DNA from: Owenia fusiformis | Taxonomy: Eukaryota > Annelida > Polychaeta > Sabellida > Oweniidae | NCBI GenBank assembly: GCA_903813345.2 | Contig: CAIIXF020000001.1 | Coordinates: 45,649,885-45,713,884, forward strand | Reading direction: 5' to 3' | Length of the DNA stretch: 64,000 bases | Part shown: positions 1-64,000 of the stretch, piece after piece | How the letters are laid out: each line of letters starts with the position of its first letter | Position numbering within the stretch: position 1 is the stretch's first letter | Program-made: the position numbers and the translations under genes | Notes under the pieces: model-generated | Database searches by the model: none | Told to the model about the DNA's origin: nothing | Seen by the model: the letters and a program-made list of their open reading frames with translations, nothing else

Positions 1-3000
1 AGGTATTTTCAACTTGCTTCAAATTGACCAATATTTTTTCAAAATCATCTAATTTCTAAAGTTCAAATCCGACTATAGATTTGGCCTTCAATGACATTCT
101 CTTAATGACCTTTTCAAAGTCAAAAAGGGCCTTTTACAACTTGCTTCAAATGGTGTGAGTCATATTTTCGTTAACGTGTCAAGGTTATGATGCTTGTTAG
201 CTCCTATAAGCATAAAGAACTTCAAAAATAAAAGCTTGAATACCAGATTCCATATTTACTCTTGAAATTTAATTAAAAAGTTGGACGTTTTTTTGTTCTA
301 GTTTTGACCTGTCATCGCCACTGGTTTTCTTCCTGTCATCCTCTTAGGTTTTCAATTTTGAAGTTAAAAGTAACATTTGGCAGCAATTTACTGTGTGAGC
401 ACAGGATCTTATCATGGACTGCTTTCGAATGATGTGTGGCTATCAAGAGCAAATCTGACACTAATATCACCCTGTATAGCCCCTGTATGTAGACTCTGAT
501 AGCTGGATATGGATAGACTTAAAGATGAACAAGATAAATGCTCACCACATATGCTATTTGAAATAATAAATAAAAAATATTTTGCAACACAAGAACAAAA
601 TAAATATGTACTTATTTCGTTATATATATATTGCTAACTTTCATACCAATCCTTATACAGCTTCCTTAACAATCATATACTGATAACAGAAAATAGTCAT
701 CCACAAAAATACTGAAATATGAAGACAAGTTTAAAATAAAATGAATTTCCAGTTTTCTCAACAAATGATTGTTGAACAAAAAGCAAGTTATAAGAAGCTT
801 CAAATAAATTAAAAAATTATTTCCAAAATGCATGTGTTCATGAAGGCCATTAAAGGTAGAATCAGGCTAAAGACCTTACTGTTCTTCAACTGATCATCGG
901 TTGATGCTTTGCACATGTCATGTAAAATAAATTCATCATTTGATAAATATCATACATCTGATATTTTAGATCTCAAATTTGGAAAGGTAAAAGACACAGT
1001 CTCGGGTGTTCATGGTGTAATATTTCCATGATTCTAGCTTTAATGTTTTTCCTTTTTAGCATGAAACAAACACCTAATTGATTTATAGATGTCACCTCAA
1101 TACGATTCCATTAGACACTAGTGACATCTATTGGGCTAACAAAGTAAAATAAAATATTCAGTTCATTCAATGATGTGAGCTCTACCTGAATTCATTTCTG
1201 AGTTGGCGATTTCTCTTCAATGGATGACTATAACCAAACTTTAAAACATCAATACGAAATCTAGCATCAAGGGTAATAACCAGGCCTCACCATACCATGA
1301 GCATTTGATCAAACAGCTGCTAAAATGTTTAGACCCTTGCTGAGCTACAGAGCAAACTCCCAATATCATGAGCTCTGGTTATTTCATGTGATTATTGTAA
1401 CTTTCTTTCAATAATTGTCAAATCTCCCTCCCAGCAAATCTTCCTGAGGTTTCATTTAGTACACTTATGTAAAACACATACTTTGATATAGCTAACTAAT
1501 CACAATACTGAATAGTGATACTTCCCTATTCCTTCCCCTTCAATCTTCAAAGGTATACAAAACAAAATGGCATAGACAACTGAATACTAGAATAGTATTA
1601 CAATGTCCTGATTTGGTGATATCTGATTTCTCTTAACCCTAAGTATTATAAAAGCACGGTGAGTGGATCATGAAATGTTCTATTGTTGAAAACTCGATCA
1701 GATGTAATAAACATATTTTTAGATCCACAAATATCAAACTAAAAATAAAGCTACTGGTGCATATTTCAATAATACTTGGGACTTATTTGTACTAGTCCAT
1801 ATGCTATAGTTACATTTCAGGCTCATTCTGATTGGATTGGCTTCACTGATTAAGTAGATATTTTCCCTTCATTTTGAATTACGCTTACAATGACTAATTT
1901 TGTGTGACACAACATGAGGCCATTTATAGTGTAATATATGTTTAATGTCACCTCTTTTCTACTCTTTGACAAATTTTCAGAAAAGAACAATTTTATGTGC
2001 CAAAATAATAATTCAAATGACAATAGAAAATAAAATTGTGTCCTTTGATCATATTATTTGTGAAGGGAGTTGCCATATTGAAAACTTTTCATGTATCAAT
2101 CGCTATCATAGTATCTGTTTTAGTATTTCTATTATTGAGTTGAATTTTGATTTCTTTTCAGCTCCCATCCTCTTTGGACCTTCATCAGGAAGTTAAACTT
2201 ATAATTAACTTTGAATGGCCTAAATTGACACATAATTTTGATATATTATTCTTAAAAAATGTACTAATGAAAACGATGTGAAATGATACATGGGCTAATG
2301 GGCTAGTACATCTCAAGTACCAATTCAAAAAAGATTTGCCTTGTGCTCCAGATTTTCAAATGGGCAAATTATCACCCTAATTTCCCATATACCATAACTT
2401 TACCCACATGGGAAGCCATTTGCCAGACAATGTCTATAGTTAAAACATGATATCGCATATGACAATTTATACAATATATTAAAATAGTCACATGATCTAT
2501 ACAATTTCTACATTAGATATCCCAATGAGGGAATGTAACTGTACACTATTTTACAAAGGGGTCAGACCAACCTTATATTTACAAAATTGTCCCAAGGAAG
2601 CACATCAGTTTTCTTAATTTATGCATATCCAGGTATTTGTCTCTCCTCCTTTAAACAGATGAAATAATGTCACTTTAAAGTCCAGTTTAATACCGAGTCA
2701 ATATCCAAGATTAGAGAAAGTTTCACCATCTTTCAGTATTTGGTGCATATTTAACAAAATATGGTAAATTAGAACTTCTTTTACACTTCAGTCAAAATCA
2801 TGGTTTTCACCAATGTAAATTATTAAGAGACAGCACCTGTCTCATGCCTTACTAACAGAGAATGGCTTAATGGATATGATATTCAAACTAATAAAAACTG
2901 ATCATCAATGACAGTAGAAGATCCTATGTGCAACATTGGGACGTACAATGCTCAACTCAGCTAACCAGCAGAACAACTATTATGACACCAATTACCCTTG

Positions 3001-3426
3001 TATATTTACAGACAACATTCAAAATATTATGAAGCAGACTAAGCAACAAATACATTTTGTGACAATCAATGCCAACTTGAAACTATTGTATGTGTGTATA
3101 CACAAATAAAAAGTGTACATTAAGTAGTTATAATGAAATATGGCAATCAATTGGGTGCTTTTTATTATGTCATTGAGATCTCCTACTTTTTATTCTGCTA
3201 AAGTTCACGGATATTGAAATAACATACCAGTAAATATTTTAAGTATTAAACTCGTAGCACTCTGGAACCTTTTAGCAGATTTCAACCTTTGGTCTAGTTA
3301 AATACACCCAAAAAACAAAGGTCAAACAAAATTTAAAAAATAGAAGTTATGAGAAACTTAAAACGTTTCCCTTCTTTAGCAGAACTACTAGAACATAGCC
3401 TTTGTAGTTTGATGTGAGAGGCATCT

Positions 3427-3913
3427 CACTGGTGATCCACTCGATAACGCTGGTTACCGAAACGGTTCGTTTCGGTAACAAAATGTCGGAACATCAAAGG
3501 TACGATTTTTCTTTCTTCCATATCTCACATGTTGTAGGCAGACATTTTTAACACACACATGTATCAGTATCATATGTTTAAGAAAATGTCGTCGATTTGA
3601 TTCCTCACTTAAGTTACAGAAACGTTTTTTCCAAAAACAGTTAAGATCTGCACTTTTAACCCAAACCGTTTATGTAACTTAGTGATGAATTAAATCAAAC
3701 ATTCTGTTGTCTTCTGAGCTATTTTTTTCGCAAACATGAACATTTTCTAAAACATATGATACTGATATACGTTTGTGAGAAAAAACGTCGTGGAGATTCT
3801 GCCTACAATACATGAAATAAGGAAAAAAGAAAAATCGTACCTTCGACGTTCTGACATTTTGTTACTGAAACGAACCGTTTCGGTAACCAGTGTAATCGAG
3901 CGGATCACCAGTG
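3427..3913. mobile_element. Palindromic MITE, 5-bp target duplication CATCT
   Basis: Inverted ends start CACTGGTGATCC and continue through GGTTACCGAAACGGTTCG for about 200 bases each. CATCT flanks both sides. It has no coding capacity. A decayed relative lies at about 29700-29960. Confidence 0.9.
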
Positions 3914-4449
3914 CATCTATCAGCAAAGCAGGATTTTAATAGTGAGACGTTTTTTTTATGGCTAGATGGCCTAAACAGCCCAACATTGTCATCATATGTG
4001 CTTTAATATGGGGTCGATTATCTATCCCTTCATGATCTGAAGGGCAATCATATCACACACTTCTATGTACAGATACAATGCACTCCCTGTATGTAGATGG
4101 TACACTTCTCAAATAAGGTGCATTATAGGATTCAGATGTCAATTTACCAATGCGTCCATTAGGTTAACTGCAGGAAAGGACACTCATTTAAATATTTTCC
4201 ATGATATCAAAAACATGCATCTTGTCGAGTCGGAAAATATCAGTTGGCCCTCATACTTATTGGATGTAAAAAAAACTAATCGGCTAATGACTCTTTTGCT
4301 CCACCCAGCTTTCCTCTATCAAAGTCCTTTTAGTGGCTTGATTAGAAGAGCTTTTATGCAACACGGATGACATGTAAAAATCCAAATCCAAATAATAAGA
4401 CAAAGACCTTTATATGTTTATGAACTGCACAAATCATATAAAGGAAGCA

Positions 4450-4789
4450 GTATCTCATACTTGAGTGGGTTTGGGGTAGATATCACCCGGGAATATATAT
4501 CATATCTGAGGAGCGGGCAGTATATATTATATATGTCCCGCTCCAGGGCAAATGCGGGCAGATATAATATATCCATCCCGCTCCCGGGAATTTTTCAAGT
4601 TTTAAAAATTTAAAAAAAATTAACATTTGAAAGTTTAAAATTTGTTAAAAAGTTTAAATGTTACAATTTCATTGTATTGAACTAAAGGAATAGTACGAAA
4701 ATGTTAAATACAAATTGTGCTTTTGCAGTATAGGCCTATCTTGTCATTTGAAAAAGGTGGAACCCCAAACCCACTTAAGTATGAGATAC
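4450..4789. mobile_element. MITE with GTATCTCATACTT ends
   Basis: Inverted ends GTATCTCATACTTGAGTGGG match over about 27 bases with one mismatch. The inside is AT-rich with no ORF. The target duplication is not clear. Confidence 0.65.
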
Positions 4790-4793
4790 ACCA

Positions 4794-4933
4794 GTTATGT
4801 ACGATCGGTTTTGGATATAGGGTATATCCCTCGGGAAATATTTATATCTCCCCTTGGTCCCTTCGGTCCCTCGGGATGATATAAATATATTCCTCAGGAT
4901 ATAACCTATATCCAAAACCTCCCAGTACATAAC
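4794..4933. mobile_element. Short MITE with GGTTTTGGATATAGG arms
   Basis: A 140-base element next to the previous one. Its inverted arms share GTTATGTAC and GGTTTTGGATATAGG. Similar arm sequence is seen near 16930-17020 and 46900-47000, so it is a dispersed family. Confidence 0.6.
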
Positions 4934-5585
4934 CCTTATTTATGCAACATGCATGATGTATATGAGCTTATATATAAAGTCAAGTGTCTGCTGGAAAAGC
5001 CAAGTTGAACAATGCTTACAATATAATAGCCTACATCCGAAATGAAATCTGTGTTCATGGTATATACATTGATGTATTGAAACATAAATTATCTTCATGA
5101 TTTAAATATTGATAGGTCAAACGATGTATTATGCTAAGTATGATTTAACACACAATCAAGATCTGCAACATGCAGAATGAAGAACAGCATGGGCAAAGGT
5201 AAAATATCAAGTTTTTTGCTAATTCAACAATGGCTCAAATGAAAGTAGTCTTGCTTCAAAACTGTGGACCCCCTCCCCCCTTATCTACTTCACCACCACA
5301 GGGATGTGTGTAGGCGGGGGATGGGGTTCACAAGGGCTTGTAGCTAGACTTAAAGTAAAGGCTCAAACCAATTTCCTCTTAGCTCAATTTTCTAATTAAA
5401 CTTATCCAATATCATCGCACACTCATTGTTGCTTATCTCATACAAAACCAGGCTTTCTACCTTTAAATTGAAATAAGTTGAAAGAATGACATTGAACTAG
5501 CCCTTAAAATTAGTTTTAATGGTTCATGAACACAGTTTCATTCCATGGTATAATTTACAAAAATATTCTAAGACTTTGATTGTTG

Positions 5586-5734
5586 TCACTGCCACAGTTT
5601 GTGTAGATGCAGGTTCCGACTTAAAACTGATCTGATGTCTGAGACGAATCGTAAAGCATCTAACATCGGGAGAAGATTGAGAAGTGCTGTGTCTGTCGGG
5701 TCTGAGAACCAAGACTTGATAGGTATTGCATTAT
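5586..5734 (-). CDS. CTDNEP1: CTDNEP1 coding exon 7 with stop
   Basis: Encodes the rest of Asp196 and residues 197-244 ([20 protein letters not shown] and on to HKLWQ), then TGA at 5586-5588. The acceptor is TTTTCCAG; two diverged copies of this acceptor and exon start lie immediately upstream. Confidence 0.97.
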
Positions 5735-8700
5735 CTGGAAAACAACAGGCATTGCATTGTCTTGAAAACAACAGATATTGCATTGTCTTGAAAAAAGGTT
5801 TCAGACTTTTTCTCAGATAAGAGGTTATAACAATATCTGAACAAGGCATTAACATGTGAAATGTCACTACCTGCCATTTGTTACAGAAACCAAAAACTGA
5901 ACACCAACCGCTGAATGCCAATGACCATCCTCAAAAATAGTTGGACACTATCAAAATATGTCACAGCTTCTGGTAATGATATAAGAACAGATGTTGCAAG
6001 TATCAGGAAATCTAAATTTAAAAAAATCTAAAATCTGTTTCCTATTCTTGTTTTAAGAGGTAATATTTTTGAAGTATGGTCATTACAATTTACATTAATA
6101 CATTCAAACTGACATTTATCAAATTATGTCATTTTATGCTGATAATTAGATAGCATGTTTTGGGGTTTTTATTCATAAAAAACATTTGAAAGCAGTAATT
6201 TTTTATACACTATGAATAAATATAACATGAAACTGAATTACATATACAATATCGCTTCGTAGTACTATAACAATCATTTCAGAATTTTCATATATCAAAT
6301 TAAACCCATGTTTTTTTTATGCTAACTTACTCCGAGAACACTTACCTGGGTATGCCCTGTAGGCCCCAGGGGAGTTATAAACTATGAAAACACTTACCTG
6401 GGTATGCCCTGTAGGCCCCAGGGGAGTTATAAACTATGAAAACACTTACCTGGGTATGCCCTGTAGGCCCCAGGGGAGTTATAAACTATGAAAACACTTA
6501 CCTGGGTATGCCCTGTAGGCCCCAGGGGAGTTATAAACTATGAAAACACTTACCTGGGTATGCCCTGTAGGCCCCAGGGGAGTTATAAACTATGAAAACA
6601 CTTACCTGGGTATGCCCTGTAGGCCCCAGGGGAGTTATCAACTATGAAAACACTTGACAAATCTGTGCTTATTGCAGACAGGTCTTTAGTGTAGCTACCA
6701 AAGTCTAGATTACAATGCTGAAACACAAACCAAAACAAGTAAAAAATCAATTCATTAGTTTCTGGAATCTCAAAAATGTTTTAATAGCACATTTTGTATT
6801 GTAAAATTCATGAAATCCAGGTAGAATTTCAAGCTAAGTATTTTATCTGTCAATGTTGTGATGAGATCAGATCTGATATACAGGCCAGGTGTTCCCCTTC
6901 ACAAAGGGGTCATACCAATATTCAATGAAAACACAAGTTTTTTCAAAAACTAAGATAAATTATCAAAAATGTTGATAGAATCGTTCAAAATTCTTCATAC
7001 ATTTTGTCTTTTAGCAAATCTCACAATTTTAATCAGAAATGCATTTCAAGTTATTTTGAAGATTTAGATTTCAATTGCTTTAATGCTGGGATCACTTGCA
7101 ATAGAATAGGTTCACGAGCCTTGTAAAATTTTGTACTGATTTTGAATAGCAATTTTTGTCATAACTCCCTTCAATAATGATGACCTATTTCAAACAAGTT
7201 CGATATGATATTCCACAAGTTGCTTTGAATAAATTGTTGGAATACAAAATAATTATGAGATAACCCCCAAGTTTCCTGGGAAAAATGTTCCACTCTGAAG
7301 GTTAGCTAATACATGCTGTACAAGCATACTGCCAGCCTATAGATGTTTATTCCTTAGAGCAGATTCCGGATTGCGATTTAAACTGTATTAAGTTAATGTA
7401 AAAGAAAATGTTCAGTAATTTTAATTGTACTTTAAATTAAAAATTTTGAAGTGTGTCAAATGAAATCTCTCTGGCTGTAGTCAGATAATGCATAATATTT
7501 GAATCAAAAGTATTTTTACATGTAGAAGAGAAAAACGATTTTGTAAAAATGCATCAAACAGTGCCAAAAACTTTTTAGGCCAAAAAAGATTTTAGACATA
7601 CCCACAACCCAGTACACTTGGTAGCTTGGATATGTAATATTATAAACACCACTTTACTAACCTGCCTATAATATCTTCTTTTTAAAACACCGGTACCATT
7701 GTCTAATTTGTCGGCAACTGCTGCACCGTAGATCTCCATACTGGCTGTAAATACTACCAAGTCATACCATTGGGATACCTACAACATGAATTTCAGATTT
7801 TTTACAAAAACTATTCACACATGACATCCCCACTTCTCCAGATATCTTGTGGGGGATGGGTTGAGCGGCTGAGGGGGAAAGGACTCTAAGCAATACTAAA
7901 AATACTGATTTACTTTCATTTTGATCATACAACTTCTGACAACAACTGAACAAAAAAATATGAAGTTGTATGAATACAGTATTGGCATTGCTACTAAATC
8001 AAACATGCTAAATAATATGAATAATATGAAATGAAAAATGAAACTACATCTACATAAATATCAAAATAGGTAAGAGAGTATTGGACACGGGTAAATCATG
8101 ATGTCATATTGGGTTCTGAAATTCATTAAAAGTACCTCATTCTATGAAACAAACATCGAATCGATGTCATCCTCATCAGGTATAACTGATTATTTCATTA
8201 CACAAGAAATTCAAGTGAAACCCTGAACTTGTGGGGGTCAACCCAGTTGTCCGAAAATTAGGGGATATATATCTTATTTGAAAAATACAATTTTTTTAAA
8301 CGAATCTCCTTGTCGCAACCTCTGTGAATCACAACATAACATTGGAATAACGTTGACATCATTGCAAAATTAGGCTAAATATGCTAAGTCAAGACGTTAA
8401 TTCTTTAATGTTTAGCCTACGAAAGTTCATATACAGGTGATATAGATGTTCAAACAAACAAAGTTAAATTATGTTATTCTCATTGTAAAATGGCGTTTAC
8501 ACAACATACATAGATAGGGGTCTGCAATTTTTAAACCAATTTTCTTTATGGCCCATGGGCCTTTTTTGAGAGGGAACAACATTTTTCCAATCGGTGATGA
8601 GCGTTCATAAAAAGAAAAATAGCTTTCCCAAGCCAGTGGGCATTTATTTAGTAAAGTTGACATGTACATCTTTTGAAACCAAAACTTATTCTTCATTTAC

Positions 8701-11700
8701 GTACTCTGTTCGAGAAATAGAGATTAAATTAAAAGGATGAAGAGAGTACATGGCGAAAATGAAACTTCTTGCGAATGGGAGAACATCCATTTTGATACGA
8801 GGACAGCCTGCCTTCGTTTCTAGTTGATCCTAAGTGATTAAGTTAAGAATGTTTTGTTCTTTTACGATTTGATAAAATACAGAGACTAAGAAATTAAATG
8901 CGACGAAATATTTTGACAACGTAATATGTATACTGTTTTATTTTTAAAGTACTATATGCGTAAACTTATTTTATCTGTTTCAAAATGATTCATTTTATTT
9001 TGCCTAGCCTATATAAAAGAGATTGAAGAAGATAAGATAAACTGTTCCGTAATATATATTGTGTTTTGATAATCTTTTTTTAGAATCACAATGTAAAATA
9101 AATCCCCCGTTCCTGCCATTCTGGTAACGTGTGCAATGGATGCAATTCAAAGTGAGAGAGAGAGATCTATGAACATCAGAATGCGTCCATGCCATTAATT
9201 TGGCCAAATACATTGCATGAAACTGGCCTAAGCTTAGTACGTCTCCCCTTTCTCTGGTAAATTATGACTATATTTTTCGGAGTAATGGGTTTCGGACAAG
9301 TGGGTTTCGGAGAACTGGGTTTCGGACAACTGGGTTTCGGAGAACTGGGTTTCGGACAACTGGGGTCAGGCCTGTCAACTGTCCCGCAATTTGCGTATTT
9401 GTCACGCATTTGCTGAAGAATTTGAAGTCACGCCAGTTTTTTTTGCGTGACACAAAATGTCACGCAAATACGCATTTTACCTGGTAATTGTCACGCAAAT
9501 ATGTTTCTGTAAAAAAATTTTCAAAATATGTTTATGATACGGTAAAAATACGAACGTCGGAAAAAAACGAACGCAATTTGTTCGGATTTGTCACGCGAAT
9601 CCTGTATATGTCACGCATGTTCATTGGAAATTTTCGTACCTACCCCCCCCCCGTTGACGAAATCGCGAGCGTAGCGAGCGCGAAAAATTTGAGGTTATAA
9701 AAGTTTAGCAAAGGTGCTCAAACTTTGGCCAAAGGTGTTTAAAAGTTGGCCAAAGGTGTTCAAAATTTGGACAAAAGTGTTCAGATTTGGACTTCGGTGT
9801 CCAACATTTGTAAGTCACTCATATTAGGTGGTCCCAAGTTGACAGCCCTGTGGGGTGCACCCGAACTTGTGAAGCTTGGGGATTTGCATATTCTATTGAA
9901 ATTCTTTGACAAAACACACCTATAAAACACTGCAAAATCCCCCTTTCAGACAAAAAGATCATGATTAAAACCTCTTACTTTTACTGATATTAGATAGACA
10001 AGAATGGTTTGGAAGGTCAATTTTTCTGTAAATATGTTTTGACTGAGAAATAAAAAGATAGATTTGATCAATTTCAAGAAATATCTGTTTCTAAATAGCC
10101 TTAGAGAGTGACCAGATCAGTCTGACCTTGAAGTTTTAACACAGGCCATCAATTTCACTTCCAAATATGGAGCTGTCAATCAAAATATTGAACTGTGTGG
10201 AAAGTAAAAGTTATTTTTAGTTTGACTGATGTGGATGATGTTCATCTTGAATTGTTCTCAAATTGAATTTCTGTAACATGCTCAAAATTTCATTTGTTAG
10301 CATTTAAAATGTGATTTTTAATACATATATGCAGGTCATAAACAAATCAATATTCATCTTTAAATTGTAGATATGCAATAAACAAAAATATCAAAATAAA
10401 TACGTTATAGCTGGTGTTTAAATTATAAAAAAAGATCTATCTTAAAATTCCAAAATGAAAAGATCTATCTTAAAATTCCAAAATGAATAAAAGAACTATT
10501 TTAAATTCTAAAATGCACCTGGATCAAATAATTATATACAAAAATAAAATGTGTAATATATATAAGTAAAAAAAACATACAGGATGAAGTTATTCAAGCC
10601 AAACTTAGTGAAGAGCTCATCCAGAATGAAAAACTTTCTTGTTCAGGAACAAGAAAAGCTCATCCCTTCACAGCTTGTGGCCCTTAAATCACAACAAAAC
10701 ATTTCTCTTTCAATATTTTACACCAAGAGAAATCCATTCTTTATACTCCTTCTCATTGAAGAGTTTTGAAGAGCTTTTGCTATTAAATAAACCTAGACAT
10801 GACAATCAATTTATTTTAATCTATTCACGTTCCGTGACGCCTCTAGACCCAACCACCATTACAGACACCAACTGCCATCATAAAAATGCAGACCATAACA
10901 ATATGTCACCACTTTTGGTTGTGACATAATACATTAGGAGAGATATGTATGTACTTACTATTTCTAAGAAGAAATCTACATGTGGCCTTTTATGTACAAA
11001 AAATCTCACTGGATGTCTGTCAATGACAACCTGAAAAACATAAAATGGAACTTTTAAAGCACACTATTTTCAAGGGCATCTTATTGTGAAAATGATAATT
11101 GCGTAACTTTCCACGGAACTGATGTACTATACCCATACCAGCACTGGCTTGCAAAAATGCTATGAACACTAATGATTGCATTGATCCACCAAGGTTAGGT
11201 ATGAGTCTACTGAACAAATTGGCAAAGCCAGTAAAATAAGGGTCAGATCAGAAGTTTGATATAAGATTTATTATTTCTCATTAAGTTTCTAAATTGAAAT
11301 GTCTTTTGGTAGCCTGTTTCTTTCATCCTTCAAAATCCACATTTATTTTTAATTAAATCTAATCTTTAGATATTAGTTTTAGTATCATCAAAATCCATAT
11401 CAGGGGCAGAATCTAGCAGTTTACTTAGCATTTTCATGAGGTGGTTGTATGCTACTGCACATGGCTAATTTGTTTGGAATGAGAAATGGTGTTCAAGCTA
11501 TCGTCCAGATAAAAATTATGTGAGTTAGTAAAAACTGAAGGGACAACAGCAAATATTGTTGCTCATATCAAAATTAAAAATTGCAAATCGTGGAACCCCT
11601 AGTATCCCGGCCCTAGTATATAATAAATCTGCTAGATAATTTTGAGTTGCTCCCTCACTCTACTGAAATAACTACTTCTGTAATGATCTAATTCTCTCCT

Positions 11701-14700
11701 TAATTTACTCTAAGTATTGCAGTTCTACATGCTACAGGAAAGGAGGTACGGATTCTGGACACCTGCAGGAGGATGCATGCTACGGCACTCTGACACTTTA
11801 CAGTCATGATAGCAGTAAAAATGAGCCGATAAACTTGATTTTCATAATCATATTTCCAAAATAAATAAAAGTGGTATTATCTAATCTCCACATTACAAGA
11901 GTACCTAGAAATATGGATTGGAAGTCTGAACTTCATCAATTAATTGATTCAAAACAAAATTTTTAGGATTTAAATCTTCTTCCCCTCATTATGATGTAAA
12001 TACTGAAGGGATAATGTAATTTACAAGATAAATGTCACAAATTATTAAATTAACTTCTTATTTCCTTATAATAAAATCGGTTTATTTTACGCAAATACTG
12101 TTGCATTGAGCAAACAGAAAACATTAATCTGTTCATTACAAAATCACCATGGGGCTGGCTGAGAGTTTGCATCTGTTTTATGGAAGCTAATTAAACAGTA
12201 TTTATAGGGATGAACACAGCAGTCTGTATTCCCCATTTTTCTCAAATGGTTGAACCTTTCTCATCTTTCTTGTTTCAATTGAGACATGTTGAAATAAAAT
12301 TTACCAGTATATTCATTTATTTTCATGTTTTTCAACTGGGCACCTGTTATGAATTCTAAACTGGGAGAGTTGTGGTAACACTGTATGTTCCATTGACAAA
12401 GAGCAAAGGACAGAAGAATCAAGGTACTGTGTGCAGGCCAGTAGCCAGGGGGTTCAATGGGTTTGAGCGAACTCCCCCCCCCCCCCGGCCAAAAAATCTT
12501 TCAAAATCATGCAGTTTTTCCCTATTCTGAGAATTTTTAAGTGTTTTTGGCCATTTTTGGACCAAAATTGTCACAAGTGTACCCCCCCGGAATTTTTCAA
12601 AAAGTGAGCTCCCCCTTGGCAAATCCTGGCTACGGGCCTGGAGTGACAACTAAACTATTCATCAAAATTGGTCTACTTTATTAAATGGTACTGGCCAATA
12701 TGCAAGGTTAATCTTATCTAGATCTAGATCTTAAAACATTGTTCTGACTGGCCAATCTGAGGGTAATAATCTAGTAACAGTCTACTCATATATTGGTGGA
12801 CTGTATCATCATTCCTTGATCTCAACTCAACAAAGCTTACAATGGAGGTTTACAACATTTCCAGTCTACCTCTGGAGGGAACAACAATTGTAGACTCCAA
12901 GTCTGTACTTACTTTTAAAACAAAATCAGGTGGCGTGCCTGGTTTGACAGTTTGACGCAAGACACCATCATGATGTGAGTGTATCAATGTTTCATCTAAA
13001 TCTAGAATCATTGTTTTTCTTTTTACCATACCTGAAAAGAAAAAAGGGATATTTATCAATATGTCAATCTTTCATTTTAGTGTACACTAGCATGTCTATA
13101 TAACATTTGACAGTCCAAAAGTCCAATTTTAAGAGTGGTGTTTTATCTGTATTCTGTCAAATTACATTCAATCACAATATAGTACATTGCAATACTGCTC
13201 TTAAACGATAAAAATACAACATATTTTACTATTAACTTTACACTAGAACATAAATTTTAACTTCCTCATGGTTAGGATTTTTCCAACTTTAGAATCTGAA
13301 GTTAAGATTACACAAATTATTAAATTATTTTTAGTATATAGTACTATGTAAACTCGAATTAGAAAACAACAAAAAATATTTGTTTTTTCTTTCACCACTT
13401 GCGGATGGTATGAACTATAACGGTCATTTTTGAATATCCCTCCAAAGCATAGAATTTGAAATTTCTCATTCAAGGTAAGCTTTTGAGATGCCACTTGAAG
13501 ACTTTATACATGTATATCTTATATGTTGGTTACTTAATTATATTCATACATGTGTCGAATATAACTTTAGTGTAAAGTTATGAACACAATTTAAAAGTGA
13601 AATCATTTCAATTGTCATTCATATAGCTACCAATATAATGACAGACAGATGGACAGACAGACGGCTGGACAGACAAGCAGTGAAAAATAGCTCATCCGTG
13701 TGAGCTAATAAATAGCCCTGGATTTTGGCACTACAAGTGAGACTGCAAACCTATTATGTTGTCTAAAACCTCTTTACTCTCTTTACAAGGTTAGGTAATC
13801 AATAGCTGTCAATATTATACAGTGGCCTGTTGAAGGATGGAGAGCAGTAAGAGATGAACTAAACACTGTACAGTAATTTTGATAACCAATAAATCATCTA
13901 GTAGCTTCTCTTGACTTCACCATGCTGAGACTACAGCAAGTATTCAGCATCAGATTTAGAAATGTACTCTACTCTTCTATAGCAATGCAGCTACTAATCA
14001 CTAATGCACAGAAATGGCAAGAGGTTAACTGTGTTATTAAATTATCATATTTAGCCTAAATTAAGGTTTCAAGGTAAAAGGAACATGTAGCACAATAAAA
14101 GAGAATTTGGCTATAATGTATAAGTCAATCTTATGCTTAGATGTATGAGATCCTTTCGCAAAAAACAAATGTAAATACAACAAGGCAGCAAAAGATGGTA
14201 GAGTATATTCAATAAAATGTGCAGTAATGGGCTAGAACAACCTGGTTGATACTCAACTTATTTTCATTTGATTTTACATCTTTAGAGTCTCATAAAACTA
14301 GTCTCTCTATCCATTCTTCTTTTTAAAGGCAGTGAAGCAAAAAGCGTAGTATAAACATCCTCATAAACACATGTTAGATAAGATACCAGTTGTACAGGTA
14401 AACATAAGAGAACAAGAGATACAGTGTTATGTTTAGTTTGTATCTTATCTTCACAACTAGGGAGTACTTAAGAGAACTTCACTGACAAACATGTGGCTTG
14501 CATTATCATAATGGGACATTATTTTAATGGTTGTAGTGTTTTATATTGATTTATTTTCAATACTAGAAATCAGCAACTCCGCAGAGTAGCAAATCCGAAT
14601 GAACACTTCAAGTGAATTCATACATATCTGTATATATGGAAACATAGTATTTACCAGCTACTCTACCCTTGATTTGCAGATATTAAAGATATATCAGAAT

Positions 14701-17700
14701 TTTACCAGTTAAGCATGGGTGACCATTTAGGAGTATCGAATTAACAAAAATTCCTATATGCCTACTGAACTTCTTTCATTGGGATTATAAGGGACTTATG
14801 GTCAGTACCAAGATATTAACAAGCAAGGCATTCACCACCATTTGTCACAGACGCCAACCACCAATTACCAACCCACATCAAAAAAAATGGAGACCATAAC
14901 AATATGACACCACCTTTTGGTGTGGCACATAATAAAAATAAGGCATTAACATGCCAAATGTCACCATCCATCATTTGCTACAGATGCAGCCTGTGGAATT
15001 CCGAATACTGTCCATAAAAAAGTTAGAGACTATAACAGTCCTTGTGTGTCACCACTTCTGGTCATGACATAATTACCCTACAGTTCGGTATATTGCCCTC
15101 CCCTAAAAGATATTTAAATGCAACATTTAGTATGATTAAATTTTTCAAATTAAACTCACTTCATTTTTAAAGATGATAAACATTTAACAAAATGTAATAG
15201 ACTTTATAATTCCCCTTAATGTAATTTTTGAGGTCAGAGCAGAGATCGATAAACTGACCTCGTCCCTATTATTAAACCACTTATCCAATCACTTTACAGT
15301 GAAGTAGCAATGAACTTGATAAAATAACACATTGTATCCAAAATGTACATAAACACTAAACAGTAATATAACCTGTCTTCCCCGAACAGCATGCTTATCG
15401 ACTACCTGTGTTAAAAAAAAAACTTTCAAAAACAAAATGCCTTTAAACGACTGTTACAGCATTAACTTGATATGGTATCAAAATTGCTATTTTTTCCAAA
15501 ATGGAGTATTTGGCAAATGACGATGATAGGTTAAACAGCAGAATTGACATAAAATGAAAATGCACACTACTCAATATGAATAGCAGTTTTTTTGTACCAG
15601 CAATGATTAAGGACCAATGGATGGACAATAGACTAATAAGCGATAGACAAAAACATGGTCATTAACATAAATATCTCCCGCAATGCATCACTGCAAGTGG
15701 GACAAATTTTCATTGGTCCGTTGATTAAACCAAATTCTCCCAGCCTTAAAACCATGTTTTTGCATATTGTCGAGGCGATAAAGGTAATACTAATTTCAAG
15801 TTACAACCCTCATAATTGATAAACATATATAAACATGTCATCAAACCCGCGTTATATATACAGGAATTTGCTTGTTTTTCATATTGAGTTATCGAGTCTC
15901 AGCTTCCGGGAACTAAAGTGTCAATAGAGAGCATTTCATGATTATCGTCAGTTTCGAAAAATATTCGTGAAAACGCTTGCAGATTTCCATAAGGACCTAT
16001 ATTTTTATCGATTGTGCAAATATCTGTGAAGAAGAATGTCAAATAATGCTGAAATGATGTATTCAAAATCGGACTCAGTATATTTCAATGGGGAAAATTG
16101 GAGCTCTTCAACAGGAGAGGTGAGAATATTGTTGTCATTCTGAACTTTCGTGTACACCTCTATTGCTAACCAGATCCCAAAATGTGTGATGTACTGATTT
16201 CAGAATCTCTTTACATCAGATATATCATAGATCCTCATGTTAGGCAACTGATAACAACACACCCCAATTATTAGATTATTTCAAAGAGATAAAGCTCTCT
16301 TTTAAAGAACTATAGGTAGATACATAGTTGTATTTCCTATTTTTAAAAAAAGCCTACAGTACTTAGTGTGTTCATGATGCTAAGAATCACTTTCACCGTG
16401 TATGTTATTTACGAGACTTGAACATACATAACTTGGTATTTAGATGCAGGTACAAGAGAAATATAATATCTAGCTAATTTAAAGAACAGATTTGGTTAGT
16501 TTTGCACCTAGCAGCAAGAACTAGGTTCTAGATCAGACTAGGTATTTCATAACTCTCAAATCCAACACTTGGGATTTTACAATTTCACAAGATTTCATAA
16601 TTTTTCGTAATACTAGTATGCTTATTTTCATAGATTCTGACTTTTCCAGATCTAATCATCCTTTCATACATCGTGTATGTGTATCGTGTATACATGTGTA
16701 TGATATACTTACTTAATCTGTGTTTAGACAGGGGTGAGAGAGGAAGTATTTCATAACGTACAGTCTGGTGCTGGATCACCTGAAAAGAATAAAAGAATTA
16801 TTATTTCAAATGCTAATTGATTAGTTTTGATATCTTCATATTAAACTACTCATTTACATTTGTAACAGAAATCAGATACTGATTCTGAACTAATGTGATT
16901 TCATGAAAACAGTCATAAAAAGCCACATGGGATAAAAAATAACCTTGAGCCCTCAGGAAATATTATATTGTCCCTCTGAATAAAACCCATATCCAATCCC
17001 TCCCAGTAAATAACCTCTACATATCTCTTCTCAAATTTTGTTCTTAAAGTTTTGAATATACAGTAGATGTTTTATTTAGAACTGTAACTCTGATATAAAG
17101 GTATTCCCTAAAACACTGAACGAAAGAGACTAATGAACAGATATTTTTCAGGTAATGGGTTCTACCCATTGGAAAGCTTCACCCCCTCTGCATTTGTAGT
17201 AGGTTGGCTATAGACATTCATTCATTTATTCATTTATTTGAAAATATGGGATGTATATCTCATCTGAGCGAAACAAGGATGTGAAAAGGTCATCCTGTAC
17301 AGTATTTCAGCGCAATAAAATGGGGAATCCCCTATTAAAAAACCCATGCATCACATCTGACATGTCTCCCTGTTAATCAGGGTGTATAAGTTATAAATAT
17401 ACTGGCTTTGAAAACCCCATTCCTTAAAAACCCAAGATGTATATATAACTGGAGTCCCCATATTGATCAGTCAGCAAATGCCTCCCACCCTGATCTGGTA
17501 CTAGTCCTTTAAAAGTACTTAATTTGATGGGGATCTAGGTTGCCTTTAAATATCAATGGACTATTTGCTATATATAACTGGATAAATAGATGGCAGCATG
17601 GCAGAAATTTACATGTTCCTAATCATAAGATACAGACACATATTGGCTTTTATCAAACAAACACAATCGAAATACTATTATGGTATTCTCAGTTTTCAAC

Positions 17701-20700
17701 TTCATGAAGAGGAATTATCAAGATCAGGGCTTGCATTAACGGCGTCCCGTACATGTTAAGGACTCAAAAATAATTTGGAGGACGAAAAAATTGAAAATAT
17801 TTCCGTTTTTCGACGCAAAATTTTTTTAGGTCAATACTACAATGTGTTTACAATGATACCTAACAAAAACAAATAATTATGATCTCTCACCTTTATTTGA
17901 ATCGTAAATAAGGCTCAACATGTTGAATATTTACAAATAATCATGATTCTCTCGAATTTTTTCAACTTTGTTTATATTTAGATTTGAAACCATGACACGC
18001 CACAGTTTTTCCTATTCAGAAACAAATATTAGGTTATTCATGAAATAAAATGTATTCATTGTCGAATGAACGAACATGCATTTATTCAGTACGTACTTAA
18101 CGTTTACTTCCGTTTTAAATTCACGGCAAGAAATCAAAAACTGAAAGGTGTTTTAATAAAACAATAGGGGACACACTTTTTTTTCAAAGGACACACTTTT
18201 TAAAAAAATTGCGTCCTTGGGACTCACAAATTTTCTAACCTAATGCAAGCGCTGCAAGATGCTCATAAAGGGCTTTGCATGTCCTCATTACAATGTAGTG
18301 GTTAAAGGGGTTAGCTTTCTTAAACCTAGACACCTTTTTTAGCACCATTTTTGCGGTGATTTTACTTGTCATTGCAATTCGCTAATACGAACAGAAAAAC
18401 AGGGAAATGTAATGGTGATTGTATTTTCTGCTTATTAGTGTTACCCAGCTCTATAGCGCCATATAAGTTCACCTGATTATGCAAATGAGAAGACCCCATT
18501 GGTTTCCCGGTAGAGAAATCAAAACAGACGCGGAGATCTTCATTTTAACTATTGTTTCTTAACGTTTCATGACCAAACATATAGAAAATATTTTACTTTA
18601 TAAAGATAGATTGTTTTTACTTTTAGGATTCAATAAAGACAGAGATTCTATGATTTATGGCATATTTGATCATGACTGTATTCACGCCTTCTATAAACTG
18701 TCCACCATTGCTTAATCGTTGATTGGTCATACAATAGGTCACGTGTTAATACAGAGTGAATAAGAAACACAACTATTTAGTTAAATCATTCACTCCATTA
18801 AACTAGGTCAACGAGGGTGACACGAAGAGGTAAGATTTTTGAGAGATTTTTCCCACACTTTTGATATTTCATCAAATTACTTCTCTTTACACCAGATTTA
18901 AACTATTTAAGCTTGTAATATGTATAAGTAGTTTAAAGGCTGCAAAACGAACACAGAATGAAACTACGAATTATACGCAAACAGTCATACATGCCAGGGA
19001 TCTTTTTGTAATCGAATTTGGATAGAGACTGATATGTTTTTTTCCACCCCTGCAATATGTTAAGACCACCTCAAAACATAGAAACGAACGACATCCACTT
19101 TAAAAGTTCCAGGTATCAAATTGGAATGTATGTATCATCCGACTAGAAAAAGCTTATTAACAACTTTTGAGCACATCTTTCAACTTTCGCCGGAAAGTTT
19201 GTGCAGATTTCCTTGGGCTACACCGATGAAATTGATACACTTTACTTTAAAATTAATTTTCTCTAAGATAGACTTGGTTTGGAGGCTGAATCCACAGTCA
19301 GAGAGAATGTTTCTGGCGAAAATTCTGGGACTTCAAATACTTTTAAGTTGGGAAACCGGAAGTGCTTACCTTTTTTAATTCCCGAATCTCACCGAATCTC
19401 TCCGAAATTAGCTCATCTTGGTGACTGTAAATTGCACAGCTGTATTCAATGGAGTCTTGTCATATTCGATCAGCCTCAATTTTAAAGTGTATATTTTATT
19501 TTCAATGTGATTTCATCGTTTTTTGTCGACTGGTAAGAAAACGCCGGGCAAATGGCAAGATGGATGACTTTTGACCTGACCTTGACCAATGGTGATCACG
19601 TCATCAATATTACCAAGATGGCGGTTTCAAAATTTTCTAAAATCGCTTCAAATAATATTATGTTAATTCCTAGCGAGTAAAGATATCTCTTAGTTTGCTA
19701 TTTCACAATAAGATAACGAAATGTGTAAGGAATTCGTATTTATCAATTAAAACATCACATCGACATTTGGTATTCGTAAACTAGACGATGAAGATAACGA
19801 CCTCAAAAAAAAAAAGAGCGAGTACGGGATTCGAACCTGGGCCTCCAGCGTGCTAAGCGAGGATTCTCCCTCTAGACCACCGTTATATTACATATCTTGT
19901 TGGGAATTAAACGCTACTTATTTTGAATGCTATGATTCGGAAGTGACGTCACGTTCTTCACGTTTTGTTTGAGAGCGAGAACGAGACGTGCCAGAAGCCC
20001 GGCTTTATTGTCAGTCGACTTGTTCAAAGTACATTTAGTAATAATTATCGCTTTTCAGAACAATTTAGGAAACAATATTTTCTATCTACGTCGATTACAA
20101 AGCATCTAAGGTACGTAAATTTATATGAACAACTGAGTCAATAGGGATAAATAGCCCAACGAGAGTCGGCGGTCTTGAAAAATACTTGGATCTGATGCCA
20201 GTCCTGTTATTGATATAGTTCCAGGGCATTCGAAGAAAGTATTAGATGTCCGTGGCTGAATCTGGGCTATTTTTCTTTGTAGGTGGTTTTGACCTACCCG
20301 GAAGCAGAATTTTCAAATCATCTGGAGTTATCCCTTGGAGTTATATCCATTTTTACGATACAAATCATATGTAAAAAGCTCTCTGTGCTTTAAATCAACG
20401 GGTTAGTTATACCAATTCATTTTCATTTTGAGACCATATGAATATGAGAGCAGTGAGCGTGGTAGTAAGCTGTCAATAAAGCGGAGGAGTCAGGATGGAG
20501 CTTTTTACTTTCGTCAAGCTTTGACTTTAGTCAATATAGAGGTCAGCTGACTAGAATTTAGAATTTAGGTTCCAGGCCTCAGTTTCATTTTAGAATTGAG
20601 CTTCAGTGAGGTCATAGTTCAAGTGATTCAAAACAGCATCAAGTAATAATACAGCCCAAGCGAATAACTATAAAAAATACAATGTGATGTTAATTTTTCA

Positions 20701-20869
20701 ATGCTGATTCTATTGACCCGGGATTAGAAGACGTAATGATCATATTTGCATTTGAAATAATCGATCTTACCGATCTTGCTTGTCTCCGAAGGCAATAGCA
20801 TATGAAACTCCATACTTTGGCAGCGAACAGGAAGAAACTCCGAAGTCCCATAACACAATATTTCAGCAT
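5586..20869 (-). CDS. CTDNEP1: CTDNEP1/Dullard nuclear envelope phosphatase (complete, 7 coding exons)
   Basis: Joining 20771-20869, 16713-16779, 12913-13031, 10959-11030, 7662-7778, 6606-6717 and 5586-5734 gives an uninterrupted 244-residue protein, the same length as human CTDNEP1. The family is an HAD-type Ser/Thr phosphatase of the nuclear envelope/ER that, with its regulatory partner CNEP1R1, dephosphorylates lipin. Visible landmarks: a hydrophobic N-terminal segment (about residues 7-29), the catalytic DLDET at 66-70 followed by HSHHDG, FTAS at 129-132, KRRYYRQHC from 152, and the second acidic motif VDNSPGAY at 184-191. All introns are GT-AG and all phases agree. The start ATG (20867-20869) is preceded in frame by a TGA. 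No key residue is missing, so the gene looks functional. Odd features are the tandem arrays over the exon 6 donor and exon 7 acceptor. Confidence 0.97.
5725..5797 (-). repeat. 26-bp tandem triplicate over CTDNEP1 exon 7 acceptor
   Basis: Units start at 5725, 5751 and 5777. The first spans the true acceptor and the AATGCAAT exon start. The other two repeat TTTTCAAG-ACAATGCAAT upstream, with CCAG changed to CAAG, so they are weaker acceptors. Confidence 0.85.
6341..6652 (-). repeat. 52-bp tandem array (6 copies) of CTDNEP1 exon 6 end plus splice donor
   Basis: Six units start at 6341, 6393, 6445, 6497, 6549 and 6601, exactly 52 bases apart. The unit nearest the exon is coding ([15 protein letters not shown] then GTAAGT); the other five are intronic and almost identical to one another. 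They differ from the coding copy chiefly in one base, which turns GTTGAT into GTTTAT. Each unit carries a complete CAG/GTAAGT donor. Confidence 0.97.
6606..6717 (-). CDS. CTDNEP1: CTDNEP1 coding exon 6 (VDNSPGAY), next to the donor array
   Basis: Encodes residues 159-195 from [14 protein letters not shown] to SPGAYRAYP, plus the first base of Asp196. The donor at 6604-6605 (GTAAGT) is the first of six identical donors, because the last ~46 bases of the exon and the donor are repeated five more times into the intron. Only the first donor joins exon 7 in frame without reading through a stop. Confidence 0.95.
7662..7778 (-). CDS. CTDNEP1: CTDNEP1 coding exon 5
   Basis: Encodes residues 120-158 from [13 protein letters not shown] to KRRYYRQ, including the HAD Thr of motif II and the motif III lysine region. 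Phase 0 at both ends; acceptor GTTGTAG, donor GTTAGT. Confidence 0.97.
9283..9364. repeat. 17-bp minisatellite (about 5 copies)
   Basis: TGGGTTTCGGACAAC and TGGGTTTCGGAGAAC alternate, so the higher-order period is 34. An inverted single copy (CCCAGTTGTCCGAAA) lies at about 8242-8257. Confidence 0.85.
9367..9850. mobile_element. hAT-like MITE, 6-bp target duplication TGGGGT
   Basis: Ends CAGGCCTGTCAACTG and inverted CAGGGCTGTCAACTT, with TGGGGT on both sides. The inside repeats GTCACGC and AAAGGTGTTCAAA-type words and holds the near-palindrome GCGAGCGTAGCGAGCGC. No transposase. Confidence 0.75.
10959..11030 (-). CDS. CTDNEP1: CTDNEP1 coding exon 4
   Basis: A 72-base exon encoding residues 96-119 ([19 protein letters not shown] and on), in phase 0 at both ends. 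Acceptor TTTTTCAG, donor GTAAGT. It is nearly identical to the human segment. Confidence 0.96.
12434..12640. mobile_element. Short hAT-like MITE (CAGGCCCGTAGCCAGG type)
   Basis: Ends CAGGCCAGTAGCCAGG and inverted CAGGCCCGTAGCCAGG, a terminal sequence widespread in invertebrate hAT MITEs. 207 bases with C-runs inside; a clean 8-bp duplication was not found. Lies in CTDNEP1 intron 3. Confidence 0.75.
12913..13031 (-). CDS. CTDNEP1: CTDNEP1 coding exon 3 (catalytic DLDET)
   Basis: Encodes residues 57-95, holding the nucleophile and acid/base aspartates (DLDET) and the HSHHDG and [10 protein letters not shown] segments. It begins with two bases that complete Ser56. Acceptor TTTTCAG, donor GTAAGT. 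Confidence 0.97.
14829..15072. repeat. Tandem pair of a ~115-130 bp dispersed repeat
   Basis: Two diverged copies share CAAGGCATT, a CACCA run, GAGACCATAACA and a TGTCACCACTT end. A related copy lies at 10817-10930 and a partial one near 5842-5935, all in CTDNEP1 introns. Confidence 0.65.
15650..15770. repeat. Dispersed repeat shared with 61640-61760
   Basis: Both places carry AACATAAATATCTCCCGCAA-like sequence followed by GACAAATTTTCATTGG. One copy is in CTDNEP1 intron 2, the other in the large foldback of the G-alpha gene. Class unknown. Confidence 0.55.
16713..16779 (-). CDS. CTDNEP1: CTDNEP1 coding exon 2
   Basis: Encodes [18 protein letters not shown] and on to residue 55, plus the first base of Ser56. 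The acceptor is a pyrimidine-rich TTTTCAG and the donor is GTAAGT, in phase 1. Confidence 0.95.
17725..18254. mobile_element. hAT-like MITE, 6-bp target duplication CAAGAT
   Basis: Ends CAGGGCTTGCATTA and inverted CAGCGCTTGCATTA, flanked by CAAGAT at 17719-17724 and 18255-18260. No coding capacity. Lies in CTDNEP1 intron 1. Confidence 0.8.
19816..19890 (-). tRNA. tRNA-like pseudogene or tRNA-derived SINE head (Ala AGC-like)
   Basis: The minus strand has an A-box-like TGGTCTAGAGG, an anticodon-loop-like CTTAGCA, a B box GGTTCGAATCC, and a T-run right after it (pol III terminator-like). The acceptor stem does not pair and the arms are imperfect, so a functional tRNA is unlikely. Confidence 0.4.
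20771..20869 (-). CDS. CTDNEP1: CTDNEP1 coding exon 1
   Basis: Encodes residues 1-33: the start Met, the hydrophobic membrane-anchoring stretch ([13 protein letters not shown]) and a basic LRRQAR end, matching the human N-terminus position by position. The donor after TCG is GTAAGA and the exon ends in phase 0. Confidence 0.93.
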
Positions 20870-21100
20870 ACCAGATCATGTAGTTTCTCCGGATTCCCCG
20901 TGGTCAAAGACAATAAGAATGATGAAAGGTTTAGTCAATAAACAGTTATTATTTTGTGCATCCACTATTTTCAAAATTTCATACCGCCATTTAATTTTCC
21001 CATGAGTCTTGGTCGACTGCGCATTGTCATCGCGCATACTACTCGATCAACTAGTAAAACCGACCAAGCTTTCGCATTGAGACTGTGCGGTCCGTTGATT
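20870..21100 (-). promoter_or_regulatory. CTDNEP1: Presumed 5' UTR and promoter region of CTDNEP1
   Basis: Lies directly upstream of the CTDNEP1 start and is richer in CpG than the surroundings (TGCGCAT, ATCGCGCAT). No TATA box or defined initiator is evident. Assigned by position only. Confidence 0.35.
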
Positions 21101-21294
21101 GAAGTTACCATTGATCCAATATATTTCTGATGGATTTCTGACTAAGTTCTCTGCTTTTGAAATACTTGATGATCAACAAATTAAAATCTGACCATTTATT
21201 GCAGTTGTTTACCAAGATTTGAACTAGACCTAGGCCCGGACCTAGGCCTAATCGCGCTCGGAGCAAGATCATAGCCTACGGCCACACTGTCAAA

Positions 21295-21640
21295 CTCCTG
21301 TTATTTGTATCACTCTGGAAAATGGATCAAGAACTTGGTAAAAATACACATTACTGTTTTTTGATACTCCAGCAATACTTTCAAAACGGACGGTATAGAA
21401 ACAAGGACATAAAATGATTATTTTTCACTAACACGGAAAACGGGCCTCAACTGACACGTTTGCATAATTTACCCGTCCCAATGTTCATATTAGTCGGATC
21501 AAAATGGTCTGCATTGATAAGTTACTGTGCAATTACAGTAAGCTTACGGTGGGGGTCAAAATACATCATTAAAGGTGTTCCAGCAGTGGCCCCGCTGAAA
21601 ACATGAGGAAGTCCCGCTGAAAACATGAGGTCCCATTTTA
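21295..21640. repeat. Dispersed repeat, uninterrupted copy
   Basis: Matches 30657-30840 at its left part and about 36380-36500 at its right part (GGGGTCAAAATACATCATTA; GTGGCCCCGCTGAAAA). Here the two parts are contiguous, showing that the other copy was split by the insertions at 30845-36307. Confidence 0.75.
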
Positions 21641-22293
21641 CTTATTTTGTCCCACCCTTGTGATCATGTTGGCTACATGTAAGCTTATGGTCCCGTATTT
21701 ACATGGATTCACGTCTCTCCAATTCGTGTCTTCTAAAATATTCTACTAAAACATGGTGGACTTTCCAACTAAGACTCATGGAGATCACATACTTCGAATT
21801 CCCAAATTTATCATCTGAGCTATGAACATTTTGAAGACATGCTAACCATTTAGCAAGATTCCTTAAGATTTGACAAAATTGGAGACCTAGTGTCATGAAT
21901 TATTGAACACCCTTTATTAACCCGCCATAGTTTGCACAATTGGGATAAAATATCCCAAATATACTTGGTTTTATATCAATTTAGTACTTTCTATAGTGAC
22001 ATCTTAGTCACATCTAGACTTTTAAGAAAAACATAAAATCCAGGACATTGAAACATGGCCGGATTAGACTATCACTTCATTCGTTCGTTAACGTATCAAT
22101 TGTCCACCAGTGTATAGTTCAGAGTTACTTATATATAATAGCACATGTATAGTCCAAGTAAGATCATTACCCACCTGCTTTTCAAACAAAAATACACCAC
22201 ACGTTTCCGCCCCCTGAAAATAGAGTCCTTAATGACAAATGGAATCTGTCCTGGTTCCAAAGCACCATTGGAAAGGTTATAGTGTCAGCTTAA

Positions 22294-23043
22294 AGGCCCC
22301 ATGTAAAGTTTAAACCACTTTGGCTTATATTGTAGTCTTACCCAATGTTTTCAAAGTGTGATATGTGAAACTTTTTTTTTAAATTTCAAAAAGTGGTTTT
22401 TGATAGACTTTTTGTTCCAAAATTTGTGAATTTATTTAAAACCAACTTTTAGAGATCACTCATATCTTCTAATCAGCCACAATTAATACCAATGCATAGC
22501 ATTCATCCTCCCATGTTTTTTGCCGAAAAAATTAAGAAAATCGGTTGATAAACAAGCGAGAAATGAACTTGCATGAAAATGGTTCTGAGAAAAATGCATT
22601 TCAAAATTTTAGTTCTCATAGAAACCAATGGTACAATGATATCTAAAACATAATTTATTCTTCTTTTTAACCTGGTTAGACAATCAACATTGGTTTTTTT
22701 ATGAAAGTCTAGCATATTTAGAAAAGATTGACATCGAAAAAAAAATTTCAATTTTTTTCAAAAAGTTTTTGTTACCTTAGTGACATCACTAATGTTTCAA
22801 AATATTTTTGATATGCTAAAACATTGAAGTGGCTCATTAAATATGGAATTTTATTATTGAAATAGTGTGTCCTTTGTTCAATCTTTGCATTGGTGTTAAA
22901 AATATAATCTTTTTTGAAATGCATTAAGAAATATTTGATGATTAAGAAAAAAATTTTGTTCAAAAATCTCTAAAATCACTTTTTAAGTCCTGACAAATAG
23001 GAAATGAATGATAAAAAATATTTTCAAACTTTAGACGGGGACT
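22294..23043. mobile_element. TTAA-flanked MITE, Kolobok- or piggyBac-type
   Basis: TTAA on both sides. Inverted ends AGGCCCCATGTAAAGTTT and AGTCCCCGTCTAAAGTTT. The 750 bases inside are A/T-run rich and without a real ORF. Confidence 0.75.
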
Positions 23044-23842
23044 TTAATGGATCTGGATTCCGAGGTTTGCTTATGGTTACATTTTTAAACTTACTTTCCA
23101 TAAAACTTCTAGCTGTCACGTCGACATGCATAATATGAAATATGGAGTGGTTCGAATTTATAGTTTCTCATGTGTAACAGGTCAGTTCAGTAAAACATAC
23201 ATTTCACATAGAACCACCCTCCAACCCTCATATGAACTAAGTAGAGAAGCGAATTTTACCCCTTGGTGATGAAAGGGTTAATTTTTCAACTTTGTAACCA
23301 GCAACCCTCCATGCAAAAGTAGACTAGATCTTTAGAGTTCACACTCTGGCCTTTCTAATGCATGGTTTATATTTGAATTTTTGAACAAACAGCGGCATTC
23401 TTTTCTAACACATGAATTTCGGGTTCGCTTCCAACAGTTTACATTCTTCAGTTTTTGATTTTATAATCAGTAATGAGAGGCCAAGTAACTAAGACAAATA
23501 TTCATAATGTATTTTATTAGATAATACTTTTATATACATGGTAATACATTACTCATACAATGGTGATAATTCATTATATACAATTTATACAATTGTAATT
23601 AAAAACTTTTTTATCAGCAAGGCTGGTTATCGCAATATACATTGTACACGCCTCTTCCTAGCGACAGGTTTACGAAGAGTCCGGTAAATGAATGATAGCT
23701 ATTGGATAGACTAGAAATACGGCAACATGGTTTGCATCACTCTAAATAAATATTTTTGGAAGAAATGGTATCAAAAGAGCTTAGTAAACGACACTGCCAT
23801 CTTTCTATATAACCCAGAGCATAGTATAAAATTGAGTATACG

Positions 23843-25703
23843 GTCAAGTCAAGTAACTTAGTCAACATTCGATATTCGTATGTTCATCAATATTTACTAA
23901 GAATGGTGCCACAACTGAAGTAAACTTCTGGATAATTATTTTCAATAAACCTATCAGCAAACGTGTAAATGATAATTTTGATGTTCTGTTACATATTGGT
24001 GAAGCAATCTTGGGGAAATGGCCTAAATTTCTGATTTTCCACTGTGTCCCTGTATACCCCTACTTCAAAAGATGTATGTTATTTGTCGTTTTTAGTATGA
24101 ACCAACCATAAATGTATGTTTTCTTGTTTACATACAGAATGAACTTTCTGTTTTCAAATATCGAAAGATGGTACTGCATTTATTTGTTAATGATATGGAG
24201 CAAACAAATGCGTGTCAATTTACACTGTAATATCCTACATACTTATATTTCAAGGGTAGTTTTGAAGAACAATCCAGAAAATCCATGTTTTCAAATGGAT
24301 TCATCCTTGTCAAAGAACGTAAATGAGGATATGCGGTTTGAAAAACTAACAACATGTTTCAAGTTCTTACAATTCTTGGTTGAAACAAATATTTTGAAAG
24401 TTGTGATTTCGAATGTAATATCCTACTCAATGAAATTTGTTGATATTTGTGAATTTTTTCTTTCGGAATGCACATTGCTGGATCACAGAAACTTGCCTTG
24501 TTCGCGATGCACGAAACGTGTATTGTTATTCTTGACGTCGTTCGGATATTTGGATGTGATTGACGTTTCGTTAATCTCCTACCACTGTAACTTCCAACTT
24601 AATTTTTGAAAGCCAAATATTATAGTCACGAATTGATATTTAAGTCACACGTTGATTGCATACATCATGTGTGTACATTAACTGTCGAATACATGCCGCT
24701 TTACATTTATATAAATATCCACAGTTAACTCAAATCATCAATTCTCGAAACGGTTTATCATATTACCGGCCTGGTGAGTTTAATGTTACATTTTAATTTA
24801 TAATTATGGTATCGGATTTGAGTATGATATTAGTCGAGGCTTAAACAAAGCAATAAAATTGCGTGAAACCTTTTGTGAAAATTCGAACGATTTTTCAAGA
24901 ATCCTCCTTCAAAGTGTTACCAAAGTGCTCCCCGGGAGTGGAAATTTCGTCTTGTGTAATCAAAATAATAGCGGGTGGTTTGAATTTTTGTTTGAGTTTA
25001 GAGCTTACATCTATAAATTTAAAAACATATCGCCTCATTGAGAGGTACATGCAGATTTTGGCGATCTATCATTATAAAAGGCTAAATATTGTGCAAAAAC
25101 AGGAGTTGACACGCTTACATTTGGAAATGAAATTTCCTACATAATTGCCGACTCATGTTTAAAAGTCATGAAAACAAGGTTGAACACAAAACATTGACCC
25201 AGTTGCTGTCTATTTAGCATGGGATCACCAAGGGAAATATTATTAATGGCTTAAATCGTTAACGGTTAAGTTGTATTCCAAGAAACTTATTAATTTAGTA
25301 ATGCAAAATGTTCAATTTTGTTTTTCAATTATAAAAAATCGCACCTGTAGAGAACAACGTTTACAAAATTATTTAAAACGGAGATATTTACTTATGTAAC
25401 ATTCATTGGCATGTGTCAAGGAGTAAATAAGAAGAATATGCCTTTCATTCTATATCTTGTTCCCAAAGGAGTTTGTTAAGGAGCGGTATATCCTAACGTA
25501 CTTTTATCATCCCGAACTCAAACATTTCGAATACTTATTTTGAGAACGCTTTGTTAAGAATGGATTCGAGATGTACTCAAAATTAATACGTTAAAATGTG
25601 TATTATCATCTTAATAACTACCTCATAAATTATATTGGAAATCAAAGATGTACGATTTTTAAGATTTTAATTTTCGCATGTTGACTTAGTTACTTGGCTT
25701 GAC
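23843..25703. mobile_element. Candidate element between inverted GTCAAG-AAGTAACT-AGTCAACAT ends
   Basis: GTCAAGTCAAGTAACTTAGT at 23843 has an inverted near-match ending at 25703, and a further partial copy lies at 23485. Between them on the plus strand is a 165-codon open frame (24112-24609) and a 93-codon one (24863-25144); neither resembles a known family. No clear target duplication. Confidence 0.35.
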
Positions 25704-25747
25704 TGATAAAGGAAAAAAATAGTCAAGAGTATATCATTTATAATGCT

Positions 25748-26544
25748 CTAAACAGTGATGGCAATAGCGTTAAAAGGCTTTGTGAGGTGTCTATAGAACA
25801 TGACAATGATCTTAGCCAAACAGCAGACACAGGCGACTCCAATCAATACAGCATTAAATATAGAGTTCCTTAACTCGGGGTTCCAGTTCCTGCTATGAAC
25901 GCCAGAGAGCGCAACTATACACACGATGTATGGGCTAAACAGGTACCTGGTGAACCTATCTAGAACAGTCATGTCCAATGTAAAGTAAACAACTATCTCT
26001 GCAGTAACTATACTTAATGATATCGTAGATGCGATACTGTTTTCAACATTTGCCTTGTATATCAAAACGGATGTAAAGTTTAAAAGAGTGGCGAGAGTTG
26101 TCCATGTTGCATAGAAAGCCATGCCATTTTGAACGGTAAATCTGGTCAGCCAAATGTCCACTGCATTTCCAGATTTTGATAGATAATCGGAACTTTTGTT
26201 GACTCCCCAGATTGAGATACCGATGCAGATATAAAGTGTGAACGGCATCAACGCAATCACGCATAGAGAAACTATTATCATCTCCCTGTCCCAGAGTATC
26301 AACCAGGATACATTTAATGCCATGTTCAAGATCCAGACTCCGTACATAGCCGGGGGCATGTGCCCGGGAGAGACGTATAGGTAGCCGCTAGCACTCTTCC
26401 TGCAAACTGTAGTCCACGCATAGACGATCCAAATGGCCTGCCATAAATAAATTGCGCCCCAAATTGAAAATGTCCATCCAGCCGGAACTATTTGATGTTG
26501 ATATTTATTTGATATCCCCCCGGTCGTGTTGAGAAAAACACCTC
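25748..26544 (-). CDS. TspO-like gene, coding exon 2 with stop
   Basis: A 797-base exon, open throughout, encoding 264 residues after a split Gly. The acceptor AAATTTCAG lies in a T-rich tract. PAGWTFSIWG and the WIVYAWTT helix are near the start, with further membrane segments to the C-terminus. The last helices (IFNAVLIGVACVCCLAKIIV) are followed by a short basic tail. Confidence 0.88.
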
Positions 26545-27923
26545 CTGAAATTTTAAAATAAAAAATTAGAATTTTAGAATGAGCAAAAACCAACTGTTGG
26601 TCGTAAACAATAGTCTTGCTTCAAGACCCTCGACTATCCACTCTTGTTCCTATACGTGAACAGACTGACAGATGGGGCAGCAAATATATTACAACTTGCG
26701 TGTTATTAGAATAGCTAGGTTGAGGAAGTACTATTTAATGGCAATAAGTGACTCTATGCTAGACCATAGGATCAATGAGTTGATGAGTGTTAAGTTCTAG
26801 AGTTCGTGATATCACTCTGGACATCACACTTTTGATTTTTAAAATTAATATCTATGCATAATTTTGATGGGAATTATACGAGTAACGGTGTATTTTTAAA
26901 ATATATTTGTTGCACTTTGGTAAATAATTAGCAAAATATTAGATAAATACAAAGCTACATCACCCCGGAGTAGCCTGACAACGGTAAAGTCAGATACATA
27001 CATGACCGTCGCTTCAATTCTTCAATCACTTGGTCCTCGTACGGGACTTTATCGTCGCTAATTTTGTGCGTGTATTAAGCTCTTGTGATAATGTATCATA
27101 TGAAATCCCAATTTCGATCAAATTGGGTCGTGAATCGCCACAATATAGCGTCTTCGATATCAGTCGTCAATGACAACGGAATCTGAATTTGGGACAACGG
27201 TATATGGTAAATTATTTAAAATTCAGATTCCGGTGTCATTGGCGATATCGAAGACGCTATATTGTGGCGATTCACGACTCAATTTGATCGAAATTGGGAT
27301 TTCATATGATTACATCATCACAATAGCATGCACAAAATTAGCTACGATAAAGTCCCATGAAATGAGGACCAAGTAATTGAAGAGTTAAAGCGACGGTTAT
27401 GTTCGCCATTTCTTGTGACAACGGTATCTGACTTTACCGTTGTCAGGCTATTCCGGTGTGTACATGGACAATTTTATTTTACTAAAATCAACTTTATTTA
27501 TTAAACTTCCCAGTGTGCAAAAATCCGATTGTTCAGTTTGGGGGATGGTCAAAATATTTTCTAGCTTAACGTATTAACAATAGAGTTGGTGACACCATTA
27601 TTTTGTTTGATTATGATTCTAATCCCAAAATTATGCCCTTGTCATCCTATATCAAGAGTTTGCTCGAGCTATTTGCAAGTCCGTACAGAATATCATCCGA
27701 GTAGCGCACATGGACATCGTAGTTTAATACAAAAGTCAAACACAAATATTGATAACGACAATGGTAAAACAAATAAACCTGAAATAACCCTACCTAATCC
27801 TTGTCCTGCCGCACTAAGGTAGTTGAAGAAGAGCGTATTGGCGAAAAACAACGTAGAGAGCACAATGAGGATGATTCTTCCTGGGCTATGTTTGAACCCT
27901 TGCATTCCATCAATTCCTTCCAT
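25748..27923 (-). CDS. TspO/MBR-like multipass membrane protein, uncharacterised (2 exons)
   Basis: Exons 27794-27923 and 25748-26544 join through a split Gly codon into 308 residues. The protein is strongly hydrophobic. One membrane segment lies near residues 15-38 and another begins with PAGWTFSIWG at 64-73, the signature shared with bacterial tryptophan-rich sensory (TspO-like) proteins. It is followed by Trp-rich IYLWQAIWIVYAWTT and several more hydrophobic stretches, for roughly seven to eight in all. TspO relatives bind porphyrins or other ligands in membranes; the function of this animal branch is not known to me. The first ATG is used. Two AGs lie just upstream of it, so a 5' UTR intron is possible; a CAG/GTTAGT donor at 28517-28519 is one candidate partner. 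The single intron (26545-27793) carries a palindromic MITE. Confidence 0.85.
26961..27460. mobile_element. Palindromic MITE in the TspO-like intron, 5-bp target duplication TACAT
   Basis: Ends CACCCCGGAGTAGCCTGAC and CACACCGGAATAGCCTGAC are inverted; the arms are about 220 bases. TACAT is present on both sides. The whole element can fold into one long hairpin. No coding capacity. Confidence 0.9.
27794..27923 (-). CDS. TspO-like gene, coding exon 1
   Basis: Encodes 43 residues beginning MEGIDGMQGFKHSPGR, then a membrane segment ending NYLSAAGQGL. The donor is GTAGGG after one base of the next codon (phase 1). It is joined to exon 2 because the phase fits and the SAAGQGLG/GVFLNTTGG junction reads naturally. 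Confidence 0.8.
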
Positions 27924-29474
27924 ACTGAAAGTAGCTGCAAATTAAGAAAACGATTACGATATGAGTGACAGTACAGTCATTGTTGTATCTTGTATATTCG
28001 TTCTAGTTCCTAGAGATAAACTCAACAGCTGCAAAACTTAGAAAAATACCAAGCAGAAGTGAAGACTGTATGTTTTTATTATGGCTGGGTGTAAACCAAT
28101 CTTTTCAAATCTGTTTGTTTCGACCTTTCACTGTAGCTCTTTCTCTCGATTTTCTGCAAAGGATCTTCTATCAACAAAACGGGACTTTTCAATCATACGA
28201 AAAGAACAAAGCTAGTACTGATCTACGGCAACCGTACGATGGCAGTACCTTCCCAAAATTGATGGTGTAAATATGCAGCATAAAATATGCTGAAAACGTG
28301 AAGCTACGGCCGCCGTAGAACAAATGTGACAGAGGCTTAAGTCTCCAGTTGTCCCCAACATTTATAAATATTAATGATGAAAGTACTTTTACATATATTA
28401 CGTATATATATTCAGTTAAATGTCGGTTGAAACAACAATTGTACGTTAACTGACGAAAAGGGGTGTCGTATATATAACATTACGCATAGAATAACTACAG
28501 AGTTATATTTAAACTAACCTGATATGCTTGCTTTCTCTGAAACAGGTCTGTTGATCCAGTCGTAAAGCCTAAGTAAATCTGAGCGCTAAGTAAATGTTTA
28601 AAATATATATAAACGTTTTTTGAATTATATAATCGATCAGTCACGATTTGGTCCACGTTGTTTATTAGCGGTATGTCTAATGTAGTGATCAACTGATTTG
28701 ATTTCCCAAAGAATTTAATTAAATATGACAGGGCATGTGTACAACAACGTGAGCTGTAAGTGTTATTACATTGATATCAACAGTTTATTGGGCGAGGTGC
28801 TTTGAGAATGCTCGAGTATTGGGATATATAACCTTCTTATCTTCTGGTTTATCGTTTGTCTGTTTACATTGTCAACTTTTGTATTTTATTGATAATAGGT
28901 ACATCCTTTTGAACCTATTGAAGTTACAAAACACATTTTTATGATTACATATATCGTTTTTTATTTGTTTTGTTTTAAGTGCATTTTAAGTACAAACTAT
29001 AACTAGCTGACTTTCGTGAGCAACCATTCAGGTACATTTTGGGAATCGGTTGACAATCGTTGCGGGAACTTCAAATGCCTGAAAAAAGACGTATACACGT
29101 TCATAAATATTTTAAAAGATGAGGATTTCAACCATAAATGTAGGCCATTTGAGGCATATTGCCCATAGAAATCCTATTGAAACATCGGTTTGTTAAACTT
29201 TTAGACTTTTCTGCTAATCATTTCGAATTCCTAGCTGGCCATAGATAAATCCAATCTTGCACCAATCAGTACCAACAAAGAAAACAATGAGTTGCTGAAT
29301 TAAGGATATGAAGTTTAAAGGGGTTAGTACAGACTACATTCTAGAAAATATATCGTCCAACCCCTGAAGAGGAAACTGACAAAATGTCGAAACCTCGATG
29401 GCATATTTCACGAGTTGTAGGCACTTATAAACTCCAAGAAATTTTTACCACAAACGTTTGTCAGTGAGCGGTGA

Positions 29475-29690
29475 AAGTACAGTCCCAAAGAATACATCAA
29501 GCTCTTTGAAATGGGCGAGGAGCGGCACACCTCCACCCAGGACCGTGAGAAGAAGTGGCAGCTCCTACACATGAGGGGATAATTAGCACCGGGATAATTA
29601 GCAACCCTGGCAGAGCGTGCAAAGCTCCGACGAGAACGCTGTCGTCAGAGAATAAAGTCTTCATCGCCACCAGTGATGGGGACATCCGGG
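29475..29690 (+). pseudogene. GC-rich coding-like fragment of unknown origin
   Basis: In AT-rich surroundings this stretch reads EYIKLFEMGEERHTSTQDRE, then KKWQLLHMRG, a stop, and in another frame KLRRERCRQRIKSSSPP. It looks like a decayed piece of a repeated or transposed gene. The family is not recognised. Confidence 0.4.
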
Positions 29691-29916
29691 TATTATTTCG
29701 TAAACGGAATCGGGTTAAGTGCAGATCTTAATGACCGTTTTTGAAGTTCCGTTTACGTAACAAAAGTGAGATGGTGTATTATATCGATGATTCTGTCGTC
29801 TTCTGAACTATTTGTTCGCAAACGTTACATTTGCGATAAAAATGTCTTGGAAATTCTGCTTACAACGTGTAAAATAAAGAAAAATTGTAACTTCGAGGTT
29901 CCTACTTTGAAGAGTG

Positions 29917-29955
29917 TTGTACCATGGGCTTTCATCTAGTTGAAAGCCCATGGTT
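29917..29955. other. Perfect-stem hairpin in a decayed palindromic MITE
   Basis: CCATGGGCTTTCA, loop TCTAGT, TGAAAGCCCATGG: a 13-bp perfect stem, extendable past a small bulge. It lies at the right side of a region (29700-29960) related to the 3427-3913 MITE. Confidence 0.7.
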
Positions 29956-30844
29956 GTACCAGTGTAGATGTCTATACAATTATTTTCAGACATTATTTGA
30001 GGTTATAAACAGAGTAAACAAATTTGCTTTGGCACGTTTGAAAATCACTGTGCTTTAAACATTTTGCATTTATTCATGGCACTTTAAAGGCAATTGAGCA
30101 GATCGTTGTTCCCTCTTCAAAAGAAGAGACGCGAAAACCTTTCCTTATAAGGTCAAAATATTTCCCATGGTGCAGTTCGCGGAGTAAAGTTCGTATTATC
30201 TCTGCAATGTGGATTATGACCCAAGTAAGTGTGTTTGCATGTTGATGTGCATATTGTTCACGGCGACTATCCAGGCCCTGTATATCGCAAGCAAGTTCCC
30301 GGCCGCTGACATCGGCGAGCAATGAGCTCATGTTTAGAAGCGGGGCTTTGAGAGATATGAAAAATATAGTTACAGTTGAAGAACGTCGTCGCCCTGCAAT
30401 TGAAATACCCATTGTACTGTGAAATAAAGTTATACTGAGTTTCACTTACTAAAGTTTCATAGAAAATTTATATTTCCGTTTTATCATATCTCTCAAGGCT
30501 ACGCTTCTAACATGAGCTTATTTCTCGCGATGTCAGCTGGGCCTCAATAGCCCCGGTGATTGTTGGACTTTGTCAAACATTTAGCCACTGCACGGGTAAT
30601 ATCCAAAGCCCCGATATGAGTTCGCGATCAAGTTCTCGCTGAAATCGCGAGCATTGTCCTATTTGTACCACTTTGGAAAATGGACCAAAAGGATGAAAAT
30701 ACTTATAACTGTTCTTTGATACCCCAGCAATACTTTAAAAACAGATATATTTGACAAACAATGACATCATGACAATTGATTATTTTTCACTGTCTTGGAG
30801 GAAAAGGGCGTCAACATGCACGTTTGTGTAATATACTGCTCACA

Positions 30845-31437
30845 CAGGGTGGGCCAAAAAACGCCACTTTTTTCAAAATGCTATAACTTTTTTTTAATTT
30901 TTGATAAAAATCATAATTTGCATACCAAATGAAACTTGAAGTTGTTATCTAGCCATGGATCATGAATTGCAAACTTTTACTTGAATAAAATATGTCACCA
31001 GCGTCTCACTTAAACATGTGGTGTGCCATGAGAAATAAGCATATTTTGCTTGAACTGATATGGCCTGAGCCCTGAGGCAAACCCCAGTGAGTATAGGGTA
31101 TGGGAAGGTCTCCAGGAGATTGTATGAAGGCACCTAATCGAGAAAATTGCTCAACTAAAGCATGCAATTAAGACAGGTTGAAAAAAAACTTACCCAACAT
31201 TTCATGGATACTGCTATATCAGCAAGGCGACTAAAACTAAAATATATCATCAATTAGGGTGGCGGACCAATTGAACTCCCCTTTTAGATCAAATATAATC
31301 CAAGTTGAAGGACTTGTTACATTATATTATTACTAAGAACCCCTGGCACTATATAACTGCAAAATTTGGGGTATGTTGGTTGGAAAATAAAAAAGTTGTA
31401 GTGTCTTGAAAAAAGTGGCGTTTTTTGGCCCACCCTG
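30845..31437. mobile_element. Mariner-like MITE (CAGGGTGGGCC ends)
   Basis: Inverted ends CAGGGTGGGCCAAAAAACGC match for over 30 bases, then diverge. TA is present on the right; the left flank is CA, so the duplication is decayed. No coding sequence. It is inserted in an older dispersed repeat. Confidence 0.8.
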
Positions 31438-31492
31438 TATATTACTTTTAGCGTTATAGACCGGGTGCTTTTCTGCAAAAGGTCTCTCTGTA

Positions 31493-34400
31493 AAATGTGG
31501 TAGGCGTTTAGTGTTAAAAGTGTTCTGACAAGTGTTTCTTATGTAACTTTTTATGCGGAATTCAAAAAACCATGTTGGCAAGCTGAAATATGATTATTTA
31601 ATCCTTAAAATACCATGTTAGTCCCCCTACCCCCAAATTTCACCCCTATCAGGGGGAAAAAATTCTTCAACCTAAAATAACTTTGATTTTATGGTTTTTG
31701 TAAGTGAAATACATGGACATTGTATAAATTAAACATTTGAAGTATGAATGATATGGATTACCCTTAAGAAATTTGAATAAAAGCAAAAAGTATGTACCCC
31801 AGGGGGCAAATTTATGACCCATTTTTTACTTTTCGTGTTATAACTTTTTTATTAGACAATGATGGATGCTTAAAAAAATCCATGTAAAAGGCATAATACC
31901 TGGTCTACTAATCCTGCAAGAATCAAAGTAATTCATTCGATAATTGCCTCGAAAAAAATTAGTGAATTTAAGAAAAAATGACATTTTAGCTGGGACTGAT
32001 TTTATGCGTGACTATAACTGACCTCTATTGCTTTAACATTCATCCCTCTGTGTTCATATATTTAGCATTTTGGAATAAATCTAAAATATAAAACTTATTT
32101 TAGCAAAGTTTTAGGAAGATTTAAGCTTTTTATCATGTTCAACTATTAAAAATTCATGAAATATGATGTCTAAAATTGATAAGTTATACGCATACCCTTG
32201 GAAGACCCTTATAATTTCTTATTTATGAACATATTTGTACCAATATTAGTTTTCTAGCTTAGACAAATGATGTATGATATATCCTGGCTTGGCTTTCTGG
32301 TGGTTTGAACAATCTTTTAAGTGTTATCATTGAAAATTCATTCTTAAATCATAGGTCTGCAATCGATTAAATTCATGTATACCATTAGTATCATTCTACT
32401 GGTATGAGCATAATTGAACTAGCTATGATTTCATAGATTAGTTGTTTGATGTATGACATATTCCAAGCTGACTTTCTGGTGATTTCAATCATCTAAGAGG
32501 CTTAATCATTGAAAACCATTACAAATAAAGGCCTAAACGGACAGTATTAAGGTAGACTATTAGAACACCCTTAATTCCAGGCTTAGAGTACATTGGTACC
32601 TACTACTGTCTCATAGCTCGGAGGTTTGATATATGACATATTCTGACTAGTTTTCTACAGGTTTGAACCACCTAACAGGTCTAATCATTGAATATACTTA
32701 ATATACTAGGTCTAAAATTGAAGTATTCAATAGAACCCTCTATGATAAATTCAAAAAAGATTCAGAATGACATTAACCTTAACACTGGATCTGAATCAGA
32801 ATTACAATTCTTCATAGAGCTGAACTAGGAAGACAAGGCTAATTTCATTCTAAGCAGCCTGACAATTGCATGACGTGAGAGCAAAAGTACCAATGATTCA
32901 TACAAATCTTCATTTTAATGGAGTTTTCTTCCCTGTACAATGTTTAGTCATATTTAAAAATCCCCCCCCCCCCCTGTCCCCATTAACCTTTCTGTGTTAC
33001 TCTTGGGGTTGAGGCAGAAATTCTTGACAAATGGCGTATACTCACTTTGACAACATTTTGAATTAGTGGGATGTTTCAGTTAATGAGAGTTTTTGCAGAG
33101 TAGCAATTTTTTGGCAATTTAAATCCAATAGGACCATATATGGGAAATTCAAAAAAGATTCAGAATGACATTAACGTCAACATTGGATCTGGAAATCAAA
33201 TAAAGCAACTGATTGATGTGATCTCGGATGACTCTTGTAAATCAGAATTACAATCCTTCATAGAGCTGAACAAGGAAGACAAGGATTACTTTTCATTCTG
33301 GTAGTAATACATGGACATGGTCCAAATCTTGATACGCTTCACCATAGCCCAAAGAAAGGGAAATTGAGAGCTTCATCTCAATGTATTTCAATGCATGAAT
33401 CCTTTTTCCATGAGATATGACCACCAAAAGTATGCAAGATGGGGCACAGTACACTTCACTGCTGAAGTTTTGCTTCCTTGAAGACTGTAGCCAAATCCTA
33501 AGGTGTAGATGCAATTGATGCTAATTTGTAAGAAGGATCATACATTGGAAATATTACGGTTGGCATTCCAATGCCATTTGTTAAACAGTTAAGGAGTAGA
33601 GTACATTTGAGTTGGCTTGAATGTTTCATTCGTCAATGAGGGCTATTGGAAAAGACATCAGCTCATGTTTCATGATTTCATTGATGCCCACAGGTCTGTG
33701 GTTAGCTTCATATGTAGTGATAAGATTCTGCAAAACATTCCTGTCTGCCTTAACAACTTTCTGCTCGTTTATATTGGGATTAGGCATATAGTTTAAAAAT
33801 GTTGGTGCTTGCTCAGTAGATCAAGAAATGTTGTGTCTTTCATCTGACCCTGTTGGTATCAACCTCTAAGACACAAAGACATCCAGTTGTTGTCGAGCTG
33901 TCGAGCCTGTTGATTGTTTCTGTGAGTACATCTTTTGTACATATACTTTGGAGATTAAGTAATGGATCTTCTGAAAACATGCCAAACTTCAGCAGCATGT
34001 CACATATTTTAACTTCTTCCATAGATTCTTGTTTTGATTTGCAAATTACCACCCCCCCCCCTCTATGGAATCTCAAAACGCAAGTCCAAACATCATTCTT
34101 GTTTGGACTCCCCATATGTGATCTAAGATTATACCCCGGTGCCCATCTGTTCAATGCAGATATTGTCTTTGTGTTATGCCTACAATTCTGCCACCCTTCT
34201 AACCAATAGCATACTGGCATAGGGGTCAATCAACTTGGTTGATTGAATTTGTAGAGCCTTTTACCACATAGTTCAATGCAAGAATCCTCGCTGAACTGCA
34301 GCAGGTACTATATTCTAATAGTTAGTGCATTTCCTCTAAGTTTACTGTGCCACACCTTCCATAATTTTGGTGGTCATGAAATAAGGGATCATGCATTGAA

Positions 34401-36307
34401 ATGCATTGAGATGAAGCTCCTAATTTCCCTTTCTTTGGGCTTGGATGAAGTATAGCAAGATTTGGACCATATTCAGCTCTATGAAGGATTTAATTCTTAT
34501 TCAGATCTAATGTTGAGGTTAATGTCATTTTGAATCTTTTTTGAATTTTCATAGAGGGTTCTATTGAATACTTCAATTTTAGACCTAGTATATGGAGTAT
34601 AATCAATGATTAGACCTGTCATTGGTTCAAATCTGCAGAAAAACTAGTCAGGATATATCATATATTAAATCCCCGAGCTATGAAACAGTAGTAGGTACCA
34701 ATAAACTCTAAGCCTGGAAATAATAAGGGTATTCTAATAGTTTACCTTAATACTGTCTGTTTAGACCTTTATTTGTAATGATTTTCAATGATTAAGCCTC
34801 TTTTTAGATGGTTTAAATAAACAGAGAGTCAGCTCGGAATATGTCATACATCAAACTAATCTATGAAATCATAGCTTGTTCAAGTTGATTATTTTGGTCA
34901 ATCTTGCATATTTTGCTTTAATATTTCAGAATTATTTACTTCATTTAATGTGAATTTTGTTGTGAACATTTAATGATAATCTGCTTATAAAGTAAAAAAC
35001 TACAGCATTTTACAACACATGCCCCATGTGGCCATCACCCCAGCCAACGAAGCTGTTGATGACTCTCTTGCACATACCAGCATGAATTGCAAAGCTTCTG
35101 ATGAAGCTATCCACTTAAAATTGAAGAACATCTGAGAATTTGTCTGACACTAGTTTTACTTCTCTAGATAGATTTTAGTCACGCCATGGATAATTGAACA
35201 ATTGAACAACTTCCTTTGCCAGATTTGATTGTGCATGTAGAGGAGAAGTGGCCACATTGGACATATGTTGTAAAGTGCTGTAGTTTTTGACTCCACAGGC
35301 AGATTATCATGAAACTTTCACAACAAAATTCATATTGAATGAACTGAATAATTCTGAAGTTTTGAGGCAGAATATGCAGGATTGACAAAGTTAATTAACT
35401 TTTCTTCGGTCCTGTTTTTGGACACCCTGTACCAGTAGAATGATACTAGGCTAATGGTATACTTGAATTTAATCGATTGCAGACCTATGATTTAAGAATG
35501 AATTTTCAATGATAACAGGATATATCATACATTATTTGTCTAAGCTAGAAAACTAATATTGGTACAAATATGTTCATAAATAAGAAATTATAGGAGTCTT
35601 CCGAGGGTATACCTATAACTTATCAATTTTAGACATCATATTTCATGAATTTTTAACATTTGAACATGCTAGAAAGCTTAAATCTTCCTAAAACTTAGCT
35701 AAAATAAGTTTTATATTTTAGATTTATTCTAAAATGCCAAATATATGAACACAGAGGGATAAATGTTAAAGCAATAGGGGTCAGTTATAGTCACACATAA
35801 AATCAGTCCCAGCTAAAATGTCATTTTTTCTTAAATTCACAATTTTTTTTCGAGGCAATTATCAAAGGAATTACTTTGATTCTTGCAGGATTAGTAGACC
35901 AGGTATTAAGCCTTTTACATGGATTTTTTTAGCATCCATCATTGTCTAATAAAAAAGTTATGACACGAAAAGTAAAAAATGGGTCATAAATTTGCCCCCT
36001 GGGGTACATACTTTTTGCTTTTATTCAAATTTCTTAAAATTAATCCGTATCATTCATACTTTAAATGTTTATTTTATACAATGTCCATGTATTTCACTTA
36101 CAAAAACCATTAAATCAAAGTTATTTTAGGTTGAAGAATTTTTTCCCCCTGATAGGGGTGAATTGGGGAGTAGGGGGACTAACATGGTATGTTAAGGGTT
36201 AAATAATCATATTTCAGCTTGCCAACATGGTTTTTTGGATTCAGCATAAAAAGTTACTTAAGAAACACTTGTCAGAACACTTTTAACACTAAACGCCTAC
36301 CACATTT
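31493..36307. mobile_element. 4.8 kb foldback element with ~1.9 kb inverted arms
   Basis: Left arm 31493 to about 33430 and right arm about 34350 to 36307 are inverted copies, beginning AAATGTGGTAGGCGTTTAG at both ends, at roughly 90% identity. The left arm carries an extra ~390 bases near 32830-33220. Each arm contains about three diverged ~190-bp units (GTATGACATATTC-type core). The ~900-base centre has broken coding-like stretches but no recognisable transposase. No clear target duplication was found. Confidence 0.8.
33600..34229 (-). pseudogene. Decayed coding-like stretch in the centre of the 4.8 kb foldback
   Basis: The minus strand has a 129-codon open frame (33840-34229) with INRLDSSTTTGCLCVLEVDT. 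Downstream, in another frame, it reads LITTYEANHRPVGINEIMKH then ELMSFPIALIDE. This resembles a protein fragment captured by the element. No function is claimed. Confidence 0.4.
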
Positions 36308-38127
36308 CCTCTAGATGAAAATGCACCTTGTCTATTAAAGGCAATGGATACGATTTACATACTCCATAATGCATAGCAGATCAATATAATCTGTATTGAT
36401 AAGTAACTGTACAATTACGTCTGCCATGGGGGTCGAAATACATCATTAAAGGCGTTTCAGTGGCCCCGCTGAAAAAATGAGGAGGCCCCGCTGATACACT
36501 TGAACGTGCCAAAAACGTATTAATAACAATCACATAACATCATTCTATGGCAATATCGCAAATATATCTTCTGCAACTTCAGGCAGTTTGATCCATCTGC
36601 CAGCGTCGTCATAAAATTCTTAAATGCGTAGACTTTCTACATTTGTACTGTTAAATGTAAATTCTTCATAATTCAATGTTTCCAAGTAGTATACTTCTGA
36701 GGACACATATATTTCATTGGCTTGTTTGTTCTTCCGACTGTTCGTCGTTCGTGCATGCATTCATCCGTTTGTGCGTGCGTTCGTCCGACCTTCCGTTCGT
36801 ACGTGGGTGCGTGGGTGCGTGAATCTTATTGAATATCGCGTATATGATGCGTAAAATCAAGAACATTTATTCTTATTATGAAAATGAGGTTAAACTTTTA
36901 ACATTTCCTCCGATCTATTACTCATCACATTTCTTAGATGACCTATCTTATTCTGGAAAATGGCAACGAAGATCATAGTGCAGTTTTCCATTACAACCTA
37001 TCATAATATGTACTATATCAATACAGTATTTGCTGTTTTTTAGAATTGTATCAACAAATGATGTATTCATGAAACTGGGTACAATAGTGGATCATGCTGG
37101 GTACGATAGTGGGCGATTTTCACGGTATAATCTGGATTCACTCCAATTTGGAGGGACACTTGCTCCTGTTTTCAGCGGGACCTCCTCATGTTTTCAGGGG
37201 GGCCTACTCATGGTTTCAGAGGGGTCTTTGCTATATTGCTCCTGTTAGAAGCTGGGCCTTGAGGGATATGATAAAATTGAAATATATTTAGTGTTCTGTA
37301 AGAATTTAAGAAGTGAAACTGAATACATTTTTATTTCAGATAACTATCATTATTTCAACCACAGGACAATGTACATCCATACTAAGTTCAATCATGAATC
37401 CATCAAATAGTAAGCTTATTGTCTGTTCTGATTACTGCATTTTCAAATGGTTGACTGATGGTGCACTGTTTTATTTTGACTTATTTCAAAAGCCAGTGAG
37501 ACTACTTTCTGAACACACCGGGCAAAACTATGCACTGCCCAGAAATCTCTCTCAATTATTGCGTTACTGTCTTTCTTCAAGCTTGGTTTGGTGCGTCTCT
37601 GTATTATTTCCTTTAGTTGCTTTGGAACGAAACATAATTAAATTAGGTGCCTACGTAATGTTAACCACAATTTTGAATTGGATTAATTGTTACTTGTGCT
37701 ATTTAATTAAGTTTTTCCTTTAAAAAAACTTTTAAAGTTCTACTCCATAGAGAATAGCCGCTTCTATGATTCAATGTAAAAAATAAGGATTGGTCCGCTT
37801 GGTCACATTTTCAGAAGGTCCATCTGGAGCAAGGCTTTGGGTATGTATAATGTTTTATTTTAGTGAACATTTTCTCTTGTCGGCAGTTATTGTAGAAAAT
37901 CGTGTAGCCAGGCTCAAGTAGTGACTTTAGTCAGACGGAATATAAAATTGGAGTCCATGCACATCTTCTGAAAAATAAATCAAACATTGCGAAAACGCTT
38001 CAATAATACTGAACCTCAATTTGGACAGGGTGGGGTGTTATATGGGGCACTGGTGCCAAAAACGTTCATGCCGATGTCCAAAGGCAGCTATCCCGTGCAA
38101 AGATCAACATTTGATAATTCACTTACC

Positions 38128-38289
38128 CTAGCCCAATACAAATATTTTATCAAGCCATGTTTGTATGATGATGCTCCTACAACCCTCCAGTACTTTCCGC
38201 ACATTATCTGTGTCTACCGCGCACGTGTAGAAGTAACGGCAAAAATGACTGTCGTGCACAGACATCCGCCTCTCATCGTGCACGATAGC
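38128..38289 (-). CDS. G-alpha terminal exon with TCAV box and stop
   Basis: Encodes 53 residues with [20 protein letters not shown], matching the HFTCAVDTENIRRVF region of Gs-alpha (TCAV is the last guanine contact). It ends [17 protein letters not shown] then TAG at 38128-38130. A good donor sequence (GG/GTAAGT) sits directly after the stop, so 3' UTR splicing or an alternative C-terminus is possible. Confidence 0.92.
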   Translation of the reverse strand, partial: AIVHDERRMSVHDSHFCRYFYTCAVDTDNVRKVLEGCRSIIIQTWLDKIFVLG

Positions 38290-41200
38290 CTGAAAAAATA
38301 TAAACATATTTTTCGAATCTATTTACCGCAATTCGCACAAATCCTAGATATTCTCCTATTGTCCATCTTTTATTGGCGCATGGCAAGCATTCATACCAAA
38401 GTTCCCAATTTGTCACGAGGACACATCCTGCAGTGTGATTATATGTAGCTGCGAAACAACTCAATGTAACGAGCAAGCAAAACATCACTTTGACTATATT
38501 CTTTTTACACATGACTATTAAAACCATCTCATATTATATTGCATATCTTAGCTAAAAGCGAACGAAAAAAATGAGTAAACTGCCATTCGATGTGTTGAAT
38601 TTTGCATTTTATAATTTACATACCATGTACATATTTTTGATAAATGCAGCAGTTTTTATCACTTCTGGATTTGGGATTGTTTTGTTGAGGAGATTAATAT
38701 CAGCCTTGCGGGATATTGAAGATCCCCGTGACCTTGACCTTGGCCTCGTTGTATTGTCGTTACTTTTGGGACCGGATGTGTCGATGTTTGCCGGTTGTGC
38801 ATCAACGAACTCCCTAACTTCGTCATCTAAACAATCAAAAGTGGAACACTCGTAACTAGTAACGTACCAACTGAAGAAACAGTATTATAAACCATTCGAG
38901 ACTGTCCTTGCATTGTTACGGATATGTGACATATATGCATAGTATAAGGTGATGATAGACATGTACGTTTCAAAGCAGATGTCGTGATTTAATTGGAAAA
39001 TATTTTTTAATTGGAAAATAATTTTTCTCTTCATACCAAATAACTAATAAATCAACAAAAAGTTGAATCAAACATTGTTCAACCAGTAAAGTGCTATTCC
39101 TTTGTCGTTTATATCGATTCATCTGTCTATGAACGTCAATAGCAAGCATCTATTATTTGGTTGAATTTATTCATTAAATGATATGGCATCATGTATCCTT
39201 TCACTGAAATAAGAACACAATACACCTTTGTCACATCAGATTATTAGTTACCTGAAGGTGTGTAACTTTTGAAATTCTGGAGATGAGCATAATATGGTGA
39301 ATCTTCTGAGATCTTATCAGCTAGGGTCTGTAAACTTGTTCCGGAATTAACCTTTTCTTCTAAAATGTCCATCTTGTTCAGAAAAAGTATAATTGAGACG
39401 TTTTTTAAAAACCTGTAAACATAAATGAAGGATTACATCTATAGTCACTCCTTGGAAGCACTTGTTTATAAAGAACACAAAATATTTCAAGACGATATTG
39501 ATTCATTTTTATCTAAGCTTAATATCGATTTGATTAGTTAGTGATTCACGTAATATGATAATTTTGGCCACCTGTTATTCCAAGTTTGTTTGAAAGTGTC
39601 TAAAGATTCAATAAGCCTATTCCTTGTAGAGTCTTCTCTAAGCTGTAGGTCAAAGCTGCTCATGTCCGCCACAAATAGGACAGCAGTGCAACTTTCAAAA
39701 ACCTGGATCCACTTTCTCCGTTCACCTTGCTGGCCACCAACGTCATATACACTAAAAGTACAAATGAAACCGTTTGCAATGTAGTACCACCTAAGAGTGT
39801 AACAATCTCAAAGTAAATACTATTCGGTAGAAACTCACAAGATTACTCTCGTGTACAATTCACAATCATGAATATGCATACCATATTTAGTTTTTATTTG
39901 CAAACATTAATATTAGTTAATATTAGTATTCACCTAAAGTTGACATCGTGTGCAGCGTCTTTTAATGTAAAATCTATTTTGCTGATTCCAGTTGTAATTA
40001 CACGACATCTTAAAATATCCTGAAGCAGCAAAAGCATTATGGTTATTTTTATTTTCTCTAAATCACGCTTGTACAATTGTCTCCAATTTGATAAATAAGT
40101 GACCCGTGAATTCTTAATGTCATCGTTTTAATATTTTACCCTAGTAGCAATTACTATAAACAGTGTCATGATTTTTGGGCAATAGAAATGGCTGCCGTTT
40201 TGAAACGAGTCCAATTTTTTGGACACCACTTAGCGGACAATTGAAAATTTACAGAGGGACAACAAGACAGGCATATCAACGAGGGCGACGTAGTGGGGGG
40301 GGGGGGTCTGAGCCTTTGAATGGATTAACCCCAAAACGTCAGAAAAACTCCACAGCGTATCTGAAAAACGTGTTAATCAACTCAAAACGTCACTCTCGTA
40401 ACTTAGTGCAGCCTGATTGATTACAATAGACTACACCATGGGAGCTTATAAGTATACGAGAATTATGACAAATTATTATGAAACTGGAATTATGAAACTG
40501 GAATGACCAAAACAAAACTGGCTATCATCGTAGCATCTGATAATAACATGGCAATACAAAATATTTGCCTCGATCATATTTTACCTGGTCAGTTGGAATG
40601 TAATCTTCTCTCCTAATCGTTTCAATTTGGTCGAGGAAACTGAAAAAAGCACCAATAACTTTACCATAGAATTCGAATTTGAAACATGTGAATCAGTCGC
40701 TATTTATTTCTGTGTTCAAAGTATGATACCAATTAGTATCTATTGTTTTCAAAGTATCTATTGGTTTCAAAAGCATGATAGTTATTGGATACCTAGCTTT
40801 CTTACTATTTGGCACTATCTATGAGTTGATATTCGCTTGATCTACAGTAAGCTTCTTGTGTTCCTGAATCAGTCCACAATTTTAGCGAATGATCGTAAAA
40901 CTCCTGAAAAATAATGAAGACATATATAACTCCTCACTACCATTTATTCAAGTTCAAAATCGATCATCGATTACAGTCAGTCCACAATTTGAGCGAATGA
41001 TCGTAAAACTCCTGAAAAATTATGAAGACATATATAACTCCTCACTACCATTTATTCAAGTTCAAAATCGATCATCGATTACAGTCAGTCCACAATTTGA
41101 GCGAATGATCGTAAAACTCCTGAAAAATAATGAAGACATATATAACTCCTCACTACCATTTATTCAAGATCAAAATCGATCATCGATTCCAGTCAGTCGA

Positions 41201-44200
41201 CAATTTCTGCGAATGATCGTAAAACTCCTGAAAAATAATGAAGACATATATAACTTCTCACTACCATTTATTCTTGATCAAAATCGATCATCGATTACAG
41301 TCAGTCCACAATTTGAGCGAATGATCGTAAAACTCCTGAAAAATAATGAAGACATATATAACTCCTCACTACCATTTATTCAAGTTCAAAATCGATCATC
41401 GATTACAGTCAGTCCACAATTTGAGCGAATGATCGTAAAACTCCTGAAAAATAATGAAGACATATATAACTTCTCACTACCATTTATTCTTGATCAAAAT
41501 CGATCATCGATTACAGTCAGTCCACAATTTGAGCAAATGATCGTAAAACTCCTGAAAAATAATGAAGACATATATAACTCCTCACTACCATTTATTCAAG
41601 TTCAAAATCGATCATCGATTACAGTCAGTCCACAATTTTGGCGAATGATCGTAAAACTCCTGAAAAATAATGAAGACATATATAACTTCTCACTACCATT
41701 TATTCTTGATCAAAATCGATCATCGATTACAGTCAGTCCACAATTTGAGCGAATGATCGTAAAACTCCTGAAAAATAATGAAGACATATATAACTCCTCA
41801 CTACCATTTATTCAAGTTCAAAATCGATCATCGATTACAGTCAGTCCACAATTTGAGAGAATGATCGTAAAACTCCTGAAAAATGATGAAGACATATATA
41901 ACTCCTCACTACCATTTATTCAAGTTCAAAATCGATCATCGATTACAGTCAGTCCACAATTTGAGCGAATGATCGTAAAACTCCTGAAAAATAATGAAGA
42001 CATATATAACTTCTCACTACCATTTATTCTTGATCAAAATCGATCATCGATTACAGTCAGTCCACAATTTGAGCGAATGATCGTAAAACTCCTGAAAAAT
42101 AATGAAGACATATATAACTCCTCACTACCATTTATTCAAGTTCAAAATCGATCATCGATTACAGTCAGTCCACAATTTGAGAGAATGATCGTAAAACTCC
42201 TGAAAAATAATGAAGACATATATAACTCCTCACTACCATTTATTCAAGTTCAAAATCGATCATCGATTACAGTCAGTGCACAATTTGAGCGAATGATCGT
42301 ATAACTACTGAAAAAATAATGAGGACATATATACAGGGTGTCCGGAAAGTGAAGATACAAATGCTCTAATTTCAACAGAGTTACCTGTTGTGAGATGAAA
42401 TTGCTACAGATTGTAGAGTGACATTTTAACAATTTATCCTGCAACTGTCATGACAAATTGTTTCAAAATAAAAAAATTATGGTTGTTATGGTAACAGGAG
42501 TCGCGGGTATGTGGAGCAGCGTCACAATCATGTTTTATAATTCTTTTCTCCAGTTCATATCATCTTGACACTTTGTCATCTGTTGCTATCATATATCAAA
42601 TTATGTACCACAACAGCAAAAGGATTAGTACTGTAACATTATTTAGTCATTTTGGCATTACTTCTGTTATCCGGTATTATGTATTTCCCACCATTATCTT
42701 AACATTCTTGGTGCATTTTGACTGGAGATTCCAAGACCTTACAAAACCGCCGCTGCCCATTTCTAAGATTGCTGCTAACATTGGCTTCAAGCCGAATCTC
42801 ATTTTTAATGTGAACTTCTAACAAATATTGCTTTAAGATATTCATTCATACAAAAAGGTTTAATGTCAAGACATTCAATTGTGAGATTTGTTTTCTTTGC
42901 TTTGTGAATTGGTGCAATGACTGTGGAGGTGCACTATTGACTTTTCTATTAATCCAGGGACCCTTTTTCTAAGCACTTATATACTTTTTCTTTGATTATA
43001 CTGGTGACATAACAAAGTTGATATGTATCAATGATATCATTAAACTAAAGACAATATTATGGCAGCAAGAATACAATATTGAACAAAACAAAACATTGAC
43101 AGGAAATACCAAAATAAACACTGTTTCAAATGGTTATATTCTAGCAATTTATCGCAATTTAGTGATATCCTGGAACTGCTCCACATACCCCTCACCACTG
43201 AAACCATGACAACCGTAACTGTAACACGTTTAGACTGTATGTTATAAAAGTTGGTAGATGTATTGTAATAAAGTTCCTCTACAATCTGTAGCAGTTTCAT
43301 TACACAAAAACTAAAACTCTTAAAATTAGAGTATTTGTATCTTTACTTTCCGGACACCCTGTAACTTCGCACTATACCATTTATTCAAGATTAAAAGTTT
43401 TAGTTGAAACTCTCCTAGGTTCAAATACTGACGTTCAGTTAAATGAAAATGTATGTGAACAAATAATCATCTTGGTGGCAAAGTATGCATGCGGTAAAAC
43501 ATAGTCAAATTACTAATGTAAATATATTTGTTTTGTAAACAAGTGCGTGATACAGGGGTTGCCATTTTAGTAAAGGGTGTAAATACGTTTCTGTGCTTGA
43601 TACAGGGTATATTTAATGGAAAAGGTTAAATTATGATGTTGAATTATTGGTGTCTATCATATATTTAAGAACTGCCATCTATATATGAATATAAAGTTTA
43701 AATAACTAACGTGAACAAAAGATTAAGTAGATTCTGATTGTTTTGTTCTGAGAATGCTGCTGCCATCTTTGAATAAACTCTAAATTATCAATGATATAAT
43801 TATAATCTATTGTGATAACGAACACCTCCCAATCTGAATGTTTTTAACTGCACGGTGGCATTTGGATTAGACAGGTTTTACTGTATGAGTAATAGTAATA
43901 CTGAAATTAAAAAAAATCTGAAGGCCTAGTCAATCTATTTTGGGAAATATTCTCAGCTATTTGAAATGAAGATCAACTTTGTAAGAAGTCTCTATAATTA
44001 TTTTTTTAATTTATACAATAACATTATACTCAACTTTAGTTCAAATTCCAATGCTCTGGCCTTGGCTAATCAAAACAGTTCATTGCAATTGTTTCATCAA
44101 TTATTATATTATTATATTAATATATCATAATTATTTCACATGCAAATACTGTACTGCCACTAATATTTGATGCTGTTATCTTTCACAATTTTGCAATTTT

Positions 44201-45393
44201 GAAATTTTGCGGATATCAATTTTCGCTAATTATAAATTTTTTATAATTTTGTATCTATTTCTTTCACCATCATATCATTTCTCAAAAAAATTTCCAGCTT
44301 ATTTGATTAAATGTTTTTAAAACCAAGAAATATGAACTAAACTATTGAAATCAAGTGCTCACTTTAAATTTTTTTTATATTTTCTGTTTGGGAAAATCTG
44401 TTAGTTATCAGCTGCATTTTTGTCAGTCAAGATTTCTCTTTATCAAACCAAATCAAATCCAAGGAATGTTTAGTCAAATATCCAGTTGTTCAGGAATCGA
44501 ACTCAATTCAAAGAATGATTAGTTCCATAGTGTAAACATATACAACTTTGAACAATATTGGTATCAGCCATTATGTTACATTAAAAAAAACAGAATGTAA
44601 AACTGTAAAAGACTTTCATGTAAGCAGGAAATTTCTTGAAAGAATACTAAAGGTTTCGCAACAGAATTTAGACGGTCATATGTTGAATTGCAGAAATTTT
44701 CTGAAAATGTAAGGTGTGTATGTTAGGCCAATGCATTATCTAAAGGAAAAGTACTAATACAGATGATAAAAAAATTGGAGATTGAGACAGGGAAGGTGCA
44801 AAGACCCCATCAACATTTTTTTTCAAAAATGTTTTCCTGATTTTCAGTTCCTTCCATTTTTTTATAATGTTTTCACATTAATATGTTGCATTTGTAGACA
44901 AAGTTAACATACTAAAGAGAAAATATTTTCCTTTTAAGAGTTTATTTGTGTCTCCAAATGCAACATACTGATGCATAAAACATTTATAAAAATTGAGTAG
45001 AAGGGGAAATTTTAAATTCAACGAACATATAGGCCCACTGAGCATTTATTTTGCACAGGGCCTTTATTAGAAAGAACTCAAAATAAATGCCATTGGCTTT
45101 TATTAAGACTAAGAGGGAAATTGAAAACATTTTTCCCAAGGGGACAGGCATTTATTAAGAGGGAAAATAGCTTTCCCAAGCCAGTGGGTGTTTATTTCGA
45201 GGCGTATTATCAATCGAAGAGTTGACACATGGCCTTCATATACTCATGCAATAGTATCTATCATCTCTGATTGCACACTTCTGTTTTACCTTTCAAGCAT
45301 TCGATTTGGATTTTGGAATGTCATAAAGCTATGCAGTCAAAAGTAATCTTAATACTTTTTAGTGAAAATGCATTTATATTTAAATGCCATTGG

Positions 45394-45432
<39 letters not shown>

Positions 45433-48400
45433 AAAATGCAGAATCTTGCGAATGCAAAATCCTCGAAATCCGATCACCTCCACATCTGAATGTTTTTTTT
45501 AACTGGTCATGGTGTTTTAACTGGTCATGGTGGCATTTGGATTAGACAGATATTACTGTATAAGTATTAGACAGATATTACTGTATAAGTATAATAGTAT
45601 TACTGGAATTCCAAAAAATCATAACGCCTACAATGCTAGTAATATTAAGTGAAAATGCATTAATATTTTTTCAAAATCAAGAATCTTTCGGATGCAAAAA
45701 CCTCGAAATCAGACGTTTAAATCTGAATGTTTTTAATTTGTAGCGGTGGCATTTGGATAAGACAGGTTTTACTGTATAAGTATAATAGACATTAATAGTA
45801 TTACTGGAATTCCAAAAAATCATAAGGCCTATAGCAACAATCATGTGAACTTCAGGTCAAAATTCCAATGCTCCCTTGGCCAATCAAATCAGTTCATTGC
45901 ATTTGTTTCATCAATGCTCTCAATATCATAATTATTCCACATGCAAATACTGTACTACCGGTTAATTTGCGAGTTTAAATTTCATGAATTTTGAGAAATA
46001 CCAATTTTGCGGCCATTAAATTTTGCGGATATCAAAGGTTTAACTTCCATTATTCTCTGAATCCTCAAAATTAATTTATCTTATCTACAGTTATTACACC
46101 TACCCAATATCATATACTTTGGATAAGATTTACAATCTCTACACAGGCAATTTTTTCCATTACATTTTCTGTAAAGAATGGCTATCTTTAAAAAATCTTT
46201 ACGGAAATTCATTAAAGAAACTTTGCAGATTTGATACATTTGAAGAATCTGTACAGTTTTTCTTTCTTTAATGATTCTGCAAAGAAATCTCATTACAGAA
46301 AAAATACAGATTCAATGCAGAAACTGTGTGTGTGTTGATCTGTAAAGAATCAATAAAGAAATTCTCAACAGATTCTGTAAAGAAATAACAACATTGAAAA
46401 TTCTGTAAAATTGACTTTGTCATTGAAGATTTTGCAAAGAATACACTTTACAGAAAAATAGATTCAATTCAAAAAATGTATGGATGATGATCTCAAAGAA
46501 GCAATAAGTTACATCCAGGCCCATAACCTGGGGAAGGGGCTCAGCCATTACAGCCAACCCTTCTGATATCTCCTTAAAGATATGTGGACATATGTACCTT
46601 TTTGCCAAAAAAGTGTTGAAGGGTCTTAAAAGTGCTGAAGGGCATTAAAGCGCTTTTTTGGCCTTATTCTAAGAGAAAATTGGCCTTACTTGTAAAAAAA
46701 TCCTTGCAAGCGCAGAATATTTTTTGCCATTTGGTCCCCTCAAAGATTTGAGGGTTGAGGGGGGATGTCAGAGCTCCCAGATACCAAAAGCTGGCTGAAC
46801 ATCACTTCTGAAACTATCGAATATCACTTTGATGGTTTGGGGATTTTTTTCTAAAATTATATATGATAATGATATCTTGATCCACATCATGAAATATATC
46901 TTCACGTGATATTCGATGTATATCCTTGCAACCATGGGATAAAAGGTAGTTATCCACAAGGAGGGATTTGATATGGGGAATATCACAAGAATGATATCAA
47001 TATTTCCCGAGGGAACACAGTGTTTCGTCAATGGTCAGGGTACTTTTTGGAGGTACTAGGTTTGTCCCAACCTCCCAAAAGTACCCTGACCAATGACGAA
47101 TTGATACTGAAATAAGCCTAAAGCAGGTAAAATTAAAAAAATATATATAAAATTAGAGTCCATTTCACTGCTTCATTTCGTCAGTAGAACGGCAAAAATA
47201 AGAAATTGGGAGACCATTGTGCAATAATATATGGAAAAGTGTATTCATAATGTACATGAATGACATTTGTATATTTCAGATTTTTTAGTTTTTTGTGCAA
47301 TAAGCCTGTGCCGTCTTGTAATTTGAAGAATTTCAGCCATGTTAATCTTATTGAAAATAACATGGCAGAGAAACATCCAAATATAAGAGGCCACACACTT
47401 TATAAGCCAAACTAGAAGCAATCCAAGATATACAAATGTCATTCATTTACATTATGAATATACTTTTCCATATATTATTGCACAATGGTCTCCCAATTTC
47501 TTATTTTTGCCGTTCTACGACGAAATGAAGCAGTGAAATGGACTCTATACCCTCAATAAATCAATTGAAATTGTAAAAATTGAAATACTTATAATTAGGC
47601 TAAGCATTTTTTTTACTTCATATGATATTAAGTAAGCTTTAATTAATATTTATTTAAATTCCAGAAATATTTTTTATAAATACTGAAGTACTAGTAATTC
47701 TTTTAGTTTTTAACGGAGAGAAATCCCCAGGATCGATGTCTGATATATAAGTTAACGTTTCGTTCACTACACACATCCTGGTATCTGGGAAATAGAATAT
47801 CGCCCATTACAAAATCAAGTAAAGTTTTATGTTCGGATTATACATTGATCCAGAAGGTCAGTATACAAGGTGTCATAGATGGGATTTAGCCGTCAGACAA
47901 TATAACTAACTATCAGGAGCCTGTAGGCATTAGGATTTTAAGCTGAAAAGCACCGAAGAAGATAATATTCCAGATAGAAGTCAGAAAATTCACTGAAATT
48001 ACAGCGGAAATTCCCCAAAATATTCGTAAGCTTACAACATCTCACAATAGAATGGAGGAGGAGGACAGGAAGTAAACTTTATGCTTCACAGATCAGCTAT
48101 GTTTCCTGTGATATTAGAGAGGTTTCGCATAACGTTTTTTAGCTCCACGGATCCGTAACGTATTTACCAGATTGATGCGTAGTCAGTTCAATTTTTTACG
48201 TGAAATGATACGGAAAACACGAAAAATGAGCCTTTTGATGATGTAGTTTAGTGAAGCTGAGGAAACCACCTTTTGGTTTACAAATTACAATGGAGCACCA
48301 ATTTGCAGTGGGACTGCCTGTACAGCTGTCAGCTGTACAATGATTTTCCATGATGGTGCTATATTATATAATGTGTCTACTGTACAAATGCAGGGGACTT

Positions 48401-51400
48401 ATTCTCATCCAGGAAAATGCACTGTCTGATCACCTTCACAATGACAATACTACAGTATTAAAGACCAAATAAACAAAAGGGGGAAGAAAGTCCTGAAGCA
48501 TCTCTGGTTATACAGATAGTTGAATGATTGTGTTGACGAATAATTGTTGCTTGTAACCTACAAGTTGAAAGAGCATGCATGTGTGTCTGTTAAAAAATAA
48601 ACATTTATTTAAAATGAAAATTATACATATCCTTGGGTGCGAGGCAATCTTCTATAGTTGTCATCTTATCAAAACTATGCAATGGGGGCTTCAGTTCATT
48701 CAACAATTCTAATCCTATGTACAGTTGAACAAAATGAAGCTCAAATAAGCTCATCCTGAATTATTTGAGCAAAATGAAGCAACATTACAATTGTGAAAAG
48801 TTATCATGTCTGTTATAATTGCTCAGTCACAATCACATTTTATTTAGATTATGAAATGTAGGAGTTCACTTGCAGATTGTGAAGAAATAGCAGGACTATG
48901 ATTAAATGCTATGGCACCTTTAGGAAGTGTATGGTTATCAGTTGGTTTTCTCTTATCGCTACAGTCATGTCATCCAGAAGAGCCAGATATTTGCATTTTC
49001 TTCATTCTGGGGCTCGTTTTATGCATGCTAAGAACTATAGTTGTCTCACAAGCAACTAAGTTATTCACTGTTAAATAAAAAATAGTAAAACCGAAGTAAA
49101 TAGGCGAATATTACGTTGGCTACCGAAATGTACTCCAAATATGCCTATTGCATTTTTATAAGGATGTTTTATCAGATTATAATGACTTATGTGACTTAGA
49201 ACTTTAAATTTTGTAATTTGGTTTAATTGCATATTTATTTGTATATTTATTTTATAAAAATCCATGTTTTATAGACATCCATGTTTTGTTTTATATTTCA
49301 GAATATTACACAAATTAATGTATATTTATTTTATAAATTAAATTTTATGTAAGACATATATAAAATATCCCCGGGATCAACACTCGTTCAGTATAAAATA
49401 GTACTCTTGGCGGAGGTTCGCTGGGGGTCTTGAAAAAATGAATTTTCCTCTTCCACCCTCCCAAATTTAGAGGTGTATGATTTATGACTTAAACATCATG
49501 TATTTTATTTAATGTATATATGTTTATCATAGGGCGGTTTATATATTGCCTTGCATTGTAAACAACTTACATTGGCAATATGAATAATTTAATATGTTGT
49601 GAAGAAGATGTGTTTTGTAATAAGATTTATTAATTAAAATAAATCCGCTCATTTTAAGCCCAACATCCATGTTTTGTAATATTTCAGAATATTACACATT
49701 AATAAACATTTAGTAATCTGATTATTATGTAAGATGAATAAATGACTGATATAAACTTGGTACCATTATATGTTCAATAGATTGTTAAAGGAAATTAATA
49801 ATGTTGTAAGCAAGTTTTGGTTAGAAAGTTCACAATTTTACTGTGGTGTTAGTTTGTAAACAGTCATTTGTGGTCTGAATTGGTCATACTTTCAGAAATA
49901 GATGGTTTCAATTTTTTATTTGCTTAGAGTATATTATAATATTGTACTGTTCACATGATATATAGAGACAGGTTTTTATTTGGAGGTGTTCATCAAGACA
50001 CTTATTTGCTGTTTACACAGAAATCTGTGGTGTTATATTTATATGTTATATTTATATCATGACTGTGAGGATCAATAAAAATAACTCAATAACCATTATA
50101 GAGACAAAGGAGTGTTCACAGTATATTCATGATATATAGAGACAGGTTTCCACTTAGAAGTGTTCACCAAGACACATATTTAGTATTTACTGTATATAGA
50201 GAAATCTGTGGCATTATATTTATATGTTTTGTTTATAATTATAATCATGACTGTGATCAAGAAAAATAACTCCATAAGCATTACAGAGACAAAGGAGCGT
50301 TCACTGTATAGCCATGATATATTGAGATAGGTTTTCACTTAGAGGTTATATATATATGATATATTGAGATAGGTTTTCACTTAGAGGTGTTCACCAAGAC
50401 ACATATTTGTTGTATACAGAGAAATTTGTGGCGTTATATTTATATGTTTTATTTATAATTATTATCATGACTGTGAGGATCAAGAAAAATAACTCCATAA
50501 GCATTACAGCATTCCAGAGACAAAGGAGCGTTCACTGTATAGCCATGATATATTGAGATAGGTTTTCACTTAGAGGTGTTCACCAAGACACATATTTTGC
50601 TATTGACACAGAAATCGGTGGCGTTATATTTATCTGTTTATATATAATCATGACTGAGGATCAAGAAAAAATAACTCCATAAGCATTACAGAGACAAAGG
50701 AGTGTTCACTATATACAGGGTGACCGGAAAAAAAGGAGACCATTGAAATAGGCAATATCTCCTAAAATAGACTAGTGACATCAATGAAATTTTGCATACA
50801 TCAGGACAGTTCTATGGAAATTTGTTCCTGAAAGTGTCAATACAAGCAGTCAACTGGTTCAGGAGCTATGATCATTTACATAACATGCTCCAAATAGGCG
50901 CAATTGAGACCAACGCAGAGCTGGATACATTTGGCAAATACCCTTACATATTCCGACCTTGTTATGGCATTACATTTAGCATTTATTGCCACCTTTAGGT
51001 CAGCAATTGTCTCAGGATTGTTTTGGTACACATTGTCTTTCAAATTGCCCCACAAAAAGAAATCAGGTGGATTCAAATTTGAGGTGTATGGAGACGAAGC
51101 TTATCTGACCTATGGCTTCTGACTCAGTGATCCCAGTCAGTTACAGTATCATCCTAAGGAGGTTTTGGGCAGCCCTTGGTTTTCATATGGGATTTAATTG
51201 TGCCATATAGTGGTTTTAGTAACATGGCACTATGCCCAATACCTAAAGTGACTCTTAAGATTTGGTAAATCAGCACTTTGGCAACAGGATGATGAACCAC
51301 ATGTCAGATAACCCTTCATTGCCATTACAGCCTAGACTTGAATCCTGCTGATTTCTTTTTGTATGGATATTTGAAAGACAATCTATACCAAAACAATCCT

Positions 51401-54400
51401 CAGACTATTGTTGACCTAAAGAAGGCAATCACTGCTATATGTAATGCCATAATAATGCCATAATAATGCCATAGAGGGCAGAACATGTAAGGGTAGTTTG
51501 CCATATGAATCCAACTCTGCGTTGGTCTCAATTGTGCCTATTTGGAGCATGTTATGTAAATGATCATAGCTCCTGAACCAGTTGAATGCTTGTATTGAAA
51601 CCTTCAGTAACAAATCTCCATATAACTGTTCCAGTGTATGCAAAATTTCATTGATGGCACTTGTCTAGTTTAGGAGAAATTGATTACTTCAATGGTCTCC
51701 TTTTTTCCGGTCACCCTGTATATAACCGTGATATATCCATGATATACAGAGACAGGTTTTCACATAGAAGTGTTTACCAAGACACATATTTGCTGTATAC
51801 ACAAATATTTGTGGTGCTATATTTATATGAGGTTAAACAAAAAAGGATTCCATAAACATTACTAAGGGGTGTTCATTGTATCCATGATATACAGATTCTA
51901 ACACATAGAAGTGTTCACTAAGACGCATATTTGCTGTATACACTTTAGATCACATGTAAATTGTATTGACAAAGACTATTAATAAATATAAATCGATTAA
52001 CCATAAATAAAATCTTTTGTTATTGAAGGCCTTTACTGAAGTTTAACAGAATGATTAAAATAACTTCAAAGATTTATCAACGAATGCATAAAGAACGTGT
52101 AAAGAATCCATAAGGAAAGCAGCAGTCTGTCAGGAATATGTAAAGAAAAAGTAGAGAATCTTTACAAAAACTCTATTGAATCAGTAAAGTTTGAAACTTA
52201 TATTTACAGAATAAATGCAGTGTCATTACAGATTCTGTAAACTCGTTTCTTTATCGAAACATTGCCGTGATCAAGTCCGAACAGTTTCATTACAGTTTTG
52301 ACAGTAAAGAATCTGTATGGATTTTTTATGGAAATTGTGATGGAAAAAATTGCCTGTGTAGATCTTAGTCAATGGCATGTTGCACCTCAGCCTTTAATTG
52401 GCGATATTCGCGACTATTAATTTTCGTGATTTTTACACAATCGCGAAAAGCACGAAACTAAATTGCACGCGAAAAATATCGGGAGTACAGTACATTGAAA
52501 CCATACACTCTTATATTTCATAAGAATTTGCAATCAAGCCTAACAAATCTATTGGCAAAATATTAGAAGGCCAGCAAATGTACACATGCTAAAGTGATGA
52601 AACTTTAATGAATTTTAATTTTGCCTATACTGATATGTGTTAAACTCTATTTGGGTTAGATTTATTCGGCTACACCCTCTACTTACAGCCTTAACATGCC
52701 CCCTATCGGCTATCACCCGCTTCAAAATCATAACAGGTTCCTTTATATCTTCCTTTATCTTCTGTTTAAGAAAAGCTGTTAGCTATCAGCTGTATTTTTG
52801 TCAATCAAGATTTCTCTTCATCTGTGAATTACCCAGCGAGAAACCAAAATGGCAATTTTGATGGAAAGACACAAAGTACCAGTCAAAATCTCTGAAGATT
52901 TCCGGGCAAACAATGGCAGCTCTCCCAGTTAGGTTTTAGACTGTCTTCTCATATTTTGTCAATTTTATTCAAGTATTCAAGTATTGTTTAGAGTTGTGCG
53001 TTCAACATATTCGAGAAGTCAATAGCTATAATAAATCTGCAGATTTTGCTCGCATTTATGTAAGCTTTTCTCTTTTGACGGATACTTTGTGTCTTTCCTT
53101 GAAATCATGACAGGTGTAACTGATCTACTGAAATCAACTTCAAGTGCTTTAATTACTACTATCTCCCAATGTGAGCTACATTAGTGCTTTTTGTTGAGAA
53201 AATATGTAAGTTATTAGCCGCTTTTTTGCCGATCAGGATTTAAATTCTCTTTATCTGTCATGTACCTAGCAAGATTCAGAGATTTTGACTTGTACGTCAT
53301 GTCTTTCCGTCAAAACTTCCATTTTTGGTTTCTTGGTAAAGAGTAGCTTCTCAATGTATAATGAGAATTTGCTGTTCGGCACAGAAGCACCTTTTAATTT
53401 TTTTCGATTTTCGCAAGGAGGATACTAACACAATTTTGAAGCGGTTGATAGGGGCTCTAAAGGCTGTTCTAACATATCAGTCACAGCCTCTGAAAGAGCT
53501 AGATCTAAGGCTCTAGCTTTAGGCTAGTCTAAGTCCTATAGATCTAGTAGTCTAGGCCTAGAGTCATAGCCCAGGCATAGGCCCGCAAAAATGTAAAGAA
53601 ATAAAGCTTACAGCATGTTCTATTTAAGTGAATTTGACTCATGTTATACATGTTCCGGGCCTATGCCTAGTATAGTCCCGCAGGACGAAGAAGATAGAAT
53701 GTAAAAATCAAATTGAAAATCAAAATAATCGAACGAAAAAAAATTGAAAAAGTTGAAAATTCGATTTCGATTCAATTTGATTTTCTGCCATTATAAATGA
53801 AATACTGTACTTACCAACATGTTTCTCGGATATATATGTTGTTCTTACTTTATCTTCGCCGAAGATCGATGTTTATTTATATATAACAATCGAATAATCG
53901 ACATAATTCAAACTCATCACTACGACACAAAAATATATCACTTTCGAAACCATGTAAACTGCTAAGATGACGTCATTTATATCCGGGATTGCTTTGCAAA
54001 CTCCACACAACAGACTGTCCCATCTTTTCTCCTGCTTTCTCCCGATGCAATTCATACATTACTCGGAGATTACTGTCAAACGTTCCAAGTTTTACAATTT
54101 TAGCATGTTTATTACGATCTAATTCCTGCCAGTATCAATGAATAAATCTATTGACCAACAGATTGGAAATATGTATTCCAGCGATACCCTCATTTTGACG
54201 AAAGAATGGTACAAATATGTCCACTATTTATCGAGATATCGTGTAGAAAAATTGAAGAAAGACATCGCTTAAGAAATTTCTATTTCTAGACTGAACTGTT
54301 CACGCTCGCAAGTGGCATCTCCAACTCCATATATGGGCAAAAAGGTGGAGTTAACAATAAGCAATGCAGGGATTGACACGATTGACACGAAGAAGTCTCG

Positions 54401-57400
54401 ATGAATCTCGCTTAAACTCCGCCCCTTCTTCGTGAAAAATCACGTGAATTCCGGCTTTTGCTGGGACATATCCGGGCATCTCGGCTTCGAACCCAATCAG
54501 AAGTTTCAATTTTGACTGGCGCCGCATACATTATCTCAAGTCTCACCCAATATTTTTATGTATACGTTAATAATTGTTTGTAAATAACTGCTTGTATAAT
54601 TATTTTTACAAAAAGCTCTACTTCTCACTACCATTTATTTACGATTAACATCGATCATCGATAAAACCTTAGTAAATATGACACATGTGGACTGGCATTG
54701 ACTTGTATGACAATTACCTGAGGGGGATCATCAGTACCTCTATTGTCTGCATATGCCATTATAAACTCTTTGCTCTTAGCGATGTTCATATCAGCCAGTT
54801 GAATTCCTAGCTCTTCCATCGCAGATGTATTGTAATAAAGTACCTCCACAATCTGTAGCAGTTTCATTACACAAAAACTAAAACTTTTAAAATTAGAGTA
54901 TTTGTATCTTTACTTTCCGGACACCCTGTAACTTCGCACTATACCATTTATTCAAGATTAAACGTTTTAGTTGAAACTCTGACGTTCAGTTAAATGAAAA
55001 TGTATGTGAACAAATAATCATATTGGTGGCAAAGTGTGCATGCGGTAAAACATAGTCAAATTACTAATGTAAATATATTTGTTTTTTGTCCCTCTGTAAA
55101 TAATTGTTTGTAAATAACTGCTTGTATAATTATTTTTACAAAAAGCTCTACTTCTCACTACCATTTATTTACGATTAACATCGATCATCGATAAAACCTT
55201 AGTAAATATGACACATATGGACTGGCATTGACTTGTATGACAATTACCTGAGGGGGATCATCAGTACCTCTATTGTCTGCATATGCCATTGTAAACTCTT
55301 TGCTCTTAGCGTTGTTCATATCAGTCAGTTGAATTCCTAGCTCTTCCATCGCACCAACTATCGTCTGGAAGTATAAAAATGAAATAGAGTCCGAGGTCGA
55401 TCTCAGTGGCTCAAACAAACAGAGTCGATAAGTTTTAACATTACAAAAATGACGAGCTTTTATAGTTTAAAAGTTAGTTCTAGTTCAGGAGTACGGATGC
55501 ACACTCTACGGATCCCAATCCAGATCCTCATTGGTGGTAGGCTCAATAAAATTACGAGTACATTCGTTGAGCCTTGAAACCAATGGGAGGAATCTGGCCG
55601 CGCCCCGTGGCATACTCTAAGTTACGTCTTTCTCCTTTAGCTTAGATGATCGGGAGATCTGATAGACCAGAATGGATTAGAAGGGTAAATATACCTTATC
55701 ATGCTATTAGAAGGCTTGAGTCACCTAAGTTTTCAATGACATCTATACTTGAGAAAATATTTCGTCAAGATTGCTGCCAGATAGATACAAGAGGAAGAAA
55801 ACCCCAGAGCTAAGAGATGCGTTTGTTCGAATTTTAACTGGCTAATTTCTGAATACCACACATCGTTGTGCTGTTTTAATCGATGCTAGCAAGCTGTATT
55901 GTTACGCGGAATATGGCATATATTCATGGTTGCGCGGTATTTGTGATACGGGTGAATATGTTATACTCACCTGTGGTATATGGCATATTCCGCAGGTGAG
56001 TATGGCATCTTCCACAGTGAATATGCGATACATTGATTTCGGTGAATATCCTATACTCATCTGCGGACTATATCATACTCACTTACGGAATATGGCAGGT
56101 GAGTATGACATATACCGCAGGTGAAAACGAGATACAGAAAGGCTTGATTTGATTGGTCGCGATAATCGATTCTAAATGTAAAACTACGTTGGATTACCAA
56201 CATAGTTAGTCCTCGACTTCGTCTCGAGCCAATACAGAATATCTCGAGTACAATATATCCTGTACTGCACTTCTAATCATTCAAACGCTTATAGAGTAGT
56301 TTTCCTCTAACATAGAGCTAGATAGAAAATACAATGATGCATTGTGATCATCTATATAACATTCTAGCCATTTCTATATGTCACAACAAAGTGAATCTTG
56401 ATTAAGTGTCGTCTTGTTGAAAGTCAATTGAGCTACACTCCCCTCCAAAAGTTTGGCAAACAGAAGTTGCCCTATGGACGATATCTCGCCATCTTTAATG
56501 CCTGTTTATGTTCGGCAATTAAATTTTAACAAATTCATCACATTTAAAGTTTGATATATTGTAAGTTTGTAGCTGAGATTGTAAATTTAGATTTAAACAT
56601 GATCAGGCTTAGCGCACATATAATCAAGACTTCCGGTGTCATACCGGGCTGTGATAGTTATTACGATTAAACTAGTAAAAAGAATAACCTTCCGGAGTAG
56701 CAAATTCTACGTTTTATCGAATCAAAATAACCAGCTGGCAGAAATATTGTCTCGTTTTGGCAAAATCTATGTACCATATTTGATATTCCTCGTGTAGAGG
56801 TCCCCTGACCACCAAGCACCAGCCGATAAGTTTTGGACCAAATCGAATGACTGGTATTTGTGTCTTCTTAAAATTCCTTCTTGAGCACATGTCCTTTCTC
56901 CCGCCTAGCATATAAAATTTAAACTATATCGTTTGACGGAAAATATTGGAAAGCTTCCTAATTAGTATAGACGTCTTTTGTTCATAAGACATTAGCCTAT
57001 AAAGTAAAGATCAAATCCGATATCACCTATTCAAAATGGCGGCCATTATGAGAGCACAAAAATCAAAATCTGTCGACCGATATTTGAGTAATATAGACGA
57101 ACGAGCGAACTTATGAACGGCTTCTTCCTCAATTATAACAAATGACAAACATTTGTTCAAAATGGCTACTTAAACAACTTTTTTTAACATTACATATATT
57201 AAGTAAATATCGTCGTTTATGCATTTCAAACAAAGAAAATATTCATGTTTACTACTATTTATTTTTAAAAATTATGACCTTGCCATTTAGCCAACCCCTG
57301 GATATTTATCGTTTTATAGGCATGTCATTCTTTGGAACTACTTTGACACCACTTGAACAAATTAGAGTCTCAAAGGACACTTCATTAGGTATATCTGAGG

Positions 57401-60400
57401 CCACTACTATTAGGATAATATGTGTAAGACTTTAATCCAAAGAACAGAATCTTAATAACCTAAAATCACAGGCTGATATCGAAAGATTTGTCCGCTGTGA
57501 CGGAGCATGCTATTTTTCATAAAAAACACTGAGTTACTTCACGATTTATTTTTTAACTCATATCTTTCGTTATACCATACAAAATTACTTACTCCATGCA
57601 ATGGATATATCATTTGCGGGTAACTTTCACTTCTGTTTGAAGTCCAATTACGCTTGGAAGAAATGCTATTGAAAATGGCGCCGGAGTATCATACTTCTAA
57701 ATGTAACATTTCTTGTTTAACTTTCTAATGGCACGATATAGTGACACGATAATATTTACACATGGTTTCAGCATAACTATGAAGGTATAAATGAGATGTT
57801 GATGTATTTGGTCTTTTTAATTCTTTTGTAAAAAATAATGTTTAATTTGTTTGTCCGCTGTGACGGAGCAGTTGCAAATGTGAACTGTGAAAATGCTCCG
57901 TCACAGCGGACAAAAAATATTAATATTATTTTTTATAAAAAAATTAAAAAGACCCAATGCATTAATATCTCATTAATACATTCAGAGATATGCTGAAAAT
58001 ATATGTTAATATTATCGTGTCACTATATCATGCCATTAAAAAGTTAAAAAAGAAATGGTTCATTTTAGAGTTTGATACTCTGGCGCCGTTTTCAATAGAT
58101 TTTACTCCTAGCGTTATTGGACTTCAAACAGTAGTGAAGGTTACACGCAAATGATATATTAGACAGGTTCCAATTTCAGAATATCTCAAGGGAAAGAGTT
58201 TTTGAGGCATTTTTTAGAAAAAGCAACAGACCCATTTTTTCTGGATCAGTTTTTCATGCTGATAAAGATATTAAAAGATGACAGCTCAACGGGGTGGTCA
58301 CGACACTGCATTTTAGCGTTTTTACCCCCCTAGGAAATTATCTTAGGGGTACTATAATATTAGTTCATAACTCAAAGGATATATAAACTATTGTTCTGAG
58401 TTCTACAGCATACATTGTTAGTACAGAGATGAATACTATCCTAAAGTTATAGGTTGATATCTTTGTTGGTTTCGGAAAAATACAATTAATAAGAAAAAAA
58501 TATGCAATTTTTGTCATTTTTTTCTTGCTTATTTTATATTTGTAGCTTCAAGCAAAATATGATAACATTAACAGCTCAAAGTAGTATTCTAACAACATTC
58601 CCAAGCTATGTGTGATATTGTAATACATCTATTGTAGTGATGAAGTACTATTTTGTAATTTTAATATGACTTTATAGTGCCCTACCCCTGGTAAATAGAA
58701 GAAAGTTGGTGTGGTTTTCTTCTGGTTTTAACATTTTATTGACTTCTTAGTTGAAGATAAAATCAATTCTGTCAGTTAACCACGAGTAGCTTTACAATGG
58801 TTAACTATTCCCATTAATAGAGGGTTGGGACCTCAAAAATACCAGAACTGTTAAGTGGCATCCTTGGGCATCCCTCTTCAGAGCATTTTCCTTATACTCC
58901 GATGAAATCTGCAGGAGATACTATAAGAAACCTATATATCTAAGATACTAATGAAGATACTGAATTCAAATTTTCAATTTTCAGGATTTGGTCCTGGTAT
59001 GATAGGTAATCTGTATGACAAAAATGACGAAAAGAAAAAACTCTGTTGCCATAGTAACAAGAATACCACACTATTTGTTTCCTGAGAAATGTGTTTTAAG
59101 AGGTTTTGTCAGTCTCTTCATATTTTTAATTCTAAATATGTCTACAATGTGGGATGATTAAAATTATGGTAAAGTAATCTTTTCTATTGTTCTCTAAAAC
59201 AGAAGTTGCTATGGCGACACATACCTGTAGATCATAGAAAAAATGCTGGGATGATCGCTTTATTTGTCAGGAAATTAAAATGGAAACTTAAAAATGAGTT
59301 TCTTCCCACAGAATAGCATTAATTTGGTAGACCATGGCTGACACGCACAAGAGAAAACGTTTATCAGTTCTATGTCATTTTGTTTTTTTTGTTTTTTTTA
59401 TCGTGATCTGGGACACCTAATGCCTAATCTTCTCCAACTGCAAAGGAAGGCAAGATTTTAATAATGAACATTCATATATCTCAACAAATATGGCCTAAGA
59501 TTTGGACAATGATGAGGAAACTCTGAGGGAAAATTAGACGAAACATTAATGTGAGTGGTCCAAAAATAACACTAACATATTTTGGAAAAGTTATGCTCTC
59601 AGATGAATCAGTGCTCATTTAAGGATAGTCTGAATCAGGTGAATTTTTTAACCTAATTGTAACCCTCCCCCAAAACCCCCAGATTTTGACGAAATTGTCG
59701 AAAAGTGGCAAACAACATTCATTAAAGTTGAATATGGCTATTTCGCTTCTATGTCATAAAGATATGATACGATCTCAGGTCAATCAATAAATTTCACAAG
59801 TGACACTCTATCTTATGAAGAAAATACTATCGTATTTGAAGACATGTCAAAAATTTGGTGGAAATAAATTGTGTCACTCCTGATTTGACCTGCAAAGGTT
59901 CAAGTAAGCTATCACAATCAATTTCAGACAGTTATATCTTTGATTATGACTATTTCCTGACCATGAAGACAGGTATACAGGGATAATAAAGTCAATCAGA
60001 CTCGGAGATATTTCACTAGCAATCAAGTATCAATATATTTTTTCAAAGTTGTTGACCTCATTTTCACCAAAAATGCAATCATTTTAACAATGTTTAATGC
60101 ATTACTGTTCTTTATTTTAATGTATCAAATAGCTCTTGAAAGGAAAACTTAATTTCCCCTAAGATTAGTGTTCCCCATGTTATTTCCCCTTTGAAAAAAT
60201 TCATGCTATCCATTGGTTTCAGTTCATTTTGGTCATCTAAATAAATGTCTTTAAAGTCCCTGGAGCAATCCACTTTTCCTCTTAGGAAATAGAACATGTC
60301 TCAAAGCATATTCTAATCGTGCATTCAACAATATAATTAAAGGTTGCATCTTTGGTAAATCTAGGTCATCATTTTTAGTAAAAAGTATGTTGATTGGGCC

Positions 60401-63400
60401 ATTCCCTTTAATATCCCTTAGGTCTGATTAATCATGATTATATTTACTTTTCTTGAAGATAATGAATAGATCTAAAAGATATACCCATGTTCATGGTCAC
60501 AAAATATTCATAATTCAAGTTAGAATGGACCTTTTTCCATATAAATGAAAAATAGATGGCATCATGGGTATTGGTAGAGCTTGGGTAGGGCTAGAATATG
60601 TGACATGTAAATGTATTGCCAGAGTCACTTAATTTCTTGATTTAAGAAGTAATTCCATTAGGATCAACTTAAAACATCATTGGAATGTAACTATATGATC
60701 TTATTGACATGTGGATTGTGATTTCACATTAAAATTGTGATCCTTGTAAGAGTTAATGAACTTTTAAAGGTTTTTCAGCATTGTGTCAATGGGGATTTAG
60801 CCCCACCTTTTTTAGACAACCAGAAAATCATTAGAATTTGAATAAAGGGGAATAACAGTGCAAATCAAAGTCGTTTTGATAGAGAATTACTCACAGAATT
60901 CAAATATGCCATCAGATGGAAGAAAACGTTAGTTTTTAATGGTTAAAAATGCAGATCTCCTAAAATCTCATTAAAAAAGGATCATTGTCTGAAGTTGTTT
61001 GCGATAACCTACATGCTCCTTTATAACATTATTATGTAAATACTATCAAATGCTTTAGTCATGACAGTTGAAGTAAACTGAAGTCTCTTGGTATTTAAAT
61101 GCAGAATCAGATCTATGTAGAGTAAACAAAATTGAAAGCAACATGTACAGTTGACCTACCAATGTATTTCTTACAATCTCAAATATAATATCTCCCAAAA
61201 GATCCACAATATATTATTAATTGGTAATGTTGTTTAAAATTCAAAGTGTAAAATGGGGGAAATGTTCAAATTCTCCCAAATAATAATAAATAAGTTACAC
61301 TAAGTTATACAAGTGTGAGGCACCATCGCTGGGAAAGTTATCTTTGGTTAATAAAAAAGATTCTTAGCTACTTTTCTAACATCTGGCTGTGATGCATCAT
61401 GGCTTAATGAGGACTCTGCTATATGGTCAGATGATGAGAACTAACAGTTTTACGGAACTTTTGCCATGTTTTGCACATTGTAAATGACCCTTCTGAATGG
61501 GTTGTAAAGGTATATACCAGGAGGTATATATGGCTCAAATGACTTGTGCCCTAGTCCATGGGGCACTGTAGTACATTACTTGTGCATGATGACCACCATA
61601 GTCTAGTTGCTCAAATGAGATCAATACTCCTATTCGCGATAAGAGTTCAGGTGGTAATTTACATAAATATCTCCCATGATGCATCGCTTTGGAAGGGACA
61701 AATTTTCATTGGCCCGCCGAACGAGTGATTACTCTGAACGTTTCTCAGCTTCTGATCTTCCATCAGCCCTCAAGCATAGTTATATAATCCAATCTATTCA
61801 ATAATCAGAAAGATAATCGGAGATTCAAAGTAACATTATTTATATTTTTCGATATTCGATGGCGTCTGAGCAATTTCTGGGATATCAGTGACGTCACTGG
61901 AATTGGACAGCATTTTTAACTACACATTACTTCGGATTTGGGGATTATAGCTCAAATTGCTTTGTCATATATCTTAATTACATACATACCTATCGTTTGT
62001 GCAAATGAAACTCTACATAAATGTTTAATAGAGCCGCAGTGCGGCATTGAAAATAGCACCCCTGTGTAATCCAATGGGAAAGAACCCGGATGTAGATGAA
62101 GTTGTACCATACATGAGAGCTCTTCAAACGAGAGGTTGCTAAACTGAACGAAATTAAACGTTATCGCGTATTGGTATATTGATGATTATAATGTTTAGAC
62201 TTTATGTAAATGTCCTCTCTGGTATGTGATTACACTAGATTTCATTATGATACATGTACTAAATTGAAAACTTACATATAAAATATCTTAAGTCCTATAT
62301 TCTAGTAATAAATGAATTAGAATGTCACCTAACATTTGATGATGGTATGAATTTATTGATTTGGTGTCTATCAATACATGTTTCTAACTTAATGCTGCAA
62401 AATGATAAAATTCACCACATCCACTTTCTTCAATTTTCCAGGGGTAGGGCACTATAAAGTCATATTAAAATTACAAAATAGTACTTCATAACTAAAATAG
62501 ATGTATTACAATACCACACATAGCTTGGAATGTTTTTAGAATACTACTATGAGCTGTTAAAGCTGTCATATTTTGCTTGAGGCTACAAATATAAAATTGG
62601 CAAGACAAAAATTGCGTATCTTTTTCCTGTTTATTGTATTTTTTCTGAGACCAATAAGGGTATCAACCTATAACTTTAGGATAGTATTCATATTTGTACT
62701 AGCAATGTATGGTGTACAACTCAGAACAATAGCTCATATATCCTTTGAGTTATGAACTAGTTTCATAGTACCCCCAAGAATATTTTCCTAGGGGGGTAAA
62801 AATGCCATAATTCAGTGTCGTGACCACCCCGTTGAGCTGTCATCTTTTAATATCTTTATCAGCATGAAAAACTGATCGAGTAAAAATAGGTCTGTTGCTT
62901 TTTCTAAAAAATGCCTCAAAAACTTGAATTATTAGAATTGGAACCTGTCTATATCCATTGCATGGAGTAAGTAATTATCTTTGATATAACGAAACATATA
63001 GGTTAAAAAATAAATCGTGAAGCACTCTTAGTGTTTTTATGAAAAATAGCATGCTCCGTCACAGCGGACAAATCTTTCGATACCAGCCTGTGAAAATGGA
63101 TATAGAAGAAGAAGAAGTCATAATTCTGCATTTGTCACCCTACCCGGTGTTATAGTGAATCGCTTTGTGAATACTTACTAGAATTGAGTCTTTGAGATTC
63201 TTCCGTATGGCAGATATATGAGACAACCTCTCTCTAAAAAGTAAGCGATGTTAGTATTAACTGCTGCAAATAATAGTGTAGAAGATGAGAATGTATTTTA
63301 AATAACCTATGATGGAAAAAAGATTTCTTCATCTTAGAAATAACGCACATTTGCATATTTCTCTCAGTGTTCATTGTTTCTGAATAAAGAAATCAAGACG

Positions 63401-63755
63401 AGAAATAAGCTAGACCCTTGCAGCTTTAAAATCTAATGCTACCTACATGAATCTTGCGAAAGACATATTTGTCAACCTTTTTAGAATTTCACAATTTTTC
63501 TTATATTTTGACATGATAGATAAAAACTGAACACCCATCCTTTTTCAAATTTTGATCCAACTAAACAGAAGTTTAATCTTTAAAGCCGATACTCAAGTAT
63601 ACTACCTTACATCTCCAAGTAGCCTTGAAACATTTCTAAGAAATTAAATCATATTTTCTATTTATAAGGTATTATATCTTACTGTTCATTAAAGCCATTG
63701 ATGTGAATGATTTTCATTTGTTTTGTGATTGTACTTTTTCCAGATTCGCCAATAC
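38128..63755 (-). CDS. Heterotrimeric G-protein alpha subunit, divergent Gs-type (5'-partial, 10 exons visible)
   Basis: Exons 63683-63755, 63179-63233, 55248-55364, 40806-40903, 40585-40639, 39934-40019, 39572-39751, 39252-39412, 38624-38826 and 38128-38289 join in phase into 396 residues. The N-terminal exon lies beyond the window. All five G boxes are present: P-loop GIGESGKST, switch I RCRVITTG (with the arginine that is the cholera-toxin site in Gs), DVGGQ with the catalytic Gln, NKMD, and TCAV. The segments [17 protein letters not shown] and TNRL-like RNRL, and the exon boundaries, match Gs-alpha best. Two features set it apart: about 44 extra residues between the NKxD and TCA motifs, Ser/Arg-rich at visible residues 303-316, and an aberrant C-terminus, IFVLG, where Gs has QYELL. 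It probably acts at the inner plasma membrane downstream of a receptor, but its coupling cannot be inferred. Confidence 0.94.
38624..38826 (-). CDS. G-alpha exon with Ser/Arg-rich insert
   Basis: Encodes [19 protein letters not shown], the basic run [14 protein letters not shown], and [18 protein letters not shown]; the last part aligns with PRVTRAKYFIRDEFLRI. The acceptor ATTGTTTAG was chosen over an AG 22 bases further upstream because only it keeps the frame. Donor GTATGT, phase 0. The insert is much longer than the nine-residue equivalent in Gs-alpha. Confidence 0.85.
39252..39412 (-). CDS. G-alpha exon with NKxD guanine motif
   Basis: Encodes [20 protein letters not shown] and on to FKSYTPS. 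NKMD is the guanine-specificity box. Acceptor GTTTACAG, donor GTAACT, phase 1. Confidence 0.96.
39572..39751 (-). CDS. G-alpha exon with switch II (DVGGQ)
   Basis: Encodes [20 protein letters not shown] through FKQTWNN. The catalytic Gln of DVGGQ is kept; the usual Arg after it is Gln. [17 protein letters not shown] follows the Gs pattern REDNQTNRLQEALNLFK. Acceptor TACTTTTAG, donor GTGGCC. Confidence 0.97.
39934..40019 (-). CDS. G-alpha exon with switch I
   Basis: Encodes [20 protein letters not shown] and [12 protein letters not shown] with its arginine and the following Thr are the switch I residues that contact the gamma-phosphate and magnesium. Acceptor CTGCTTCAG, donor GTGAAT, phase 2. 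Confidence 0.95.
40585..40639 (-). CDS. G-alpha exon ([18 protein letters not shown])
   Basis: Completes the preceding Tyr and encodes 18 residues matching FLDKIDVIKQDDYVPSDQ of Gs-alpha, with the same intron positions. Acceptor TTTTTTCAG, donor GTAAAA, phase 0 at the end. Confidence 0.95.
40806..40903 (-). CDS. G-alpha exon, helical domain end (EFYDH to LIDSAKY)
   Basis: Encodes [20 protein letters not shown] and [12 protein letters not shown] plus two bases of Tyr, matching EFYEHAKALWED to YQLIDCAQY of Gs-alpha. The acceptor is TTTTTCAG and the donor GTAAGA. The acceptor and the first ~32 bases of this exon form part of the 108-bp unit tandemly repeated upstream in the intron. Confidence 0.93.
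40870..42333 (-). repeat. 108-bp tandem array (about 14 units) of G-alpha exon 4 acceptor and exon start
   Basis: The key string ATGATCGTA recurs every 108 bases from 40889 to 42293. On the gene strand each unit reads intron 3' end, TTATTTTTCAG, then GAGTTTTACGATCATTCG and LKLWT codons, then intron again with an in-frame TGA. Two unit variants partly alternate, suggesting dimer-wise amplification. The last unit is interrupted by a mariner-like MITE. Because 108 is a multiple of three and the plus strand lacks stops, the array also makes a false 471-codon open frame. Confidence 0.97.
42334..43361. mobile_element. Mariner-like MITE (CAGGGTGTCCGGAAAGT ends) inside the 108-bp array
   Basis: Both ends read CAGGGTGTCCGGAAAGT; imperfect inverted repeats extend about 95 bases. 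It is flanked by the target duplication TA. The flanks (ACATATA and ACTTCGCACTA) rejoin into a satellite unit, so it landed in the last copy. No intact transposase is seen in the 1,028 bases, so it is non-autonomous. Confidence 0.88.
43811..46060. repeat. Three copies of a ~170-bp repeat with a pogo-like end
   Basis: Blocks near 43811, 45455 and 45690 share CTGAATGTTTTTAACTG and GTGGCATTTGGATTAGACAG, ending ACAGGTTTTACTGTAT. Read inverted, CAGTAAAACCTGTCTAATCC resembles ends of pogo-type elements. Nearby blocks at 44050 and 45870 (CACATGCAAATACTGTACT) repeat each other. A 32-base A run lies at 45398-45429. Confidence 0.6.
47156..47545. mobile_element. Palindromic Tc1/mariner-type MITE (GAGTCCATTTCACTGC ends)
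   Basis: Inverted arms of about 130 bases start GAGTCCATTTCACTGCTTC, with TA on both sides. The arms contain CAATAATATATGGAAAAG. No coding capacity. Confidence 0.8.
49954..51960. repeat. ~180-230 bp diverged tandem repeat split by a mariner relic
   Basis: Units begin GATATATAGAGACAGGTTT and end GAGACAAAGGAGTGTTCAC, near 49954, 50130, 50310, 50560, 51740 and 51880. The mariner-type element at 50716-51718 interrupts the series. Confidence 0.8.
50716..51718. mobile_element. Tc1/mariner-type transposon relic with two facing transposase ends
   Basis: Terminal repeats start CAGGGTGACCGGAAAAAAAG, with TA on both sides. A minus-strand frame (50876-51076) encodes [20 protein letters not shown], and the plus strand near 51338-51450 encodes [20 protein letters not shown], the conserved block around the last catalytic Asp of IS630/mariner-type transposases. 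The two are inverted copies, so the element is a foldback derivative. It sits inside a tandem repeat. Confidence 0.85.
52660..53490. repeat. Foldback repeat in G-alpha intron 3
   Basis: 52690-52900 and about 53275-53470 are inverted diverged copies (CCCTATCGGCTATCACCCGC against its inverse; CCAAAATGGCAATTTTGATG against its inverse). The ends are not sharply defined. A related piece lies near 44390. Confidence 0.6.
54575..55353. repeat. Recent direct duplication within G-alpha intron 3
   Basis: 54575-54823 and 55105-55353 are about 98% identical and include the exon copy plus ~140 bases of intron. Between them, 54824-55085 copies 43249-43538, i.e. the right end of the MITE at 42334-43361 with its satellite-derived flank. 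The block was therefore assembled after the MITE entered the array. Confidence 0.88.
54718..54852 (-). pseudogene. Duplicate of G-alpha helical-domain exon with a transposon-derived 5' end
   Basis: Bases 54718-54823 repeat 55248-55353 with three substitutions, all amino-acid changing (Thr to Ala, Asn to Ile, Thr to Ile), and keep the donor CAG/GTAATT. The first 11 exon bases and the native acceptor are gone, replaced by the end of a mariner-like MITE. The MITE supplies CTGCTACAG, and from there to the donor are 135 bases open in the right phase ([10 protein letters not shown] then AMEELG). It may be an inert relic or a usable alternative exon. Confidence 0.75.
55248..55364 (-). CDS. G-alpha exon, helical domain (source of a duplicate)
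   Basis: Encodes 39 residues from [13 protein letters not shown] to GTDDPPQ, aligning with the TIVAAMSNLVPP to DFPP segment of Gs-alpha. Phase 0 at both ends; acceptor TATACTTCCAG, donor GTAATT. A second, 5'-truncated copy lies 530 bases downstream in the intron. Confidence 0.9.
55905..56125. repeat. Diverged palindromic minisatellite in G-alpha intron 2
   Basis: Repeated words GCGGAATATGGCATAT, GGTGAATATG and CAGGTGAGTATGGCAT occur in mixed order and orientation; many units are near-palindromes around ATATGGCATAT. Confidence 0.65.
57467..63092. mobile_element. 5.6 kb foldback element in G-alpha intron 2
   Basis: Ends are CACAGGCTGATATCG and its inverted match (one mismatch), with the 5-base target duplication AAAAT on both sides. 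Arms align over roughly 700 bases, allowing for a nested palindrome in the left arm. The interior (about 58700-62440) has no transposase that I recognise. The superfamily is uncertain; CAC termini with a 5-bp duplication are seen in Transib/RAG-type elements, which is only a suggestion here. Confidence 0.85.
57611..58153. mobile_element. Palindromic MITE nested in the left arm of the 5.6 kb foldback
   Basis: Ends CATTTGCGGGTAACTTTCAC and an inverted near-copy, bordered by ATATAT. The right arm of the host element has the corresponding empty site (GGATATAGACAGG). Its centre is a hairpin of TGTCCGCTGTGACGGAGCA (57852-57912), the same 19-mer found in both ends of the host element. Confidence 0.85.
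63179..63233 (-). CDS. G-alpha exon, linker to helical domain
   Basis: Encodes [19 protein letters not shown], aligning with the KVQDIKNNLKEAIE segment of Gs-alpha. Acceptor TTTTTAG, donor GTAAGT, ending in phase 0. The large foldback element of the next intron ends only 87 bases from this donor. Confidence 0.9.
63683..63755 (-). CDS. G-alpha exon with P-loop
   Basis: Encodes [20 protein letters not shown] and GFNE. This is the nucleotide-binding P-loop plus the start of the first helix; the family form is GAGESGKST, so Ala is replaced by Ile. Acceptor TCTTTCAG, donor GTAAGA. It begins with two bases of the first Gly codon, so at least one upstream exon lies outside the window. Confidence 0.95.
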
Positions 63756-63929
63756 CTGAAAGATAATGAAAAAACAGTTATAATACGCAAACATGAAATC
63801 AACTATCATTATTCTGCTTTATCATTAATACCTGGACCTTGTGTTTTTCTAATAAGCATAAATTTATAACAAAGCGTATGTAATTAGGAATTACACAGTT
63901 ATACTCAGAATGAAATCCTGTACTAAGGG

Positions 63930-64000
63930 ATGATGTGACAGTCAGTTCACTCGAATGGGGATCGAACCCACGACCCATTACGGTCGAGACGACCCATTAC
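63930..64000 (-). repeat. tRNA-derived SINE-like sequence, cut by the window end
   Basis: The minus strand reads GTCGTGGGTTCGATCCCC, a pol III B box, followed by ATTCGAGTGAACTGAC. The 5' part with the A box would lie beyond 64000. Confidence 0.45.

Follow-up and report, generated by a model that had tools for sequence, protein, structure and literature searches.

A minisatellite made of a 3' splice site and exon start in an apparently working Gs-like G-alpha gene of the annelid Owenia fusiformis

How can splicing reach the correct exon when the acceptor of that exon is repeated fourteen times in a row? The question is raised by a locus of Owenia fusiformis that lies in a window of 64,000 nucleotides (contig CAIIXF020000001.1, positions 45,649,885 to 45,713,884), the whole stretch of DNA that was analysed here. 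We consider it likely that a minisatellite arose here from a 3' splice site, together with the start of its exon, in a Gs-like G-alpha gene that appears to work, along the five steps proposed below.

The host gene and its acceptor array

The gene is read on the minus strand and comprises the following features in the window:
38126..63755 (-), Gs-like G-alpha gene, 10 exons, 5' end beyond the window
63755-63683 and 63233-63179 (start ambiguous with 63227) (-), first two exons in the window, predictions outside the public protein
55248..55364 (-), exon B, which precedes exon C; ends DDPPQ, donor CAG/GTAATT at 55247
54718..54823 (-), B', partial tandem copy of exon B; donor CAG/GTAATT at 54717 intact
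40867..42333 (-), acceptor array, 14 head-to-tail units of 108 bp, supported by TRF, acceptor positions and unit variants
40806..40903 (-), exon C, the true exon, 98 nt; donor ATA/GTAAGA at 40805, acceptor provided by unit 14
40639-40585, 40019-39934 and 39751-39572 (-), exons downstream of C
39412-39252, 38826-38624 and 38289-38126 (-), remaining exons

The 10 exons of the window join in one uninterrupted reading frame across GT-AG introns, and the P-loop, switch and NKxD/TCA motifs are conserved. The product of these exons matches PF00503 (E=1e-88), and domain and aligned motifs together identify it as a G-alpha subunit. By itself, exon C matches G-alpha chains of solved structure (best 4.1e-7) and next G-alpha-s, and it is contained, with its EFYDH...SAKY letters, in the public Owenia protein P0001, all of which upholds the G-alpha assignment made for this exon in an earlier note on this DNA. 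The best match outside Owenia was P0002 (52%), with named proteins such as Elysia G(S) alpha at 50%. The Capitella protein P0101, Gs-like by its QYELL end, stood at 40% by BLASTP, and in a multiple alignment at 49% as compared with 49-54% for four others. As far as the window covers it, the gene appears intact. A candidate decayed exon near 40360 was rejected; exon E in fact occupies 40019-39934.

The intron between exons B and C spans about 14.3 kb. The donor of B' constitutes a decoy donor for this same intron; the partial duplication of exon B with its donor was absent from the earlier note.

The 108-bp unit occurs on the minus strand in 14 copies at a spacing of exactly 108 bp, and TRF describes the array as 108 bp x 13.6 copies with 95% match and 0% indels (40869-42333). 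The head-to-tail units, high identity (95%) and exact spacing are those of a minisatellite. Every unit is composed of 71 nt of intron end with its CAG and a further 37 nt, 35 of which match the exon, and thus carries a complete 3' splice site together with the first 35 nt (GAG...GGACTGA) of one Gs-like G-alpha exon. The first exonic bases lie at 42307, 42199, 42091, 41983, 41875, 41767 and 41659 in units 1-7 and at 41551, 41443, 41335, 41227, 41119, 41011 and 40903 in units 8-14. Units 1-13 are the decoys and unit 14 is the true acceptor of exon C. The earlier note had described about fourteen head-to-tail units of 108 bp, a number recovered both by the acceptor count and by TRF, and had rightly seen that the last unit alone runs on into the exon. 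Its estimate of an exon start of about 32 bases is replaced by a measured shared prefix of 35 nt, and the span that it gave covers the main body of the array, while the 5' part of unit 1 (43362-43396) falls outside it.

The array appears to be confined to this locus. A 23-base spacer pattern occurred 13 times in the window, 12 times exactly and once with one mismatch, whereas 100 shuffles gave an average of 0. With the array as query, the 498-Mb assembly returned, among the best 2 candidates, the array itself and two 43-bp pieces of the same intron; a second array copy was not found in this best-candidate search, in which 2 candidates were scored and very common words were skipped. Rfam gave 0 matches at gathering threshold. 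The 471-codon open reading frame previously pointed out on the opposite strand does exist. As a find it carries no weight, and it was rejected as a gene, since 2279 of 5000 108-mers taken at random from this intron would, on tandem repetition, also leave one or more frames open.

Unit 1 is interrupted in its spacer by an element that was absent from the earlier note. Three features describe this arrangement:
42334..43361 (strand unassigned), DNA-transposon-like non-autonomous element, 1,028 bp, within the unit-1 spacer
43362..43396 (-), 5' part of unit 1 (TTTTAATCTTGAATAAATGGTATAGTGCGAAGTTA), separated from the remainder of unit 1 by the element
54823..55085 (-), copy of the unit-1 flank and the first part of the element, matching 43256-43534

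The element has terminal inverted repeats of 188 nt (76%) and a TA target duplication, contains no open reading frame of at least 120 aa, and is present in at least 30 near-full-length copies, including itself, among the best 40 of 489 candidates. Inverted repeats, target duplication, many copies and the lack of a transposase reading frame are the attributes of a MITE-like mobile element. Its empty site matches the other units, which indicates that it arrived after the first duplication. The copy at 54823..55085 differs from 43256-43534 by 6 substitutions in 263 aligned positions and by one 16-nt gap.

Choice of the last acceptor

The public protein P0001, recorded on a contig that has the length of this one (62,201,769 bp), joins DDPPQ to EFYDH...SAKY once, which corresponds to use of the last acceptor. 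P0001 is an annotation, perhaps partly a prediction, and since it begins in exon B letters that are common to B' it is uninformative on upstream exons and on the donor used (55247 or 54717). Its entry into exon C at the last acceptor agrees, at the level of annotation, with the earlier proposal that the splicing machinery picks the last site or tolerates the decoys. All 13 decoys lead to stops within 0-15 codons on the three routes that we modelled (extension, a 37-nt mini-exon and a 74-nt exon). The in-frame TGA that had been claimed for all of them follows 12 of the 13 decoys, after 15 codons; in the decoy at 42307 a TAG appears at once.

The intron side hardly tells the acceptors apart, since CAG is kept in 14 of 14 and each has 12-14 pyrimidines per 17-nt stretch. 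A protein search for decoy isoforms gave no match at E <= 0.001, a weak test in which 2 candidates shared words; transcripts specific to decoys could be destroyed and hence go unseen. RNA structure was also considered. A hairpin sequestering the decoys was rejected, the fold of unit A being striking at first and not significant against 150 shuffles (z = -1.36, with unit B at z = +0.93). The true unit with its exon had a z of -1.0, and 25 random 108-mers of the intron averaged -0.66, the lowest being -3.45. By local accessibility, too, the true acceptor and the decoys could not be told apart, and an inverted acceptor copy inside the spacer was equalled in score in 12 of 1000 shuffles, a weak signal.

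In the history that we favour, a segment reaching from the intron end to 35 nt inside exon C would have been tandemly duplicated by an event whose exact form we can only infer, leaving at the junction the non-exonic stretch that is seen there. The array would then have grown within the intron, partly by the two- and three-unit steps that the alternation of A and B units suggests. Later than the first duplication, as its empty site indicates, the inverted-repeat element would have entered the TA of unit 1. The spliceosome would mostly bypass 13 acceptors and take the last, as the annotation implies, probably because this is the sole acceptor that opens a normal-sized 98-nt exon with its own donor, as expected under exon definition, and the sole one that leads into the remainder of the exon and any enhancers contained there. 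The same property would explain why the array is tolerated. Use of a decoy would bring a stop within the first 0-15 codons, and the message would presumably be destroyed or the protein truncated. Given that the duplicates sit in the intron, the annotated protein is unchanged. The array would mainly represent tolerated baggage, and some dampening of G-alpha output by it is possible.

Alternative readings and a satellite of donors

The stops in 13 of 13 decoys and the near-identity of their acceptors to the true one would also suit a copy-number rheostat, in which decoys divert some transcripts to stop-containing messages and the number of units sets G-alpha output. A precedent is the intronic VNTR of TERT, for which PMC3948165 reports that the major non-functional isoform requires at least nine 38-bp repeats; however, TERT is there described as working by RNA pairing and not by decoy sites. 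With so few mutations in the array, the intactness of 14 of 14 acceptors is hardly informative in either direction, and we hold a rheostat to be unlikely. Alternatively, each unit could be a potential mini-exon before the acceptor of the next unit, of 37 nt ending ACT/GTAATC or of 74 nt ending GTA/GTGAGG, and the array would be an intron or exon in the process of birth. The duplicated segment does contain splice signals, with acceptors in 14 of 14 units, GTAATC kept in 12 of 13 decoys and GTGAGG or GTGAGA at the 74-nt position in all 13, and in the potato case, as presented in PMC4974935, an intron was gained through duplication of an intron-exon segment that contained a cryptic GTAAG. However, GTAATC scores 1.4 as opposed to 4.6-8.5 for nine donors of the gene itself on a scoring matrix, the 74-nt route, if it skips no unit, leaves an intron of 34 nt, stops are reached by either route, and the public protein shows no such insertion. 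We rate ongoing birth as very unlikely.

A pseudogene, or a gene that is not expressed, would make the array irrelevant to splicing; this reading is equally improbable. The gene is related to G-alpha-s and divergent from it, part of exon B is present twice and the public protein model lacks its beginning, but ten exons retain an open frame, GT-AG sites and the conserved P-loop, switch and NKxD/TCA motifs. Least probable of all is an assembly artefact that made the reference copy number wrong. Long near-identical arrays are error-prone and 4 of 66 unit pairs are identical, but private variants in several units and a two- and three-unit higher-order pattern argue against simple assembly duplication, the junctions at the unit-1 element and at both flanks are distinct, and the array, at merely about 1.5 kb, fits one long read.

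A second satellite built on a splice site, absent from the earlier note, was found in the same window about 35 kb from the acceptor array:
6337..6655 (-), donor satellite of CTDNEP1, 52 bp x 6.1, six identical donors CCCAG/GTAAGTG

Its donors lie 52 bp apart at 6605, 6553, 6501, 6449, 6397 and 6345, and it is at the first (6605) that CTDNEP1 exon 6 (6720-6606) truly ends. The annotated CTDNEP1 protein is normal, as in the G-alpha case. It seems unlikely that Owenia recurrently makes minisatellites of splice sites and that the acceptor array is a variable bank of poison sites, the number of units setting the premature-stop fraction.

Relation to known systems and significance

Intron gain by tandem duplication is exemplified in PMC4974935 by potato RdRp, ATP2A1 and the 24-bp repeats of fission yeast. 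As described there, it shares with our array the intragenic tandem copies with splice signals, decoy donors and acceptors arising together. The G-alpha array differs in its 13 extra copies, which come without an annotated new intron, in the stops of the modelled products and in the intronic position of the duplicates. Internal tandem repeats at exon-intron boundaries, also able to alter splicing, are reported for human segmental-duplication genes in PMC2812944, with 27 intron modifications after manual inspection; these vary among human paralogues and may create novel introns, whereas the G-alpha array is a single annelid locus that appears to be removed whole with its intron. The TERT intron 6 VNTR is likewise an intronic minisatellite, whose copy number affects splicing, but according to PMC3948165 its repeats lie more than 1 kb from exons and act by RNA pairing. 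In the G-alpha array the unit itself is the splice site, and its own folding is not significant. With ordinary minisatellites it has in common the 108-bp unit, the identity of about 95%, the multi-unit expansion and the single locus; what sets it apart is a unit based on the boundary of a coding exon.

Duplicated splice sites and repeats at exon boundaries have been described before; what appears new is a 14-fold array of a single site in an apparently working gene. Splice-site competition appears to have been studied mostly on engineered constructs with a site repeated a few times. Here a natural gene carries 14 acceptors with near-identical intron sides, the first 13 of which lead to stops, and six identical donors are present in a gene nearby. 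The locus is therefore a natural test of choice among near-identical splice sites, and could reveal if exon definition is enough to ensure use of the last acceptor, how strictly that acceptor is chosen and whether the number of units is variable. The locus further indicates how the duplication of an exon boundary can persist, by growth into the intron with the exon left untouched.

A tandem acceptor array in a Gs-like gene

A tblastn search with human G-alpha-s, followed by inspection of splice sites, places ten exons on the minus strand from 63755 to 38126, joined by GT-AG introns in a single open frame of 396 residues; the second exon was chosen as the candidate with the highest score between the flanking exons, and it has two possible starts 6 nt apart. 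At its 5' end the gene extends beyond the window. Pfam recognizes the predicted product as G-alpha (E=1e-88), and a multiple alignment shows conservation of its P-loop, switch, and guanine-binding motifs. The exon entered through the array (exon C, 40903-40806, minus strand) belongs to this gene as the earlier note had proposed, its 32 residues by themselves matching solved G-alpha chains (best 4.1e-7). The top match from outside Owenia is an unnamed protein (52%); named matches reach 50%, and many are mollusc or other lophotrochozoan proteins labelled G(s) alpha. The Capitella protein P0101, of canonical Gs appearance, shares 40% by BLASTP and 49% in the multiple alignment, against 49-54% for four others. 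The product is here called Gs-like. A public Owenia fusiformis protein, P0001, is identical (100%) across 83% of the prediction.

40867-42333, minus strand: array of 108-bp tandem units (TRF)

TRF reports 13.6 copies with a 95% match and 0 indels, and the 14 units, known from one assembly, follow in steps of exactly 108 bp, bearing out the head-to-tail arrangement described previously. The consensus of the 14 units joins an intron end (...TATATATGTCTTCATTATTTTTCAG) to GAGTTTTACGATCATTCGCTCAAATTGTGGACTGA, which is the first 35 nt of the exon; the exon start is thus repeated as claimed, although its length had been put at about 32 bases. Departures from the consensus number 0 to 7 per unit, with unit 1 above that range. 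In units 1-13 the exon prefix runs into CTGTAATCGATG, the start of the next unit (replaced by CTGGAATC in one of them). The spacer pattern has 13 matches in the window, compared with a mean of 0 in shuffled sequence. Unit 14 alone goes on as TTCAGGAACACAAG into the exon, as had been stated.

Decoy acceptors and the choice of the last unit

In silico, all three modelled routes end in a stop for every one of the 13 decoys. For units 2-13, simple extension of the exon gives 15 codons and then a stop, a 37-nt mini-exon spliced to exon C gives 12 codons and then TGA, and a 74-nt exon stops after 15 codons; unit 1 meets TAG at once, so that the in-frame stops anticipated in all thirteen decoys are present but not always as TGA. 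Skipping of exon C is predicted to give a stop after 5 codons. P0001 holds a single copy of exon C (...SAKY/FLDQ...) entered at the last acceptor, a pattern that reflects annotation rather than reads.

On the intron side the decoys are near-identical to the true site (12-14 pyrimidines per 17-nt stretch), and what sets them apart lies downstream. On a donor scoring matrix, the true 98-nt exon C has its own donor, ATA/GTAAGA, scoring 5.3, and the nearest candidate donors of the decoys are GTAATC (1.4) and GTA/GTGAGG (4.7; GTGAGA, 4.3), use of GTA/GTGAGG leaving a 34-nt intron. Exon definition would be the simplest reason for use of the last acceptor. However, the nine donors of the gene score 4.6-8.5 on the same matrix, and GTGAGG slightly exceeds the weakest of them (4.58), which counts against a simple story.

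Growth of the array and rearrangement of its intron

Units fall into variant types A (2, 3, 5, 6, 8, 10, and 13) and B (4, 7, 9, and 11), with unit 12 mixed. A three-unit pattern is common to units 2-3-4 and 5-6-7 and a two-unit pattern to 8-9 and 10-11, and the mean difference between units is 3.2 at lag 3, 4.7 at lag 1, and about 3.6 at lags 2, 4, and 5. This modest signal in the sequence suggests that expansion proceeded partly by multi-unit steps.

42334-43361: element of 1,028 bp splitting unit 1, ending in 188-nt inverted repeats and flanked by a TA duplication
54566-54823 and 55096-55353: exon B end and adjoining intron start in two tandem copies (98% identical), giving a second intact donor at 54717

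When the flanks of the transposon-like element are joined, the site reads GTTATATATG, matching other units; over 94 aligned positions unit 1 shows 9 differences from the consensus along with three gaps, some of them where the edge is uncertain. The element is absent from units 2-14 and is therefore younger than the first duplication. Among the 40 of 489 candidates scored, the assembly holds 30 near-full-length copies including this one, the others 85-91% identical, distributed over all of contigs C1-C12 as well as C490.

Between exon B (55364-55248, minus strand) and its partial copy B' there are 5 differences in 258 positions; between the two versions of the unit-1 flank and element there are 6 in 263 aligned bases plus one 16-nt gap. 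Both go back to an event after insertion of the element, in which part of exon B, its donor, and the piece of unit-1 flank and element were copied. P0001 starts inside exon B in letters common to B and B', and therefore does not tell which donor is joined. The copied pieces were probably near each other at that time, so most of the 14.3-kb intron between them seems later, the roughly 11 kb at 43535-54565 having apparently entered after the 2% duplication. This segment has local repeats of its own (e.g., 49954-50715). Since the unit spacer resembles 43 bp just within the 5' end of the intron (86-88%), it may derive partly from there.

Large inverted repeats of 84-91% identity also occur in introns of the gene (57466-58715, 62414-63093, and 47154-47547), possibly more transposon copies. 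By eye, a GGGTTCGATCCCC box at about 63950-64000 (minus strand) suggests a tRNA-derived SINE, and a 281-aa ORF (25748-26593, minus strand) has the look of a membrane protein; a Pfam search of this ORF returned no match.

A donor array in CTDNEP1 and relation to known repeats

6337-6655, minus strand: splice-site satellite, 52 bp x 6.1, 99% (TRF)

Among arrays of at least three copies in the window, this one has the next-best TRF score after the 108-bp array, a two-copy 231-bp repeat in the G-alpha intron scoring a little above it, and the two best-scoring arrays of at least three copies both begin at a coding-exon edge. Its unit combines the 3' terminus of CTDNEP1 exon 6 with the donor. The gene has seven exon matches in the window spanning human residues 2-244, and exon 6 matches solved CTDNEP1 (5.6e-12). 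Six identical strong donors (CCCAG/GTAAGTG) stand at 52-bp intervals, of which only the first is the true end of exon 6; when reading continues past it in frame with the exon, TAA follows after a few codons, and the junction is normal in the annotated Owenia protein P0121. A plausible site of slippage is AAGTGTT, present in exon 6 and again, 52 bp away, at the donor.

New introns have been described as arising through tandem duplication of segments with splice signals (PMC4974935), tandem repeats at exon-intron boundaries can alter splicing in human paralogues (PMC2812944), and a VNTR in a TERT intron influences the isoforms of that gene (PMC3948165). No array this large on one splice site appeared among the titles and abstract starts listed from open-licence papers. 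Messages spliced to decoys may be subject to decay, and the array may have an effect on dosage.
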